From NCBI GenBank assembly GCA_022826965.1, contig JAJDTU010000012.1:1-64000 (forward strand): a DNA stretch of 64,000 nt. Reading direction: 5' to 3'. Shown here piece by piece: positions 1 to 64,000 of this stretch (its first letter is position 1; each line of letters starts with the position of its first letter). Origin of the DNA: Dehalococcoidia bacterium. GTDB lineage: Bacteria > Chloroflexota > Dehalococcoidia > Bin125. A model generated the notes under the pieces. It saw only the letters and a program-made list of their open reading frames with translations, did no database searches and was not told the origin of the DNA. The position numbers were made by a program, and so were the translations under genes.

Positions 1-65
1 GATGGAGCGGTTGATTGAACGGCAGTCCGAGCGGCCTGTACGCTGGGGAGGCTGGAGACCTGCGT

Positions 66-141
<76 letters not shown>

Positions 142-186
142 ACGCCCGTTCGCACTTCTCGAGTTCGCACCCAACGTCCCGGTTGA

Positions 187-1878
187 TCAGCGTCGCCACT
201 CGGCGATGTTCCAGAGTTCGCTATCCCACGCGTTGAATCGGATCCCCTTGAGCGTGTTCAAGTGTGCTGACACGACTCCACGACTGACCAGTGGAATCTG
301 CACATAGCTGCGCACGAGGATGTCATTCAGCCGTTTGACCGCCGCCTCGCGCTCAGCACCGATCGGCAGCGACGGCAGTTCCTGGAAGGCCGCGTCGTAG
401 GCGGGGTCACAGGCCCTGGCGATGTTTGCCCCGGCCCATCGGTTGTCCCTGCCTGCGATCTGGCTGCAGAGCTGTTCGGACAGGTGGATCTGCGGCTCGA
501 TGCCGCCGCCCGTGGTGTACATCTGCGCGTCCGCAAAGAAGCGCCGATACGACGCCTCAGCATGCTCAATCGGATCGCCGCCGAAGTACACGCTGGCCTC
601 GAAATCGACCAGCTCCGTCTCGATTCCGATCTGCCGCCACCATCGGCTCACAAGCGCCTGCGTCTCCTGGCGAATGGCGTTCGTCGAGGTCATGTACACG
701 ATGCGCAGCGGCGCGCCTTGGTACTCACGGATGCCGTCGCCATCGCTGTCGACGACATTGTGGTGATCCAGCAGGGCATTGGCGCCGTCGATGTCCTGCG
801 TGAGGCATTCGCCGTTCCGACCCGATACGTAGTGGGCCGGACCGGCGACCAGGTCGCACTTGGACCGACCCGCGAACCCGTACAGGTCTGCGATCTGACC
901 TCGGTCGACGGCCATCGACATTGCCTGCCGAATCGGCTGGTAGGTCAGGAACGGATGTGAGTTGGCGCCGTCGAGATACTCCGAGCGGTCATCGCCGAGC
1001 GCCGGATCGGGGTTGGTTTGATTCAAGACGATGCGCTCGACGAGGTCGGAGAAGGCCGAGACGACGGTGCCGTGTCCGTGGTCTTCCAGCTCGACGAGCA
1101 GGCCCGGTTCGACCTGCAGGTTCCAGGCATAGTCCGCCTCCCCACGCTCGAGCACGGCCCGTGCTGCCGCCTCGGCTTCCCCGCCGCCCTTGAGCACCAC
1201 CCTGTTGAAGTAGGGCTTCTCGCCTCGATAGTGCGGATTCCGCTCGTAGACCGCCTCCTGATCGGCGACGAAGGAGACGATTCGATAGGGACCGGTTCCG
1301 AGCGGCGCCGTGTTCTCGTCGACGCAATCGCTGGCTGCCGCTCCGACACAGTCTTTGAATTGCTCGCCGCTGATGATCGGCGAACCCGCGCCGACGAATG
1401 CCAGGTACGGATACGGCGTCGGCGAATCAAAGTTGATCCGGACCGTGCGCTCGTCGAGCGCTTCCACAGATGACACGCCGACGAAGATGTCGCGGGCGGT
1501 GCAGCCCGTCTCTTCATCCGTGCAGTACCGCCAGGTGAAGACCACGTCTTCGGCGGTCATGTCGCTGCCGTCCGACCACTTCAGCCCGTCTTGCAGCTTC
1601 CAGGTAATCGAGCGCAGGTCGCCGGCGACGCCGCCATTCTCGACGGTCGGGATCTCCTGAGCGAGGGCGGGTACCAGCGAGCCGTCCGGATCGTAGTGGG
1701 CGAGCGGCTCAAGCGTGATCGCTCCCGCGTCACGATCCTTGAACCCGCCAGAAAGGTACGGGCCCGGCAGGGTTGGCGCCTGCCAATAGAGGATCGTGAG
1801 CACGCGTTGCTCGCCACCGCAGGCGCCAAGTGTGGCTAGAACGAGGAGCGGCAGCAGGGCAACAGAGAATCGACGCAT
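187..1878 (-). CDS. ABC transporter substrate-binding lipoprotein, family 5 (oligopeptide/nickel type)
   Basis: This is a 563-residue extracytoplasmic solute-binding protein of the SBP_bac_5 family, which captures peptides or similar ligands and hands them to a Dpp/Opp-type permease. The N-terminus has two Arg, a hydrophobic stretch and a lipobox ending LGAC followed by GG, so it is a lipoprotein. Family-typical segments include WKLQDGLKWSDG and the 'GTGPYRI' turn. I chose ATG at 1878 over the upstream ATG at 1911 because the signal peptide starts at MRRF and a GGTGAG-like ribosome site precedes it. No permease or ATPase is adjacent, so it is an orphan here. The ligand cannot be inferred. Confidence 0.85.
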   Translation of the reverse strand: MRRFSVALLPLLVLATLGACGGEQRVLTILYWQAPTLPGPYLSGGFKDRDAGAITLEPLAHYDPDGSLVPALAQEIPTVENGGVAGDLRSITWKLQDGLKWSDGSDMTAEDVVFTWRYCTDEETGCTARDIFVGVSSVEALDERTVRINFDSPTPYPYLAFVGAGSPIISGEQFKDCVGAAASDCVDENTAPLGTGPYRIVSFVADQEAVYERNPHYRGEKPYFNRVVLKGGGEAEAAARAVLERGEADYAWNLQVEPGLLVELEDHGHGTVVSAFSDLVERIVLNQTNPDPALGDDRSEYLDGANSHPFLTYQPIRQAMSMAVDRGQIADLYGFAGRSKCDLVAGPAHYVSGRNGECLTQDIDGANALLDHHNVVDSDGDGIREYQGAPLRIVYMTSTNAIRQETQALVSRWWRQIGIETELVDFEASVYFGGDPIEHAEASYRRFFADAQMYTTGGGIEPQIHLSEQLCSQIAGRDNRWAGANIARACDPAYDAAFQELPSLPIGAEREAAVKRLNDILVRSYVQIPLVSRGVVSAHLNTLKGIRFNAWDSELWNIAEWRR

Positions 1879-2087
1879 AGCGAGTCTCACCAGTGACGAG
1901 TACGTTTCCATGTTCAGGAGCCTAACGACGGTTGAGTACGGCGGTCCCGACTAAGTGACGCGGTGTGCCGCGAACTTAGATGGAACCGACCGCAACGCAC
2001 GCTAGCCTACTCAGTGAAGCCAATGAGTGACCTACTGCATCGTCACGCTGCTCCTCGACGAGATACACCTGTGGTAAATCACCAATC

Positions 2088-4571
2088 ATGAATCAGATAC
2101 TTGAACGACTCAGCCGCCTCGTAACGGCCCGACCGTGGGTCACGCTGGGCGTGCTTCTGATCATCACCGTAGTGCTGGCCGCCGGTGCCGGCCGGCGCGT
2201 CCCGATCGTCGATGGCACCGACGTCGCACTGTTGCCCCAGGACGGAGCACTCGCCACTGCGATCGGAGAAATCAGCGACAGCTTTGAACAAACCGGAGAT
2301 GTGAGGCTCGTCACGCTGATCTTCCGAGGAGACGCACTCGCTCCTGAGGGACTGTCTCAGATGAGCGCTCTGCTCGACAAGATTGCCACCGACCCGGCGA
2401 TTCAGCCGCTGCTGACGCCGACCGATGCAATCGTGTCGCCTTCGTATCTGCTCCAGGCAGCGCTGGGAGTTGATTCCTTTGATGCGGTCACAGCGGCGGA
2501 AATCGACGCGGTTCGCCGCGCGCCGGAGGTTGCACCGATCATCAACGCGTTGACGGGCACCGATACGGACGGGACGTTCGTCTCAATCGCCACGGTGCAT
2601 CTGCGTAACACACAGGACGAGCGAACCGCAGACGCCGAGCGGCACATCAATCAGTTGGCTACAGAGGACAGCGGTCCGCTGAGCGTCAGCAGTGTATCGC
2701 CGATCGTCGTGGAGGATGAGTACAAGCAGGCGACCGAGGACGGGATGGCGCCGCTGATTGGCATCGCACTGTTGCTGATCGCCGTGTTGATTGTGCTGTT
2801 TCTGCGGACGCTCTCGGACCTGGTGCTGGCGCTTGTCGGGCTGCTGATCTCACTGATTTGGGTGATCGGTCTGGAGGGATGGCTCGGACCGGATGCGCTG
2901 GGAGTCGTTGGGCCGCCAAATGCGCTGACCGCGTTGGTTCCGATCATCATCATCGGCTTGACGGTCGACTATGCCATCCAGGTGATATCGAACTATCGAG
3001 AACAGCGAGGCGGCGGCGCGCCGGTGTTGGAAGCGGTGCGTTCGGGGCTGCGGAACGTGGCGATCCCGCTCATGCTCGCAGCGGTGACGACGATGGTCAG
3101 TTTGTTGGCGAATCTGTTCTCGCCGGTCGAGATCGTCGGCGACTTCGGGGTCGTTGCCGCGTTCGGCGTGGGCATGAGCCTGATCGTGATGCTGACGCTG
3201 GTTCCGGCAGGACGCACGATCGTCGACCGACGGCGCGAAGCCAAGGGCACGCTGGGGCCACAACGATTGATTGCGCAGGCGATTCCGGGGATCGAGCGTG
3301 CAGCCGGGTTCCTCGGAACCAACGTTGCGCTGAGGCCGGCGCCGTTCGTATTGGTCGTGCTGGCTGTGACGATCGGCCTGGGTGTTGCCGCGACCGATCT
3401 GGAGTCGGAGTTCAGTATTCGCGACATCCTTCCGCGTGGAGGCACCGTGTTGGAAGACTGGGACACGCTCGATGCGGCGATCGGCGGCCCCACCGAACTG
3501 ACTACCGTCCTGATCAAGGCGGAGGCGACCGAGACGCGAACGCTGCTCAACCTGCGGGACCTTGCGGAGGCGTTCGCGGATGAGGAACGTCGACCCGAGT
3601 TCGCGGCCGGGCCGATACAGACGTCCTACGAGTTGCTGATTCGCGATTGGGTGACGGACAGCGGAGAGCCGGGCGACAAGTACGACCCGAGGCTGGCCGC
3701 GATGTTCCGGGACGCTTCGGCGGGCCTGCAGCTCGACGCTGCGCAGATGCAGCACCTTCTGGACGAGCTTGAATCGGTGGATCCGCAACTCTCGCATGCG
3801 CTCGTCAACGATCCCACCGGCCTAGACACGATCCTGGTTCAGTTCGCGACGATGTCCGGCGACAGCGTGGGGGCGAGGCAGGTCCAGGCGGAACTGGAGG
3901 CGCTCTGGATCGGCACCGACGGAGCGCTCACGGCGACATCCGAGAGCATCATCGGCGTGACGATCACCGACTCGATTACGGAACGACAGACCGAGGCGAT
4001 CAGCATCACGATTGCGGCGGCGCTGGGCATTCTCGCCATCTTCTTCTGGGTCACCCACCGCCAGCCGGCGCTGGCGCTCGTGGCCGTCGTGCCGATCGTG
4101 TTCGTCCTGATCTGGGTGCTGGGCACGATGGCGCTGCTGGGCATCCCCTACTCGCTAATCACCTCGATCATCACCGCGCTCTCGATCGGCATCGGCGTCG
4201 ATTACACCATCCATCTGATCCATCGTTACCGGGAGGAATTCACGCGGCTGCGCGATCCGGAGCAGGCCGCGATTCGAACGCTCTCCACCACCGGCTCAGC
4301 GCTGCTGGGCTCGGCGATGACAACGGCGCTCGGTCTCGGGGTGCTGATCGCCTCCCCGCTGCTGGCCTCACAACAGTTCGGCATCACCGCGGCGATCACG
4401 ATCGCCTACTCGCTGATTGTCTCCATCCTCGTCGTGCCCCCAGCGATGACGGTCTGGGGCGCATACCAGAACATGCGGCTCCGTTCGACGATGCAGCGGA
4501 TGTGGGATGAACTGGACGAGGCAATCGACGACATCCAGGAGCGCCACGAGCGGGAATCGACCCCCTCCTGA
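2088..4571 (+). CDS. MMPL/RND superfamily lipid transporter (HpnN/BstA-like)
   Basis: This 827-residue polytopic protein has the duplicated RND layout: one N-terminal membrane helix (about 18-36), an extracytoplasmic domain, a helix bundle (about 218-385), then a second copy of the same plan (helix near 418, bundle about 640-800). Both bundles contain the G-x-x-VDY motif (GLTVDY near 290, GIGVDY near 701) typical of MMPL and sterol-sensing-domain-like transporters. Relatives move hopanoids (HpnN) or bacterial sterols (BstA of Methylococcus). It is divergent from the lipoprotein upstream and converges on the P450 gene, at the left edge of the sterol genes, so sterol trafficking is a reasonable inference. 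No clear Shine-Dalgarno sequence precedes the ATG. Confidence 0.83.
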   Translation: MNQILERLSRLVTARPWVTLGVLLIITVVLAAGAGRRVPIVDGTDVALLPQDGALATAIGEISDSFEQTGDVRLVTLIFRGDALAPEGLSQMSALLDKIATDPAIQPLLTPTDAIVSPSYLLQAALGVDSFDAVTAAEIDAVRRAPEVAPIINALTGTDTDGTFVSIATVHLRNTQDERTADAERHINQLATEDSGPLSVSSVSPIVVEDEYKQATEDGMAPLIGIALLLIAVLIVLFLRTLSDLVLALVGLLISLIWVIGLEGWLGPDALGVVGPPNALTALVPIIIIGLTVDYAIQVISNYREQRGGGAPVLEAVRSGLRNVAIPLMLAAVTTMVSLLANLFSPVEIVGDFGVVAAFGVGMSLIVMLTLVPAGRTIVDRRREAKGTLGPQRLIAQAIPGIERAAGFLGTNVALRPAPFVLVVLAVTIGLGVAATDLESEFSIRDILPRGGTVLEDWDTLDAAIGGPTELTTVLIKAEATETRTLLNLRDLAEAFADEERRPEFAAGPIQTSYELLIRDWVTDSGEPGDKYDPRLAAMFRDASAGLQLDAAQMQHLLDELESVDPQLSHALVNDPTGLDTILVQFATMSGDSVGARQVQAELEALWIGTDGALTATSESIIGVTITDSITERQTEAISITIAAALGILAIFFWVTHRQPALALVAVVPIVFVLIWVLGTMALLGIPYSLITSIITALSIGIGVDYTIHLIHRYREEFTRLRDPEQAAIRTLSTTGSALLGSAMTTALGLGVLIASPLLASQQFGITAAITIAYSLIVSILVVPPAMTVWGAYQNMRLRSTMQRMWDELDEAIDDIQERHERESTPS

Positions 4572-4605
4572 GCGCCGGTTGCGATCTCCCTAGTGGAGGA
4601 CCTCG

Positions 4606-6684
4606 CTAGTGGAGCACAGGGCAACCAAGGGCGGGCGCCGATCCGTTCGGTGCCTCCGCTGCCGGGATCTCGCGCCGTTGCCCGGCGATGTGGAACTTCA
4701 CCTTGTTGCTGATTGACAGCGATGGGAACGGGCTGATGCGTAGCTTGGCATTCGTTGGCCGGACTTCCACGTCGTAGTAGTACGCAACCATCAGCAGATC
4801 GACAGCCATCTGCAGTTCCACCCATCGGTTGCCCAGACAGGTGTGTGTGCCCAATCCGAACGGTGCGTAACCGAGCGTGCGATGCTCGTCGCGGCCCGGC
4901 AGATAGCGATCGATGTCGAATGTGTGCGGGTCGGGGAACACATCGCTCATGTAATGCGCGGCGGTCTGCACGACCAGCACCCGAGCGCTCAATGGGAGTT
5001 CGTAGTTCTCGACGACGCAGCTGTTCATGACGTTCCGGAGCGAGCCGGGTACGACCGGGTACATCCGCAGGCACTCCAGGACAAAGCGTCGAGTGACATC
5101 AATGTCTGGACCCTGGAAGACCTCGGCGTCGGGATCGCCGTCGGCAAAGATCGCGTCGGCTTCGGCCTGAATCCTCTTGTACAGATCCGGCTGTGACGCC
5201 ATCGCGTAGAGCGCGAACCCGATCGTGTCGCCCAGGTACATGCTGGCCAGCAGCGGGGCCGAGAGCGCGAACTTCAAGCTCGACTCCGGCAGCAGCTGCG
5301 GATCATTCGCGTGCAGGCTGAGCAAGTCGTCGACGATGTCGCGTGGGGCATCGACCCGCTGGGCCGGGGTATGGGCCCGTTGCACTCGCTCGAGCATCGC
5401 CTCGATGCTCTTGGCGCGTTGCTTGATCGCCGGGGTCCGCAACAAGAACTTGGGCATCACCTTGGCCACGCGCGTGTTCAGCGCGCGCTCTTTGTACGCG
5501 ATCAGGTCCTCAATGATGTCCTGCGATTCAACGCTAGCCAGGAGCGGTGAGATCTGTGCATTGGTCATCAGCCGCGACATGGTCTTCGCGGGCATCGCGT
5601 CTCCGACGTTCCATTCGGCGAGATGCGACCGCATGCGCCGGTACAGCTCCTCCAACTGGCTCTCCAGTCGGGCCCGGGACAACCCCGGTTGCATCGCCTT
5701 GCGCATGCGAAAGTGGTCGGAACTGTCCAGTGATGGGATGATCCCGTGAGCGCCGTATTCCTCCTCGAGTTCGTTGAGGTACTTGGTCGAGGTCAGGAAT
5801 CGTCGGCCCTCGCGCTGAGCCCAGCGGTTGGCCTCCAGGCCCGTGAGGAAGATCGTCGGCTCCTGGAACGGCGGGGCCAATTGGAACACCGGCCCGTACT
5901 CTTCGGCCAGACTGGCGAACAGCGCCGGGACATTGCCTGTCCGGGCATGTGGATTGAACAGCAGGCGAAACAGGTTGACTTTCGGAATCGACCTGGTCAG
6001 CGCGGATTGTCGAACCAGGGGGCTGGTCAGATTCTGGGAAACGGCGTCGGAGATCGATCGGCCCAGCAGATCGAGATGGGCGACGAACTCGACACGTTCG
6101 TCATCCTTGGGCTCGAGCTGGAAGATGAAGCGCAGCACATCGCAAGTGTTGAGGAGCGAAATCAGGATCGCGTCCCGCGGATCGGGAATCTCGTCCTCGA
6201 ATATGACGCGCGCGATGCGTGATCTGACGAATCCGGCAGCGGTGATTGCCCCGGTCTCGCCGACCTGGTCCGACTGCCCCGCTGAGTGGCTCAACGTCCA
6301 GAACTCGCCCTCGTGATGCTCGAGGATGTCCATCTCTGCGAGGCGGTCGAGGGCAACGTCGATGAAGGTGTCGGCCCGAGGAGCGAGGAACTCGACCCAG
6401 TACTGAGCGTCGTGCTGGACCGGCTCGGCCACGATGGCTTCCAGGATCGGGTCCAATGCCGCATGGCCCGTTGGCTCTGAGTCGAGCAGTTGCAGTGAGT
6501 CCATATCCGTGTCGATGCGACCGATTAGAGAAAGCTCCGCCAGCCCGGCGCCGACCATGGCGCAGTTGAGGTTCCAGCCGCGGACCTGCCGAAAGTAGCC
6601 GCTCTCCTCGTTGAGCAGCATCAGCACCAGCTCTTGCGGCATGCTGAGCTGTGGTGCCGACAATGCGGGAGCAGCAGTAGTCAT
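4606..6684 (-). CDS. GPP34 (GOLPH3-like) domain fused to cytochrome P450
   Basis: The 692-residue product has two parts. Residues about 12-225 match the GPP34/Golgi phosphoprotein 3 fold: an EEL-LLLNEE-G start, a GAGLAELSLIGRI helix, the EPTGHAALD segment and PDPRDAILISLLN. Eukaryotic members bind PI4P membranes; bacterial ones have no settled function. Residues about 235-680 are a P450: the K-helix ExxR is E537-R540, and the heme loop FGLGTHTCLG has ligand Cys616. The I-helix has LGDT rather than the canonical AGxxT. The start is supported by AAGGAG eight bases upstream. It is divergent from a Rieske oxygenase and sits among sterol genes, so a membrane-docked sterol hydroxylase or demethylase is my inference. 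The substrate is unknown. Confidence 0.85.
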   Translation of the reverse strand: MTTAAPALSAPQLSMPQELVLMLLNEESGYFRQVRGWNLNCAMVGAGLAELSLIGRIDTDMDSLQLLDSEPTGHAALDPILEAIVAEPVQHDAQYWVEFLAPRADTFIDVALDRLAEMDILEHHEGEFWTLSHSAGQSDQVGETGAITAAGFVRSRIARVIFEDEIPDPRDAILISLLNTCDVLRFIFQLEPKDDERVEFVAHLDLLGRSISDAVSQNLTSPLVRQSALTRSIPKVNLFRLLFNPHARTGNVPALFASLAEEYGPVFQLAPPFQEPTIFLTGLEANRWAQREGRRFLTSTKYLNELEEEYGAHGIIPSLDSSDHFRMRKAMQPGLSRARLESQLEELYRRMRSHLAEWNVGDAMPAKTMSRLMTNAQISPLLASVESQDIIEDLIAYKERALNTRVAKVMPKFLLRTPAIKQRAKSIEAMLERVQRAHTPAQRVDAPRDIVDDLLSLHANDPQLLPESSLKFALSAPLLASMYLGDTIGFALYAMASQPDLYKRIQAEADAIFADGDPDAEVFQGPDIDVTRRFVLECLRMYPVVPGSLRNVMNSCVVENYELPLSARVLVVQTAAHYMSDVFPDPHTFDIDRYLPGRDEHRTLGYAPFGLGTHTCLGNRWVELQMAVDLLMVAYYYDVEVRPTNAKLRISPFPSLSISNKVKFHIAGQRREIPAAEAPNGSAPALGCPVLH

Positions 6685-6805
6685 GAGTCTTGCTCCTTGC
6701 GGTTGGTCACGGCTGGTGAGGCCGATAGCAACGCATACCCGATTGATCCAGTCTAGATCGCCTGCCTGACGAAGAAATTTCTGTCACGCTATCGGAAAGG
6801 TAGAT

Positions 6806-6879
6806 GAGTTGACGGATAACAAGTGCCGGGCGATACGTTGCCTGCCATAGAGTGTCGGTACCAACTGTGTTGTCAACTC
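6806..6879. promoter_or_regulatory. Inverted repeat GAGTTGAC...GTCAACTC in divergent promoter region
   Basis: GAGTTGAC (6806-6813) and its exact complement GTCAACTC (6872-6879) lie 58 bases apart in the 229-base gap between the divergent P450 and Rieske genes. The left arm overlaps a possible -35 box. It could be a regulator site shared by both transcripts, but no known operator family is recognised. Confidence 0.3.
6809..6837 (+). promoter_or_regulatory. Candidate sigma-70-type promoter for the Rieske/FAD operon
   Basis: TTGACG (6809-6814) and GATACG (6832-6837) are separated by 17 bases, upstream of the Rieske gene at 6914. The -35 box is strong and the -10 is weak (3 of 6). The gene itself has AGGAG before its ATG. 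Confidence 0.3.
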
Positions 6880-6913
6880 TAGCCTCCTATGTTGGCTTCA
6901 GCAGGAGCCGATT

Positions 6914-7999
6914 ATGGCGCAGCGAATGGTCGATAGCGAAAGCTCCCTGTTGCCCTCACCGTTCCCCGAGGGCTGGTACTTCGTGACGACCCGGCGGGAC
7001 CTCCGCAAGTCCGAGGTCATCGAGAAGCAATGGATGGGCGAAGACATCGTCGTCTGGTGTGACGACGCTGGCGCCGTCTGTGTCGCCGAGGCGTACTGCC
7101 CTCACCTTGGCTCGCACCTCGGACCGGATTCGGGAGGTCAGGTGTGTGAGGGCCGGCTGGTCTGCCCGTTCCACGGTTACGAGTTCGACGCGACCGGCCA
7201 GTGCGTCGCCACGCCATTTGCGGCGCCGCCGCGCTCGGCGCGATTGAGGACCTTCCAGACCAGGGAAATCTGCGGCATGATCTTCGCCTGGTGGGGCATC
7301 GCCGGCCGAGAACCGCAATGGCAATTGCCGGCTGAGGAACCCGATCAGGCCGGCTGGAGCGGCATCAAACTCCACACCATGCGTTTCCCGGGCCATCCTC
7401 AGGAGACGACCGAGAACGCGGTCGATATCGCGCATCTGCGGTACGTCCACGGCTATCACAATGTCGACGGCGACTACCCAGTCCTGGTCGACGGGCCGCG
7501 CCTGGAAAGCCAGTTCGACTTCAGCAGAGCGCAGTCGATCGCAGGGATTGGCAGCATCACATTGAATGCCAGCGCCCGCGCAGGGGTCTTCGGTTTGGGC
7601 TACTCCTTTGTTGAGGGTCACGAACACTCGATTGGTATGGACTTCCGTCTGTGGGTGCTCTCAACACCGGTCGATGGCAGACTGGTCGAGCTGACGCTGG
7701 CCGGGCAGATCGGCGAGATGCGAGATCCCAAACGACCGGTCATCGGCTTGCGCTTCCTGCCCACCGGGCTGCGCGCGCCGCTGATGAACCGGATCTTCGG
7801 AGCATTTCAGAAGGTCGACGTGCAGCAGGATGTCGTGATCTGGAGCCGCAAGCGCTATCAGCCGAGGCCCCGCCTCTGCCGCTCCGACGGCGAGATCATG
7901 ACGTATCGCGGCTATTGCCGGCAGTTCTATCCCGCCCAGGAAGACGTTCTGCAGTTGCCGACGGAACAGGTGACCGCCGCACGTCTGGCAGGACGCTAG
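6914..7999 (+). CDS. Rieske non-heme iron oxygenase, Neverland/DAF-36-like
   Basis: This 361-residue oxygenase has an N-terminal Rieske [2Fe-2S] site (C62-x-H64 and C84-xx-H87) and a C-terminal mononuclear iron site in the pattern N168-xx-D171-xx-H174-xxxx-H179, where D171 would bridge electrons between subunits. The ETTENAVDIAHLRYVHG stretch resembles cholesterol 7-desaturases (Neverland/DAF-36) and 3-ketosteroid hydroxylases. In this sterol cluster it could desaturate at C-7 or oxidise the C-4 methyl group. AGGAG lies upstream of the ATG. The FAD oxidoreductase starts 2 bases after its stop, implying translational coupling. The exact reaction is inferred from family resemblance only. Confidence 0.85.
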   Translation: MAQRMVDSESSLLPSPFPEGWYFVTTRRDLRKSEVIEKQWMGEDIVVWCDDAGAVCVAEAYCPHLGSHLGPDSGGQVCEGRLVCPFHGYEFDATGQCVATPFAAPPRSARLRTFQTREICGMIFAWWGIAGREPQWQLPAEEPDQAGWSGIKLHTMRFPGHPQETTENAVDIAHLRYVHGYHNVDGDYPVLVDGPRLESQFDFSRAQSIAGIGSITLNASARAGVFGLGYSFVEGHEHSIGMDFRLWVLSTPVDGRLVELTLAGQIGEMRDPKRPVIGLRFLPTGLRAPLMNRIFGAFQKVDVQQDVVIWSRKRYQPRPRLCRSDGEIMTYRGYCRQFYPAQEDVLQLPTEQVTAARLAGR

Positions 8000-8001
8000 G
8001 T

Positions 8002-9360
8002 ATGGCCCGGCGGGTGGCGATTGTCGGCGGCGGGGTCGCGGGCCTCGGCGCGGCCTGGGCCCTGCACCAGCATCCCGATCGGTTTGAGTTCCGCTTGTTC
8101 GAAGCCAACGACCGGCTGGGGGGCAACGCGGTCACCATCGATATGCCGCAGTCAGACGGCAGCCGGATACCGTTCGACATTTCCGTCACGGCCTGCATCC
8201 CCTCGGTCTATCACCACATCACGCTGCTGTTGGAACGCTTCGGTATCGAGCTTGTCGACACGAGGTTCAACTACAGCGTGCGCTATCGAGGCGAGGTGTA
8301 CGCCCACGACTTCGATTCCGAGATCCGGACGGAGTTGCAGGACGAAATCGCGAGGTTTCAGCGCCTGCTGCAGGTCTTGCACCTCTTCGGGGCCTTGACG
8401 CGCTCGCGCTCGAAGCTGCTCAACGCGCTCAACCCCTTCAACTACATCAGCATGGGCACGCTGCTCAATCTGGGCGGCTTCTCCGGTGGCTTCAGGTACA
8501 AGATCCTGAAGCCGATGTTCGTCAATTTCCTGATGGCGACGAACGTGTTCGACATGCCGGCCGCGCTGTTTTCGCGCTATCTCGAGTTCTTCAACATCGA
8601 GTCGGCCACCCCGATGCAGACCTGGGACCAGGGCACCCGACGGATCTACGACTGCCTGTCGGCGGACTTCGCGGAGCACATCGACCTGAATCGCGCCGTG
8701 CGCAAGGTGTACCGGCGCAAGGCGGGCGTGGTGATCGAGGACGAGGCGGGCGTCCAGGAGACATTTGACGACGTGATCTTCGCGTGCAACGCGAATCAAA
8801 CGCTGATGATGCTGGACCGGCCGAGCTACCTCGAGCGCTATCTGCTCTCGTCCATCCGCTACGAGAGCGAGTTGCACAACCACGCGATCGTGCACTGGGA
8901 CGCGTCGGTCCTGCCGGAGAACCAGGTGAAGCCGTTGGAGACCCGCAGCAATCACATCGAGCAATACGGCGCCCGCCCGGACAACTATGAGATCACCTAC
9001 ATCATGCATAACCAGCAGCCGTGGGTGAACGGCTCGGAGCGGCCTTGCCTGGTGACCTACAACCCGGTCAGCGCGATCGAGGAGCAGAAGATCATCCACC
9101 GGGGCTGGTTTCAGCACGTCGTGCACGACGTGAAGCACGTGGTGCTCCTGGTCAACCTGTTCCGGTTCATCCAGGGCAGGCGGGGCGCGTGGCACTGTGG
9201 AGCGCACACCTTGATCAACAGCCAGGAGACCTGCTTCGTGACCGGCCTGGGCGTGGCAAGACAGCTCGGCGCGGACTACCCATTCGAGGATCCCGAGGCA
9301 AAGCGCTGGTTCAATCATTACGGCAGCATCCTCTACGGCCGCAATTTTCGCGGGGCATAG
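8002..9360 (+). CDS. FAD-dependent amine-oxidase/desaturase-like oxidoreductase
   Basis: This 452-residue flavoprotein starts with the Rossmann dinucleotide motif VAIVGGGVAGLGAAW, followed by an acidic strand end (LFEAND) and RLGGNAVTI, the layout of amine-oxidase/phytoene-desaturase proteins and of the predicted NAD/FAD-binding group COG2907. The C-terminal segment near GAHTLINSQETCFVTGL resembles the closing FAD motif. An in-frame reading extends upstream to 7651 through the Rieske gene, but the ATG at 8002, 2 bases past the Rieske stop, is the sensible start. Pairing with the Rieske enzyme suggests a linked sterol redox step (desaturation, isomerisation or saturation). I cannot name the substrate. 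Confidence 0.78.
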   Translation: MARRVAIVGGGVAGLGAAWALHQHPDRFEFRLFEANDRLGGNAVTIDMPQSDGSRIPFDISVTACIPSVYHHITLLLERFGIELVDTRFNYSVRYRGEVYAHDFDSEIRTELQDEIARFQRLLQVLHLFGALTRSRSKLLNALNPFNYISMGTLLNLGGFSGGFRYKILKPMFVNFLMATNVFDMPAALFSRYLEFFNIESATPMQTWDQGTRRIYDCLSADFAEHIDLNRAVRKVYRRKAGVVIEDEAGVQETFDDVIFACNANQTLMMLDRPSYLERYLLSSIRYESELHNHAIVHWDASVLPENQVKPLETRSNHIEQYGARPDNYEITYIMHNQQPWVNGSERPCLVTYNPVSAIEEQKIIHRGWFQHVVHDVKHVVLLVNLFRFIQGRRGAWHCGAHTLINSQETCFVTGLGVARQLGADYPFEDPEAKRWFNHYGSILYGRNFRGA

Positions 9361-9442
9361 GCCGCGGTCGATGAGCCGATATCGTGACGTGGCAATCAGC
9401 GACGCAGCCGTCTGACCAGACGGCAATCCGGGACGAGTAGCG

Positions 9443-10546
9443 ATGGTCAACCGCCCGCTGGCGCAGCTCCGCGAGCGCCGTCCGGAACTGGCCGGCAGCG
9501 TCGAATCAACGCTTCCGCGCCTGGTCGAGCCGCTGATCTGGGGTGCCCTCACGGCCGGCCTGATCGCGCTGGTGCTGGCCAATCTCGGCTTGGGCGCGTT
9601 CGATGTGGAGGTCGGGCGGATCATTGCGATCATCCTGGGCAAGATTGGGATCAACATCGGGATCGAATACACGGCGCGCGAGGAAGCGGTCGTCTGGGTG
9701 ATCCGCGTGCCTCGAATGGTCATGGCGGCGGCGGTGGGAGCGGGGCTCGGCGTCTCCGGCGCGGCGTTGCAGGGGTTGTTTCGCAATCCACTCGCCGACC
9801 CGGGACTGATCGGGGTCTCGAGCGGAGCAGCGTTCGCGGTCGCGATCGCGGTGATGCTCGGCGCGGTGAGCTGGGGGCTGTTCGTGCAGCCTGTGGCCGC
9901 CTTCCTGGGCGGCCTCGTCTTGACGTTCCTGATCTACGGCTTCGCCCGCCGCAGCGGACGCGCGCAGATGGCGACGATGTTGCTCGTCGGGATCGCGGTC
10001 AATGCGCTGCTCGGCGCGGGCATCAGCCTGATCCTCTCGTTCTCGGACGACGAACAGTTGCGTGACATCGTGTTCTGGATGCTGGGCAGCCTGGCCGGGT
10101 CGCTCTGGGAGTTCGCCTACTCAGCCGGCCCCCTGATCCTGTTCGCGATCGTCGTATTGGTGCGCCAATCGGGAGCGCTCAACCTGCTGACGCTGGGCGA
10201 TGCCGAGGCACGGCACCTGGGCGTCCCGGTTCAGCGGACCCAGCTCACGATCGTGTCGGCGGCGGCATTGGCGACGGGAGCCGGGGTGGCCGTCGCCGGG
10301 GTGGTGGGCTTCATCGGCCTGATCGCGCCGCACATGGTGCGCCTTGCGGTGGGACCCGATCATCGCAGGCTGATGCCGGCAAGCGCGTTGGCGGGCGCCA
10401 TCCTCGTCCTGGGCGCCGACCTGGGGGCGAGGACGATCGTCGCTCCAGCCGAGATGCCGCTCGGCGTGCTGACCGCCGTGATCGGCACACCGGTCTTCCT
10501 CTTCCTGATCGACCGAGCCAGGCGTAGCCTCGCATCCGGCTTCTGA
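9443..10546 (+). CDS. FecCD-family ABC permease (iron-siderophore/heme/cobalamin)
   Basis: A 367-residue, roughly ten-helix inner-membrane permease of the BtuC/FhuB/HmuU family. Diagnostic segments are RVPRMVMAAAVGAGLGVSGAALQG, RNPLADPGLIGVSSGAA and the cytoplasmic GFIGLIAPHMVRL loop that contacts the ATPase. Neither a FecE-type ATPase nor a binding protein is next to it. The heme-type binding protein at 35955 is the only plausible partner in the window. It follows the Rieske and FAD genes on the same strand after 82 bases, so it may be co-transcribed and import iron or heme for them. Confidence 0.88.
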   Translation: MVNRPLAQLRERRPELAGSVESTLPRLVEPLIWGALTAGLIALVLANLGLGAFDVEVGRIIAIILGKIGINIGIEYTAREEAVVWVIRVPRMVMAAAVGAGLGVSGAALQGLFRNPLADPGLIGVSSGAAFAVAIAVMLGAVSWGLFVQPVAAFLGGLVLTFLIYGFARRSGRAQMATMLLVGIAVNALLGAGISLILSFSDDEQLRDIVFWMLGSLAGSLWEFAYSAGPLILFAIVVLVRQSGALNLLTLGDAEARHLGVPVQRTQLTIVSAAALATGAGVAVAGVVGFIGLIAPHMVRLAVGPDHRRLMPASALAGAILVLGADLGARTIVAPAEMPLGVLTAVIGTPVFLFLIDRARRSLASGF

Positions 10547-10610
10547 CGACGATTGAGCGTACGGAGCGCGGCGAGTACGGCGGGTGCCGTTCGACGCGAG
10601 CCGCTGGCGA

Positions 10611-11657
10611 CTAGGTCGGGATGGCCAGGCCCGGGCCGTTCGGCACCAGTACGTGTCCATCTTCAATCCCGGGCAGCGGTGTGTTGGAGGCGAAGCGGCG
10701 GTCCGCGGGTATCCAGGGGATCTCGAACCAACGCGTCGCCGAGCTAGCGAAGCCGTAGGCGAGGGAGGCGTACAGGGAGGGACCCGGACGGAAGTTATGC
10801 GGGCTGAGCGCCACGTTGTGATGCTCAGCAAGTGTCGCCACGCGCTGCGCGGCAGTGATACCGCCGATCTTCGTCACTTCGGGCTGGAGGTAGGCGATCG
10901 ACTGCGAGCGAAGCAAGCGCTCGAAATCCTCCAGCGTGTACTCGTTCTCGCCGGCGGCGAGATCCACGCCGGACTCCCGACGCACGCGCTGCATCGCCCG
11001 GTGATCGCGCATGGGCCGGACCGGTTCTTCAAACCAGGTCACGCCAAGATCAGCGAGCCGGCGGCCAAAGGCAGCCGCCTCGAGCGGGTCAAAGTGACCG
11101 TTGACGTCGACCATGATCGCCAGTTCTTCGCCGAAACGCCGGCGCAGGCGCTGGACGTGGTCGATCGTGAGCTCGTGCAGTTTCACCGCGCCGATCCCCG
11201 CGTCAACGGCGCGTTGGGTCTCGCTGATGACCAGTTCAGGATCGCGCAGCGGAGGCAGGCTCGCGTAGGCGGGTACTGCGTCGTGGCGGGGACCGCCGAG
11301 CAGTTGCAGCACGGACGCGTCCAGCCTCTTGCCGAGCAGATCCCACAGCGCGATGTCGAGGCCGGACAGGGCCATCGGGAAGATGCCCTGGTCGGCGTAG
11401 CGATAGCCATAGTCCCACAACTCGAACCACAGCCGACCGATCTCGCCCGCGTCGCGACCGAGGACCCGCGGCGCCAACAACTCGTCAACGGCGGCGGCGA
11501 TCGGACGAGCGCCGGCGGCCGGTCGCTCAGGATTCGGGATGCCCCACCATGTCTCGCCGAGGCCCGTGAGACCGTCGCTGTCGGTCACTGTCACGAACAC
11601 CTGGGTGAGGGGCGTCGAGTCGAGAATCGAGGTCCGCACGTCTGCGATTCGGCCCAT
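10611..11657 (-). CDS. Mandelate racemase/muconate-lactonizing enzyme family protein
   Basis: This is a 348-residue enolase-superfamily enzyme, which abstracts a proton alpha to a carboxylate with Mg2+ stabilising the enediolate. The three metal ligands are visible in MVDVNGHFD, TWFEEPV and AAGENEY, and a late-barrel His lies in SPHNFRPGP. The second-strand base motif reads K-L-H instead of the usual K-x-K, and the sixth-strand site reads QPEV rather than QPDV. The acid-sugar substrate is therefore not predictable. I chose ATG at 11657 because GAGGGG precedes it; a GTG at 11675 is also possible. It is convergent with the permease and has no evident link to sterols. Confidence 0.85.
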   Translation of the reverse strand: MGRIADVRTSILDSTPLTQVFVTVTDSDGLTGLGETWWGIPNPERPAAGARPIAAAVDELLAPRVLGRDAGEIGRLWFELWDYGYRYADQGIFPMALSGLDIALWDLLGKRLDASVLQLLGGPRHDAVPAYASLPPLRDPELVISETQRAVDAGIGAVKLHELTIDHVQRLRRRFGEELAIMVDVNGHFDPLEAAAFGRRLADLGVTWFEEPVRPMRDHRAMQRVRRESGVDLAAGENEYTLEDFERLLRSQSIAYLQPEVTKIGGITAAQRVATLAEHHNVALSPHNFRPGPSLYASLAYGFASSATRWFEIPWIPADRRFASNTPLPGIEDGHVLVPNGPGLAIPT

Positions 11658-11729
11658 GACGCCATCCCCTCGCACATGCGCTCACGGCGGAGCATAGCTC
11701 GACCTCGCCGGCCCTCACGGGAAGGGGGA

Positions 11730-12440
11730 CTAAGTGAATCCCAGCACGCGGTAGTCGCCATCGAGGATCAGGCGGATTGAGAGGTACAGGCCGACCATCG
11801 GAATCAGTATCCAGACCGCGTTCGGGCCGATGATGTAGACGTAGAACTCGCGCGTCGTAATCCGGCTGCGCTTCTGCCCGACGAAGAAACTGACCAGGTA
11901 GAGCGATGACGCGTAGACCCACTGCCAGAACAGCATCGCCCCGAGGATGCCGGCCGCAAGCGCCGGCAGGACGCCGCCGGTATACGCCGCGTACAGAATC
12001 AGCGTCGTCCACGGTGTGGTGAACCCGTTGGCGATATCGATGTTGAATCCGTACGTGTTGCGATTCGCGTACGCAGAATCAAACATCGAGTAGGTCGCCC
12101 AGACATCGGCCCAGACGGTCGGGGAGAGCGCCTGTTTCAACGGCACCCGGGCGGTCAGGAACTCCACCGCGGGGGTGCGTCCAGTCTCGCTCTGACGCTG
12201 ACGCCAATGTTCCGTGCGTGTCTCGATGTAGTCACGGCGGAAGTACAGGCACATCTCCCACCAACTGATCAGGAGATTGGTCGAGAAGAACAAGCTGAAC
12301 AGGCAATGGAAGGCGTCCAGTTCGCCGTGCAGCCAGTAGCGGGCGCCCATTCCGGGCAGTGCCATGAGCGCGATCGCCAGCACCGCGAGCAGACCTGCCG
12401 GTGCGCCCCATCCGCCGGTTCGCTCACTCGCGCTGCTCAA
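11730..12440 (-). CDS. Five-helix membrane protein resembling EBP/EXPERA sterol isomerases
   Basis: A 236-residue integral membrane protein with about five predicted helices. Its last helix, FYVYIIGPNAVWILIPMVG, resembles the conserved F-x(7)-N-A-x-W-x(3)-P segment of emopamil-binding protein (EBP, sterol Delta8-Delta7 isomerase). The middle segment around YGFNIDIANGFTTPW occupies the place of the EBP catalytic Glu/Thr helix. The His of EBP's H-x3-E pair is not obviously conserved (the region reads LISWWEMC). The predicted start is TTG at 12440 and is uncertain. It is divergent from the main sterol operon. An isomerase role is a hypothesis from hand alignment; an unrelated membrane protein remains possible. 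Confidence 0.45.
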   Translation of the reverse strand: MSSASERTGGWGAPAGLLAVLAIALMALPGMGARYWLHGELDAFHCLFSLFFSTNLLISWWEMCLYFRRDYIETRTEHWRQRQSETGRTPAVEFLTARVPLKQALSPTVWADVWATYSMFDSAYANRNTYGFNIDIANGFTTPWTTLILYAAYTGGVLPALAAGILGAMLFWQWVYASSLYLVSFFVGQKRSRITTREFYVYIIGPNAVWILIPMVGLYLSIRLILDGDYRVLGFT

Positions 12441-12622
12441 ACCCGGTGACTTCCCTTGCTACACGGTTCGAACCGACGCGGCTGGACAGATCCGGTGTGC
12501 ATCATAGCGACGCTCCCTCGGCCGGCGTGGTGAGTGCCAAGCAATCTTGCACCTCTGAGAGGCACCGATTAACGTTGCCTCATCCTCCAAGCCCGCCGCT
12601 GAACGCGTAATGTTGGAGCTAC

Positions 12623-13717
12623 ATGGCTTCGCAGTCGTCCGAAAGTCCCTCCGGCACATCTTCGCCGCCCATGTTCCTGACGGGCGCGGCCGGCCACGTG
12701 GGGGCGAATCTTGTGCGCAGATTGCTCGACGACGGCGTTCGCGTCCGCGTGTTGCTGAGACAAGAGGACAACAACGAAGCCGTGGATGGGCTCGATGTCG
12801 AGCGTGTCTACGGCGATATCCGCGACCTGGACGCCACGAGGCAAGCGCTGGCAGGCTGTCACGGCGTCTTTCATGTCGCCGCCCTCGTTTCGACCATTGA
12901 TGGCAACGATGCACACCGCCGCGACGTCTTCGAGTCCAACGTGCTCGGCACTCGCAACGTGCTCCAGGCGGCGCGCGAGATGGAGGCCGGCAAGGTCGTG
13001 GTCACGGGCTCGTTCAGCGCCGTCGGCTACGACCTGGACGACACCTCCGCTCCTACCAGGGAATCGATGCCCTTCTATCCCATGGAACGCACGATGCCCT
13101 ACGAGCGCAGCAAGGCAATGGTCGAGACCGAGTGTTGGCAGGCGGCCGCGTCCGGCCAGGAGGTCGTCATCGCCACCTGCTGCGCGGTGCTCGGGGGCAA
13201 CGATTTTCTGCCCTCGCGAGTCGGTCGGACGCTGTGCGATTTCGCCAACCGCAAGCTCCACGCCTACGTCGACGGCGGATTCGAGTTCGTGGCCGCGCGT
13301 GACATCGTGCAGGGCCATCTGCTGTGCATGGAACGCGGGCGGTCGGGTCAGAAGTACATCTTCAGCACCCAGTATCAGACCATCTCCGACCTGCTCGATC
13401 ACTTCCAGGAAGTGACTGGCGTCGGGCGGCCGCGTCGGCAGATGCCGCTCGGCCTGATGCTCCCGTTCTCGGAGGTGGCGAGCTACGCCCTCAGCCGTCT
13501 CTGGCCGAGCTATCCCCAGCGCTTCACCCCCGGCGCGATCCGCCTGCTGCAGCAGTGTCGTCACGCCGACACCAGCAAAGCGAAGGAGGAACTCGGTTTC
13601 CAGCCGTCGACGATCCGCGGCGCGATCGAGGACGCCTACGCGTTTCACTATGAGCGCAATGCGATTACGAACTCACGCGCCAAGCGCCCGGCAACGACAG
13701 TCACGACGGGTGGCTAG
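12623..13717 (+). CDS. NAD(P)-dependent 3-beta-hydroxysteroid dehydrogenase-like SDR (SdmB candidate)
   Basis: This 364-residue extended short-chain dehydrogenase has the nucleotide motif TGAAGHVG (residues 20-27) and the catalytic pair Y160-xxx-K164 in YERSK, with an upstream Ser-rich strand (VVTGSFSAVGY). Extended SDRs of the 3-beta-HSD/NSDHL group oxidise the 3-hydroxyl of a 4-carboxysterol, triggering decarboxylation. In Methylococcus the pair SdmA (Rieske) and SdmB (SDR) removes a C-4 methyl group. Here the next gene, 58 bases downstream, is a Rieske oxygenase, so the same pairing is likely. GGAG precedes the ATG. It begins the main sterol operon. Confidence 0.83.
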   Translation: MASQSSESPSGTSSPPMFLTGAAGHVGANLVRRLLDDGVRVRVLLRQEDNNEAVDGLDVERVYGDIRDLDATRQALAGCHGVFHVAALVSTIDGNDAHRRDVFESNVLGTRNVLQAAREMEAGKVVVTGSFSAVGYDLDDTSAPTRESMPFYPMERTMPYERSKAMVETECWQAAASGQEVVIATCCAVLGGNDFLPSRVGRTLCDFANRKLHAYVDGGFEFVAARDIVQGHLLCMERGRSGQKYIFSTQYQTISDLLDHFQEVTGVGRPRRQMPLGLMLPFSEVASYALSRLWPSYPQRFTPGAIRLLQQCRHADTSKAKEELGFQPSTIRGAIEDAYAFHYERNAITNSRAKRPATTVTTGG

Positions 13718-13775
13718 CCATGACCCGCCGAGTGGTACGTCCAGACAACAGCGCAACGCTTGAGGGCTATGTGAC

Positions 13776-14885
13776 ATGAGCGTCGATATCGAGTCGCCAT
13801 CGGCCGGACCCCCAGGGTTCGCGAATGCCGACAACCTGCGTCAGCGGGCACGATCCGTAGGGATGAATCCTGATTACTGGTACGCGGTCGAAGAGGTACG
13901 AAGGATCAACCCCGGCACGGTGACCGAGGTGGTGTTCTGGAAGCAATCAATCGCGCTGTTCCGCTCAGAGGATGGTTCCTTCCACGCGGTCGAGAATCGC
14001 TGTCTGCACCGCCAGATCAAGCTCTCGCTCGGCGAGGTTGAGGGTTGCCGGCTCGTCTGCGGTTACCACGGCTGGGAGTACGACGAGGACGGCCGTGTGG
14101 CCGAGATCCCGGACCTGTTTGGGCGCAAGGAGGTACCGCGACTGTCGGTGCGGTCGTATCCCGTGCAGGTCCGCTACGGGTTGGTCTGGATCTTCCCGGG
14201 CGATCCGGCCAAGGCAACAGAGCGCCAGATCCCTGAGATCCCGGAACTCGAGGGACCCGGTCGATGGGCCTGCGTTCCGTTGAGGTTCGACCTCTCAGCC
14301 CACCACTCGATCATCATCGACAACGTGAGCGATTTCTCCCACGCCTACCTGCATCGTCAGTATCGTCCGTTCGACGGCGCGACGCTCACGCGTCACGAGA
14401 CCATCGGTGACGATGTGCACCTCGCCTATGAGACACGAGTGGGTCGCGGACGAATCTCCGGAAAATTCGTCGATCACAATCGTCTCAACACGAACCACAT
14501 GGAACTCTGCTACGAGTATCCCTACCAGCGATCGAACACTGACGACGAAATCAAGCACTGGCTCTTCGTGCTGCCGATCGATGAGCGGACGACGCGCACA
14601 TTTTTCCTCTTCTACTTCAGATCGCTCAAGCTCCCGATGCTGCCGATCCGCATTCCTCGCTGGGCCATGACCACCGTCTTGCGGCTCGCGAACCGGATGT
14701 TGATTGGCCCACTGCTTTCCCAGGATCGCTGGGCGGTCGAGGCCGAGCAAACCGGTTATGAGAAGAACTGGGAGGCTCCTCCGATCGAGGTCAATCCGGT
14801 AGTCCGCTCGTTCCAACAGGTGACGGTCCGCAAGTGGCAGGAATACCTCGACCGCGACGCTGCCGCAACCTCTATCGATGCCTGA
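13776..14885 (+). CDS. Rieske oxygenase, candidate sterol C-4 demethylase (SdmA-like)
   Basis: This 369-residue Rieske oxygenase has cluster ligands C76-x-H78 and C95-xx-H98 (CGYHGWEYD) and a mononuclear iron site N183-xx-D186-xx-H189-xxx-H193 in NVSDFSHAYLH. It differs clearly from the upstream Rieske protein, which has CPHLGSHLG and CPFHGYEFD. Its position between a 3-beta-HSD-like SDR and a Delta14-reductase-family gene makes oxidation of the C-4 methyl to a carboxylate the best-supported role. Its 3' end overlaps the next gene by 8 bases, which suggests translational coupling. No dedicated ferredoxin or reductase gene is nearby. Confidence 0.84.
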   Translation: MSVDIESPSAGPPGFANADNLRQRARSVGMNPDYWYAVEEVRRINPGTVTEVVFWKQSIALFRSEDGSFHAVENRCLHRQIKLSLGEVEGCRLVCGYHGWEYDEDGRVAEIPDLFGRKEVPRLSVRSYPVQVRYGLVWIFPGDPAKATERQIPEIPELEGPGRWACVPLRFDLSAHHSIIIDNVSDFSHAYLHRQYRPFDGATLTRHETIGDDVHLAYETRVGRGRISGKFVDHNRLNTNHMELCYEYPYQRSNTDDEIKHWLFVLPIDERTTRTFFLFYFRSLKLPMLPIRIPRWAMTTVLRLANRMLIGPLLSQDRWAVEAEQTGYEKNWEAPPIEVNPVVRSFQQVTVRKWQEYLDRDAAATSIDA

Positions 14886-15975
14886 GATCCCTTCGGCCTG
14901 GACGACGTTCTCCGGCCAGCACCTGCTCGAGGCGGCGGCGATCTTCCTGCTGTTTGTCGGCGTCCTGCTGGTCGGTTCGCGGTGGCTGCCGGGACGCAAC
15001 GTAGCGGGCAGGCCCGACGTCAATGGCGTCAGCCGTACCTACAAGCTCAACGGTCTCGCGCTGTTTCTGATCGTCATGCTCGTGGCCGTGCTCGCCGATG
15101 TCTTCGACCTGATCTCGCTATCGGTGCTGCATACGCACTTCGCCGAGCTCTTCGTTGTGGCGAACATCTTCGCCTGGGCTCTGTCGGGCGTTTTGTACTG
15201 GCAGGCCTCGCGCGGCCAGAGCGAGTCACCGGGACTCTGGCGAGGGGTGTTCTTTGGCCGTCAACTCAACCCCACCTGGTTTGGAGTCGACCTGAAGCTG
15301 TTCAGCTACCGACCCTCTCTCATCGCGCTCGCGCTGTTTAACGTGTCGTTTGCGGTGGTGCAGTACGACACTCACGGCGGACTCACGCTGCAGATGATTC
15401 TCTACCAGGCGTTCACGCTTTTGTATGTGTTGAACTACTTCCAGTTCGAGTACGGCATGATTTACACGTGGGACATCGTCTCGGAGCGGTTCGGCTGGAT
15501 GTTGGCGTGGGGGGACTATGTCCTGGTGCCGTTCTTCTACTGTCTGGCGGGCTGGTGGTTGATAGACACAACAGACTCCTGGCCGGCCGTGGCTGCGGCC
15601 GCGATCTGCGTGCTGTTTGTCGTCGGATTCTGTATGTTCCGCGGGGCCAACGAGCAGAAGCACCGCTTCAAGCAAAACACGGAGACGTCTATCTGGGGAC
15701 GGCCGGCCGAGTCGCTCGACGGGCGACTACTCGTGTCGGGGTTCTGGGGCGTGGGGCGGCATCTGAACTACTCGGGCGAGATCTGCGTGTATTTCTCGTT
15801 TGCGCTGACGACCGCGTTCTCATCGTGGATCCCGTATGCCTTGCCGGTATGGCTGACGGCGCTGTTGTGGCATCGTTCACGGCGCGATGATCGGCGTTGT
15901 CGAGCCAAATATGGCGACCTGTGGGAACGCTACACGCGGCGGGTGCCCCACGCGTTGATTCCGCGTGTCTACTAG
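14878..15975 (+). CDS. ERG4/ERG24-family sterol reductase (Delta14 or Delta7)
   Basis: A 365-residue polytopic membrane protein of the ERG24/DHCR7/lamin-B-receptor family, which uses NADPH to reduce sterol ring double bonds. The C-terminal half is diagnostic: LLVSGFWGVGRHLNYSGEI and the closing RRCRAKYGDLWERYTRRVP-x-ALIPRVY nearly match eukaryotic DHCR7 and Delta14-reductases. The early FFGRQLNPTWFGVDLKLFSYRP segment also fits. It overlaps the Rieske stop by 8 bases and is followed 32 bases later by CYP51, whose product carries a Delta14 double bond, so Delta14 reduction is the most economical role. Delta7 reduction cannot be excluded from sequence alone. Confidence 0.88.
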   Translation: MPEIPSAWTTFSGQHLLEAAAIFLLFVGVLLVGSRWLPGRNVAGRPDVNGVSRTYKLNGLALFLIVMLVAVLADVFDLISLSVLHTHFAELFVVANIFAWALSGVLYWQASRGQSESPGLWRGVFFGRQLNPTWFGVDLKLFSYRPSLIALALFNVSFAVVQYDTHGGLTLQMILYQAFTLLYVLNYFQFEYGMIYTWDIVSERFGWMLAWGDYVLVPFFYCLAGWWLIDTTDSWPAVAAAAICVLFVVGFCMFRGANEQKHRFKQNTETSIWGRPAESLDGRLLVSGFWGVGRHLNYSGEICVYFSFALTTAFSSWIPYALPVWLTALLWHRSRRDDRRCRAKYGDLWERYTRRVPHALIPRVY

Positions 15976-16007
15976 ACTCGCTATCTTGGCCTCCAGTAGG
16001 AACAGAG

Positions 16008-17396
16008 ATGACTGAACTGCCGGGCGTACTGACAACGTCGGAGGAGCATCGGGCCATTCCCGAGCTGGGCGGCGGGCTGCCGCTGCTCGGACACCTGTTG
16101 CAGTTCCAGCGTGACCCGGTGGCCATGCTAAGCCGAGGCTGGCGCGAACTGGGCGACCTGTACCGGTTCCGATTGGGCCCGCGTCAGTTTGTGCTGTTCA
16201 GCGGACCCGAGGCCCACGACGCATTCTTCAGCGCGCCGGAGGACCAACTCAACGCGAAGGCCGTCTATCAGTTCACGGTACCAATCTTCGGCCGCGGGGT
16301 TGCGTACGATGTCGCCCCGTCAATCATGGACGAGCAACTCGGTTTTCTCTATCCGGCGCTCCGGGACGCGGCGATGCAACGCTTTGCCCGGATCATGTTT
16401 GATGAGACTTCGCAGTTGGCCGACTCGCTTGGCGAAGAAGGTGAGCTTGATCTGCCCACCGCGATGAACGAGCTGACGGTCAAGATCGCCAGTCGCAGTC
16501 TGATCGGGCAGGAGGTTCGGGATCAGGTGGACGCGGGGTTCGCCGACGCGTATCACGATCTGCAGAAGGGCATCAACACTCTGGGCTTCTTCATGCCCCG
16601 CTTGCCCACTCCCGCGCATCGCAGCCGCGACCGCGCACGCGTGCAAGTGGCCGAGCTGTTCAGCCGGATCATGACGGCGCGCCGTCGCGCCGACGATTGT
16701 CCCGACGACTTCATGCAGTCGCTCATGGACGCCAGCTACAGCGACGGCCGCGCGTTGAGTGATGACGAGATCACCGGGATTCTGCTGACCGTGCTGTTCG
16801 CCGGTCAACACACGAGCGCCGTGCTCGCGACCTGGACAGGTCTCGAACTCTTGCGGGCGTCCCCCTACCTGGCCCGGGTGAGGGACGAGACGAGGGCCGT
16901 CTACGGCGAGGCGGGGAGTATGAGCCTCGAGGGTCTGAAGCAACAGGTGACCATGGAACACGCCGTACGTGAGTGCGAGCGGCTCCACCCGCCATTAATC
17001 CTGCTGATCCGCAAGGTGCTCAACCCGATGCGCTATGGCGACTACGTCGTGCCCTCCGGCAGCCTGGCCATGGTGTCGCCGGCGGTCTCGCACCGCCTGC
17101 CGCATCTGTTCGCCGACCCGGACCGGTTCGACCCGGATCGCTTTGCCCCGCCCGCGCGTGAGGACAAACAGCACCACTACAGCTTGATCGGTTTCGGCGG
17201 CGGAAAGCACCGTTGCATGGGAAAGCACTTCGCCGAGATGCAGGTCAAAGCGATCTGGACCGTGCTGCTGGATCGGTTCGATTTCAGCCTCGAGACCGAC
17301 TTCCCGACACCCAACTACGGAAGTTGGGTGACCGGTCCTGTGACGCCCTGCCGGCTCCGTTACCGGCGCCGTTCGCAGGGGAGAGTCTTCGGGTGA
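16008..17396 (+). CDS. cyp51: Sterol 14-alpha-demethylase, cytochrome P450 CYP51
   Basis: This 462-residue P450 carries CYP51 hallmarks. The I-helix reads AGQHTS (265-270; family AGxHTS), the K-helix is E322-CE-R325 in RECERLHPP, and the heme loop is FGGGKHRCMGKHFAEMQ with Cys403 as ligand. The B'-region NAKAVYQFTVPIFGRGVAYDV matches the CYP51 signature Y-x-F-x(5)-P-x-FGxGV-x-YD. CYP51 removes the 14-alpha-methyl of lanosterol-type sterols in three oxidations. The reading frame extends upstream to 15897, but ATG 16008, after AGGA, gives the normal P450 N-terminus. Its TGA overlaps the GTG start of the cyclase fusion. No long N-terminal membrane anchor is evident. Confidence 0.93.
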   Translation: MTELPGVLTTSEEHRAIPELGGGLPLLGHLLQFQRDPVAMLSRGWRELGDLYRFRLGPRQFVLFSGPEAHDAFFSAPEDQLNAKAVYQFTVPIFGRGVAYDVAPSIMDEQLGFLYPALRDAAMQRFARIMFDETSQLADSLGEEGELDLPTAMNELTVKIASRSLIGQEVRDQVDAGFADAYHDLQKGINTLGFFMPRLPTPAHRSRDRARVQVAELFSRIMTARRRADDCPDDFMQSLMDASYSDGRALSDDEITGILLTVLFAGQHTSAVLATWTGLELLRASPYLARVRDETRAVYGEAGSMSLEGLKQQVTMEHAVRECERLHPPLILLIRKVLNPMRYGDYVVPSGSLAMVSPAVSHRLPHLFADPDRFDPDRFAPPAREDKQHHYSLIGFGGGKHRCMGKHFAEMQVKAIWTVLLDRFDFSLETDFPTPNYGSWVTGPVTPCRLRYRRRSQGRVFG

Positions 17397-20300
17397 CGGA
17401 CACCGACATCGGCCGCTACGACGTGGCGATCGTTGGCGCGGGACCGGTCGGCAGCGTGTGCGCGATTGCCCACGCGCGCAAAGGCTATCGGGTCGCTCTG
17501 TTCGAGGCAAATCCTTCGGCGTCGAAACGACTCGCCGGCGAGTGGTTGCACCCCCCGGCGGTGCAAGTCCTGAATGAACTGGGCATATCCGTCGAAGGGG
17601 AAGTGCCGAGCAACTCGGGCGAAGGCTTCGCCGTGTTCCCGGAGGACGGTCACGACCCAATCGTCCTTCCGTACTCCAAGGGCTCCCGCAGCCTCGTGTG
17701 CGAACACTCGACGCTCGTCTCGCACCTCCGCCAGGTGGCGGCGAACGAGCCTGGGATTGACCTGAGACTCCACGCCCGCGTGCGTACCGTCGAAGACGGC
17801 CGGATCACGTTCACCCAGGACGATGTCAGTCATACAGCGCTGGCTGAGCGAATTGTCGGCGCCGATGGCCGATCCTCCGTGGTCCGGCGTTCGTTGGGCT
17901 TGGAGACGCGATCGAGAACCTGTTCGAGAATGATTGGGCTGACGCTGAAGGGGGTCGAACTGCCCTTCGAGGGTTACGGGCACGTCGTCAGCGGCGCTCC
18001 CGGACCGATGCTGATCTACCGCCTGAGCGACGATGATGTCCGGGCAGTCATCGATATCCCACTTGACCATTCTCCTCATGACTGGAAGGACCTGCTCTCG
18101 GAATCGTATGCACGCTGGATGCCGGAATCTCTCCGGTCCGCATTCATCGAGGCCTGGTCAGAGGAGCGTTTTCACGCCGCCGCCAATGTCGTCAGCCCGC
18201 GCCTCACATACGGAACTTCACGTCGCGTGCTGATTGGCGACGCCGCCGGGCATTACCATCCATTGACCGCCACCGGGATCACCCTTGGCTTCGGCGATGC
18301 CTACGCGTTGGCCGAGAGCGAAGAGTTTGGCGATTTCCGAAACGGTCGGTTCGAGGCGACTCGGGTTCCGGAGCTATTGGCGATGGGACTCTACGAGGTC
18401 TTCGCCGATCCGCGCGCTGAAGGGGCCGCGCTCCGTCAGGCGATGTACAGTCGCTGGCGCGCGAGCTCCGGGGTGCGCGGCCGCACCATGCGACTGCTGG
18501 GCTGCGACGACACCTCGATACGCAGCTTGAGTTGGGAGTTCTCGACGACGGTGCTGTGGGCGCTCAGAGCGACAGTCCCAATGTCACTCAACCGGCTCGC
18601 CTGGCGCAGATACCGCGACGTCGCTCGCGGATTGAGCAATCGTCTGGGTTGGCTGCTGCGAGCCGCCTGGCACCTCTACAACGTCAGACGCGCCGGCGGA
18701 ACGGATGCCGAACGTCCCACCGAGGCCCTTGCGCGAGCGTTCCTGACCTCTATGCCATCAGGGTCGTCCGCTTCGCGACGGGACGACGAGCCCCGCCGGA
18801 CGGAGGCAGGCTCGCCCGATGCCGGTCCAGCGCTGCAGAGAGCCACTGCGCGCCTGCTCGACCTTCAGGGCGAGGACGGCGGTTGGGAAGGCGAAATGGT
18901 CTGGTGCCCGATGATCACCGCGCAGTGGGTACTGCTGCAGCACATCATCGGTCGGCCGATCGAGCCCGAGCGGCGTCGCCGCTTGCTGCGTTACTTCGAG
19001 CAATCGCGGTTGCCGGAAGGACTCTGGGGCCTGCATGATCACTCGACGCCGCATCTGTTCGTCACCACCTTGGTCTACGTCGCTGCACGGTTACTCGGCG
19101 TCGAGCGCGACGATCGGCTGATCGAGCCGGCGCGCCGATTCATGCAAGAGGACGGAACGCTCGGCATCCCAAGCTGGGGCAAGTTCTGGCTGGCGTTGCT
19201 CAATCTTTACGACTGGAGTGGACTGCACCCCGTCCTGCCTGAACTGTGGGGCCTCCCGCGCCGGCTGCCGCTGCATCCCTCTAACTGGTACTGCCACACG
19301 CGGCTGATCTACATGGCCATGGCCGCGATCTACGCGCGCCGATTTCAAACGCCCGTCACACCGCTGATCGCGTCCTTGCGCGAAGAGCTGTTCCCGCAGG
19401 GGTTCGAGAGTATCGATTTCCCCGCCAATCGCAGTCGCTTGCGCCAGGCCGATCTGTTCGCAGAACCGACGCGGTGGTTGCGAGGGCTGTATCGCGGAGC
19501 GCAACTCGTCGAACGGTTCCATAGCAAGCGCCTACGGGCCAAGTCGGTCGACGCAATGACCAAGCAGATCAAATGGGAACTGAACACGACAGACCATACG
19601 AGCATCTCTCCGGTCAGCGGCCTGCTCAACATCCTCGCCCTGTGGCTGCATGATCCCAAAGACGCAGACTGCCAGCGAGCGATCGAGCAGGCCGACCTCT
19701 GGTTCTGGGAAGACGACGAGCGCGGCGCACGCATGACCGGCGCCCGAAGCGCCTCGTGGGACACGGGATTCGCGCTGCAGGCGCTGTCGACGGCCCCACA
19801 ACTCGACGGAGTATCGGACGCGCTGCGTCGCGGGACCGCCTACCTTCAGGAGCAGCAGATCGACGCCAGCTTCCCCGGCTTTCGCGAGGCCTACCGCAAC
19901 GACCCGAAGGGCGGCTGGTGCTTCGCGGCGCAATGGCACGGCTGGCCGGTGTCCGACTGCACAGCCGAAGCCGCGCTTGGGATCATCGCTGCGGATCCCA
20001 CATCGGTCAGTCCGACTGCGCTGCGAGACGCGGTGCGCTTCATGTTGCGAGCTCAGAATCGCGACGGCGGGTTCGGCAGCTATGAGTCGCAGCGATCGCG
20101 ATTCGACCTCGAACGAATCAACCCGGCCGAGATGTTCGGCGAGTCGATGACCGAGAACTCTTATGTCGAGTGCACGGCTTCGTGCCTGGCGGCGCTCGCC
20201 GCCTGTCGGGAGCACTCGCCCGAGGTGATTGATCGCATGGCGGAGCGCGCCATGGAGCGGGCAGACGCCTCGCTTCGCCGGACGCAGGCAACGGACGGAT

Positions 20301-20749
20301 CGTGGCGCGGCGTCTGGGGCGTGCAGTACATCTACGGCACGTTCTTCGGGATCAGAGGCCTGATCGCCGGAGGGGCTGAGCCGAGCGATCCGGCGCTACG
20401 TTCGGCCTGCCAGTGGTTGCTGGATCGCCAGCGCGATGATGGCGGCTGGGGCGAGCATCATAGCGGCTGCATGACCGGGCAGTACGTAGCCCACGACGAG
20501 AGCCAGGTCATCCAGACCGCCTGGGCATTGATCGCCCTGCTTGAGGCGGGGGACGCCGACTGGACAGCGATCTCGCGGGGCATTCGCTTCCTCATCGACC
20601 GGCAGTGCGCGGATGGGACGTGGTCCCGGCAAGACATGGCAGGCGTCTTCTTCCGCACGGCGCTGCTGGACTACGTCCTCTACCGCCAGTACTTCCCCCT
20701 GCACGCGCTCGGACTCTACGAAGAGCGACGCCGGATCCGCGGCGCCTGA
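17393..20749 (+). CDS. Squalene-epoxidase-like flavoprotein fused to oxidosqualene cyclase
   Basis: One 1118-residue polypeptide. Residues 1-455 are a group-E-type FAD monooxygenase: GAGPVG (15-20), GADGR (156-160), and GDAAGHYHPLTATG (282-295), the counterpart of squalene epoxidase's GDA-x(4)-HPLTGGG. After a polar linker (about 455-478), residues about 480-1118 form a complete oxidosqualene cyclase: HPSNWYCHTR with H635 (human LSS H232), W789 (W387), DCTAE with acid D855 (D455), YVECTAS with C927 (C533), and several QxxDGGWG-type QW repeats. DCTAE, not DxDD, separates it from squalene-hopene cyclase. GTG at 17393 overlaps the CYP51 stop and follows AGGGGAGAG. It should convert squalene through 2,3-oxidosqualene to a lanosterol- or cycloartenol-type product. 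Confidence 0.95.
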   Translation: MTDTDIGRYDVAIVGAGPVGSVCAIAHARKGYRVALFEANPSASKRLAGEWLHPPAVQVLNELGISVEGEVPSNSGEGFAVFPEDGHDPIVLPYSKGSRSLVCEHSTLVSHLRQVAANEPGIDLRLHARVRTVEDGRITFTQDDVSHTALAERIVGADGRSSVVRRSLGLETRSRTCSRMIGLTLKGVELPFEGYGHVVSGAPGPMLIYRLSDDDVRAVIDIPLDHSPHDWKDLLSESYARWMPESLRSAFIEAWSEERFHAAANVVSPRLTYGTSRRVLIGDAAGHYHPLTATGITLGFGDAYALAESEEFGDFRNGRFEATRVPELLAMGLYEVFADPRAEGAALRQAMYSRWRASSGVRGRTMRLLGCDDTSIRSLSWEFSTTVLWALRATVPMSLNRLAWRRYRDVARGLSNRLGWLLRAAWHLYNVRRAGGTDAERPTEALARAFLTSMPSGSSASRRDDEPRRTEAGSPDAGPALQRATARLLDLQGEDGGWEGEMVWCPMITAQWVLLQHIIGRPIEPERRRRLLRYFEQSRLPEGLWGLHDHSTPHLFVTTLVYVAARLLGVERDDRLIEPARRFMQEDGTLGIPSWGKFWLALLNLYDWSGLHPVLPELWGLPRRLPLHPSNWYCHTRLIYMAMAAIYARRFQTPVTPLIASLREELFPQGFESIDFPANRSRLRQADLFAEPTRWLRGLYRGAQLVERFHSKRLRAKSVDAMTKQIKWELNTTDHTSISPVSGLLNILALWLHDPKDADCQRAIEQADLWFWEDDERGARMTGARSASWDTGFALQALSTAPQLDGVSDALRRGTAYLQEQQIDASFPGFREAYRNDPKGGWCFAAQWHGWPVSDCTAEAALGIIAADPTSVSPTALRDAVRFMLRAQNRDGGFGSYESQRSRFDLERINPAEMFGESMTENSYVECTASCLAALAACREHSPEVIDRMAERAMERADASLRRTQATDGSWRGVWGVQYIYGTFFGIRGLIAGGAEPSDPALRSACQWLLDRQRDDGGWGEHHSGCMTGQYVAHDESQVIQTAWALIALLEAGDADWTAISRGIRFLIDRQCADGTWSRQDMAGVFFRTALLDYVLYRQYFPLHALGLYEERRRIRGA

Positions 20750-20773
20750 CCCACAGGCCAGCGCGGCCCTCCT

Positions 20774-21811
20774 CTAGTCCCCGCCAACCTCTGGCTTGCG
20801 CGCGAGGTAGTAGAACATTGGCGTGAACACGCCGCTGATCCCACCGTCGACCAGCGCGTCCGCGCCGGCGTTCAGCGCGCTGCTGATCTCCTGCGCCCCC
20901 TCCGGCACGATCCGCAGCTTCTCCCCAACTCCCAGCGCCAGGTTTGTCACGGCTCGGCCGATCGGTGTTCGAGGCAGACTCGTCAGATTAAAGTCGCGAC
21001 CCTGCAGCGGGCGATACCAGGGGGTCTCGGGATCCGATTCGGGGGCGAGATCGCGGGTCTCGACCAACTCGAAGCCGGCCTCGCGCAGCGCCGAGCTGAT
21101 CTCCGACGTGGGGGCGATATCGGGAAGTCCGTTGCCCTTCATGATGTCGTTCTTAATCCGCATGTGGTCTGCGTTTGCCGGATCAAACGAGTCGGTGAGG
21201 CACCAGTCGTAGCCCGCGAATCCACCGCCTGGACGGAGCACGCGGAAAATCTCGCTGAACACCCCGGTCTTGTCCGGCGCATGGGCAATGGCTTCGATGT
21301 TGATCGCGGCGTCGAAGTGGCCGTCCGCCTCTGGGACCTGCATGAAGTCGCCATGGATGAAGCGGCATTGCGACCCGAGATCCTTCGTGTACTCCTTCGC
21401 TCGCTCGATCTGGTAGGCGTTCAGATTGATGCCCACGAAGCTCGCGCCGGTGCGACGGGCCAGGTTGGCCATTGGCCCGCCGACTCCGCAGCCCACATCA
21501 AGCACTTGCATCCCGGACGTCATCGACAGCCGCTCGGCGAGGAACAGTTCATGCCTGAGCAAGGAAGCGCTCAAGCTCTCGCCCCGTCTCCGAGGGGCAA
21601 AGTGAAACGACCGGCCCCAGCCAAACTCGTAGAAGTCGGTTGCCAGGTTGTAGTAGTGATTGACGACCGTGTGATAACGGTCCTTGCGCTGTTCCACGCT
21701 CTCATCGAAGAGCTCGGAGTAGTCGTCAACTGCGGGCTTGACCTCATCCGGGGCCAGGTCCCCGACGGAGCGACCGCTCGACCGCTTTGCGAAGAATCGG
21801 CTCACCCGCAT
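20774..21811 (-). CDS. Sterol C-24 methyltransferase (SMT/ERG6 family)
   Basis: This 345-residue SAM-dependent methyltransferase shows the sterol-specific region I, YYNLATDFYEFGWGRSFHF (53-71), then SAM motif I LDVGCGVGGP (104-113), and the IEAIAHAP region corresponding to SMT region III (IEATCHAP). The C-terminal part carries a sterol-methyltransferase-like extension. SMTs add a methyl group to the sterol side chain at C-24 using SAM, at a Delta24 double bond. It converges on the cyclase fusion with only 24 bases between the stops and is transcribed separately. Its presence predicts C28 or C29 sterols. Length and motifs are normal for the family. Confidence 0.93.
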   Translation of the reverse strand: MRVSRFFAKRSSGRSVGDLAPDEVKPAVDDYSELFDESVEQRKDRYHTVVNHYYNLATDFYEFGWGRSFHFAPRRRGESLSASLLRHELFLAERLSMTSGMQVLDVGCGVGGPMANLARRTGASFVGINLNAYQIERAKEYTKDLGSQCRFIHGDFMQVPEADGHFDAAINIEAIAHAPDKTGVFSEIFRVLRPGGGFAGYDWCLTDSFDPANADHMRIKNDIMKGNGLPDIAPTSEISSALREAGFELVETRDLAPESDPETPWYRPLQGRDFNLTSLPRTPIGRAVTNLALGVGEKLRIVPEGAQEISSALNAGADALVDGGISGVFTPMFYYLARKPEVGGD

Positions 21812-22019
21812 GCCCCCGGTCTATCGAATTGGGACCATGCTAATCCAGCCAGTCCGATGGGAACCAGACACGATGGCACGTTTGGCCGCACTGCGAACCA
21901 CTGTCGTTCACTTCTTAACCGACCGTCAGGACCGCCGACGAGCGCGCCATCGCTCGGTCGCTGATTGCATCGCCACTGCGCCCGGCCTAGACTGCGCCAT
22001 CGAACCCGAGGGGCTATCG

Positions 22020-22334
22020 ATGCCATCTCAATATCCGATCGATCCGAGCCGCACAGACCTCGCCCGCGAGTTCATGGCCAATCCCATGGGTCCCCACAGC
22101 GCTGCCCTCCAGCGCATCGTCACCCGTATGCGCGACGGCGAGGCCGCCGGCCGCTATGTGCTCGTCACACGCGTCCCGCACGAAGAGTGGGTGCTCGCGC
22201 AAATCTCCGGCCAGCGCGGCGTCGATCTGACCCTCCTTGAGGACCAGGTCTTCAGTTCCCTCGAGGACGCCGAGCGGGCGGTCTTCAAAATGCGCTGGGA
22301 GCTGATCACCGGAACACCACTCCTGCTCGACTAA
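22020..22334 (+). CDS. N,N-dimethylformamidase alpha (small) subunit
   Basis: A 104-residue protein whose C-terminal part (GRYVLVTRVPHEEWVLAQI, VDLTLLEDQVFSSLEDAERAVF, then an LRW-like KMRWELITG) resembles the small subunit of dimethylformamidase (DMFase). The reading frame extends upstream to 21738, but ATG 22020 after GAGGGG gives a sensible start. The large subunit starts 22 bases downstream, which supports a two-gene operon. The holoenzyme hydrolyses N,N-dimethylformamide, and probably related small formamides, to dimethylamine and formate. The physiological substrate here is unknown. Confidence 0.75.
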   Translation: MPSQYPIDPSRTDLAREFMANPMGPHSAALQRIVTRMRDGEAAGRYVLVTRVPHEEWVLAQISGQRGVDLTLLEDQVFSSLEDAERAVFKMRWELITGTPLLLD

Positions 22335-22356
22335 CTCAGCCCCGAGGGAAGAATCC

Positions 22357-24588
22357 ATGCTCGACAAGAAGATCGCGGGCTACAGCGACGAGATCAGCGT
22401 CGCCCCCGGCGAACGCATTCGCTTCATGGTCAGCTGCGAGCCGGGCGTCGACCGCTACCAGGCCGACATCGTCCGCCTCATCTCCGGCGATCGCCAGCCC
22501 GACGGGCCGGGCTACCGCGATGAACTCCTGCCAACTTCGGTCAGCGGTGAGTACCCGGGTCGCACCCAGGAAACCTACTACGGGTCCTACGCTGTCGTCC
22601 CCGACAGCCCCGCCTTCGCCGCCCTCGGCAGCCTCTCCCTCCAGGCCGCCATCTTTCCCACGCTCCCCAGCCTGCGGCGCGCGTGCCTGATCTCCAAGAT
22701 GGACGTCGACGCCGGTCTCGGCTTCGCCCTCTGGACCGATCCCGCCGACGGTCTCGTCCTGCAACTCGGAGACGGCGCCGGAGGGCAGCGGGAGTTCGCC
22801 CTCGGTCGTCCCTTCGTCGCCCGCGAATGGTACCTGGTCAGCGCCACCTACGACGCCGATAGCGGCGAGATCCGATTGCGCCAGGAGCTGCTGGACTCCT
22901 ACGCTCGCGACACCTCAAGCGGCGCGGCGAGCCACTCGAGTGACGGGAGCGCCGCCGTCGGCTGCGACGCACCACTCCTGATCGCCGCCGCCAGCCGAGA
23001 GGAGGCACGCGGCAAGCCGATCGGCGAGATGATCTTCAACGGCCGGATCGAGCGTCCCGTCGTGGCCTCGCGCGCGCTGGAGCCCGGCGAAATCGAAGCC
23101 CTGCGCAGCGACTCGGTGCCGCTCGCCCTGCGATCTGACGTCTGCGCCGCCTGGGACTTCGCGCAGGCGATCGAGACCGACGACATCGTCGACATCTCCC
23201 CCAACCGCGCCCACGGCACGCTGATCAACTTGCCGATCCGCGCCGTGCGGGGCTCCAACTGGACCGGCGATGAACTGAGTTTCCGACACGCGCCAGATCA
23301 GTACGCCGCCATCCACTTCGTTGACGACTCGCTCTACGACTGCGAATGGGACGTCGACTTCGAACTGGAAGTGCCCGCCGACACGCCGAGCGGACTCTAC
23401 GCCGCCCGCCTCACGTCCGGCGACCAGGAAGACCACATCACGTTCATCGTGCGACCACCGCGAGATCGAGCCACCGCGTCGCTCGCGCTACTTATCCCCA
23501 CGGCCAGCTACATGGCCTACGGCAACTCTCGCGGCGGCATCGAGGTCGGAAGCGAACTGCTGGCCAACCGTCTCCATGTGGTCTCGCCGGAGGAACGCTA
23601 CCTCAATCGTCACCCCGAGTACGGTAACTCGATGTACGACGACCACAACGACGGGACAGGCGTCTGCTACTCGTCGCGTCTCCGCCCGCTCATCAACATT
23701 CGCCCGACCCACCCCTGGCTCTGGCAACTCAGCGCCGACATGCACATTGTCGAATGGCTCGAGGCGCAGGACATCCCCTTCGACGTGATCACGGACGAGG
23801 ACATGCACCAGGACGGCGTCTCACTGCTGGAGCGCTACGCCTGCGTCATGACCTGCAGCCACCCGGAGTACTACTCCACGAACATGTGGGACGCCCTTCA
23901 CGCCTTCACCCAGCGCGGCGGCCGGCTGATGTACATGGGCGGCAACGGCTTCTACTGGCGCGTCGCGTACCGCGACGACAAACCGGGTGCGATGGAGATG
24001 CGCCGCACCGAGGACGGTTCCCGCTCCTGGGCCAGTGAGCCCGGGGAGTACTACATGGCCTTCACCGGCGAGTACGGCGGGCTCTGGTGGCGAGCCGGAC
24101 GCACGCCGCAGTCGCTCGTCGGCAACGGCTTCATCGCCCAGGGATTCGACCACTCCTCCTACTTCCGCCGCACCGCCGACAGCCACGATCCGCGCGCCGC
24201 GTTCATCTTCGAAGGCATCGACGACGAGATCATCGGCGACTTCGGTCTGATCGGCGGCGGCGCGGCCGGCCTCGAGCTGGACTCCGCCAGCCGCGCCTAC
24301 GGCACGCCGCCCCACGCTCTGACCGTCGCGACGTCCGAGCAGCACACCGACGCCTACATCCGCGTCAACGAGGACATCGGTCACATGCTGCTCTCCATCG
24401 GCGGCCAGGACGATCCGCAGGTGCACGCCGACGTCGTCTTCTTCGAGACGCCGCGCGGCGGCGCAGTGTTCTCGACCGGCTCCATCGGCTGGAGTTCCGC
24501 CCTCTTCCACAATCATCACGACAACAACGTCTCGCGCATGACGCGCAACGTGCTCGACCGATTCCTGGACCCAGCCCCGTTCGCGTAG
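22357..24588 (+). CDS. N,N-dimethylformamidase beta (large) subunit
   Basis: This 743-residue protein matches the DMFase large subunit. It has an N-terminal LamG/concanavalin-like region (about 60-330, with a SATYDADSGEI strand and a CAAWDFA segment) and a C-terminal domain with YDDHNDGTGVCYSSRLRP, LSADMHIVEWL and GRLMYMGGNGFYWRV. Characterised DMFases carry a mononuclear iron held by two Tyr and one Glu; I have not placed these residues by alignment. It follows the alpha-subunit gene on the same strand. A run of inverted-repeat DNA follows the stop. The length is close to that of known large subunits (about 760 residues). Confidence 0.88.
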   Translation: MLDKKIAGYSDEISVAPGERIRFMVSCEPGVDRYQADIVRLISGDRQPDGPGYRDELLPTSVSGEYPGRTQETYYGSYAVVPDSPAFAALGSLSLQAAIFPTLPSLRRACLISKMDVDAGLGFALWTDPADGLVLQLGDGAGGQREFALGRPFVAREWYLVSATYDADSGEIRLRQELLDSYARDTSSGAASHSSDGSAAVGCDAPLLIAAASREEARGKPIGEMIFNGRIERPVVASRALEPGEIEALRSDSVPLALRSDVCAAWDFAQAIETDDIVDISPNRAHGTLINLPIRAVRGSNWTGDELSFRHAPDQYAAIHFVDDSLYDCEWDVDFELEVPADTPSGLYAARLTSGDQEDHITFIVRPPRDRATASLALLIPTASYMAYGNSRGGIEVGSELLANRLHVVSPEERYLNRHPEYGNSMYDDHNDGTGVCYSSRLRPLINIRPTHPWLWQLSADMHIVEWLEAQDIPFDVITDEDMHQDGVSLLERYACVMTCSHPEYYSTNMWDALHAFTQRGGRLMYMGGNGFYWRVAYRDDKPGAMEMRRTEDGSRSWASEPGEYYMAFTGEYGGLWWRAGRTPQSLVGNGFIAQGFDHSSYFRRTADSHDPRAAFIFEGIDDEIIGDFGLIGGGAAGLELDSASRAYGTPPHALTVATSEQHTDAYIRVNEDIGHMLLSIGGQDDPQVHADVVFFETPRGGAVFSTGSIGWSSALFHNHHDNNVSRMTRNVLDRFLDPAPFA

Positions 24589-24636
24589 AATCTCCGCCTC
24601 CAACACGCACAGGCCGCGACGTTAGCAGCGGAGATT
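24589..24636. terminator. Candidate bidirectional terminator hairpin
   Basis: AATCTCCGC (24589-24597), directly after the DMFase stop, and GCGGAGATT (24628-24636) are exact complements with a 30-base loop, followed by TTC. The element sits between convergent genes. The loop is long and there is no clean U-tract, so the terminator call is tentative. Confidence 0.3.
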
Positions 24637-24718
24637 TCAGGGCACGTTGATGGGCCATGATCCGCCGCAGATGGCAACAACGCTGAGGCGAGGCTGCCTG
24701 TGACGGCGGCCAGCAGAC

Positions 24719-25531
24719 TCAACTGAGCAAATGTCGTCTCAGGAACTCACCCACGACGTGATTGAAGGCCTCCGGCCGCTCCCAGTAGACCGGGTGGCCG
24801 CAGCCTTCGACCTCGACGTATTCGGACCCTGGGAGGTGCTCATGCACCATCCGAACGACCTCCGGATAGACAATCTTGTCTTGATCCCCGACCAGAAACA
24901 TCGTCGGCACCGTGAGCGCTGCAAGATCGTCGGGGCCAATGCGTATGCCGGTCGGTGTGTACCTCAGGTTGGAGCGTGAATCGGTCAGATTGAAGGACAA
25001 CCACTCGGGGAGCGGGAAGCTTTCGGAGTTGAGCCGTATGCGCATCAGCAGCGCCATCGCTGGTTCGCGAGCCGGAAAGTCCTCGGCATAGGCCCGGTCG
25101 AGCCCCGGGATGTCGCGGGTCTGTTTGTCAAGCTCTTCCATCACGCTGTGCAGCTCGGGCCAGTCCAGATCCCCGACGCAGTCGCACATCACAAGCGCGG
25201 ATGTCCGGCTGGGATTGCGAAATGCGAAGCCGAGCGCCGTCCACCCGCCCATCGATTGCGCGATCAGGGCTGTCCGCTCGATGTTCAGCCGGTTCAGCAG
25301 CGCCTCCAGGTCGTCAACAAACCGCGTCGGTCCCTCATGTTCCGGATCGGTCGACGTGCCAAAGCCTCGGTGATCGATCACGATGCAGCGATAGTGTCTG
25401 CTGAAATGGGAGATCTGCTGAAACCAGGCGATTTGCGTTCCGCCGCCGGCTCCGTGCAGGAAGATCACCGCCGGACCTTCTCCATACTCCTCATAGTGAA
25501 GTTCAATCCCGTTGAGCTCCTCGGTTGGCAT
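24719..25531 (-). CDS. Alpha/beta-hydrolase fold protein
   Basis: A 270-residue soluble hydrolase. The oxyanion strand FLHGAGGG (about 24-31), nucleophile elbow AQSMGG with S93, acid region VGDQDKIV and catalytic His in GCGHPVYWE form a complete Ser-Asp-His triad. Family members hydrolyse esters, epoxides, lactones or C-C bonds, so the substrate is open. It lies 86 bases downstream of the hybrid kinase gene on the same strand and could be co-transcribed with it. It converges on the dimethylformamidase operon. Confidence 0.85.
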   Translation of the reverse strand: MPTEELNGIELHYEEYGEGPAVIFLHGAGGGTQIAWFQQISHFSRHYRCIVIDHRGFGTSTDPEHEGPTRFVDDLEALLNRLNIERTALIAQSMGGWTALGFAFRNPSRTSALVMCDCVGDLDWPELHSVMEELDKQTRDIPGLDRAYAEDFPAREPAMALLMRIRLNSESFPLPEWLSFNLTDSRSNLRYTPTGIRIGPDDLAALTVPTMFLVGDQDKIVYPEVVRMVHEHLPGSEYVEVEGCGHPVYWERPEAFNHVVGEFLRRHLLS

Positions 25532-25617
25532 GGGGACGTACCTCCATCTCGGACCGTTTCAAACTGCGGTCTGGACTGAGAGTCGCACTTCCAGCCCTAC
25601 AGGTCGATCGGTTGTCA

Positions 25618-27996
25618 TCAACCCTCGTCCAGCGTCTCCGACCGGGGCATCCGATAACCCTCACGCGGCTCAGTGAAGATGTAGCGCGGATTCTCGATGT
25701 CTTCGCCGAGTTTGCGGCGCAGTTTACCCATCATCGTTCGCATGGGCCGCAGGTCACCATCGGTCCGCTCCCCCCAGACCCGAGCCAGCAAGCGGTCATA
25801 TGTCACCAACTCCCCGGCGTTGACCGAAAGTTCGGCCAGCATCCGGTACTCGGTTGGCGTCAGTTGTATCCGTTCCCCGGCCAGCGTCACACGGCGCTCC
25901 AAGTAATCGATCGACAGGTCGCCCAGCATGTAGGGCGGGGGCGGCTCGGAGACCTCGCGACTGCGCAGGGCGGCCTTGATCCGGGCCGAGAGCTCAGTCG
26001 GCGAGAAGGGTTTGACGACGTAGTCGGCGGCGCCCATCTCAAAGGCCCGGGCGATCAGGTCGTCGCGTCCGTACGCGGAGAGGAAGATCACTGGCACGTC
26101 GGCGATCGCGACCATCTGGCCCATCAGATCAATCCCATCGACGCCGGGCAAGACGAGGTCGAGGAGCACCAGGTGCGGCCGTTGCTCCTCCATCAAGCGC
26201 AAGGCCTCCTGCGGGTCGCCGGTGACAAGCGGTTCGTAGCCTCCCTCGACCAGGGCGTCGCGGACGTAGCGGAGGGCCTGCGGATCGTCGTCCACAGCGA
26301 GAACCCGGGCCGTCGCCTTCTCCCCGAAGTTCGCGCGGGTCTGTACTGGCGCCGGCACGAGTTCGACGGGCTGGATTGCGGGGACTTCGACCGTCGGCAG
26401 GGTGAACGTGAAGCGCGCGCCGAGTCCGGGACCATCGCTCTCGGCCCAGATGCGGCCGCCGTGGGCTTCGACGATGCCCTTGCAAATCGCCAGCCCGAGT
26501 CCGGCGTCGCCGGCCGGCGCCTCGGATGGCACGCTCGTGAACTTGCGGAACAACAGCGGCAGGCTCTCGGCCGGAATGCCCCGTCCCTCGTCGGAGACTG
26601 AGACGGCCACGTACACAGCTTCGCGCTGCGCGCTCACGCGGATCACTGACGAGTCGGGAGAGTTGCGGGCCGCGTTGCTCAACAGGTTGACCAGCACCTG
26701 GACGATGCGCCGCCGATCGGCCATCACCAGGGGCAGCTCCGGCTCGATGTCGATCTGCAGCGGGTTCCCACCGCCGGCGTTGCTGAAAGCGCTGCGGGCA
26801 CGGTCGACCAGCACCGCGGGCTCGGACGGCTCGGGCTCGACTGGCAGCGTCCCGCTGTCGATCCGGGCCACGTCAAGCAGGTCGGAGACCAGCGCGTTCA
26901 GGTGATCGGCCTGATCCTCGATTATGCGGAAGAACTGTCGTACCACGCCCGGATCGAGGTCGAGGTCGGATTCGAGTACGGTCGCGGCCGAACCCTTGAT
27001 CGACGTCAGCGGAGCGCGCAGCTCGTGGCTGACCATCGCCAGGAACTCGGCCCGAAGACGTTCCAACTCCTGTACCGCCGCCATGTCCTGCAGCGTGACA
27101 ACGACCGACTCGACTACGCCCTGCTCCGAAACGATAGGCGTGGCGTTGAGCAACACCGTCACGCTGCGCCCATCGGCGACGCGCAGAACAATCTCCTCGG
27201 CCCGCACCGTTTCGCCGAGGCTCAGGAGCTCCGTCATCTGGAACTCGCGCAACGAAATCTCCCGCCCGTCGGCGCGGCGGAAGATCACCACCTCCAGCAG
27301 CTCTGCCGGCGATTGATCGGGAGCGCGGAGTCGATCGACGATTCTCGAGGCCTCGCGGTTGAAGGACTTGGGCACGCCCGTGGTCGCGTCGAGTACGACC
27401 ACCCCGACCGGCGAGGTGTCGATCAGCGTCTCCAGGTCGGCCCTGGTCTGTTGCTCCTGGCGGTGGCGGCGAGCGTTCGCGATCACCATCGCCGCCTGGG
27501 AGGCGAACATGACGAGGGTTTCCTCGTCCTCGCGGGAGTAGCGGCGGTCGTCGCGGTCATGGGCCAGGTAGATGGTGCCGACCCCGACCCCCTGGTGCCG
27601 GATCGGAGCGACGAGCAGAGACGCCGCCGGTATCGGCGGGAGGAAGCTGGGCAGGCGCGATTCGCGCATGTGCCTGTCGATATCGGAGATGCGCCGAGGC
27701 TCGTCGAGGCCGCTGAGATACTCGAAGAATGCAGGCGCATCGGGCATCTCCAATAGCCCCTGACGCTCTTCGTCGGACAGACCCGAGACAATCAGGTCTG
27801 ACAGGCGGCCGGTTTCGCGGAGCACAGTGAGGGCGGCGTAGCGGGAGTCCGTGAGAGCGCGGGCGCTGTCGACGACTTCCTGGAGGACGGTGTCGACATC
27901 CAGGCTCTCGCTGATACGAAGGCTGGCCTGGCCCAGGCGCGAGAGCCGCTCCTCCAGTTCCACGATCCGCCGGTCTCGGTCGTCAACGCCGTCCAT
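25618..27996 (-). CDS. Hybrid sensor histidine kinase with receiver and winged-helix DNA-binding output
   Basis: Domains in order are an N-terminal coiled segment, a GAF domain (SLDVDTVLQEVVDSARALT onward), a PAS-like domain (LIDTSPVGVVVLD), HisKA with MVSHELRAPLTSIKG, HATPase_c (N-box LLSNAARNS, G-boxes DEGRGIP and GLGLAICKGI), a receiver (VLAVDDDPQ, LLDLVLPGVDG), and a C-terminal OmpR-type winged helix (LTPTEYRMLAELSVNAGELVTYDRLLARVWG). Sensor, phosphorelay and DNA-binding output therefore share one 792-residue chain with no predicted membrane helix. The frame extends to a GTG at 28095, giving 825 residues; I chose ATG 27996 because the extension has no domain or ribosome site. The signal and target genes are unknown. 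Confidence 0.88.
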   Translation of the reverse strand: MDGVDDRDRRIVELEERLSRLGQASLRISESLDVDTVLQEVVDSARALTDSRYAALTVLRETGRLSDLIVSGLSDEERQGLLEMPDAPAFFEYLSGLDEPRRISDIDRHMRESRLPSFLPPIPAASLLVAPIRHQGVGVGTIYLAHDRDDRRYSREDEETLVMFASQAAMVIANARRHRQEQQTRADLETLIDTSPVGVVVLDATTGVPKSFNREASRIVDRLRAPDQSPAELLEVVIFRRADGREISLREFQMTELLSLGETVRAEEIVLRVADGRSVTVLLNATPIVSEQGVVESVVVTLQDMAAVQELERLRAEFLAMVSHELRAPLTSIKGSAATVLESDLDLDPGVVRQFFRIIEDQADHLNALVSDLLDVARIDSGTLPVEPEPSEPAVLVDRARSAFSNAGGGNPLQIDIEPELPLVMADRRRIVQVLVNLLSNAARNSPDSSVIRVSAQREAVYVAVSVSDEGRGIPAESLPLLFRKFTSVPSEAPAGDAGLGLAICKGIVEAHGGRIWAESDGPGLGARFTFTLPTVEVPAIQPVELVPAPVQTRANFGEKATARVLAVDDDPQALRYVRDALVEGGYEPLVTGDPQEALRLMEEQRPHLVLLDLVLPGVDGIDLMGQMVAIADVPVIFLSAYGRDDLIARAFEMGAADYVVKPFSPTELSARIKAALRSREVSEPPPPYMLGDLSIDYLERRVTLAGERIQLTPTEYRMLAELSVNAGELVTYDRLLARVWGERTDGDLRPMRTMMGKLRRKLGEDIENPRYIFTEPREGYRMPRSETLDEG

Positions 27997-28095
27997 GCTT
28001 GTCTCGGTTTCGCCTCGCGGGCCGCAGAGCGCTCGCTGCTCCTGCTGCGCGCTGCCGGTCGGACGCACGCGGGGTGTCAGCCCTGGTTCGGTCAC

Positions 28096-28634
28096 ACGAA
28101 ATCATAAGAGCACACACTCGAGGTCACAATGCAGTCATCCGTGGATTGTAATCTTCAGGCGTCTCGACATCGATCCCGGAAGGGACAGGTTCCCGGGGCA
28201 TATCGACGCGACCGCCCACGGACCGCGTCAACGTCGACTTCGTAAGGGCATGATGTTGCGTAGATGCTCCGGGGGGAAGCGCGGTCCACACCAACGCCGA
28301 CGGATCCCACATGGTGATCTGTGGAGGCCGCCGCTAGAACTGCGAAGCGACGCGCCGGCCGCCGGACGAGGTGGGCATGTTGAACGTAGCGGGCGCTGTT
28401 ACCCGGTAATCGCCCACACGTCATCGAACCGAGCCGATAGATCATGCTGAACCGCACATCTCGTACCCGTGAGACTTCCCACACGCCCAACGCATTCTGA
28501 TCGGACAGCCGCCCATTCCCGTACGCGACGGGCCGGTACCGGCGGTCGTTGACCGCCCCCCCCCCGTGACCAAGTTAGACACAACTCAGCGGCTGAGAGC
28601 GCCAACGGGAACGTCAACTCAATGGAGTCCGACT
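28096..28634. other. Intergenic region without a convincing gene
   Basis: This stretch separates the kinase promoter from the end of the HTTM operon. I find no reading frame with protein-like composition on either strand. It holds an interrupted palindrome at 28392-28416 and a C10 tract at 28556-28565. The kinase promoter presumably lies at the left end. Confidence 0.6.
28392..28416. repeat. Interrupted palindrome GGGCG-CTG-TTACC-C-GGTAA-T-CGCCC
   Basis: Two nested complementary arm pairs (GGGCG/CGCCC and TTACC/GGTAA) are centred on one C. It could fold as a hairpin or serve as a dimeric operator upstream of the kinase. No T-tract follows, so it is not an obvious terminator. Confidence 0.4.
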
Positions 28635-30050
28635 CTATTCGGCCACTGGCTGTAGTACCCAGGACTTTGCGGCGATCCCCTGCGCTTCAGCGGCCAGATT
28701 GATTGTCGGGTCGATCAGCCGCTGGACCGGTCGACCGTTGAGGCTGACAAACACGTCGGCGCGTACTTCGACATCATTCCCGAAGTGGGCATAGTGGTCG
28801 CGAATGAAGTGGGCTGTGGCAAGGATCAGGTCGGGCTGCGTGGTCATGCGCTCGGCCTGCAGCGGACTGAGATATTCGGCCGGCAGTTCGATCCATGTAC
28901 GACCTTCTTCGTCCGTGACCCGGTACTCAACGTGACCGACTTTCTCTGTCAGCAGCACGCGCCACGAGAAGCGATAGCCCTCCTCGTTCCACTGCACCGA
29001 TCCCGGATAGAAGTAATGTCGTAGCGGCACCACGATCTGGACCGCCAGCACTCCGAGCGCAATCAGCACCGCGATGCGCGCAATCCAGGAGCGTTCGACC
29101 GAGAGCGTTGGTCTCACGACGCGCGCGTCCGCGGACCAGGATTGCCGGCGCAGCCTCGAAAGCCATCGCCGAGGCCAGTCCGGCGAGAAGAAGACCAGCG
29201 AGGCCGCGATCATCATGTAGGGGAACACGCCGATCATGAAGAGCTGTCCCGTGATCAGGTGGAAGACGACGAGCACGACGAAGGCCAGCGGTCGGGACCG
29301 GCCCCAGAGCATCCATGCCACGATCGTCAGATCGAACGCCGCCCCGGCCCAGCTAAACGCGTATGCGACCCACGTCTCGTCCAGCAGAGGTCCCACGATT
29401 GGCAGGTGCGCGTGCTGCGGCAGCCAGAATCGGAGCGGCGCCGCGTTGACGATCCAGTCGTGGTTCAGCTTGGCGAATCCGGCGAAGCAGTAGACCAGCG
29501 CGATCTGCACTCGCAAAGCCCAAACCGTCCATATCGGCGTCCAACCGGACCATCCCGATCGGCGCGCATCGAGCGACCACGCGCGGTCGTGCGGCATGAA
29601 CGCGAGCAACAGCGCTGCCAACGAGATGAAGTAGTAGTGATTGAGGTAGGTCGTCTTGTCGATCAGCTCGATGTAGGTGAACCCGACCGCGAAGAGGATC
29701 AAGGACGCTCTCGTGCGCCAGCCGAGGATGATCGCGGCGGCCAGCAGACCGAGCGCCCCGAAATGCAGATGCATCCAGGGCGCTGGCCAGGCCCGAACCC
29801 ATTCGAACCCCACATACGAGAAGTGATGCAGCGGGTCAACGTACAGCTGATCAATCCAGCCGTAGGCGAAGAATCTGACAATCGCGATCAACGCGACCAC
29901 CCCGAAGGCAATGCGGAAGAACGCGACAGACGACGCATCGACCGGTTCGGAGGCTCGGCGATGGAGGAAGTCAACTGGCCGCCAGAGGTCAGTAGGATCG
30001 GTGCGGAACACCCGATTGGGTCTGACCGCGGGAAGCGTCGTGATCGCCAT
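28635..30050 (-). CDS. HTTM-domain membrane protein (vitamin K-dependent gamma-carboxylase homologue)
   Basis: A 471-residue polytopic protein of the HTTM (horizontally transferred transmembrane) family, homologous to the membrane part of gamma-glutamyl carboxylase. Recognisable segments are FRIAFGVVALIAIVRF, TYLNHYYFISLAALLLAFMP, FAGFAKLNHDWI and FHLITGQLFMIGVFPYMM. A C-terminal soluble tail (about 330-471) follows the helices. In bacteria this family often sits beside imelysin-type iron lipoproteins, as here, where it is the last gene of a four-gene operon starting 26 bases after the second imelysin gene. Whether it carboxylates anything is unproven. Confidence 0.83.
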   Translation of the reverse strand: MAITTLPAVRPNRVFRTDPTDLWRPVDFLHRRASEPVDASSVAFFRIAFGVVALIAIVRFFAYGWIDQLYVDPLHHFSYVGFEWVRAWPAPWMHLHFGALGLLAAAIILGWRTRASLILFAVGFTYIELIDKTTYLNHYYFISLAALLLAFMPHDRAWSLDARRSGWSGWTPIWTVWALRVQIALVYCFAGFAKLNHDWIVNAAPLRFWLPQHAHLPIVGPLLDETWVAYAFSWAGAAFDLTIVAWMLWGRSRPLAFVVLVVFHLITGQLFMIGVFPYMMIAASLVFFSPDWPRRWLSRLRRQSWSADARVVRPTLSVERSWIARIAVLIALGVLAVQIVVPLRHYFYPGSVQWNEEGYRFSWRVLLTEKVGHVEYRVTDEEGRTWIELPAEYLSPLQAERMTTQPDLILATAHFIRDHYAHFGNDVEVRADVFVSLNGRPVQRLIDPTINLAAEAQGIAAKSWVLQPVAE

Positions 30051-30076
30051 CCGACCTCGCCCTCGTCTCCGAGGCT

Positions 30077-31174
30077 CTAGCTGTCGCCGTCGTTGTCGCT
30101 GAAGCCAATCGTCACGCCGAGCAGACTGACGACCTCGGTGTTGAGGATTATCTGCGCGGCCTTGATCGCGGCGCGGGCCTCGGACACGGCGTCCGGATCT
30201 GTCTCCAACAGCTGGTTGAGCGACTGACCGTCGCGCTTGAACGCCTCGATAGCGTCAATCGCTTCATTGAGGGCGTTGCGCATCCGCTGATCGGCGTCCT
30301 CGGAGAGCTGCGCAACCAGGTCCGAGATGCCCCGTCCGTCCGCTGTTCCGACGTACGTGTCCTGGATGCCCCGCAACTGTTGCTCCAGGTTGTCAACGCC
30401 CGCTCCCGCGTTCCCTTCGGGAATCACGCTTGGATCCGCTTCCGGCTTGGTAATCCCCAGGGCGACGCCGAGTTGCATGTCGCCAACGGTCTCGGTCAGG
30501 AAGACCGGCACGCGGACCAGGTCGGCGACCGCGAGATTCTCGGAGATGGCGCGATCGCCGCTGCCCGAGAACGCCTGACCGTAGTCTCCGCTCCAGTCGT
30601 CGGCTGCCTGGCGAATCGCGTCGGCGATCACCTCAGCCAGCGCTGTCAGGTACTGGCCGTAGGCGTCGTCGCCAGCCTGGAGCCGATCGAGCGCGCTGTC
30701 GCCGTCGGCGAAGAGGAGATGTTCGAGCGCGCTGAAGCCGCGTTGATCTGCGGCGAAGGTCTCGCGTACGTCCTCGGCCGAGATCGTCGGCCGAGCCAGC
30801 GCCTCGTGGATCTTGTCCTCATCGATCGGCCACCAGTCGACCAACGAGGGAATGCGCAGCTCCATCACCGGCCCGAATGTGTAGGCCTGTAGGCGGCTCC
30901 AGTCGGATCGAGCTTCGCGCCAGGCGTCCCGCGCGGCCTCGAGCCGTCCGGCCGTCGGGTCCGAGACCAGGATGCGGACCCGCTCGTTCATCGCTGCGGA
31001 GCTCTCGGCTGCGGCTTCGTATCGAGGGATGATGACCTGTTCGGTCAGTGACGTCGCCACATCCCGGCGGGTGACATCGCTGGAACAACCGGCGAGCAAC
31101 AGCGCCGCGCCAATCGTCATCAGCGATAGCAGCGCGGTGAAACGGCAGGATGGTGTGTTGAGACGGCGTGCCAT
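30077..31174 (-). CDS. Imelysin-family lipoprotein, His of GxHxxE replaced
   Basis: A 365-residue imelysin-domain protein with a signal peptide and lipobox (ALLLAGC then SS near residue 29). Imelysins (IrpA/IcmP group) are iron-regulated surface proteins linked to metal uptake. The canonical GxHxxE reads GFSALE here (GFSALEHLLF), so Ser replaces the putative metal-binding His, as happens in the IcmP-type branch. It lies 18 bases after the di-heme oxidoreductase gene and 26 before the HTTM gene on the same strand, in the familiar COG3487-COG3488-COG3489 order. The function is structural or metal-related, inferred from context. Confidence 0.8.
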   Translation of the reverse strand: MARRLNTPSCRFTALLSLMTIGAALLLAGCSSDVTRRDVATSLTEQVIIPRYEAAAESSAAMNERVRILVSDPTAGRLEAARDAWREARSDWSRLQAYTFGPVMELRIPSLVDWWPIDEDKIHEALARPTISAEDVRETFAADQRGFSALEHLLFADGDSALDRLQAGDDAYGQYLTALAEVIADAIRQAADDWSGDYGQAFSGSGDRAISENLAVADLVRVPVFLTETVGDMQLGVALGITKPEADPSVIPEGNAGAGVDNLEQQLRGIQDTYVGTADGRGISDLVAQLSEDADQRMRNALNEAIDAIEAFKRDGQSLNQLLETDPDAVSEARAAIKAAQIILNTEVVSLLGVTIGFSDNDGDS

Positions 31175-31192
31175 GGTGAATCCGCTCGGAAA

Positions 31193-32668
31193 CTAGAGGG
31201 AGTTGATGAAGTCGATCAAGGCCTGGCGATCCTCGGCCGACATGGTGCGGAAGGCCTCGCGCGACGCCTCGGCTTCGCCGCCGTGCCAGAGGATCGCCTC
31301 GGCGACGCCACGCGCGCGGCCGTCATGCAGCAAGCGGTCGTGACCGTTGACGGCGGGAATCAGTCCGATGCCCCAGAGCGGCGCCGTACGCCACTCCGAA
31401 CCGGCAGCGTCGTGCACGGGTCGATTGTCGCTCAGCTCAGGGCCCATGTCGTGAAGCAGCAGGTCGGTGTAGGGTAGGATGACCTGTCCGCTGAGCGCGG
31501 CAATCTCGTGCTCGCCGGTTGTGATCTTGGGTACATGGCACAGGTGACATCCGGCCGCGAAGAACAGTTCCCCGCCGTCCTTGCGTTCGCGGTAGCCTCG
31601 CGCGGCCGGCACGGCCAGGGTCTGACTGTAGAAGACCACGGCCTCGAGGCGGTCATCCGAGACTTCCGGATCGCCCCCCGAGATCGCCGCTCCGCATGCC
31701 GTCTGGGCTTCAGGACAGTTTTGATCGGCGTGAACGCTTGAGGTGATTCCAATATCGCCGAGGAACGCGTTGGCCGACTGTTGTCGGACACTGGGCACGG
31801 TCGCCTTCCAGCCGAATCTCCCGATGTCGAACTGGCCCGTATCGGGATTCCAGATCATGTGGATGCGGCCCGAGATACCGTCGCCGTCCTCGTCATCCGG
31901 GTCGGCCAGCAACTCAAGGATCTCGACCGGAATCGCCTCCAACAGGCCGACGCCAAAGACACTGGGCGCCACACGAGGTGAGATCTGCAACGCCTCGTGC
32001 GGCGGACCGAACGCAGGATCGCCAATCGAGTACTGGGGCTTGAGCAGCGTGTACGTTTCACCGTCGGCGTACGTTCCCTGGATCTCGATGTACGTGATAA
32101 CGATCCGACCCTCCGGCTCGACCCGCTGGATTGCGCGATCCTGGAGCTGCCCCCCGTAGACGGGATCGGGCACCGGCCCGCCTTTGGGGGCGGCAAGCGA
32201 GCCGGGAGCGTACAGATCGCGAAACTCCTCCGGCAAAGAGAGACGGAGCAACAGCCCACGTTCTGGATCGTCGTCTGAGAAGGGAGGCCGGCCGCGGCCG
32301 TCGAGGGCGTGACAACTGGAGCAGGATTGTGCGTTGAAGGTCGGTCCGAGGCCGTCCCGCGCCTCCGTCGAGGCGGGAGCCGTCACCCAGTTCTGCTCGA
32401 AGAAGCTGTCGCCCAGTTCGAACCGACGGCGCTGCTCGCGGTCGAGGTTACGGGCCGAGAACGAGAACGCATTCCGCGTGACGTTCGTTGCCGTGGTCTC
32501 GCCGCCGCTGAACAGGTTGGCCGTATCGTCGGGCGTCAGACCCAGCGGACCGCCGTCTACCGCGCCGTTGGAGCAGACGGTCGCGGCCAGGGCGGTCATC
32601 AACAGGGCGAAAAGGATGCCAATGCCCGCGGCGATGGCGCGTCGTTTGGCGGCGGATCGCCGGGGCAT
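31193..32668 (-). CDS. Di-heme c-type oxidoreductase (DUF1111, COG3488)
   Basis: This 491-residue exported protein begins with a charged N-terminus and one hydrophobic helix (about 11-32), then carries two c-type heme motifs: CSSCH (116-120) in FNAQSCSSCHALDGRG, and CHLCH in the C-terminal third (GCHLCHVPKITTG). It matches the DUF1111 'thiol oxidoreductase' family, relatives of di-heme peroxidases commonly encoded between two imelysin genes. The partner or substrate is not established; a ferric/ferrous or thiol redox role at the cell surface is a guess from context. It is 16 bases downstream of the first imelysin gene. Confidence 0.85.
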   Translation of the reverse strand: MPRRSAAKRRAIAAGIGILFALLMTALAATVCSNGAVDGGPLGLTPDDTANLFSGGETTATNVTRNAFSFSARNLDREQRRRFELGDSFFEQNWVTAPASTEARDGLGPTFNAQSCSSCHALDGRGRPPFSDDDPERGLLLRLSLPEEFRDLYAPGSLAAPKGGPVPDPVYGGQLQDRAIQRVEPEGRIVITYIEIQGTYADGETYTLLKPQYSIGDPAFGPPHEALQISPRVAPSVFGVGLLEAIPVEILELLADPDDEDGDGISGRIHMIWNPDTGQFDIGRFGWKATVPSVRQQSANAFLGDIGITSSVHADQNCPEAQTACGAAISGGDPEVSDDRLEAVVFYSQTLAVPAARGYRERKDGGELFFAAGCHLCHVPKITTGEHEIAALSGQVILPYTDLLLHDMGPELSDNRPVHDAAGSEWRTAPLWGIGLIPAVNGHDRLLHDGRARGVAEAILWHGGEAEASREAFRTMSAEDRQALIDFINSL

Positions 32669-32684
32669 CGGTGCCGCGCCGGCC

Positions 32685-33869
32685 TTAGGTCACGTTGATG
32701 CTGACGCCGAGCGCCTCGGCGGCTGCGACGATCTTGTCGGTCTGGTCTTCCAGCGACTCGATCGTGGTCAGCACAGCCTGGCGGCCGGCGTCGGAGTTGG
32801 GCAGGTCGGCGATCAGGTGCGCATCGAACGGCGAAGGAATCGCCGTGGCGTAGGCAACGCTGGCGGCGATCTCCACGGTCAGCTGATCGGCCAGCTCCGG
32901 GTCTTCCTGACGAACCAGGTCGACGATCCCGGGCCCAACCAGCGCACCGAAGTCTCCCAGCCAGACGTTCTGGATGCCCTTGGCGTTGGCGATGATGTCG
33001 TTGACCGTGTTGTCGGAGAAGCAGGAGTGCTCGTCTTCCTGCGAGCGCGCCTCGTAGGCGACGACCATCCGCTCGCCGGCCAGTTCGCCGCGCGACAGCT
33101 CGCCGATTCCTGTGATGATCTTGACCAACGCCTCATCCGTGTCGAGGTCGAGGAACTCGGCGCGGTAGTTGCCGGAACTGCCCGGCGCCCAGGCGTCGAC
33201 CATGTCTTGCAGGTCGTCGATCAGCAGATCGGTGACGACCATCAGGTACGCGGCGCGACGATCGGCATTGGCGTTGGTCGTGTAGTCCTCGATCGGACGG
33301 TCGCCGGGTCCGTCGTCGTTCATGTCCTGACCCCAGAGCAGAAATTCGATGGCGTGCCAGCCGGTCGAGACGTTCTCTTCGCCGCCGGCTTCGTTCAGTT
33401 CGATCAGCAGATCAGTCGTGATCGTCGGGTACTCATCGACCATGTTGATGATCCCAGAGTTGGGGTTGCCCTCGACGTAGTCGACGTAGGACTCATCCAT
33501 CGGCCAGGCGTTGAGTTGCCCCTCCGGGCCGTTTTCCTCGTTGTCGATCGGGCCGTCGTAGAAGCGGTACGCCTCGGTCGGACCGTAGTCGTCACGCGCG
33601 GTCAGCCAGGCGCGCTTCGCACCCTCGAGCGTCGACGGCGTCGGGTTGTCGAGGAAGTTGTGAATCGCCTCTCGCATCACCATGGCGCTATTCAGGCTGA
33701 GCACGTAGGTGTGATGCACGCCGTCGGCATAGTGCTCAACGACATCGGAGGCCGACACATCCGATGCGTCGTCGCCCGAACAGGCAGCGACGACGGCGAG
33801 CGCCGCGATCAATGGGATCGCAAGCAGTGACAACTTGAGCCGCGACAGGCGGCGAATCGGAGCGTGCAT
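32685..33869 (-). CDS. Imelysin-family iron-regulated lipoprotein (IrpA-like)
   Basis: This 394-residue lipoprotein has a signal peptide and lipobox (ALAVVAAC then SGDD), followed by the alpha-helical imelysin domain. The GxHxxE metal motif is intact as GWHAIE with H172 and E175. The start is decided by the ribosome site: GAGGAGG (33877-33883) lies 7 bases before the ATG at 33869, while the ATG at 33875 would be too close. It is the first gene of the imelysin/DUF1111/imelysin/HTTM operon and is divergent from the heme-synthesis genes. Iron-dependent regulation is likely from family and context. Confidence 0.87.
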   Translation of the reverse strand: MHAPIRRLSRLKLSLLAIPLIAALAVVAACSGDDASDVSASDVVEHYADGVHHTYVLSLNSAMVMREAIHNFLDNPTPSTLEGAKRAWLTARDDYGPTEAYRFYDGPIDNEENGPEGQLNAWPMDESYVDYVEGNPNSGIINMVDEYPTITTDLLIELNEAGGEENVSTGWHAIEFLLWGQDMNDDGPGDRPIEDYTTNANADRRAAYLMVVTDLLIDDLQDMVDAWAPGSSGNYRAEFLDLDTDEALVKIITGIGELSRGELAGERMVVAYEARSQEDEHSCFSDNTVNDIIANAKGIQNVWLGDFGALVGPGIVDLVRQEDPELADQLTVEIAASVAYATAIPSPFDAHLIADLPNSDAGRQAVLTTIESLEDQTDKIVAAAEALGVSINVT

Positions 33870-33927
33870 GGGCATTCCTCCTCGGGGAATTCTGGATGTC
33901 GATCGCCCTGAATAGATTCTACCGATT

Positions 33928-33944
33928 GTTGCAATCTATGCAAC
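33928..33944. promoter_or_regulatory. Palindromic candidate operator GTTGCA-ATCTA-TGCAAC
   Basis: A perfect 6-base inverted repeat with a 5-base spacer lies in the AT-rich divergent region between the imelysin operon and hemQ. The position suits a metalloregulator controlling both directions. It does not match the textbook Fur or IdeR boxes. Confidence 0.4.
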
Positions 33945-34090
33945 TTTTGGTGATTTGTAAACAATAGCAGCAAATCGGCCGGCGGTTTGGTTGACCGCGT
34001 ACCAGGCCGGGCATACGCTCTCGACGGCCGCTGCCGGCAAGACTCTCATCCAGCGGACACAGTTCGACAACGGGAACAGGACAGCCAAGC

Positions 34091-34783
34091 ATGGTGAGCG
34101 AGGCGACGCCGATCAGCGAACCCATCGTCCAGTTCGTCTTCTTCAAGATCGACTCAGCCTGGCGGCGACTCGACGCAGAAGCCAGGGCCGACGATCGAGA
34201 TCGGTTCCTGCGCACCCTCCGCGACACCGAGACCATCGTGCCGTTCCACTCGTTCAGCCTGATGGGCATCCGCTCCGACGCCGACTTCATGCTCTGGCGC
34301 ACCTCCGACGGTCTCGAATCGCTCGAGGAGACGCTCAGCTCGCTGCTCTCGACCGAGCTCGGCAAGTACCTCGAGGTCAGCTACTCATACTTCGGTCTGC
34401 TGCGGCGCTCCACCTATGGTCAGGCGCGGACCGAACAGGATCACGCGGAGGAGGCGCCCGACAAGCAGCGCTACTTCGTCCTCTATCCCTTCACCAAGAC
34501 GGTCGAGTGGTACCTGTTCTCGCGCGAAGAACGGGGCAAGATGATGGGCGAGCACATCAAGGTGGGGCGAGCCTATCCGAACATCTCGCAGATCCTGCTG
34601 TATTCAACCGGACTCGGCGACCAGGAGTTCATCGTCGGCTACGAGACAGAGTCGCTCGCTGAGTTCCAGGACCTGGTCACCGACCTGCGCTCGACCGAGG
34701 CGCGTCGCCACACGCTGCAGGACACGCCGATCTTCACCTGCGTTCACCGGTCTCCGGAGCGCATCCTCGATCTACTCGGCTAG
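34091..34783 (+). CDS. hemQ: Coproheme decarboxylase HemQ (chlorite dismutase-like)
   Basis: This 230-residue protein of the chlorite-dismutase-like superfamily performs the last step of the coproporphyrin-dependent heme pathway, oxidative decarboxylation of coproheme to heme b. The catalytic signature YPFTK gives Tyr132 and Lys136, followed by TVEWYLFS and the proximal-His segment MMGEHIKVGRAYPNI. Distal chlorite-dismutase Arg chemistry is not expected in this branch. It is followed 95 bases downstream by ferrochelatase on the same strand, as expected for a monoderm pathway, and it is divergent from the imelysin operon. Confidence 0.92.
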   Translation: MVSEATPISEPIVQFVFFKIDSAWRRLDAEARADDRDRFLRTLRDTETIVPFHSFSLMGIRSDADFMLWRTSDGLESLEETLSSLLSTELGKYLEVSYSYFGLLRRSTYGQARTEQDHAEEAPDKQRYFVLYPFTKTVEWYLFSREERGKMMGEHIKVGRAYPNISQILLYSTGLGDQEFIVGYETESLAEFQDLVTDLRSTEARRHTLQDTPIFTCVHRSPERILDLLG

Positions 34784-34878
34784 GCCAACGCCAAAATCCG
34801 GTCCAATCAAGGTCCCGTGACCTTGGGCGCAGGCGAGCCTGGCAGCACGCGGCGTGACGAATCGGGAGGAGCCGTCAA

Positions 34879-35826
34879 GTGGTAAGCCACAGGGGCGTGC
34901 TGTTGATGGCGTACGGCACGCCGCGTCATCTCGGCGAGGTCGAAGCCTACTACCGAGACATCCGCGGCGGGCAGGACCCCAGTCCGGAAGCGGTGGCGTC
35001 GCTGACCGAGCGCTACCGCCGGGTCGGCGGCAAGACTCCGCTGTTCGAGATCACGCAACGCATCGCCGATCGCCTGCAGGCGCGCCTCAATCAGCGGACG
35101 ACCGATGACAGCTGGTCCGTGTTCATCGGCATGAAGCATTGGCATCCCTACATCGCCGAGGCAATCAACCGGATCGGCCAAGCGGAGATCAGCGAACTCG
35201 TCGCCCTGCCGCTCGCGCCTCACTACTCAATGCTCAGCATTGGCGGCTACGAAAGGCTCGTCGCCCAGGCGCTGGAGTCTCTGGACAATCCACCTGCGAC
35301 CACGAGCGTGCAGAGCTGGCATGCGAATCCCGGTTACGTTCGCCTGATTGCGCAACGGATCAAGGACGCACTCCAACGAATCGACGCCGACCCCGCCGAG
35401 GTCGAAGTGATCTTTTCAGCCCACAGCCTGCCGGCGCGGATCGTCAACTCCGGCGATCCCTACCCGGACGAGTTGATGACCAGCGCCGCGGCCGTCGCCC
35501 GGAAGGCTGGCGTCGAGTCCTGGCGCTTCGCCTACCAGAGCGCCGGCAAGACACCGACGCCCTGGCTCGGACCGGACATCCTTGAGACCATCGAGACGAT
35601 CGCCGGCGAAGGCAGAACTCACATCCTTTCCGTCCCCTTCGGCTTCGTCTGCGATCACCTGGAAATCCTCTACGACATCGACATTGAAGCCATCGCACGA
35701 GCCGCCGAACTCGGTGTCAATCTCTCCAGGATCGAGATGCCCAACGACGATCCCGACTTCATCGAGGTGCTGCACGACCTGGTCGTCACCGGAGTCGGAG
35801 CAAGAACGTCGGCACTCACCGCATAG
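34879..35826 (+). CDS. hemH: Ferrochelatase, coproporphyrin type
   Basis: A 315-residue ferrochelatase inserting Fe2+ into coproporphyrin III (or protoporphyrin IX). Family motifs include LLMAYGTP at the N-terminus, RYRRVGGKTPL, ALPLAPHYS, and the catalytic His in FSAHSLP (H182). The C-terminal GFVCDHLEILYDIDIEA carries the conserved Glu region. The start is GTG at 34879, supported by GGGAGGA about 8 bases upstream. Pairing with HemQ indicates that the coproporphyrin-dependent route operates and argues for a CpfC-like activity. Confidence 0.93.
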   Translation: MVSHRGVLLMAYGTPRHLGEVEAYYRDIRGGQDPSPEAVASLTERYRRVGGKTPLFEITQRIADRLQARLNQRTTDDSWSVFIGMKHWHPYIAEAINRIGQAEISELVALPLAPHYSMLSIGGYERLVAQALESLDNPPATTSVQSWHANPGYVRLIAQRIKDALQRIDADPAEVEVIFSAHSLPARIVNSGDPYPDELMTSAAAVARKAGVESWRFAYQSAGKTPTPWLGPDILETIETIAGEGRTHILSVPFGFVCDHLEILYDIDIEAIARAAELGVNLSRIEMPNDDPDFIEVLHDLVVTGVGARTSALTA

Positions 35827-35869
35827 CCGTCGTCTTGGGCGGCGGATGTCAATCAGCAATCCAACCGCT

Positions 35870-35916
35870 TCTATTGTTATCGTTTTTCGCAGAATTAGTG
35901 ATATACCAGTATAGGC
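35870..35916 (+). promoter_or_regulatory. AT-rich promoter region of the heme-type binding protein
   Basis: A local AT-rich patch in otherwise GC-rich DNA contains TTGTTA (35874-35879) and TATA-like elements (GATATA 35900-35905, TATAGG 35910-35915). The spacing to a perfect -10 box is not ideal, so the exact promoter is uncertain. Confidence 0.3.
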
Positions 35917-35954
35917 CTCCGGGCTTGAGAAATTCATCACGAAGGACGACGCTG

Positions 35955-37184
35955 ATGCCACGACCGAAGAGTCCACTCCGGCGCGCCGGACTGCTGATCG
36001 GCCTATTGCTGGCCATCGCCTGGCTGGCGATGGCCTGCGGGGACGACGAGCAGTCGCAATCTGCGGCACAGCAAACGGTCGATCGGCAAACGCAGGGGCA
36101 ACAGGCGGTCGCCGAGGCCGAGCAGCCGGAACCGGCCCCGGAACAGGAACAGCCCGCTCAGGAACAACCCGTCGAGGAACAGGCGCAAACCGAGCAACAG
36201 CCGGCGGTCCAGCAGCAGCAACAGCAGGCGACCGCCTCAGCCGCAGCGCAGCCATCTCAGTCTCAATCTGATGCATCCGAAGCGGCTCAGCAGCAGCGCG
36301 CTCCGGACCAGCAACAGGCCGCACAGCAATCGTCGGCCCAGGAGCAGCAGGCTCAACAGACGATGCCCGACGAGGCCGTTCCCGAGGGCACACGCCTGAT
36401 CACCCTGTTCGGCGACCTGACCGAGATCATTTACGCACTGGGCGTGCAGGAGTTCCTAGTCGCGCGCGACACGAGCTCCATCTATCCGCGTGTCGCAGAA
36501 GAACTGCCCAACCTGGGATTCGCCGGCGCGCTGAACGCAGAAGCGATCCTCGAGCTCGAACCCACACTGGTGCTCGGCACGCCCATGGCCGGCCCAGCGG
36601 AGGTGCTGGAGCAGTTGCGCCAGGCGGGCGTCGAAGTGTTGATCATCGAAGACCTCAACGGGCTGGACGCCCCGCAGATCAAGATCCGCTTCGTCGGTGA
36701 GGCGCTCGGCATTCCCCAGCGAGCCGAAGAACTGGCCCTCGACGTCGAGAAGCGCATGCAAGCCGTCATGGCGGCGTCCGCGAACGACAAGCCCCTGCGC
36801 GTCATGCACATCTACATTCGCCGCGGCGGACTCCAGTTGGTTTCTGGCTCGGGCAACAAGGCGGAAGCGATCATTCAGGCCGCGGGCGGCGTCGACGCGG
36901 CTGCAGAAGCAGGCATCGTCGGCTGGCAGCCCTTGACGCCTGAAGCGCTCGTCGCTGCCGACCCGGATGTCTACCTCGTGATGGACCGCGGCCTCGCAGT
37001 GGTCGGCGGAATCGAGGGCCTGCTGGAGATTCCCGGCATGGCCCAGACCAGGGCCGGTCAGGGCCCTCACGTCATCTCGATGGCCGACCTCTATCTGCTC
37101 GGCTTCGGTCCCCGACTCCCCGAGGCAATCGCCGACCTCGCCCAGTTTCTGCGCGAAGTCCAGGCAGAGATTCCGGAACAGTAG
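35955..37184 (+). CDS. Heme/iron ABC transporter substrate-binding lipoprotein with Q-rich tether
   Basis: This 409-residue lipoprotein (lipobox LAMAC, Cys28) has a Gln/Ala/Glu-rich low-complexity tether at about 33-136, then a FecB/HmuT-type binding domain (GDLTEIIYALG, DTSSIYP, LGFAGALNAEAILELEPTLVLGT, GPRLPEAIADLA). The pattern is closest to hemin-binding HmuT/PhuT proteins, where a Tyr in the first loop ligates heme; Y in DTSSIYP is a candidate. The upstream extension to 35835 is ignored because ATG 35955 follows AAGGAC and starts the signal peptide. Its permease partner may be the FecCD gene at 9443. It follows the heme synthesis genes. Confidence 0.85.
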   Translation: MPRPKSPLRRAGLLIGLLLAIAWLAMACGDDEQSQSAAQQTVDRQTQGQQAVAEAEQPEPAPEQEQPAQEQPVEEQAQTEQQPAVQQQQQQATASAAAQPSQSQSDASEAAQQQRAPDQQQAAQQSSAQEQQAQQTMPDEAVPEGTRLITLFGDLTEIIYALGVQEFLVARDTSSIYPRVAEELPNLGFAGALNAEAILELEPTLVLGTPMAGPAEVLEQLRQAGVEVLIIEDLNGLDAPQIKIRFVGEALGIPQRAEELALDVEKRMQAVMAASANDKPLRVMHIYIRRGGLQLVSGSGNKAEAIIQAAGGVDAAAEAGIVGWQPLTPEALVAADPDVYLVMDRGLAVVGGIEGLLEIPGMAQTRAGQGPHVISMADLYLLGFGPRLPEAIADLAQFLREVQAEIPEQ

Positions 37185-37214
37185 CAGCGCCTCGGCCGGC
37201 TGCCCGGCGACAGC

Positions 37215-38972
37215 TCAATCGCCCGCGATCCGGACCTCTTCCTCGGGGGCGAGCCGCCAGCCCGCCGCACGCACGCGTTCACTCCAGAACGCCGCATAGC
37301 GGCCGTCGCGCTGCAACAGCTCGTGGTGACTGCCCTGCTCGACGATGCCGCCCGCCTCGATCGCGATGATCTGGTCGGCGGCCTGCACCGTCTGCAATCG
37401 ATGTGCGACCACGACCAGAGTCTTGTTGTGGGTCAACTCGCGCAGCGCCTGCTGAACCGAGCGTTCGTTGATCGGGTCCAGCGCCGCCGTCGCCTCGTCA
37501 AGCAGCACGATCGGCGCATCCTTGAGAATCGCCCTCGCGATCGAAACGCGCTGACGTTCACCGCCCGACAGTCGCGCGCCGCCTTCGCCGACCCGCGACT
37601 CCCAGCCCTCGGGCAGACGTTCGGCGATTTCGTTGACGCGAGCCAGCGCGGCGGCGGCGCGCACTTCGGCGTCGGTCGCCTCGGGCCGTCCCAGCCGGAT
37701 GTTCTCCTCGATCGTGCCATCGAACAGGTACACGTCCTGGAAGACGACCGAGATCTGGCGCATCAGCACCTCGGTTGACATCTCCCTGACGTCGACACCG
37801 CCAATCTGCACCGTTCCCGAGCCCGCGTCCCAGAACCGAGCGATCAGGCGCAGGATCGTCGTCTTACCCGCGCCGGATGGTCCGACGATCGCAGTCATGG
37901 TGCGCTCGGGGGCGGTGAAGCTGACTTGGTCGAGGACCGTGTTGTCCTCGTAGGCGAAGCTCACTGAGTCGAACGAGATACTCGCAGTCGCTGGGACCTT
38001 CGACGACTCAACTTCGGGCAGCGCGGGTGTGGCGAACACGGTCTCAATGCGTGACAGGCTGTTGCGGCTGATCCTGAGCGCGCCGCCGAGGTCGGCCGCC
38101 TCAATCATCGGATCCACATACCGTGCCGCCAACACCAGCATCGCCAGGAGCTCAGCAACCTCGATGCTGCCGCCTAGCGCCAGGTTGAGGCCGAACAGCA
38201 GCAGGATGGTGAATGCAATCTGCACCACCAGGATGAAACCCGCGAGTCCCGGCGCCGCAATCAGGAGCTGAGAACGGCCCGCATCACGCTGCTCCTGAAG
38301 CGCGTCATCGAGCTGCCTGAAACTGCGCGTGGCGTATCCAAAGCCGCGCAGCACGGCCTGGGTCTGCGCGAACTCGACAATCCGGTTGGACGCGTCGATT
38401 TTGGCGTCATCGGCGCGGTGGTCCGTTCTCTGCACCAGACCGGCCGACCACTGATAGACAACCCATGCAAGCGGCGCGGTGATCGCAGCGGCCAGCGCAA
38501 GCCGCCAGTCGAAGGCGAACATCACGATGATCACCGTGATCGGCGTCACGAAGGCGTTGACGATCGGCCGCAGCAGGTGGGCGGGCACGCCCATCACGTC
38601 GATCACGCCCTGGCTGGTCAGTCGTCCCAGACTGCCGACCCGCGTCGCGTCGAACCAACCCAGGGGCAACTGCGCGATCTTGTCGCCCAGTCGTTCGAAC
38701 AGTCCCCGGGCCAGGTTGATGGCGGAGATGAATCCCAGCATCTGGGTGATCCAACGCACGATGCCATAAGCCGCGAGCACACCCGCCATCGCGCCCAGCC
38801 AGACCCAGGCAATGTCGTAATCGCCGTCGAACGTCGCTCGCAGCAGCGGCACCAGCAGCGCGAAACCGACGCCCATGAGGACCGACTCGAACACAAGACC
38901 GAAGATGTTGGCTCGCAATCTGCGCCCATGCGGCAGCGATGCGGGTAGGAGCTGCAACAGTTGCAAAATCAT
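37215..38972 (-). CDS. ABC exporter-fold ATP-binding/permease protein (IrtB-like)
   Basis: A 585-residue fused TMD-NBD half-transporter. The N-terminal six-helix domain (about 1-310) includes LPLGWFDATRVGSLGRLTSQGVIDVMG, which resembles the IrtB/YbtQ group of siderophore importers with exporter fold. The NBD has Walker A GPSGAGKTT, Q-loop VFQDVYLFD, signature LSGGERQR and Walker B IVLLDEATAALD. It overlaps the stop of the preceding ABC gene by 4 bases (ATGA), so the two form a heterodimer. Iron-siderophore transport fits the neighbours, but drug or lipid export is possible. Confidence 0.85.
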   Translation of the reverse strand: MILQLLQLLPASLPHGRRLRANIFGLVFESVLMGVGFALLVPLLRATFDGDYDIAWVWLGAMAGVLAAYGIVRWITQMLGFISAINLARGLFERLGDKIAQLPLGWFDATRVGSLGRLTSQGVIDVMGVPAHLLRPIVNAFVTPITVIIVMFAFDWRLALAAAITAPLAWVVYQWSAGLVQRTDHRADDAKIDASNRIVEFAQTQAVLRGFGYATRSFRQLDDALQEQRDAGRSQLLIAAPGLAGFILVVQIAFTILLLFGLNLALGGSIEVAELLAMLVLAARYVDPMIEAADLGGALRISRNSLSRIETVFATPALPEVESSKVPATASISFDSVSFAYEDNTVLDQVSFTAPERTMTAIVGPSGAGKTTILRLIARFWDAGSGTVQIGGVDVREMSTEVLMRQISVVFQDVYLFDGTIEENIRLGRPEATDAEVRAAAALARVNEIAERLPEGWESRVGEGGARLSGGERQRVSIARAILKDAPIVLLDEATAALDPINERSVQQALRELTHNKTLVVVAHRLQTVQAADQIIAIEAGGIVEQGSHHELLQRDGRYAAFWSERVRAAGWRLAPEEEVRIAGD

Positions 38973-40756
38973 CCGACCACCTGCCCAATCTGGCTGGCTT
39001 CCCAGAGCCGGCGATAAGCGCCTTCGCGTGCGAGCAGTTCCTCGTGCGTCCCGCGTTCGACAATCTGCCCAGCGTCCAGCACGCAGATCTGGTCGGCGCC
39101 GACAATCGTGTGCAAGCGGTGCGCAATCACCAGTAACGTCCGCCCGACGATTAGTTCCGAGAGGGCGTCCTGGATCGACGCCTCAGCCTCTGGATCAGCG
39201 AATGCCGTCGCCTCATCGAGGACGAGGATTGGAGCATCGGCAAGAACGGCACGGGCGATCGATACTCGCTGCGCCTCCCCGCCCGAGAGCAGGGCATCCT
39301 CGCCGGCAACCGAGTCGTAGCCGCGAGGCAACTCGAGAATTCGCTCATGAATCTGTGCTGCACGCGCAGCCTGTTCGACATCGGCAAGCGGAGCGTCGGG
39401 CCGCGCGAGCGCGATGTTGTCCCTGATCGACATGCGCAGCAACTGCACGTCCTGAAACACGAGCCCGACCTGCCGATACAGCTCGTCGCTCGCGATCTCG
39501 TCCACTGGCACGCCGCCAATCGTAATCTGCCCCTCCGTCGGGTCCCAGAAGCGCGGAAGCAGCCGGGCCAGCGTGCTCTTACCCGATCCCGAGGCGCCAA
39601 CCAGGGCGGTGACCGTGCCCGGTTCGAGCGCCAGATCGATCCCCCGGACCGCCTCATTCTTGCCGTCGTACGAGAAGCCGACATGCTCGAAGGAAACCCG
39701 GGTGCCGACCGGTGTGCGCGCGAGGTCACTCTCCGGCAGCGATGGCGTATCGAGCACAGCGGCGACTCGGTCGGCGGCCCGCTGCGCCAGCATCAGATCG
39801 TTCTGAGCAAAAGACAGAGTGAGAAACGCCGCAGCCAGGCTTGGGCCGAGGATGATGAACGGCAACAGGTCGATCGCCGCAATCGCCCCGCTGGCGGTCA
39901 TGGCGAGACCGATCGCGACGATCACGACCATGGCGAAGATCGGCGACATCACCGTGTTGCCAGCCGAGATCCACGGAATCTGACCTCTCACCCATTCCCA
40001 GAAGTAGTCAACGAACCGATTCGCGTGTTCGACAAACTGTCGATACGAGCGCCGCGCCTGGCCGAATGTCTTGACCACTGCGATGCCTTGCACGAACGCC
40101 ACCGAGGATGCGTTTACGTCCTCGAGCGCCCGATCGTATGCAACCATCTTCTCGCCGAAACCGCGGTACATGAACCCATAGAGAACGATTCCCCCGACGA
40201 TCGGGATCAACGCCACCAAGGCCATGCGCCAGTCGATGATGAACAGGTACACCAACGCCGTGACCGGCGTAACGAGCGCCCCGACGATGTTGGTGTACGA
40301 GTGGCCGACGATGTGGTGGAGCGTGGAAACATCATCCTCGAGCGCCTTCTTCACGGCTCCCGCGTTGCGGTCGTTGAACCAACCCAGAGGAACGGTACTC
40401 AGTTGCGCGGCCATGCTGCGCCGCAGATAGAACTGGAAGTCCACGTCGGCGAAATGCGTGATTGCTCCCGACGCCATCTTGAACATGAACTGCAGCAGCA
40501 TCGCCCCCGCCCCCAGCCCGGCGATCAGCCAGGCCTTGCCCTCGTCGGTCGGGCCCTCCGCGAGCAACACGCGGCCGATCTCGGCGACCGCGATGAACGG
40601 CATCACACCTAGCGCAGAACTGGTCGCCTGGAGCACACAGGCGATCGCCAATGTCCGCTTCAGCGGCCTCACCAGTCGCCCGACCGAGGATCCGGTCGGG
40701 CGCGATTCTTCCGCAACAGGAGCGGCCACTGGACTTGTGGCATCGACAACGCTCAT
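38969..40756 (-). CDS. ABC exporter-fold ATP-binding/permease protein (IrtA-like partner)
   Basis: A 595-residue half-transporter with an N-terminal six-helix domain (about 30-330) and a C-terminal NBD: Walker A GASGSGKST, Q-loop VFQDVQLLR, signature LSGGEAQR, Walker B ILVLDEATAFADPE. The TMD segment WFNDRNAGAVKKALEDDVSTLHHIVG resembles the IrtA/YbtP side of siderophore transporters. No N-terminal siderophore-interacting domain is present. It is the first gene of a two-gene operon whose upstream region contains TATCTGCAA. The Walker B is followed by AFADPE rather than ALD, a mild asymmetry seen in heterodimers. Confidence 0.85.
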   Translation of the reverse strand: MSVVDATSPVAAPVAEESRPTGSSVGRLVRPLKRTLAIACVLQATSSALGVMPFIAVAEIGRVLLAEGPTDEGKAWLIAGLGAGAMLLQFMFKMASGAITHFADVDFQFYLRRSMAAQLSTVPLGWFNDRNAGAVKKALEDDVSTLHHIVGHSYTNIVGALVTPVTALVYLFIIDWRMALVALIPIVGGIVLYGFMYRGFGEKMVAYDRALEDVNASSVAFVQGIAVVKTFGQARRSYRQFVEHANRFVDYFWEWVRGQIPWISAGNTVMSPIFAMVVIVAIGLAMTASGAIAAIDLLPFIILGPSLAAAFLTLSFAQNDLMLAQRAADRVAAVLDTPSLPESDLARTPVGTRVSFEHVGFSYDGKNEAVRGIDLALEPGTVTALVGASGSGKSTLARLLPRFWDPTEGQITIGGVPVDEIASDELYRQVGLVFQDVQLLRMSIRDNIALARPDAPLADVEQAARAAQIHERILELPRGYDSVAGEDALLSGGEAQRVSIARAVLADAPILVLDEATAFADPEAEASIQDALSELIVGRTLLVIAHRLHTIVGADQICVLDAGQIVERGTHEELLAREGAYRRLWEASQIGQVVG

Positions 40757-40790
40757 GACATCCTCCTGGACCTCGCGAGGTTTATCACAT

Positions 40791-40799
40791 TATCTGCAA
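40791..40799. promoter_or_regulatory. Shared motif TATCTGCAA upstream of the ABC pair
   Basis: TATCTGCAA lies 35 bases upstream of the ABC gene start in an AT-rich patch. The same nonamer occurs upstream of the MFS gene at 51741-51749, in the same orientation relative to each gene. It is a candidate binding site or promoter element. Confidence 0.3.
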
Positions 40800-40869
40800 A
40801 ATAACAACTCCGGAACTCAGCTCGCATCCGGTACCCGGGGTCGCAGCTCGCGCCTCGTCGATTGACCGT

Positions 40870-41898
40870 TCATGAGGAGTCCCCTGAGGCCTGAAGCCGA
40901 GGCATGACCTCGCTCGCGAAACGCTGGATCGAGGCAAGCGTCGCCTTCGGATCGCCGATCGGCTCCATGTACAGCGCGAAGTTGCGGGCGCCGGTCGCAG
41001 CGATGAACTCGTCGAACCACTCAAGGATCCGCTCCGGCGGACCAACCGGGCTCTGTCCAATCACGCCGCCAACGAGCGCGGGGGTCAACTCGGCACGCTT
41101 CGACAGATCCAGGTCGGGGTCCTGCAGACCCGGATGGTTACCCGTGTTGAACGACGCGATCAGGCCGGCCGACATGCGTTCGCGCGCGGATGATTCGTCC
41201 TCTTCGACCAGGCACGGAATCGCATGCAGATGATCGACCTCGCCGTCCCAGCCATGCCCCTGCGCAATGCCGCGGTATTGCTCGATCGTCTTGACTCGGC
41301 TCTCGGTATCGGCGGCAAAGTAGAACTGCAGCGGTAGACGCAGCCGAGCGGCGACCTCGACCGCCTCCGCCGTAGCGGTCGCAACGTAGATCGGAGGATG
41401 CGGCCGCGTTCGCGGTCGTGGCCGCACCGTCACCGACTGATACGGAAAGAGCTCGTCCTCACTGCTGACGCCCGTGTTTGATAGGGCGTCGATCACCGCC
41501 AGCAGCGTCGCCTCGATACCGACCGCCCAACGCTCGGTGGGCACGGAGAGCACCTCGTAATCGAGCGAGTACCCGCCACGCCCCAGTCCAAGGTCGAGCC
41601 GCCCGTCGCTGGCTTGATCGAGAATCCCCACCTGTTCGGCGATCGTGATCGGATGCACGAGCGGCGCCAGGACGACGGCCGTGCCGACTCGGATGCGCTG
41701 TGTGAGACCCAGCAAGTATCCGGCCAATGTCAACGCCTGGGAGCACACGCCGAAGTCGATGAAGTGATGTTCGGTCACCCAGAGACGGTCGTAACCCAGC
41801 GACTCCGCCAGCTTCGCCGACTCGACCGAGAGCCGCAGCGCCGCACCATCGTCGACTCCGTCAAAGACGCCGTTGTTGAGGAACAATCCGATTTGCAC
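40870..41898 (-). CDS. Luciferase-like FMN-dependent monooxygenase, paralogue B
   Basis: A 342-residue member of the bacterial luciferase-like (LLM) superfamily, flavin-dependent enzymes using reduced FMN and O2. It starts IGLFLNNGVFDGVDDGAAL, with LWVTEHHF and LGLTQRIRVGTAVVLAPLVHPI, the conserved N-terminal barrel strands. The predicted start is GTG at 41898 after AAAGGAAGAG; the open frame upstream to 42105 is non-coding-like. It is a tandem paralogue of the next gene upstream, equal in length, and the last gene of the peptide-ABC operon. The substrate is unknown. Confidence 0.85.
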   Translation of the reverse strand: MQIGLFLNNGVFDGVDDGAALRLSVESAKLAESLGYDRLWVTEHHFIDFGVCSQALTLAGYLLGLTQRIRVGTAVVLAPLVHPITIAEQVGILDQASDGRLDLGLGRGGYSLDYEVLSVPTERWAVGIEATLLAVIDALSNTGVSSEDELFPYQSVTVRPRPRTRPHPPIYVATATAEAVEVAARLRLPLQFYFAADTESRVKTIEQYRGIAQGHGWDGEVDHLHAIPCLVEEDESSARERMSAGLIASFNTGNHPGLQDPDLDLSKRAELTPALVGGVIGQSPVGPPERILEWFDEFIAATGARNFALYMEPIGDPKATLASIQRFASEVMPRLQASGDSS

Positions 41899-41954
41899 GT
41901 TCGCTCTTCCTTTGCCGCTCTTCGCTGGCAGATTGCGCCGGCGCGTCGAACCTG

Positions 41955-42983
41955 TCAGCCGGGCCCTCCGCGGGATTTCAACTGTGGCGCGACTTCGGCC
42001 GCGAAGCGGCGGATCGACAGCAGCGTGCCGTCCGGGTCGCCCAGCGGCTCCATGTAGAGCGCGAGGTTCCGCGCACCGGTAGCAACGATGAACTCCTCCA
42101 GCCATTCCAGCACGCGATCCGGCAGACCGATTGGAGACTGCGCCGTGACGCCCGCAGCGACTGCGTCGTAGTCCATGCTTCGAGCGCCGTGCCGGGCTTC
42201 TGCCGCCGGCAGCAGGGGATGGTCGCCGCTATGAAACGCCGCCCGCATTCCGGCCGTCATCCGCTCTCGGGCCGCTGACTCATCATCGTCGACCAGGCAG
42301 AGAATGGCATGCAGGTGGTCCGCGTCCCCGTCCCAGCCGTGCTGCCTGGCGCACTCGCGGTACTGTTCGATGCTCTTGACCCGGCTCGCGGTGTCCTGGG
42401 GGAAGTTGAACTGCAGCGGCAGTCGACGCCGCGCGGCCTCGGCAATCGAGGGTTCATTCGTGGAAGCGACATAGATGGGCGGATGCGGCTGCGTGCGCGG
42501 CCTCGGCCGCGCTGTGACCGTCGGGAAGGGGAAGTGTTCGCTGTCGCTGGCGACATCGGTCTGTGAGAGTAGCTCGATCAGCGTGCAGATTGTGGCCTCG
42601 ACCTCCGCCGACCAGCGCTCAGGCGGGACGCCGAAGGCGTCGTATTCCAGCGCGTAGCCGCCTCGTCCCAGACCGATGTCGAGGCGGCCGCCGCTGACCT
42701 GGTCGAGCAGCGCGACCTGCTCGGCCAGTGCAACCGGATGCCACAGCGGCGCCAGGACCACTGCCGTGCCGACACGTATACGCTGAGTCAGTCCCAGAAT
42801 GAAGCCGGCCAGGGTCAGCGCCGACGAGCAGACTCCATAGTCCATGAAGTGGTGCTCGGTCACCCAGACCTCGTCGTAGCTGAGCGTTTCCGCCAGCCGC
42901 GCGGAATCGACGGAGAGCTGCAGCGCAGCAGCATCGTCAACTCCGTCGTAAACGCCGTTGTTGAGAAATAATCCGATTCGCAT
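41955..42983 (-). CDS. Luciferase-like FMN-dependent monooxygenase, paralogue A
   Basis: This 342-residue LLM-superfamily protein is closely similar to its downstream neighbour along the whole length (RIGLFLNNGVYDGVDDAAAL, VWVTEHHFMDYGVCSSALTLAG, IGLGRGGYALEYDAFG). The start is taken as ATG 42983, giving the same length as the paralogue; a TTG three codons upstream is possible. It begins about 15 bases after the ATPase gene ends, so it belongs to the peptide-ABC operon. The substrate may be the compound imported by that system. No reductase gene is visible nearby. Confidence 0.85.
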   Translation of the reverse strand: MRIGLFLNNGVYDGVDDAAALQLSVDSARLAETLSYDEVWVTEHHFMDYGVCSSALTLAGFILGLTQRIRVGTAVVLAPLWHPVALAEQVALLDQVSGGRLDIGLGRGGYALEYDAFGVPPERWSAEVEATICTLIELLSQTDVASDSEHFPFPTVTARPRPRTQPHPPIYVASTNEPSIAEAARRRLPLQFNFPQDTASRVKSIEQYRECARQHGWDGDADHLHAILCLVDDDESAARERMTAGMRAAFHSGDHPLLPAAEARHGARSMDYDAVAAGVTAQSPIGLPDRVLEWLEEFIVATGARNLALYMEPLGDPDGTLLSIRRFAAEVAPQLKSRGGPG

Positions 42984-42998
42984 CTGTTTCAACTCGTT

Positions 42999-44615
42999 CT
43001 ATGACGCGGCAATGGCGCGAGTTTCGCCCGTTGCCTGGCGTCGAGCAGCGAGCGTGCGGCTCAATGACGGCGCTGCGTCGAGCAACTCCTGCGACTCCGC
43101 CGCCTGCGGGTTTCGCACAAACTCCGACATTGGGCCGATCTCTACAAGCTTGCCCCCGTTGAGCACGCCGACACGGTGAGCGAACTCATGCGCCAGGGCC
43201 AGATCGTGAGTGATGAACAGCATGCTGATCCGCGTGTCCCGTTGAATCTGCTGGAGCAAGTCGACGATCTGCCCTTGCACGATTGTGTCGAGCGCGGTGG
43301 TGATTTCGTCGCAGATCAAGACCTGTGGCTCGGCGGCGAGCGCCCGGGCGATCGCGGCCCGTTGCTGCTCTCCACCCGACAGCTCGTGCGGGCGTCGTCT
43401 CGCCAGGGCCGGATCGAGCTGAACCTGCGCCAGGAGTAGCGCCAGGCGGTCCGTCGCGGCCGAGCCGCTGAGGCCGCGGGCCTGGCGGATTGAGCGCAGA
43501 ATTCCATCGCCCACGCTGCGACGAGGATTGAACGACTCTTCAGGATTCTGCGGGACGAGCTGGATCGCCGCTCGTTGGTTCCGGTCTCGACGGCGCAAGT
43601 GTGGAGACACCTTGAGACCGTTGAGCAGCACTTCTCCTGCTCCAGGCGGATGCAGGCCCACCAACACTCGAGCGATGGTTGATTTTCCGCTGCCGGAGCG
43701 ACCAATCAGGGCGAGCGTCTCCCCTGCGGCCAGATCGAATGAGACATCCTGAGCCGCGCGGATCGTTCGCCTCCCGCGTCCGCGGCCGAGATTGAATTCG
43801 GCCGATACGCCTCGGACCTCCAGCACAGGCGCCGATTCGTCTGCGTCAGGTGCGAGAGACGGCTGGTCGACAGCGATGTCGGGTGACGCGGAGATCAGCG
43901 CCTTCGAGTACGAGTCCACTGGTGAGTGAAGCACGCGAAGCGCAGATCCTCGCTCAACGATCTCGCCGTGACTCAGGACGACGACATCGTCAGCCATCCG
44001 CGCCACGGATGCGAGATCATGCGAGATCAACAAGGTCGCTGCGCCGCGTTCGTCGCGTAGCCGTTCGACCAGAGAGAGCATCAATCGCTGCGTCGTCGGG
44101 TCGATGGAACTGGTCGGCTCATCGAGGATCAGCAAGCGCGGTTCATTGGCAATGGCTCGGGCCATTGCAACTCGCTGTTGTTGGCCGATTGACAGCTGAT
44201 GGGGAAATCGCCGGCGAACGGACGAGTCGCTGGGAAGTTGTACCAGTTCCAGCAACTTCTCAGTGTCCTGAGACCGGCCCAGACGTCGCTCTTCGATCAG
44301 TGCTTCGACCCGCATGGTCGGGGTCAGCGTCGAGGCGGGATTCTGGGGCAGATAGGCAATCGATTCGCGACGAAGTCGACGCAGCTCGGATTCGGGCAAC
44401 TCGAACATGTCGCGGCCGTCGAAACGAACTTCTCCGTCGACTCGTCGCATGCCCGGTCGGACGAATCCCAACAGCGCTAGGCCAAGCGTCGTCTTGCCGG
44501 CGCCGGAACCCCCGACCGCCGCGAGTGTCTTGCCCGGTTCCAGGCTGACGCTCACGCCGTCCAGGATCTGGGCGTTCAGACTGCCGCGAACCTCAAGGTC
44601 GTTCACCTCAATCAT
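42999..44615 (-). CDS. Peptide ABC transporter ATPase with two fused NBDs (DppD-DppF type)
   Basis: A 538-residue protein with two nucleotide-binding domains in tandem. The first has Walker A GGSGAGKTT, signature LSIGQQQR and Walker B LLILDEPTSSID; the second has GRSGSGKST, LSGGEQQR and VLICDEITTALD. It ends in the C-terminal oligopeptide-type extension. It powers the DppB/DppC permeases encoded just upstream. I chose ATG 44615 because it overlaps the permease stop by 4 bases and follows AGGTAG. The second Walker B has Ile for the usual Pro (CDEITTALD). The fused layout removes the need for separate DppD and DppF. Confidence 0.9.
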   Translation of the reverse strand: MIEVNDLEVRGSLNAQILDGVSVSLEPGKTLAAVGGSGAGKTTLGLALLGFVRPGMRRVDGEVRFDGRDMFELPESELRRLRRESIAYLPQNPASTLTPTMRVEALIEERRLGRSQDTEKLLELVQLPSDSSVRRRFPHQLSIGQQQRVAMARAIANEPRLLILDEPTSSIDPTTQRLMLSLVERLRDERGAATLLISHDLASVARMADDVVVLSHGEIVERGSALRVLHSPVDSYSKALISASPDIAVDQPSLAPDADESAPVLEVRGVSAEFNLGRGRGRRTIRAAQDVSFDLAAGETLALIGRSGSGKSTIARVLVGLHPPGAGEVLLNGLKVSPHLRRRDRNQRAAIQLVPQNPEESFNPRRSVGDGILRSIRQARGLSGSAATDRLALLLAQVQLDPALARRRPHELSGGEQQRAAIARALAAEPQVLICDEITTALDTIVQGQIVDLLQQIQRDTRISMLFITHDLALAHEFAHRVGVLNGGKLVEIGPMSEFVRNPQAAESQELLDAAPSLSRTLAARRQATGETRAIAAS

Positions 44616-45451
44616 CTGGCTACCTGCCTCGCAAAGCGATCGGCAAGCAGATTCGTTGGAATGGTCAGGAGCAGCACCATCAGCGAGGGCGCAATGGTCG
44701 CCCACGGGTTCAGTCCCGCGCCACCGATGTTCTCGGAGATCATCGATCCCCAGTCTGTCGACGGCGGCGGCGGCCCGAAGCCGAGGAAGCCCGCGGCGGC
44801 AACCAAATAGATTGCACCGATGAATCGCAATCCCGCGTCGGCAAGCAGCGGCCGGGCGAGATTCGGCACGACATCGCGGATCAGGATGATCGGCGCAGAT
44901 TCGCCGATCATGCGGGCCTGCTCGACGTAGGCGCTGTGGATGATCGGGAAGGCGGCAGCGCGAGCGTATCGGGTGGTGAACGGGATCGAGGCGATGATCA
45001 CCGCCAACGCCAGAACCCAGTGCTGCGCTCCAAATCGGTGAAAGAGCACCAGGGCGATCAGGATGGACGGAATCACGGCGAACACGTCCATCACGCGCAT
45101 GATTACATCATCGCGCCGCAGAGCGGCCGCCGCGACCCCCAGCACGCCGCCAATCAACGTTGCCAGCATGGTCGCGACGACCGGAATGATGACAATCGGC
45201 CTGCCCCCGTGCAGGATGCGCGACAGCACATCACGTCCGAGGTGGTCGGTGCCGAAGACGCCGACGTCAGCGGCAAACGGCAGCGACACCACTTCTCCCC
45301 TGTCGTACGGAGAGATCATCGGACCGAACACGGCCATGAACAGGACGGCCAGCAACAACACAAGCAGCGCCGCAGCAATCAGCGACAATCGAGCCTGCCG
45401 GGTTCGGCTGCCCGCTGCTGCGAGAACTTCCCGGCCAGCCACCGACGTCAT
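44612..45451 (-). CDS. Peptide-type ABC transporter permease (DppC-like)
   Basis: A 279-residue inner-membrane permease with about six helices. The N-terminal DppC-type segment includes FGPMISPYDRGEVV and VGVFGTDHLGRDVLSRILHGGR; the EAA-like cytoplasmic loop region is EQARMIGESAPIILIRDVVPN. It overlaps the DppB-like gene by 4 bases on one side and the ATPase by 4 on the other, so the three are translationally coupled. Confidence 0.9.
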   Translation of the reverse strand: MTSVAGREVLAAAGSRTRQARLSLIAAALLVLLLAVLFMAVFGPMISPYDRGEVVSLPFAADVGVFGTDHLGRDVLSRILHGGRPIVIIPVVATMLATLIGGVLGVAAAALRRDDVIMRVMDVFAVIPSILIALVLFHRFGAQHWVLALAVIIASIPFTTRYARAAAFPIIHSAYVEQARMIGESAPIILIRDVVPNLARPLLADAGLRFIGAIYLVAAAGFLGFGPPPPSTDWGSMISENIGGAGLNPWATIAPSLMVLLLTIPTNLLADRFARQVAR

Positions 45452-46416
45452 TGCGCCGTCCTCCGGTTCGGCGAGGCGAGGAATCCGATCATGTCCGCGA
45501 TCTGAAACGCGACAATCACGCTCGCGGCCTGGATCAGACCGATCGCTTCAATCACGGGAGCGTCGCGCAACGCGATTCGATCGACAAGCTGCGAACCGAG
45601 TCCGGGAAACGCGAAGATCCGTTCAACCACGACAGCGCCGCCGACCAGGAACGGCACCATAAAGGCGAGCACCTGCACAGTCGGCGGGATCGCTGAGGGG
45701 AGCAGGTGTCGGAGCAGCACTCGCGATTCCGCTAATCCGGCGAGCCGCGCCGCCTGTACGTGCGGCATCCGCGCCGCGTCGGCGACGGCTGCGCGGATCA
45801 ATCGCGCGCCGTAAGCTCCGCCGACGATGGCCAGCGAGATCACCGGCAAGACCAGGATCTCGGGCCGACTAAAGGGCGTGCCGTCGCTGGGCACCAGCGA
45901 GACCGCCGGCAGCCAGCCCAGTTCGAGCCCAACGATCGAGATCAGGATCCCGGCGATGATGAACTCGGGAACAGAGACCGCGCTGAGGGTCGTGACTGAA
46001 ATGACCGTCGAAGTCCGAGAACCGTCACGCCTGCCGCCCAACGCTGCCAGCAGCAGCGCGGCGGCGGCGATCGCCGCGAACGCCGTCACAGCGAGCATCG
46101 CCGTGTTGAGCGCCGGCCGACCGATGATCGCCCGGACCGATTGATTGGTCCGCACCGACTCGCCGAGGTCGCCTTGCAGCGTCGACCACAGCCAGCGGCC
46201 GTAACGCTCTGGGACGGGATCATTGAGATTCAGTTGCTCGCGCAGAATGTCCAGGCGTTCCGGCGTCGCATTCATCCCCAGGATCTGCTGCGCCGGATCG
46301 CCGGGCAGCCACTCGACTGCGGCGAACAGGATGAGGCTGACCGCCAACAAGGTCGCGACCAACGACACGATCCGCCATATGACGTACTGGGCCGCGTCGT
46401 GTAGTCCGGCGGTCAT
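45448..46416 (-). CDS. Peptide-type ABC transporter permease (DppB-like)
   Basis: A 322-residue permease with the DppB hallmarks: an N-terminal helix followed by WLPGDPAQQILG, the RYGRWLWSTLQGDLGESVRTNQ segment, and the EAA-loop region ARLAGLAESRVLLRHLLPSAIPPTVQVL. It begins 21 bases downstream of the first binding-protein gene and overlaps the DppC-like gene by 4 bases. With the DppC-like protein it forms the translocation pore. Confidence 0.9.
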   Translation of the reverse strand: MTAGLHDAAQYVIWRIVSLVATLLAVSLILFAAVEWLPGDPAQQILGMNATPERLDILREQLNLNDPVPERYGRWLWSTLQGDLGESVRTNQSVRAIIGRPALNTAMLAVTAFAAIAAAALLLAALGGRRDGSRTSTVISVTTLSAVSVPEFIIAGILISIVGLELGWLPAVSLVPSDGTPFSRPEILVLPVISLAIVGGAYGARLIRAAVADAARMPHVQAARLAGLAESRVLLRHLLPSAIPPTVQVLAFMVPFLVGGAVVVERIFAFPGLGSQLVDRIALRDAPVIEAIGLIQAASVIVAFQIADMIGFLASPNRRTAQ

Positions 46417-46437
46417 CCGCCCCTTCCGACCCAGGCT

Positions 46438-48210
46438 CTAGCTATTGAGCACGATGTCCTGGAACTTGACCAGACCTTCGCCGACCAGGTTGACGTTGGT
46501 CACCTTGGATGAGTACGCCATGATCAGGGGGCTGTAGCCCCAGACGATCATGCCGTCGTCCCGCCACTCGATCTCCTGGGCGCGGAGCAGGTGCTTGGCG
46601 CGCTCAGCGTCGTCGACAGTGCGCTGCGAGGCGGTCAGCGCCTCGTCGAACTCCGGAGAGGTGAACGTTGTAAGGTTGAAGCCGGCACTACTGCCGACAA
46701 AGCGCGGCAGATGCACGGCCGGCGGGTGGTTGATGAAGTAGAGCGTTTGCAGCGGCGTCGAGAAAAGCCTGTCGAAGTCGCCAAAGAAGGCGTCGGCGGG
46801 AACCTCTTCGATCTTGAGCGAGACCCCCGCCTCGGCCAACTGAGCCGCCAGCAACTCTCCCGACGCCAGCAGCCCCGGCGCCACTTCCGACGCGACCAGC
46901 GTCAGTTCGGATATGCCAGCCTCGGCGAAGAGCGCGCTCGAGCGATCCAGATCGCGCTCGCGCTGCGGCAGACCGTCGTGGTAGCCGGTCATGCCCAGAC
47001 CGACGAGGTCGTTGCCGATGTCGCCCTGTCCGAGCAATGCGCCATCAACCATCGCCTGGCGGTCGATCACCAGTTTCATCGCCTCGACGACGCGCGGGTC
47101 TTCATACGGCGCCAGCGAGGTGTTCATGGAGAAGCACATTGCGGCGCCGCCCGCGTTCGTTCGCTCCACGGTGACATCCGGGTTGTCCTGCTCCGTGAGC
47201 GCGATCGTCGGAGTCAACTGGTAGGCGAAGTCAATCTCGCCCGACTTCAGCGCATTGATGCGGGCGGTCGGATCGCTGATCGGCACAGTCACCACCCGAT
47301 CCAGTGGAGCAGGTTCGCCCCACCAGTCCTCATTGCGGACCAGAACAACCCCATCTGCTCCGTCGTTGGACTCCACGCGGAACGGTCCCGATCCGTTGGG
47401 CAGCTGCCAGTTGTCGATGCCCTCGGGCATGACGGGCGCGTAGAGCGCCAGCGACGCGTCGATGAAGTCCGCGCGCGGCCGCAGCAGCGGCAGTTCGAGC
47501 GTCAGGTCGTCGATCGCTGCGACGTTGGGGAAGTCCACATCCTGCCACTCGGCGGCGTTGCGCGGGCTGGTCTCCCAGTCTCCCAGGAACGCGATCGAGA
47601 ACGCCACATCCTCCGCCGTCAGCGGACGCCCGTCGTGGAAGGTGACGCCGGGCCGCAACTTGATCGTCCAGACTGTCGCGTCCTCGTTCGGCGTCATGCT
47701 TTCGGCGACGCCGGGCACAATGCCCTCCTCACCATGCTGCGCGAGAAAGTCGAATGACGCCGCGAGCGAGTGGTAGGCGAGCATCGAAAAGATGCTGCGA
47801 GGGTCAAGTGAGCTGCCGCCGCCCCCCAACGCCGAGAAACGCAGCGTGCCGCCGGTCGCTTCGGCGACCATCGCCTGCTGTTCCTGCTGTTGATCGGCCT
47901 GCTGCTGCGCCGGCGCAGCCTGTTGCTGCTGCTGTTGTTGCTCAGGCTGGTCCGCCACGGCCTGCTGTTGCTCCTGCTGAGCCGCTGCTGGCGCTTGCTG
48001 CTGCTGTTCTTGCTGCTGTTGCTGGACAGTCGCGGGCTGATCCTGCTGCTGTTGCTCCTCCTGCGACTCGGCGGTTGCCGCCGGAGCAGGCTGGTCGTCA
48101 TCGTCATCGCCGCAGCCGACCAGCGCCAGCGCAGTTGCGCCGACCCCGGCCGTCGCAGCAGCGCGCAAGAATCCGCGCCTCGTCACTCGGAGGTTGGAGA
48201 AGGGGGTCAT
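46438..48210 (-). CDS. Peptide-type ABC substrate-binding lipoprotein (Tat signal, Q-rich tether), paralogue 1
   Basis: This 590-residue SBP_bac_5 protein begins with a Tat-type signal (R11-R12, RRGFLRAAATAG) and lipobox VGC (Cys33), then DDDDDQPAP and a Gln/Ala-rich tether to about residue 116. The binding domain starts at GGTLRFSALGGG. It is the proximal binding protein for the coupled permeases and double ATPase downstream. The open frame upstream to 48456 is discarded because the signal peptide starts at ATG 48210. It is a close paralogue of the next gene upstream. The likely ligand is a peptide or similar amphiphile, but the sequence does not show which. Confidence 0.9.
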   Translation of the reverse strand: MTPFSNLRVTRRGFLRAAATAGVGATALALVGCGDDDDDQPAPAATAESQEEQQQQDQPATVQQQQQEQQQQAPAAAQQEQQQAVADQPEQQQQQQQAAPAQQQADQQQEQQAMVAEATGGTLRFSALGGGGSSLDPRSIFSMLAYHSLAASFDFLAQHGEEGIVPGVAESMTPNEDATVWTIKLRPGVTFHDGRPLTAEDVAFSIAFLGDWETSPRNAAEWQDVDFPNVAAIDDLTLELPLLRPRADFIDASLALYAPVMPEGIDNWQLPNGSGPFRVESNDGADGVVLVRNEDWWGEPAPLDRVVTVPISDPTARINALKSGEIDFAYQLTPTIALTEQDNPDVTVERTNAGGAAMCFSMNTSLAPYEDPRVVEAMKLVIDRQAMVDGALLGQGDIGNDLVGLGMTGYHDGLPQRERDLDRSSALFAEAGISELTLVASEVAPGLLASGELLAAQLAEAGVSLKIEEVPADAFFGDFDRLFSTPLQTLYFINHPPAVHLPRFVGSSAGFNLTTFTSPEFDEALTASQRTVDDAERAKHLLRAQEIEWRDDGMIVWGYSPLIMAYSSKVTNVNLVGEGLVKFQDIVLNS

Positions 48211-48326
48211 CAAATGGTGCCATCTAGGGAACGCCGGTTTCCCTCCGCGCGTTCCGTTCCGACTTTGCGAGTCATCCAGATCGTGACGAATAGTCCAGCG
48301 GCCAGCCAACCAGTCCGACCCAGCCG

Positions 48327-50093
48327 CTAGCTGCTGAGCACGATCTCCTGGAACTTGACCAGACCGTCGCTGACCAGATTGACGTTGGTCACATGGGGCG
48401 CGTAGGCCATGATCATTGGCGTGTAACCCCAGACAATCGTGCCACCCTCGTTCCATTCGATCTCCTGCGCACGCAGCAGGTGCTCGGCGCGCTCGGCGTC
48501 ATCGACCGTACTCTGCGAGGCGCTCAGGGCCTCATCAAATTCGGGTATCGCGAACGCCGTGGGATTGAAGACGGAATTGCTGCCTACGAACGATGGCAAG
48601 TGCACCGCCGCCGGACGGTTGACGAAGTACATGGTCTGGAACGGCGTCGAGAGGATCCTCGCGAAGTCGCTGAAGAAGGCGTCGGCAGGAACCTCTTCGA
48701 TGCTCAGCGTCACGCCGGCTTCGGCCAACTGAGAGCTCAGCAGTTCCGCGGATGAGACCAGGCCCGGAGCGACTTCAGACGCGACGATGTCGAGCTCGCT
48801 GATCCCCGCGGCGGCAAACAGCTCGGTTGCGCGTTCCAGGTCGCGAGTTCGTTGCGGCAGCCCGTCGTGATAGCCGGTCAGACCCAATCCCACCAGATCG
48901 TTACCAAGCTCGCCCTGACCGAGCAACACGCCATTCACCATTGCCTGCCGGTCAATCGCGAGCCGCATCGCCTCGCGCAGGCGAGGATCGTCGAACGGTG
49001 GGAATGACGTGTTCATCACAAAGCACATCGCCGTTCCGCCTGCGGAGGTGCGTTCCACCACGATGTCCGGGTTGTCCTGCTCGGCCAATCCAATCGTCGG
49101 CGTGAGCTGGTAGGCGAAGTCAATCTCACCTGTCTTGAGCGCGTTGATTCGCGCGTTCGAATCGTTGATTGGCACCGTGACCACGCGGTCGAGCGACGGC
49201 CGCTCTCCCCACCAGTCGTCGTTGCGAACCAGCTCGACGCCGTCCGCGCCGTCGTTCGTCACGACCCGGAACGGTCCCGAACCGTTAGGCAGCGTCAGGT
49301 CCTCAATGCCCTCCGGGATCACTGGCGCGTAGAGCGCCAGCGAGGCGTCGAGGAAGTCGGCCCGCGGTCGCAGCATCGGCAGCTCGAGCGTCAGGTCGTC
49401 GATCGCGGTCATGTTCGCCATGTCCACATCGGCCCACTGCTGAGCGAAGTAGGGACTGGTTTCCCAGTCGCCCATGAAGCGAATCGAGAACGCGATGTCC
49501 TGCGCAGTCAACGGTTTCCCGTCGTGGAATCGCACATCGGGCCGCAGCTTGATCGTCCACTTCGTTGCGTCCTCGTTCGGTGTCATGCTCTCTGCAACGC
49601 CGAGTTCGAGGCCGTTCGGTCCATGCAACGCGAGGAAATCGAACGCAGACGCCATCGAGTGGTAAGCGAGCACCGAGTAGATGTTGCGCGGGTCGATCGC
49701 GCTGCCGCTACCGCCCAACGCCGAGAAGCGCAGCGTGCCGCCACTCGTCTCGGCGGCCATCGCCTGTTGCTCTTGTTGCTCCTCAGCCGGAGCAGCCTCT
49801 TGCTGTTGCTGCGCGGCCTGCTCTTCGGCAGCCGACTCCTGTTGGTCCTGCTGCGCTTGCGCTTCGGCGACAGCCTGCTGTTGCGATTGCTCCTGCTGTT
49901 GCGCTGCCTGCGCGGCAGCTTGCTGTTCCGCCTGCTCTTGTTCATTCTGAGCAGCCGCAGGTTGCGGAGCCGGCTGATCGTCGTCATCGTCACCGCAGCC
50001 GACGAGCGCCAGTGTCGTCGCGCCGACGCCGGCGGACGCAGCGACGCGGAGAAACACGCGCCGCGAAACGCGAATGTTGGAAAACGGGGTCAA
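48327..50093 (-). CDS. Peptide-type ABC substrate-binding lipoprotein (Tat signal, Q-rich tether), paralogue 2
   Basis: This 588-residue lipoprotein is nearly colinear with paralogue 1: RRVFLRVAASAG (R11-R12), lipobox VGC (Cys33), DDDDDQPAP, a Q/A/E-rich tether to about 114, then GGTLRFSALGGS. Segments such as GTAMCFVMNTS, LVGLGLTGYHDGLPQR and EEVPADAFFSDF are shared, showing a recent tandem duplication. The tethers have diverged far more than the binding domains. It is the first gene of a seven-gene minus-strand operon. Two binding proteins feeding one transporter suggests a broadened ligand range. Confidence 0.9.
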   Translation of the reverse strand: MTPFSNIRVSRRVFLRVAASAGVGATTLALVGCGDDDDDQPAPQPAAAQNEQEQAEQQAAAQAAQQQEQSQQQAVAEAQAQQDQQESAAEEQAAQQQQEAAPAEEQQEQQAMAAETSGGTLRFSALGGSGSAIDPRNIYSVLAYHSMASAFDFLALHGPNGLELGVAESMTPNEDATKWTIKLRPDVRFHDGKPLTAQDIAFSIRFMGDWETSPYFAQQWADVDMANMTAIDDLTLELPMLRPRADFLDASLALYAPVIPEGIEDLTLPNGSGPFRVVTNDGADGVELVRNDDWWGERPSLDRVVTVPINDSNARINALKTGEIDFAYQLTPTIGLAEQDNPDIVVERTSAGGTAMCFVMNTSFPPFDDPRLREAMRLAIDRQAMVNGVLLGQGELGNDLVGLGLTGYHDGLPQRTRDLERATELFAAAGISELDIVASEVAPGLVSSAELLSSQLAEAGVTLSIEEVPADAFFSDFARILSTPFQTMYFVNRPAAVHLPSFVGSNSVFNPTAFAIPEFDEALSASQSTVDDAERAEHLLRAQEIEWNEGGTIVWGYTPMIMAYAPHVTNVNLVSDGLVKFQEIVLSS

Positions 50094-50357
50094 GGACTAG
50101 GCCATTCCAGAAGCTGGTCTGAGTAGGGTAAAGTTTCCCGCAACATATGAAAGTAATGAGTGCAACAGAGGCGACCCTGCGTCGACACATGTTGTGTCTC
50201 AGATAGGCGTCAGGCTCACGCGGTGGTGGTCATACATCAATGTCTCCATGGCAAACGCTGCTCTGGGGCGTCGAGCCGTGACCGGAATGTGTCGAGTTCG
50301 TAGGCTGCCCGTCCTTCAGCACTTCCCGTCCACGGCCATCCCTGGGGAGTCATCAGC

Positions 50358-51698
50358 TCACTCTCCTGAGTCATGCTCGGGCCCGACTGGCGACGGCTGG
50401 TCGGGCAACGCATCTTCCAGACGCCAGAACGGCCGGACGACGAACGAGATGATCGCAAACGCCGCCAGCGTCAGCCCGGCCAGGATGTACATGAACCCCA
50501 TTCCGCGGCCCTCGCCAACCCCGATGATCGCGCCGATGCTGCCCGCCAGCGCGCCGCCCTCGACCAGCAGCGGCTCGAACACCCCGTCGGCCAATGGCCC
50601 CGCCGCAACGATCCCGGTCGACTGCGCCACGACGCCGATCAGCACCCGCAGCGCGAAGACCCGGCCCAGCACCTCAGGTGCAGCCTTGACCTGCCAGATC
50701 ACGCGGTTCAGGCCGATCGCGAACACGAATGACGCGCCGATGATGAATACTCCGGCGGCCGTCACGACCAGGCTCTCGGAGACGCCCGTGATCACGCCGC
50801 CGACGCCGGCCAGGATCATCGCGCCGAGGATGCCGGTCATCCGCCGCTTCGGTCCGCCCCAGGCCGCGAGCAGCACACCGGCAACCAGCGAGCCCACACC
50901 GAAGCAGGTCAGCACAGCCGCCGCGCCGGCCTCGTCCGAGATCGCCAGCGAGAGCGGCGTCGCGAGCGCGTAACCAATCCCTGGCAGGATCAGCATCGAG
51001 GTCGAGACGAAGAACATCAGCATCAGGAACGGCGGCCGCTCCTTGAGATAGCTCACGCCGAAGCGAAACTCCGCCCACACCGACGCCCCGGCCTCTTGCA
51101 GCACCCGCGCCGGCTGCGGGATCACCGACAGGCCCAGCACCAGGATGCTGATCCCGAAGGTGACGAAGTCGACGACGAAGACGGCCCCCAGGCCCAGACC
51201 CAGGAACAGCGGCACCGCCAGCACCGGCGCCAGGATGATCTCGAACGACTGCAGCATCTGCGTCACGCCCGCTGCGCGGCCGAGCTGGTCCTGGGGCATC
51301 AGCATCGGCGTGCTGGCGTCGAGCGCCGGCAGGATGAATGCGCTGGCAACCCCGTTCGCGACCAGCGCGATATACAGATGCCAGATCTCCAGCGCGCCTG
51401 AGAAGTACAGCAGCGCCACGATGATCGTCGGCGCCGACGCCCCCGCGTTGGCCAGGATCATCGTCCAACGCCGGTTCCAGCGATCAATCAGCGGCCCCAC
51501 GAACAGCGAGGCCACGCCGAGCGGCAGGATCGCCGCGAACAGCATCGTCGTGTAATCCGCCGCGCTGCCGCCGACCTCGTCGCTCAACACCCACAGCCCC
51601 AACCCGAACCGGGTCATCCCCGACCCGAGCGTCGAGACCAGTTGCCCCCCAGCCAGAGCAAAGAACGCCCGCTGAGCAGTAAACCGAGGCAAAATCAC
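50358..51698 (-). CDS. MFS transporter, EntS/MFS_3-like
   Basis: A 446-residue, twelve-helix major facilitator protein. The N-terminal half has FALAGGQLVSTLGSGMTRFGLGLWV, and loop 2-3 reads GPLIDRWNRRW, the MFS motif-A position. This subgroup contains enterobactin exporter EntS and macrolide/drug exporters. A TATCTGCAA element lies 43 bases upstream, as for the ABC pair. Export of a siderophore or a toxic compound is possible; the substrate is unknown. It is not obviously in an operon. Confidence 0.85.
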   Translation of the reverse strand: MILPRFTAQRAFFALAGGQLVSTLGSGMTRFGLGLWVLSDEVGGSAADYTTMLFAAILPLGVASLFVGPLIDRWNRRWTMILANAGASAPTIIVALLYFSGALEIWHLYIALVANGVASAFILPALDASTPMLMPQDQLGRAAGVTQMLQSFEIILAPVLAVPLFLGLGLGAVFVVDFVTFGISILVLGLSVIPQPARVLQEAGASVWAEFRFGVSYLKERPPFLMLMFFVSTSMLILPGIGYALATPLSLAISDEAGAAAVLTCFGVGSLVAGVLLAAWGGPKRRMTGILGAMILAGVGGVITGVSESLVVTAAGVFIIGASFVFAIGLNRVIWQVKAAPEVLGRVFALRVLIGVVAQSTGIVAAGPLADGVFEPLLVEGGALAGSIGAIIGVGEGRGMGFMYILAGLTLAAFAIISFVVRPFWRLEDALPDQPSPVGPEHDSGE

Positions 51699-51740
51699 AC
51701 CAGCGTCCCAGACGCCAAAAGCCTAGGTGATATCTCTCAC

Positions 51741-51749
51741 TATCTGCAA
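51741..51749. promoter_or_regulatory. Shared motif TATCTGCAA upstream of MFS gene
   Basis: This is the second copy of the nonamer found at 40791-40799. It is preceded by GTGATATCTCTCAC, which contains the short inverted repeat GTGA/TCAC. It lies in the divergent region between the MFS gene and a small plus-strand gene. Confidence 0.3.
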
Positions 51750-51778
51750 CTTAATGATGCCCTGACGCTGACGAAGTC

Positions 51779-51798
51779 GCCCCCGCGTAGGCGGGGGC
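51779..51798. repeat. REP-like GC hairpin
   Basis: GCCCCCGC and GCGGGGGC form a perfect 8-base stem around the loop GTAG. Such CCCCCGCGxAGGCGGGGG palindromes occur as dispersed intergenic repeats in many genomes. Only one copy is seen in this window, so the repeat status is inferred from its form. Confidence 0.5.
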
Positions 51799-51863
51799 CG
51801 GCCCAACCGTGACTCCGACCCCTATCTCTAACCGGTTGACAATCCACCTGAGACGCGTTGCCC

Positions 51864-52112
51864 ATGGCGAAGAAGCACGACCTCGAAAGCCTGCTCAACG
51901 GCGAACTCGCCCGACTCCTCAACGACGCCGGCGTCCCCGCCTGGGACGACGTGCTGCTCCCACTTCCCCAGATGAACGATGACCGCGTCCGCAAGCCGCT
52001 AGACAAAGCCGTCACCGCCGCCCTGGACCTGGACCCCGAGTGGCTCGCCCAGGTCCGCCAGGCCCTCTCAGGAGAACCCTCCGTCACCAACCGCCCCTTC
52101 GGGACCGACTGA
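51864..52112 (+). CDS. Small conserved-looking hypothetical protein (DnaJ-like client region absent)
   Basis: An 82-residue, mostly helical, charged protein: AKKHDLESLLNGELARLLNDAG, then PAWDDVLLPLPQMNDDRV and a C-terminal amphipathic helix (DPEWLAQVRQALSG). Composition and codon use look protein-coding. No known family is recognised and there is no signal peptide or membrane helix. A TTG two codons upstream is an alternative start; the ribosome site is weak. It is divergent from the MFS gene. I cannot offer a function. Confidence 0.5.
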   Translation: MAKKHDLESLLNGELARLLNDAGVPAWDDVLLPLPQMNDDRVRKPLDKAVTAALDLDPEWLAQVRQALSGEPSVTNRPFGTD

Positions 52113-53049
52113 GGCCGCCATCAACTCCAGGCTTGACGCCAAGCGTTTGACCGCCGCCTACCCACACAGTACATTTGTGCTCTCCAATAGCAAGCCGAGA
52201 GGCGGTCCTTCATCATCTCAGCCAGCTCCGTTCACCTGCAGCCCAGTCCTCTAAGCCCGACCCGAGGGCGACGATCCGCCGACCGTCCAATCCAGCGCAT
52301 GCTCTTGCATCAGGGCGACAAAACGCTCTCGAAATTTGCCAAAACTGTCCACCCGGATCGCACGATCTCCAGCAGAGCACTGGGTTTCCGCCCGAATCAG
52401 CTCACCGAAAAGAATTCCCCTGAAACCCGAAGACCCAACCCAACCGGTCCAGCGGCACCGGCGCCTCCCATATGGGCCGCCGGAGAGTTCGAAGTGATGT
52501 CCGAACTGAAAGCCCACTCGCGACACTGTCTTGGTCTCGGGCCAAAACAAGTCTCAGTAGTCGTCTACCGGAAACGAGCGCCAGAGTAAGTTCAGACGAG
52601 ACCGCCAGGCCACGAGGTCACCCGGCAACGACCAAGCCCTCAATCACCCAACGAATCACTTAACAGATCGATGGTGGGCCTAACGAGACCGTACTGCGAA
52701 CTTTCGTGTGGGAGGTGGCGCTGTAGGTGCCAGCTTGGATCCTTACGACCTCACTGGTCTCCGCCGGGTTCGAGGGCCTGTACCTGGACAACGGCGAATC
52801 GAATTGCGAACTCTCAATTGCACGGTATCGCTCTCGGAAGGTTCCAAACAACCGGGATTCGCTCCACGCGGCCCCGTCCGAGGGTGGTCGCTGGGCGCGT
52901 TCTTCCAGATGAAGACAATCAACCCGAGCCCACAAGCCGGGTCGGCGATGGAGGGGGCTTGATTGTGCGGAAAATCTCGGTTGTCCGAACTGGCGCCCCG
53001 GGCACGGCATTGAGGCGCCGCCGGACAGCGCAGTGAGAAGAGGCGCCGC
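52113..53049. other. Gene-poor region of about 0.94 kb
   Basis: No frame on either strand looks like a real protein. The longest readings (99 and 116 residues on the minus strand, 121 on the plus) have random-like composition. Base composition is less GC-rich than the surrounding genes. It may be decayed sequence or hold non-coding elements that I cannot recognise. No tRNA-like or strong hairpin element was found. Confidence 0.5.
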
Positions 53050-53256
53050 TCAGGTGGCAGCGTCGACAGTGTTCGGCCAGATCCCCAACGAGATCCTGAT
53101 CTCGTTCAGGGACATCCCCGAGGTGATTGTCGCGGCCGCCTGCAGCGTGTCGTTGTCACTGGCCGCGCTCTGTTCGCGCATCTCTTGATAAAGCTGGATC
53201 GTCATGCGTCGACGCAGCTCGGCGGGGGAAGGGGCTTTGGACTGACGAGTGGTCAT
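53050..53256 (-). CDS. Small hypothetical protein, 68 residues
   Basis: A short helical, soluble protein starting MTTRQSKAPSPAELRRRM, with an acidic/Gln-rich middle (QEMREQSAASDNDTLQAA) and a C-terminal segment SLNEIRISLGIWPNTV. AAAGGA is well placed about 6 bases before the ATG at 53256, which favours a real gene over the longer open frame reaching 53745. No family is recognised. It lies 158 bases after the start of a region without other genes and is on the same strand as the MFS gene upstream. Confidence 0.45.
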   Translation of the reverse strand: MTTRQSKAPSPAELRRRMTIQLYQEMREQSAASDNDTLQAAATITSGMSLNEIRISLGIWPNTVDAAT

Positions 53257-53414
53257 GCTGGTCCTTTCTACTGGCCACCGAAATCCTAGCCGCCGAATCT
53301 GTCCGCGTACCGAGCACATGAAGTAGGAAAATAGCAAGCCCACACACCCCATTCTGATATGGCACGGTCGCAAATCCGCCCACTCCAACTGTGAGCTCCG
53401 CTCGTGAGCCGACG

Positions 53415-54716
53415 CTAGCGATCGCTGTCGTCCGCTCGCATCCAGTCCGCAGCCGTCAGATCGGTGTACAACCGCCGGCGCCAGAGCCACCAGCGCACGC
53501 GCGGTGTGGAGAGGGCCAACAGGCCTGCACCAAGCAGGAAGCCCGCCATCGTCAGCAGCGCTGCCTGTGGACCAAACGAGTCGACCAGCGCGCCGGCGAC
53601 GATCGCCCCGATCAGGATCGTGCCCTGGGCCAGATTCATCAGCGTCAGCGCCTGTGCGCGCATCTCCTCGGGGGCGTGAGCCAACAGCGCGAGATTGGCC
53701 ACCGTGACCATGTTGTAGACGCATGCGGTGGCGAAGAACACGCAAACAGCAACGACCGCAAGGTGCGGCGCCAGGGAAATCCCGACCAGCGCCACTCCGC
53801 CCGTCGCAATCAACCCGACCATCAGAAGGTTCGGTGAGCGGATCTCCTTCAGCGACGCCAGCCAGACCGCGCCCAGGGTCGCGCCGAGGCCGCCAACGGC
53901 CGCCAGGTAACCCACCCAGGAGCGGTGTTGCCCCAGCTCGTCGATCACGACCAGCGGCATCAGCACCGCCTCGTAGGGCTGCAAGAACATGTACGACATC
54001 GCCGCGAGGACCAGCACAGCCAGCGGCCAGCGGGTGGCCATCGCCCAGCGTCCTCCGGCCGTGATTCGCTGCACCATGGACTGATCGACTTCCCGCTCGC
54101 CGGGCTGCGACCGCCCGCGAGCCTGAATCAAAGCCCCAAGCAGCGCCGCTAGCAGGCTGAACGCGGTCATCAGGCCGAACATCCAGGTGAAGTCGGCAAA
54201 GCGCAGCAACAACCCGGCCAGGAGCGCCCCGCCAATCTTCATCGACGTCTGTCCCGTCTGCGAAAGCGCCGTGGCCGACCGCAGGTGCGAGGACTCGACG
54301 ATGGTCGGCAGCATCGCCCGCCGAGCCAGATTGAAGAAGACGAAGCCAATCCCCGATAGGGCGGACAGCGCAATCACCTGCCAGCTCTGCGCCTGGCCCA
54401 CCACTAACAGCACAAACAGCACGCCCGAGGCCGCGGCGTTGGTCAGAAACGAGCCAATCAGCACCCCCCGATAGGGATAGCGGTCAACGATGATGCCTGC
54501 GAACGGGGAGAGCAGCAGATTCGGCGCCATCCAGGCGGCCAGCACGGCGCCCAGCAGCACGGCGGACCCGGCCAGTTCGACGATCAGGACCGCCCGGGCG
54601 ACCAGTTCCAGCGCCAGCGCTGCCGACCGCACAAACGTCGCCGCCCAGAGCACGCGGAAGTCGCGGTAGCCAAACGCAGCAAAGGTCTCCGGGTTGAACA
54701 ACTGGCGCCTCTCCAC
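53415..54716 (-). CDS. MFS transporter, MFS_3-like
   Basis: A 433-residue twelve-helix transporter of the same broad group as the one at 50358, but diverged from it. Recognisable parts are FRVLWAATFVRSAALALELVA, the loop FAGIIVDRYPYRGVLIGSF at the motif-A position, and LARRAMLPTIVESSHLRSATAL. It starts near ATG 54716. It is divergent from the NarL-type two-component system, 257 bases away, so it could be a target of that system. The substrate is unknown. Confidence 0.82.
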   Translation of the reverse strand: MERRQLFNPETFAAFGYRDFRVLWAATFVRSAALALELVARAVLIVELAGSAVLLGAVLAAWMAPNLLLSPFAGIIVDRYPYRGVLIGSFLTNAAASGVLFVLLVVGQAQSWQVIALSALSGIGFVFFNLARRAMLPTIVESSHLRSATALSQTGQTSMKIGGALLAGLLLRFADFTWMFGLMTAFSLLAALLGALIQARGRSQPGEREVDQSMVQRITAGGRWAMATRWPLAVLVLAAMSYMFLQPYEAVLMPLVVIDELGQHRSWVGYLAAVGGLGATLGAVWLASLKEIRSPNLLMVGLIATGGVALVGISLAPHLAVVAVCVFFATACVYNMVTVANLALLAHAPEEMRAQALTLMNLAQGTILIGAIVAGALVDSFGPQAALLTMAGFLLGAGLLALSTPRVRWWLWRRRLYTDLTAADWMRADDSDR

Positions 54717-54973
54717 GCTCGCAGCCTGAACATCTGTCGACTCCCTCGGGAGTGGATACAGCCAGCCTCAGGCTCGCCGCGGTGACCCTCAGACGAGGCA
54801 TCCTTCCGAGTCGAGATAGAGATAGAGCATTTCATTCCGTGGCAGCCTTGCGATAGATCAGACAGACGGCAATGATCTACCGCTTTTGCCCACTTTGCGA
54901 ATAGCAAGATGCCCAATTGGGATTGGTGCAGGTCGCTCTCCTACTCGCAGAGCGGCCGATATAGATTCAAATC

Positions 54974-56263
54974 ATGAGCGACGCGCGACGGAGTGTATTT
55001 CAACAGCACGAACATGGGCCGGGTGAGGCCGGGATGTGGCATGTGTTGAAGGGCTGGAGCGGCGTCCTGCAGGGATGGTTGACACCGGTCGCGCTGAGCG
55101 AGCCGGACGTAGCGTCTTATGCGATCTGGATCTCTCTCTGGGGGCGTTGGTGCATCTGGATTGTGGTCGTCTTCCTGGCGGCCTACCGTCCGGACTTCTG
55201 GTACCCGGAGCGCGCGGAAACTGTGGCGATTCCGATCCTCCAGTTGTTGGTCAACGGGCTGCTCCACTACCGACTACGCAAACGGAAGCTGATCACTCCG
55301 CGCCTGCTGTTCTTGGTCAGCGCGTCGGACGTGGCGCAGATCACGTTCGCCGTCTTTATCCTGGGCGGCTTCTCGACCTTCGCCTTCATTGGCTTCTATC
55401 CGGCCCTCGGCCTCTTCGCCGTGCTGTTCTCCTCCGTCTCGGCAACGTTCGCCTGGACATCGTTGGCCGCGCTGGTCTATGTCCCGGTCTGTGTCTGGAC
55501 TGGCGGCGGGTTGGATCTCGATCTGGGCCAGGAGAAGGTGCTGGTCGGCAGAGTGATCACGATGTACGTCGTCGCAATAGGCATCGCCATGATCGTTCGC
55601 TATGAGCGCCTGCGCTGGCGGGCAGCGGTTTCCCGCGAGCAGCAGCTGCGCAAGGAACGAATCGACCTGTCCCAGAAGATCCACGACACGACCGCCCAAA
55701 CCGCGTTCATGATCAACCTCGGCATCCACCGAGCGAAGACGCTGGCAGGCGAGTCCAACGAGGAGTTGCTCGCCGCGCTCAATGCAACGTCGTCACTGTC
55801 ACGGTCGGCGATGTGGGAAATGCGCGGGCCGATTGACGCCGGCCACATCGTCGAGGGCCGCGAGCTTGGTCAGGTGCTGTCCTCCCACTGCGCGACGTTC
55901 GAACGAATCACGGGTATCACCACCGCCATGTCGCAGACGGGGACCGAACCAACCATGCCGACCGAGACCCGCTCTCGACTGTTCTCCATCGCCCACAACG
56001 CCCTCACCAATGCGTTTCTGCACGCCAATCCCGGACGGGTCGAGGTCGGCTTGACCTTTGCCGGGGAGGAAGTCGCCTTGCGCGTCATGGACGACGGCAT
56101 CGGTCTGCCCGACGACTACCTCGAGCGTGGCCGCGGCATCAGCGGCATGATGGAAGACGCCGTCCGCATGGGAGGAACGTTGACCGCGGACGGCGAGCAT
56201 GCGGGAGGTGGAACGGCGATCACCTGCGAGGTGCCCCGTCAGAAAGACTGGAACGGAGGCTGA
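54974..56263 (+). CDS. Membrane sensor histidine kinase, NarX/DesK-type
   Basis: A 429-residue sensor with about six N-terminal membrane helices (about 40-220), a short coiled linker, a dimerisation/phosphoacceptor helix with H237 in SQKIHDTTAQTAF, and a C-terminal HATPase_c domain (AHNALTNAFLHANPG N-box, VMDDGIGLPDD and GRGISGMMEDAVRMGG G-boxes). KIHD is the HisKA_3-like H-box. No large extracytoplasmic domain is present, so it may sense a membrane or internal signal. ATG 55034, 20 codons in, has a better GGTGAGG site and may be the true start. The response regulator follows after one base. Confidence 0.87.
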   Translation: MSDARRSVFQQHEHGPGEAGMWHVLKGWSGVLQGWLTPVALSEPDVASYAIWISLWGRWCIWIVVVFLAAYRPDFWYPERAETVAIPILQLLVNGLLHYRLRKRKLITPRLLFLVSASDVAQITFAVFILGGFSTFAFIGFYPALGLFAVLFSSVSATFAWTSLAALVYVPVCVWTGGGLDLDLGQEKVLVGRVITMYVVAIGIAMIVRYERLRWRAAVSREQQLRKERIDLSQKIHDTTAQTAFMINLGIHRAKTLAGESNEELLAALNATSSLSRSAMWEMRGPIDAGHIVEGRELGQVLSSHCATFERITGITTAMSQTGTEPTMPTETRSRLFSIAHNALTNAFLHANPGRVEVGLTFAGEEVALRVMDDGIGLPDDYLERGRGISGMMEDAVRMGGTLTADGEHAGGGTAITCEVPRQKDWNGG

Positions 56264-56264
56264 G

Positions 56265-56957
56265 ATGTCAAGTGGAAGTCCAGTCAGGGTGATGGTCGTG
56301 GATGACCATCCGATCGTGAGGAGCGGCCTGCGAGACCTGCTTGAGGACTCCGGTCGATTCGTCGTCGTGGCGCAGGCAGGCGACGGCGATGAAGCGCTTC
56401 GCTTGGCCGAGGAAGTGCAGCCGGAGGTTGTGATCATGGACGTGATCATGCCGGGCAAGGACGGCATCGAAACCTGCCGCGAACTCATGACCCTGCTGCC
56501 CGACACGCGGGTGATGATCTTGACCGCCGCGACGCAGCAGGATGCCGTCATCAACGCTGTGGCCGCCGGCGCCACCGGCTACCTCGAAAAGTACGCACCG
56601 CCCGAAGCCTTGCTCGAGGCACTGTCCGACGTGGCCGAGGGCCGCCTCCACGTCCCAGACGAAGCGGTCAAGCAGGTCTTCGCGATGCTGAAGGGCCAGC
56701 GCCGGCTCGAGTCGAGCAGACCCGCGGACCGGCTGACGGTCATCGAGCGGCAGACCCTGACCTTGTTCGCCAGGGGCACGCCATACGCCGAGATCGCCAG
56801 GCAGCGGGGCAACAGCGTCGTCACCGTACGCAACACGCTCTACCGCATCCAGGACAAGCTGGGCATCGAGACAAAGCAGGAACTGGTGATCTGGGCCGTC
56901 CGCAATGGCCTGCTCGACGATGTCGTGGTCGGCATCGATGAGCAGCGACTGTCGTAG
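56265..56957 (+). CDS. NarL/FixJ-family response regulator
   Basis: This 230-residue regulator has a receiver domain (VMVVDDHPIVRSG; phosphoacceptor D59 in VIMDVIMPGKDG; LTAAT; LEKYAPPEA with the conserved Lys) and a LuxR-type helix-turn-helix (LTVIERQTLTLFARGTPYAEIARQRG, VVTVRNTLYRIQDKLGIETKQEL). ATG 56265 after GGAGG is the start; the frame reading back to 56199 is inside the kinase. It is cotranscribed with the kinase. The secreted repeat protein gene 163 bases downstream is a plausible target. Confidence 0.93.
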   Translation: MSSGSPVRVMVVDDHPIVRSGLRDLLEDSGRFVVVAQAGDGDEALRLAEEVQPEVVIMDVIMPGKDGIETCRELMTLLPDTRVMILTAATQQDAVINAVAAGATGYLEKYAPPEALLEALSDVAEGRLHVPDEAVKQVFAMLKGQRRLESSRPADRLTVIERQTLTLFARGTPYAEIARQRGNSVVTVRNTLYRIQDKLGIETKQELVIWAVRNGLLDDVVVGIDEQRLS

Positions 56958-57120
56958 TGTCCCCCGCCTATCGAGCTGAAGGCCGGCGTGCGTTCGCATG
57001 AATGGCTAAAGCGCTACATCTCATTTGAGCAAAAGGAAAACTCGAACCGGCTCTTTTGATCTATTGACCCCCGACGCCGCCCGGCACACTTCGACGCAGG
57101 CGCTGAGGGGGGACGTTGAC

Positions 57121-60100
57121 ATGCGTGTTGAGAAAAGTCGGTACCGAACCGCCACGGCTGGGCGCATCGCCGCTGCCGCCCTACTGATCGCCGTGTGGGT
57201 CGGCGGTGTGTTGTCAATCGCGACGAATTCATACGTTGCGCAGGGCCAGGACAGAGTCCAAGATGTTGCCTCAGACGTCCGCATCTCGGCTCAACGCCTG
57301 GAGTACGGCGACGTCCGCTTCGGCTTGCGGGTGCGAGACGCCAGCGGCGGCTGGGCAGCGCCGGTCTCGCCGCGCGCGCACCGGTTCGATCCGGCCAACG
57401 TCCGCGTAGGGCGTTGGCTCGTGAGTTCCCCGCTGGTCCTCGAGGTCGACGACGCCGGTCGCGAGCGACTCACGCGCAGCCGCCTGTTCGAGCCGTCCAA
57501 CACGGACGAGGTTGCGCTCGTCACCGGGCTGGATGAATGGACCGACGACGCTCACTACTCCGCGTTTCACGACGAAGCAGGCAACCTTCGAACGACGGCG
57601 TCGGTCTACACCCCTGCCGACGGCGCGCCGGATGGCGAACTTCGTACGACCATTACTTGCCAGGACGGCCGGACCTCGGTCGTAATCGGCGGTCTGACCA
57701 GCGAATTCGTCGGCGGCTCCACGAGACCACAGGTCGACCTGACCTGGTCCCTGGACGACGGACCCAGTCGATCCGAGCGCAGCGCTGTCGAGTCGGCCGG
57801 CGAGGGACTCGAACTTGTTCCGGAAGCAGGGAGCAGGCTGACTGAAGCGCTTCTGGGCTACGGCACGCAGCTCTCCCTGTCGATCGGGACGACGCCCGCA
57901 CTGACGACCACAATCGACCTGGAGGCGCTTCGCGCCCTGCCGGTCTACAACAACCTCCGCTACTGCGACGGTGAAGCCGGCTTGTCGGGTCACACCGAAC
58001 TGCGCATCCGCGCGCAGGTCCGCGCCGACCGGCGCATCGAGTTCGCCGTCCAGCAACGCACCGCCCGCGGCTGGAGCAACGCCATCCTGCCTCGCGCCAG
58101 AGTGATGTCGGCCTTCGGCGACCCGACCAATTGGCTGTCCTCGACACCTGTCTCGGTCAACGTCGAACTCGAACCCGGCGTGGAGGTCAGTCTGCCCGAG
58201 CCTGTGATTCGGCAAGTCGCCGAACCATTCGCTCCGGTAATCAGGAGCGGCTGGTACTCCGGTTCGCTCTCATATGAGGTGGACCACGAGGACCTCGAGG
58301 GCTACTGGCCGACCAGCCTGAACTCGGTGTTGACGGTCAGCGGCGACCAGGGATTGCAACTGAGAGTTGGATGCTTCGGCGACGAGCGCCGGGTGTTGCT
58401 GGCGGGCGGGCCGTCCGACGCCTCCGGCGACCTGCTGCTGGCGGTTGACGACAACGAAACGAGTGTCATCTGGAGCGTCAGCTCCGTCGACGGAACGTCC
58501 ACGTTGCGTCCAGTCGACGCAGAGCGTGCGATCAATCGTCTCCGGCAGGCGAGTACGTTTTCGGTCAGCCTCGGACATGATGAATTAGCGCTCAACTCCT
58601 TCGATCTGGCCTACCTGTTCACGACTCCGATCCAGGCAAACATCGATCACTGCGGCAACTATGCGGAACCGGACTGGCGTCCGATCACTGACGCCCCGCG
58701 CGTCGAGCAAGGATTGGGCGCCTACTACGGGGTGCTGTACCGGGAGTGGAACGGCTTTCTTCGGGACAGCCATGTCAAGACCATTGCCATCGACAGCGCA
58801 CCTGCCGGTGCCGGCGGCCCCTTCACCCTCCTGATGACCTGCAACTCCCAGATCCTGACCTTCCAGATCGAGCGGCTCCCGGACGTGGGCAACCCTACGT
58901 CGATTCGCCTCAGGCTCGACGGCGGTGACCCGTTTGAGGTGCCTGTGAGCGTCTTCGACGTATGGGATGGCACGACGCTCGTCGCGTTCAATCCCGATCT
59001 TGACGCACTCAGGCAGGGAACAACGCTCCAGTTCGAGATTGGTATTGATCGGCAAGCCCGGGGAACCTTCAGTCTCACCGAACTGTTCGGCACTCCGCTC
59101 CAGACCAATTTCGACAACTGCGCGCGGGACTACTGGTCATCGCTGTCGACCTACGTGCCTGTGGTGGCTCCGAACGAGCGGCTCTCTCGATCTCTCTCCT
59201 ATGAGGCGTACCACGATGAAGACAGCACGGTTTCCACCGGGGTCTGGTCCACCGCGCTGGACGCGCCGGAGATCGATGGCGAGATCGAGATGCAAGCAAC
59301 GTGCTACCTCAGCACTGTGTTGCAGCTCCTGATCGGGGTGCCTCTGGACTTGGAGTCGGAGTACGTATCGGTGACCGTAACGGTCGACGGCCGTTCGCTT
59401 GGAACAACGCCCTGGCACGTCCAGAGAATAGGAACCGGGAGCCTACTCAGGCCCCCATCAGCGAGGCTGACGATGGCCCAGCTGCGCGGTTCCTCCGTCG
59501 CGGTCATGGAGATACCGGAGCTCAGCCCGGTACCGATCACCTTTGATCTGAGCGGCATGTTCGATACGCCGGTGCAAGCGAACCTCGACGAGTGCGGCTA
59601 CTACAAGCCGGGCGAGGTCCGCATGCTTCCCCTCCCGCTGAATGTCTTCGGCGCACGCTCGGCGCCTGGCCCTGACGGGAATCCCATGGCCCTCAGATTC
59701 TGGCAGCGGCTGCCCAGAGACCCAACGATCGTCGAAACGACGATGCTTGAATACCACTTACGAGATGGTCGTGTGTTCGTCGGTCTGTCCATGACTTGCG
59801 GGGCGCATGCCCCCTCCCTGCACGTGTTCGGAGACCGGGCAAGGGCGATCGTCACGGATCGCGTGCAGGTGGAGTGGCGGACAGACGGCGAGGCCGTGCA
59901 GCAGGCGACCTGGAGCGTGTTCCGCGGCCGCAACTCGACATCGATCAGCCCCGAGCGCGCACGTGACGTGATCGCGTCTTGGCGCAATGCTGCCGAACTG
60001 GAGATCACGCTGTTGGACGCTCGTCCCAGCAGTCATCGCTTCAATCTCGAGGCGATCTTCGACAATCCGGTCGTCGATACCTTCGACGAATGCCTGACAA

Positions 60101-60672
60101 TGCCGGTCCCGCCCCGGTCGGTGCCGGTCACGGGCATCCCGTTTAGCTTCGATGCCAATCTCACGTATGCAGCGGATGCGCTCTACGGCTCTTCGTGGGT
60201 CTCCAGCTTCGTCACTCTGCGTGAGAGCATCGATACGCAGGCGCCAGGTGTCGAGCAGGACGGGCGCTCAACGTTGCGCATCTCTTGTGCGATCGACGGC
60301 CTCTCAGTCGGAATCGGAGATCTTGACGGGCTACAACCGGCGACCATCTATGGCAGCAAGGTCGAAGTCACCTGGGACATTGACGGACGTACACACACTG
60401 AGCTCTGGGATGCGTGGACCTCGTTCTATCAGTACGACATCTCCCCGCCCGACGATCTGGAGTTCTACCGCGCGCTGAAGGGTGCCGCAACACTCACCAT
60501 TCGCGTCGCGTCGGACCCGGTCATCGCCAAGACATACGAGCTCGAACGACACGGCTTCTGGGACACGCCCGTTCAGCCAAACCTCGACGCATGCGGCTCC
60601 GGCGATGCCCCTTCGGGGCACAGGCGACCGCCACTAGCCCGCGAACTGTCTGAATCAAATCCGTCCCGCTGA
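57121..60672 (+). CDS. Large secreted repeat protein with six Cys-paired modules
   Basis: A 1183-residue exported protein with a signal-like N-terminus (basic stretch, then AAAALLIAVWVGGVLSIA). I recognise no family. It contains two copies of an RISAQRLEYGDVRFGLRV-W-WLxSSPV type beta domain (near residues 55-115 and 295-345), and six modules ending in the signature [F/L]-x-TP-x-Q-x-N-x-D-x-C. The terminal Cys codons are at 57964, 58651, 59119, 59593, 60091 and 60592. The last four intervals are 156-167 residues. Each module also has an earlier strand with Cys (TITCQDG, RVGCFGD, LMTCNSQ, QATCYLS, SMTCGAH, RISCAID), suggesting one disulfide each. ATG 57121 follows GAGGGGGGA; a TTG at 57025 is less likely. 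A surface or adhesion role is only a guess. Confidence 0.78.
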   Translation: MRVEKSRYRTATAGRIAAAALLIAVWVGGVLSIATNSYVAQGQDRVQDVASDVRISAQRLEYGDVRFGLRVRDASGGWAAPVSPRAHRFDPANVRVGRWLVSSPLVLEVDDAGRERLTRSRLFEPSNTDEVALVTGLDEWTDDAHYSAFHDEAGNLRTTASVYTPADGAPDGELRTTITCQDGRTSVVIGGLTSEFVGGSTRPQVDLTWSLDDGPSRSERSAVESAGEGLELVPEAGSRLTEALLGYGTQLSLSIGTTPALTTTIDLEALRALPVYNNLRYCDGEAGLSGHTELRIRAQVRADRRIEFAVQQRTARGWSNAILPRARVMSAFGDPTNWLSSTPVSVNVELEPGVEVSLPEPVIRQVAEPFAPVIRSGWYSGSLSYEVDHEDLEGYWPTSLNSVLTVSGDQGLQLRVGCFGDERRVLLAGGPSDASGDLLLAVDDNETSVIWSVSSVDGTSTLRPVDAERAINRLRQASTFSVSLGHDELALNSFDLAYLFTTPIQANIDHCGNYAEPDWRPITDAPRVEQGLGAYYGVLYREWNGFLRDSHVKTIAIDSAPAGAGGPFTLLMTCNSQILTFQIERLPDVGNPTSIRLRLDGGDPFEVPVSVFDVWDGTTLVAFNPDLDALRQGTTLQFEIGIDRQARGTFSLTELFGTPLQTNFDNCARDYWSSLSTYVPVVAPNERLSRSLSYEAYHDEDSTVSTGVWSTALDAPEIDGEIEMQATCYLSTVLQLLIGVPLDLESEYVSVTVTVDGRSLGTTPWHVQRIGTGSLLRPPSARLTMAQLRGSSVAVMEIPELSPVPITFDLSGMFDTPVQANLDECGYYKPGEVRMLPLPLNVFGARSAPGPDGNPMALRFWQRLPRDPTIVETTMLEYHLRDGRVFVGLSMTCGAHAPSLHVFGDRARAIVTDRVQVEWRTDGEAVQQATWSVFRGRNSTSISPERARDVIASWRNAAELEITLLDARPSSHRFNLEAIFDNPVVDTFDECLTMPVPPRSVPVTGIPFSFDANLTYAADALYGSSWVSSFVTLRESIDTQAPGVEQDGRSTLRISCAIDGLSVGIGDLDGLQPATIYGSKVEVTWDIDGRTHTELWDAWTSFYQYDISPPDDLEFYRALKGAATLTIRVASDPVIAKTYELERHGFWDTPVQPNLDACGSGDAPSGHRRPPLARELSESNPSR
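57650..60606 (+). repeat. Six degenerate protein-coding modules (about 156-229 codons each)
   Basis: Internal modules of the secreted protein, each ending in a TP-x-Q-x-N-x-D-x-C-like signature (weak in the first and fifth). The terminal Cys codons are spaced 687, 468, 474, 498 and 501 bases apart. The first interval is longer because a separate beta domain is inserted. Nucleotide identity between modules is low, so the duplication is old. Confidence 0.65.
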
Positions 60673-60820
60673 CCCGAGAAGCAGGAACGCCGAGAACGGA
60701 CCCCACCCAGGCCGGCTCTGGCTAGTCCACCGAAGGATCGACTGCACCCGCCGGCGACCGCGCCAAGCGTCCCAGGGACGATCAAGTTCGCAGTTCAGTA
60801 CACGTAGGCCGACCAGAGAG

Positions 60821-60896
60821 TGGTGGCCCCAACGGGATTCGAACCCGTGCTACCAGCTTGAAAGGCTGGCGTCCTAGGCCTCTAGACGATGGGGCC
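60821..60896 (-). tRNA. tRNA-Glu (anticodon TTC), CCA encoded
   Basis: Read on the minus strand, GGCCCCA pairs with TGGGGCC in the acceptor stem, and the anticodon stem CCAGC/GCTGG encloses CTTTCAA, giving anticodon TTC (codon GAA, Glu). The T-arm ACGGGTTCGAATCCCGT is canonical, and the CCA end is encoded at 60821-60823. Confidence 0.96.
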
Positions 60897-60943
60897 GACC
60901 GATCCTCAGCTTACATGGGCCGCCGATCTCCACCGCGCTCTCG

Positions 60944-62131
60944 CTAGCCGCCTGTCAACTCCGACATCGCGGCAGCAAAGCCCGGCGCGGCGCCCTCCAA
61001 CTCTCGCTGCTCGACGCAGTAGGAGATGCGAAAGTAGCCCTCCATGCCGAAGCCCCGGCCCGGCACGACCAGTACGCCCTGACGCTGCAGCGCCGCGACC
61101 AGCTCCATCTCATCCTCAACCGGCGACTTCGGGAACATGTAGAACGCTCCCTCTGGCTTGCGCACCTCATATCCCGCCGCGCGCAGCACGACGTAGAGAT
61201 AGTCCCGCTTCTGCTGGTAGTCGGTCGTGTCGATCGTCACGGTCTGCAGGTTGCGGACCAGGTGCTGCATGATCGCCGGCGCATTGACGAAGCCGAGCAC
61301 CCGATTGCAGAAGATCAGCGCATCCATCAGCAGCCCGCCGTCGTCGTACTCCGGATGGACGGCGATGTAGCCGATTCGATCGCCGGGCAACGCCAGATCC
61401 TTGGCGTGCGAAGTCACGGTGATTGTGCGCTCGTACGCAAGCTGAGGGAACGGATACGAATGCTCGTCGAACAGGATCTTGCGATACGGCTCGTCACTGA
61501 TGAGGAAGATCTCGGTGCCGAATTCGGCCGATTTCGCCCGCAACAGGTCCGCCAACGCCTCAATCAACGACGGCGGATACATAGCCCCGGAGGGATTGTT
61601 GGGCGAGTTGACGATCACCATCTTGGTCCGCGCCGACAACTTGCCTTCGAGCTCCTCAAGGTCGGGCATGAAGTGCTCGTCGCAGCCGACGACAACAGGT
61701 TTAGCGCCATGGTTTGTGGCGTAAAACAGGTACTCGGCGAAGAACGGGGTGAGAATGACAACCTCGTCGTCACGATCGCAGAGCGAATGCACAACGATGT
61801 TGAGCGCCGCGGCCGCACCGACGGTCATCACGATGTGATCCGCGCCATAGGAAAGCCCGGTCTCGTCCGACAGTGCGTCTGCGACCGCCTGTCGCGTCTC
61901 GACGTAGCCCGAGTTCGGCATGTACCGGTGCGCGCCCGGCGAGTCCGAGGCGGCGAAGTTTCTCAATTCATCGAAGAACTGCGGCGGCGGCTCGGCGATC
62001 GGGTTGCCCAGCGAGAGATCGAAGACGTTCTCGGCGCCCCGCTCCTGTCGGAGCTGAATGCCCAGTTCGAACATGCGCCGAATCCAGGAGCTGTCCTCCA
62101 TCGCCCGTTGAATGTCCGCCGCTATCGCCAT
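60944..62131 (-). CDS. Pyridoxal-phosphate aminotransferase, class I/II
   Basis: A 395-residue fold-type I aminotransferase. The cofactor-binding GAAAALNIV motif, the aromatic contact FFAEY, N in NSPNNPSGAMYP, D-x-Y in ISDEPYRKI, the Schiff-base Lys in SHAKDLALPGDRIGY, and the substrate Arg region YFRISYCVEQ are all present. The family includes aspartate and aromatic aminotransferases, so substrate preference is open. I chose ATG 62131, which has GGAGGG six bases upstream, over the frame start at 62155. It stands between tRNA-Glu and the arsenate reductase gene. Confidence 0.92.
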   Translation of the reverse strand: MAIAADIQRAMEDSSWIRRMFELGIQLRQERGAENVFDLSLGNPIAEPPPQFFDELRNFAASDSPGAHRYMPNSGYVETRQAVADALSDETGLSYGADHIVMTVGAAAALNIVVHSLCDRDDEVVILTPFFAEYLFYATNHGAKPVVVGCDEHFMPDLEELEGKLSARTKMVIVNSPNNPSGAMYPPSLIEALADLLRAKSAEFGTEIFLISDEPYRKILFDEHSYPFPQLAYERTITVTSHAKDLALPGDRIGYIAVHPEYDDGGLLMDALIFCNRVLGFVNAPAIMQHLVRNLQTVTIDTTDYQQKRDYLYVVLRAAGYEVRKPEGAFYMFPKSPVEDEMELVAALQRQGVLVVPGRGFGMEGYFRISYCVEQRELEGAAPGFAAAMSELTGG

Positions 62132-62172
62132 CGTCGACCCTCCAGGTTGCCGCACGCCGTGTCGTCCGCAGG

Positions 62173-62601
62173 CTACCCCAGCACCTCGTCCAGCAGACTG
62201 CGACTGTACTCGCCAATCTCGTCCCGAATACGCCGAAACAACTGCGTCAGCTCGTCCTCCGACAGATCCGGATAATCGGGATCCTCGAACGAGCGGTGCA
62301 CAGTTCGCCGCGCGCCGGGCAACACCGGACAGGACTCCTTGGCTGCATCGCAGACGGTGAGGACCAGGTCGAAGTCCTCCTCGGCGTAGCGATCGATGTG
62401 GTCCGATGTGTGGCCGGAGATGTCGATCCCGACCTCCGACATCACGCCGATTGCGATCGGATGCACGCCCTTCGGCTCGGTCCCGGCGCTACAAACCTCC
62501 ACGTGCTCGCCAGCGATCCGTCTGAGCCAGCCGTGCGCCATCTGCGATCGGGCGCGGTTGCCCGTACAGATCACAAGGATGCGAAACGGTACTCGGCGCA
62601 T
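62173..62601 (-). CDS. arsC: Arsenate reductase, LMW-phosphatase (thioredoxin-coupled ArsC) type
   Basis: A 142-residue low-molecular-weight protein-tyrosine-phosphatase-fold enzyme. The P-loop C12-TGNRAR18-S is intact, and the two extra cysteines C84 and C91 (TVCDAAKESCP) are spaced exactly as in the staphylococcal ArsC relay (C10, C82, C89). It therefore reduces As(V) to As(III) with thioredoxin rather than acting only as a phosphatase. The longer open frame to 62754 has no support. The start at 62601 is chosen for the P-loop position; the ribosome site is weak. No arsenite efflux gene is adjacent. Confidence 0.88.
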   Translation of the reverse strand: MRRVPFRILVICTGNRARSQMAHGWLRRIAGEHVEVCSAGTEPKGVHPIAIGVMSEVGIDISGHTSDHIDRYAEEDFDLVLTVCDAAKESCPVLPGARRTVHRSFEDPDYPDLSEDELTQLFRRIRDEIGEYSRSLLDEVLG

Positions 62602-62817
62602 GAATGAACGGTAGTCGAGCCACAACCTCATGCTGTGAGCAAGGTGCGAAACCAGGGGCGTTCCGTTGGCGCAGCCCTGCTGGCTGCCCGTGTCAGCTCC
62701 GGGCCGCGCTCTCCGATGGGACCGCAGCGGACGCCCATGCAAGCACTGCGCCAACGCTTATGACTCGCGGAGAACCGCTACCAGACAGAGGCATACACTC
62801 CGACTTGGAGGCTGCGG

Positions 62818-64000
62818 ATGAGCCAGCAGCGCGGGTACCGTCGGCGGCCCGGTGATGTCGTGCTCCGACGCGCTCGGTTGCAGACCGAGGTGATCCGCGC
62901 CGGTCCGGTGCGTCGCTTCCGCTTCACGCCACGCGCCTGGATGGTCGTCCTGCTCTTCGCCTTCGTGATGGTCCTCGGCGGCGCCATCCTGCATCTCCCC
63001 GCCGCTTCAGCGACCGGCGAGTCGGTACCCTTCCTCGACGCGCTCTATACCTCGGTCTCGGCAGTCAGCGTCACCGGACTGACCCGCTTCGATACCGCCG
63101 AGACCTTCTCCCACTTCGGCGAGTTCGTCACCCTCGCGCTCTTCCAGGTCGGCGGCCTGGGCGTCACCATGTACGCCGGCATCCTGATTGTGCTCGCCGG
63201 GCAACGGCTGGGCATGCGCGGTCGCGCGTTTTTCGGTCTCGAGCTGATGACGACCAGCGTGGACGGTTCCGGCGCATCTGTGCTGCTCCGACGAGTCATG
63301 ATCTACACCGCCATCGTCGAGTTCACGACGTTCATCCTGCTCCTGCCCTGGTTCATGCTCGAACTGCCGGGTGACATCTCCACGGGTCGAGCGGTCTGGC
63401 TTGCGGGATATCACGCCATCTCCGCCTTCAACAACGCCGGCTTCGACCTGATGGGCGGCAGCAACAGCTTCGTCGGTCAGGCTCACGACGTCTGGCCGAT
63501 GCTCGTCATGGGCGTCTCGGCCTTCCTCGGCTCCCTCTCGTTCCTGACGGTCTTCAACCTGCGCCAGCCTCGGCGCCGCTGGACGCTCGACACGAAGCTC
63601 GTCCTGACCGGCATGACGCTGCTGCTCGTCGTCGGGATGGCCTTCTTCCTGATCGCCGAGTGGTCGCGGATGTTTGCCGATCAGAGCGCCGGCTCGAGGC
63701 TGGTCAACTCGCTGTTCCTCTCGGTCAACCGCACGACCGGGATGACGACCGTTCCGATCAGCGAGGCGAGCGCGGATACGTCCCTGGCGATGATCATCCT
63801 GATGTTCATCGGCGGCGCCTCGACTTCCACCGCATCCGGGATCAAGATTGGCTCGTTCATGGTGGTCACCTTCGGCGTGATCTCGGCGTTGATCGGCTCG
63901 GGCCGCGTCGTCGCGTTCGGTCGCGAGATTCCAGCCTCAGTAGTCCTCAGAGCCAACGCGCTGGTCCTGATCGCGCTGGGCGGCTACGCGTTCGGACTGC
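62818..64000 (+). CDS. TrkH/KtrB-type potassium uptake protein (partial, cut by window end)
   Basis: The gene runs off the right edge, and 394 codons are visible. It is a polytopic potassium channel-like subunit with the repeated pore loops of Trk/Ktr proteins: TSVSAVSVTGL, SAFNNAGFDL and NRTTGMTTVPI are selectivity-filter segments, with Gly at the key positions. A basic N-terminal tail of about 40 residues precedes the first helix. GGAGG lies upstream of ATG 62818. A cytoplasmic TrkA/KtrA regulator may follow outside the window. Confidence 0.93.
   Translation, partial: MSQQRGYRRRPGDVVLRRARLQTEVIRAGPVRRFRFTPRAWMVVLLFAFVMVLGGAILHLPAASATGESVPFLDALYTSVSAVSVTGLTRFDTAETFSHFGEFVTLALFQVGGLGVTMYAGILIVLAGQRLGMRGRAFFGLELMTTSVDGSGASVLLRRVMIYTAIVEFTTFILLLPWFMLELPGDISTGRAVWLAGYHAISAFNNAGFDLMGGSNSFVGQAHDVWPMLVMGVSAFLGSLSFLTVFNLRQPRRRWTLDTKLVLTGMTLLLVVGMAFFLIAEWSRMFADQSAGSRLVNSLFLSVNRTTGMTTVPISEASADTSLAMIILMFIGGASTSTASGIKIGSFMVVTFGVISALIGSGRVVAFGREIPASVVLRANALVLIALGGYAFGL

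Follow-up and report, generated by a model that had tools for sequence, protein, structure and literature searches.

In this work, we ask what kind of enzyme is encoded by a gene that joins a GPP34/GOLPH3-like domain to a cytochrome P450, and what the first domain may do for the second. The gene (4606..6684, minus strand; 692 aa, P0001) lies in 64,000 nucleotides of a Dehalococcoidia bacterium (contig JAJDTU010000012.1, positions 1 to 64,000), which as a whole are referred to as the window, and its product is probably an undescribed sterol-modifying enzyme. Steroid gene clusters of sponge symbionts (PMC9531527, PMC10070321) and a GOLPH3-like protein of Streptomyces (PMC12402492) have already been described. 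No GPP34-P450 enzyme was found in the openly licensed literature searched, which agrees with the novelty claimed in a preliminary description of this DNA and is not proof of absence; openly licensed papers on sponge and Chloroflexi P450s and on sarasinosides likewise yielded no relevant gene report. To our knowledge, it would be the first enzyme on record to be built around a GOLPH3 domain. We know of almost nothing on the role of bacterial GPP34 proteins, for which the fusion provides a testable biochemical setting.

The preliminary description had given the exact coordinates of the gene, leaving the minus strand unstated, and had placed both domains in one protein. A Pfam search found both well over their cut-offs: GPP34 (PF05719) at residues 16-215 (6040..6639, minus strand; 100.2 bits versus a cut-off of 29.1, E 2.1e-28, profile positions 2-198 of 201) and p450 (PF00067) at residues 249-657 (4714..5940, minus strand; 121 bits, E 6e-35), with a basic linker between them (residues 216-250, 5935..6039, minus strand; net charge +5, mean +6.5 over the 78 homologues aligned). 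The AlphaFold2 model of the whole protein reached a pLDDT of 82. A species-wide scan of 84,980 genomes gave 120 relatives, from which 80 loci were kept, all of them matching as GPP34-P450 proteins. The frame runs uninterrupted across both domains in 77 of the 80; at one more (L039) it stays open as far as the contig end, giving 78 loci with a one-frame fusion, and the other two (L081 and L109) contain frame breaks. In the closest homologues both domains are in-frame, the only ATG start lying downstream of a stop codon. A fusion produced by chance or by assembly was rejected, since both domains share one frame in nearly all 80 loci. Every close relative of this P450 that was encountered was fused, and in 197 genomes of the class no other GPP34 fusion was detected, the domain being present either alone (~220 aa) or fused to the P450.

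Modelled alone with AlphaFold2 (pLDDT 82, pTM 0.82), the GPP34 part returned GOLPH3 and Vps74 folds, so the structure prediction supported the domain assignment as well. All eight PDB matches with E <= 1e-3 in Foldseek were GOLPH3 or Vps74 (best 9qpq, E 1.1e-8, TMq 0.71; eighth, E 9e-5), the next match having an E of 0.26, and a profile built from GPP34 domains, both fused and stand-alone, matched human GOLPH3 at E 5.5e-13. With GOLPH3/Vps74 (PF05719; 3kn1, 9qpq, 2zih) residues 16-215 of the fusion share the fold, the sequence family, a hydrophobic beta-hairpin and an Asp at the D247 site; they differ in lacking the PI4P residues and the ~10-residue insert carrying W161, in being fused to an enzyme and in being bacterial.

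These differences bear directly on the way in which the domain might reach a membrane. GOLPH3 contacts PI4P through W81, R90, R171 and R174, inserts a hairpin (190-201, tip F194-F197) into the membrane and contacts its clients through D247, D258 and D262 (PMC13408441). According to the alignments, in fusion homologues W81 is replaced by Val34 or Pro/Arg35, R90 by Val/Ile/Ala44, R171 by Asp/Glu105 (an acid in 77/77) and R174 by Ile/Val108. The domain is also strongly acidic (net -24; homologue mean -20), which does not favour binding to anionic membranes. On the other hand, the hairpin (residues 121-131, 6292..6324, minus strand) is kept, with F128 (76/78), W129 (75/78), T/S130 and L131 (75/78) aligned with the GOLPH3 tip, and the client-site residues D247 and D258 correspond to D182 and Asp/Glu191, each in 78/78, where the invariance of D182 may have a structural cause. 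In its strict form, the earlier proposal has GPP34 bind a phosphoinositide-like lipid and hand a sterol from the membrane over to the heme domain. True GOLPH3 homology and the kept hydrophobic hairpin are in its favour, yet none of the four PI4P contacts is retained, R171 having even given way to an acid, and we consider it very improbable. As for the broader claim of a membrane or lipid module, docking on PI4P-type lipids is unlikely given the loss of these four residues and the strong acidity, while a weaker membrane role may be served by the hydrophobic hairpin, which is kept. Judged by its residues, the domain is left with two options, membrane insertion through the hairpin and protein docking through the acidic side.

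Bacterial stand-alone GPP34 proteins (Streptomyces SCO4440, PMC12402492; L001 in this genome) belong to the same family as the fused domain, to which they are 25-40% identical, but have ~220 aa and no P450. Those that were aligned also lack the equivalents of W81 and R90, so the loss of these two residues is not special to the fusion. Within the class, most genomes with the fusion have stand-alone copies as well. A second GPP34 protein of the same genome (L142:8840-9493; G000:C13:134875-135471) is of this stand-alone kind, with no sterol-gene homologue within ~9 kb.

The P450 domain keeps its heme-binding features. The ExxR motif (residues 537-540; 5065..5076, minus strand) and the heme-ligand Cys616 (4837..4839, minus strand) are where the preliminary description had located them, E and R being present in 78/78 homologues and Cys in 77/78, and the FDIDRY region is conserved likewise. 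A P450-derived glycosyltransferase activator without heme Cys was rejected on the strength of the same 77/78. In one fusion copy (L036:10001-12076, also L007) Arg replaces Cys616; the genome concerned carries a second fusion copy (G003:C30).

The I-helix is a different matter. In the segment A480-S-M-Y483-L-G-D486 (5227..5247, minus strand) an invariant Tyr483 (78/78) occupies the position of the oxygen-activating Thr, and Val/Met482 (75/78) that of the acid, so that the canonical acid-alcohol (Asp/Glu-Thr) pair is absent. Tyr483 was placed by a MAFFT alignment with ordinary P450s of related genomes and by a residue count that starts at the conserved Pro following the I-helix; the usual AGxET motif has a one-residue gap next to it. 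The placement is less firm in the HMMER alignment to CYP51, where the segment carries a gap. Reading D486 as the acid and T487 as the alcohol was rejected, because the anchored alignments put Y483 at the Thr position. The invariant Tyr, on which ideas of P450 mechanism can be tested anew, argues against a textbook hydroxylase, and the fusion P450, as far as its sequence tells, may be no ordinary hydroxylase. The domain might even be a non-monooxygenase, that is a P450-fold isomerase or dehydrase, a peroxide-using enzyme or a heme sensor, for which Y483, V/M482 and the gap beside AGxET speak. Against this stand the kept heme Cys, ExxR and FDIDRY region, as well as the fact that some authentic monooxygenases tolerate the loss of the I-helix Thr, and we regard a non-monooxygenase as unlikely.

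Among solved proteins, bacterial CYP51s come closest in sequence. In structural comparison the AlphaFold2 model of the domain matches CYP46A1, CYP51 and other P450s, cholesterol 24-hydroxylase CYP46A1 having the top Z (35-36 over ~410 residues), followed by CYP170A1, CYP184A1 and CYP51 (~34), with the next family at 34.4. CYP46A1 is 16-17% identical to the fusion P450 and is anchored in the membrane by a helix; the shared fold shows no function. The nearest solved sequence, the CYP51-ferredoxin of Methylococcus capsulatus (6mcw), is likewise a fused bacterial P450 from a sterol context, but it is a 14-alpha-demethylase with a C-terminal redox partner and no GPP34, is ~19% identical to the fusion P450 in structural alignment and differs in the I-helix. 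The possibility that the fusion P450 itself serves as CYP51 of the pathway was rejected, as a true CYP51, ~26% identical to it over a partial alignment, is present in the window.

That CYP51 belongs to a sterol locus surrounding the fusion gene, and the sterol setting supposed earlier was thereby borne out, from a sterol-sensing MMPL to sterol methyltransferase (SMT) genes. Convergent with the fusion gene is an MMPL/RND transporter with a Pfam match to the sterol-sensing domain (2088..4571, plus strand). Divergent from it is a KshA-like Rieske oxygenase (6914..7999, plus strand; KshA_C E 1.5e-22; nearest solved KshA 4qdc, E 4e-24), followed by an FAD amine-oxidase-like protein (8002..9360, plus strand) with LkcE and then a polyenoic fatty-acid isomerase as the nearest solved proteins. 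Further along the plus strand there are a 3-beta-HSD/SdmB-like NAD-dependent enzyme (12623..13717), an SdmA-like Rieske C-4 demethylase (13776..14885; NF052579, 398.5 bits, E 2e-119, under the 600-bit cut-off), a sterol C-14 reductase-like protein (ERG4/ERG24; 14878..15975; Pfam E 4e-72), CYP51 sterol 14-alpha-demethylase (15897..17396; E 1e-107 to Methylococcus CYP51) and squalene epoxidase together with oxidosqualene cyclase (OSC) in one open frame (17213..20749; Pfam SE and SQHop_cyclase); an SMT-like sterol C-24 methyltransferase (20774..21811; Sterol_MT_C E 9e-20) lies on the minus strand. The epoxidase-OSC frame has 1178 aa, its true start being uncertain, and matches TIGR03463 with 752 bits, under the 851-bit cut-off. 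OSC-bearing frames of ~1146-1283 aa are found again in most genomes of the genus and also in a second genus, and at one locus (L138) squalene epoxidase and OSC are separate genes. ERG24, CYP51, OSC and SMT genes are also those of the Ircinia symbiont steroid clusters, known from sponge-symbiont MAGs of several phyla (PMC9531527; SMTs, PMC10070321), and the portion of the Ircinia cluster text available contains no mention of a GPP34-P450 or of a Rieske/FAD/MMPL module.

Around the other fusion copies, at least one homologue of Rieske, FAD, MMPL or SMT was detected by tblastn at 77 of the 80 loci. Within 10 kb we counted Rieske homologues at 62 loci, FAD at 55 (69-82% identity), MMPL at 46 (58-83%) and SMT at 38, and by Pfam the SMT-like and ERG4/24-like neighbours have Sterol_MT_C and ERG4_ERG24 domains. 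In two genomes of another genus (L138 and L139) a fusion copy is the direct convergent neighbour of OSC, which lies next to squalene epoxidase, and MMPL is found on the other side of the fusion. A redox partner was not recognised among the recurrent neighbours.

P450s and KshA act in actinobacterial cholesterol catabolism, and the module might start the degradation of host sterols or steroids rather than tailor them. This would suit the Rieske partner, to which KshA is the closest solved protein, and the many fusion genomes in which OSC and CYP51 are missing. Nevertheless, the flavoprotein is of the Amino_oxidase type (nearest LkcE), not the KstD-type FAD_binding_2, and the methyltransferase, ERG4/24-like and MMPL neighbours with the OSC junction fit synthesis or modification, which makes degradation in our opinion quite unlikely.

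Co-occurrence was counted in a sample of 393 genomes of the class, 38 of which contain the fusion. A true OSC (>=69% identity) is present in 18 of these 38 and in none of the 355 fusion-less genomes (Fisher p 6e-21), so that all 18 true-OSC genomes carry the fusion, and the KshA-like Rieske is present in 34/38 versus 1/355 (p 2e-43), both p-values ignoring shared ancestry. At genus level, Rieske is found in 10/10 fusion genera and OSC in 3/10. The only fusion-less genome of the sample with a close KshA-like Rieske (59% identity) has it at G241:C51:88108-89118. OSC is absent from 20 of the 38, and among 48 further fusion genomes from the species-wide scan, which may partly overlap the class sample, it was found in 5; CYP51 was found in 2 of 56 fusion genomes, a mostly OSC-less set. 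In one genome without OSC (G331) fragmentation is not the reason, since it consists of a single contig. The link between fusion and sterol genes expected earlier thus holds in part: de novo synthesis is not its common element (OSC absent from 20/38 and 43/48), while steroid-type genes, namely KshA-like Rieske, sterol-methyltransferase-like, ERG4/ERG24-like or MMPL, flank most copies. These counts mean that the module functions both in cells that make sterols de novo and in cells that do not. Where OSC (43/48) or CYP51 (54/56) is lacking, the case for a sterol substrate is made by the neighbouring genes only.

The same numbers allow for another lipid, such as a hopanoid, carotenoid, fatty acyl or polyketide-like compound, with the tie to sterol genes being secondary. 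Fusions without OSC are common, squalene-hopene-cyclase-like genes (~30% identity to OSC) occur in many fusion genomes, and the FAD partner has similarity to LkcE and to a fatty-acid isomerase. A non-sterol substrate is, however, hard to reconcile with the fusion in 18/18 true-OSC genomes of the class, with SMT-like, ERG4/24-like and KshA-like neighbours and with CYP51 and CYP46A1 as the nearest P450s; we think it rather unlikely.

We give even chances to the reading that the protein is a sterol-tailoring P450 which works with the KshA-like Rieske oxygenase and is held at the membrane, or at a membrane partner, by GPP34. It builds on the two domains and their conservation, the loss of PI4P residues, the kept hairpin and Asp182, the genomic linkage and the co-occurrence; from these we infer the reaction and its substrate, a host origin of that substrate, a place at the membrane, and the partners for docking and redox supply. 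The heme-thiolate P450 would tailor sterols or close steroid or triterpenoid relatives, partnered by the adjacent Rieske enzyme, and the FAD protein, the SMT-like enzyme and the MMPL transporter would probably belong to the same module. The GOLPH3-type domain would be a docking module that does not read PI4P: the hydrophobic hairpin and the basic linker might hold the P450 at the cytoplasmic membrane, and/or the acidic GOLPH3-like groove might bind basic cytosolic segments of a membrane partner. Depending on the presence of OSC and CYP51, the P450 would act on sterol made by the bacterium itself or, where both are absent, on a sterol from the sponge host, presumably the simplest sterol substrate for a cell without synthesis. 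In a bolder version, which we hold to be improbable, the acidic client groove tethers a Tyr-type non-canonical P450 to a membrane protein, such as a sterol transporter, and makes up with the KshA-like Rieske a host-sterol-remodelling assembly passed as a module between phyla in sponges.

Regarding a possible membrane partner, the MMPL protein has a conserved N-terminal L-V-T-x-R-P-W (39/43 ORFs match the pattern), resembling the GOLPH3 client motif; R-P-W starts seem common among MMPL proteins, and docking of the fusion on MMPL tails is only an idea. The cytosolic C-terminal tail of the MMPL beside the fusion, WGAYQNMRLRS...R.W.ELD.AID, is striking and kept.

Within the genus of the source bacterium, 13 of 14 relatives carry the fusion. 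Nearly all 80 loci come from what we take to be sponge MAG bins, their labels being recognised in part through PMC8163846, and the source bacterium is almost certainly a sponge symbiont. The taxon labels are mostly Chloroflexota and Acidimicrobiia; copies labelled Pseudomonadota, Poribacteria, Gemmatimonadota and Latescibacterota form a mixed group nested among Chloroflexota copies, which suggests transfer between sponge symbionts, and single cross-phylum cases could be due to binning errors. The enzyme adds an unassigned P450-Rieske pair to sponge-symbiont sterol chemistry, and this bears on which organisms produce those unusual sterols of sponges that serve as animal biomarkers.

Two minor observations concern DNA beyond the locus. 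A divergent third GPP34-P450 relative, 35% identical in GPP34, occupies a short contig in two frames (L140:2723-3793 and G004:C20:1743-2681). In the window, a protein with HTTM and vitamin K-dependent gamma-carboxylase lumenal domains (28635-30050, minus strand) adjoins imelysin, di-haem peroxidase, chlorite-dismutase-like and ferrochelatase genes.
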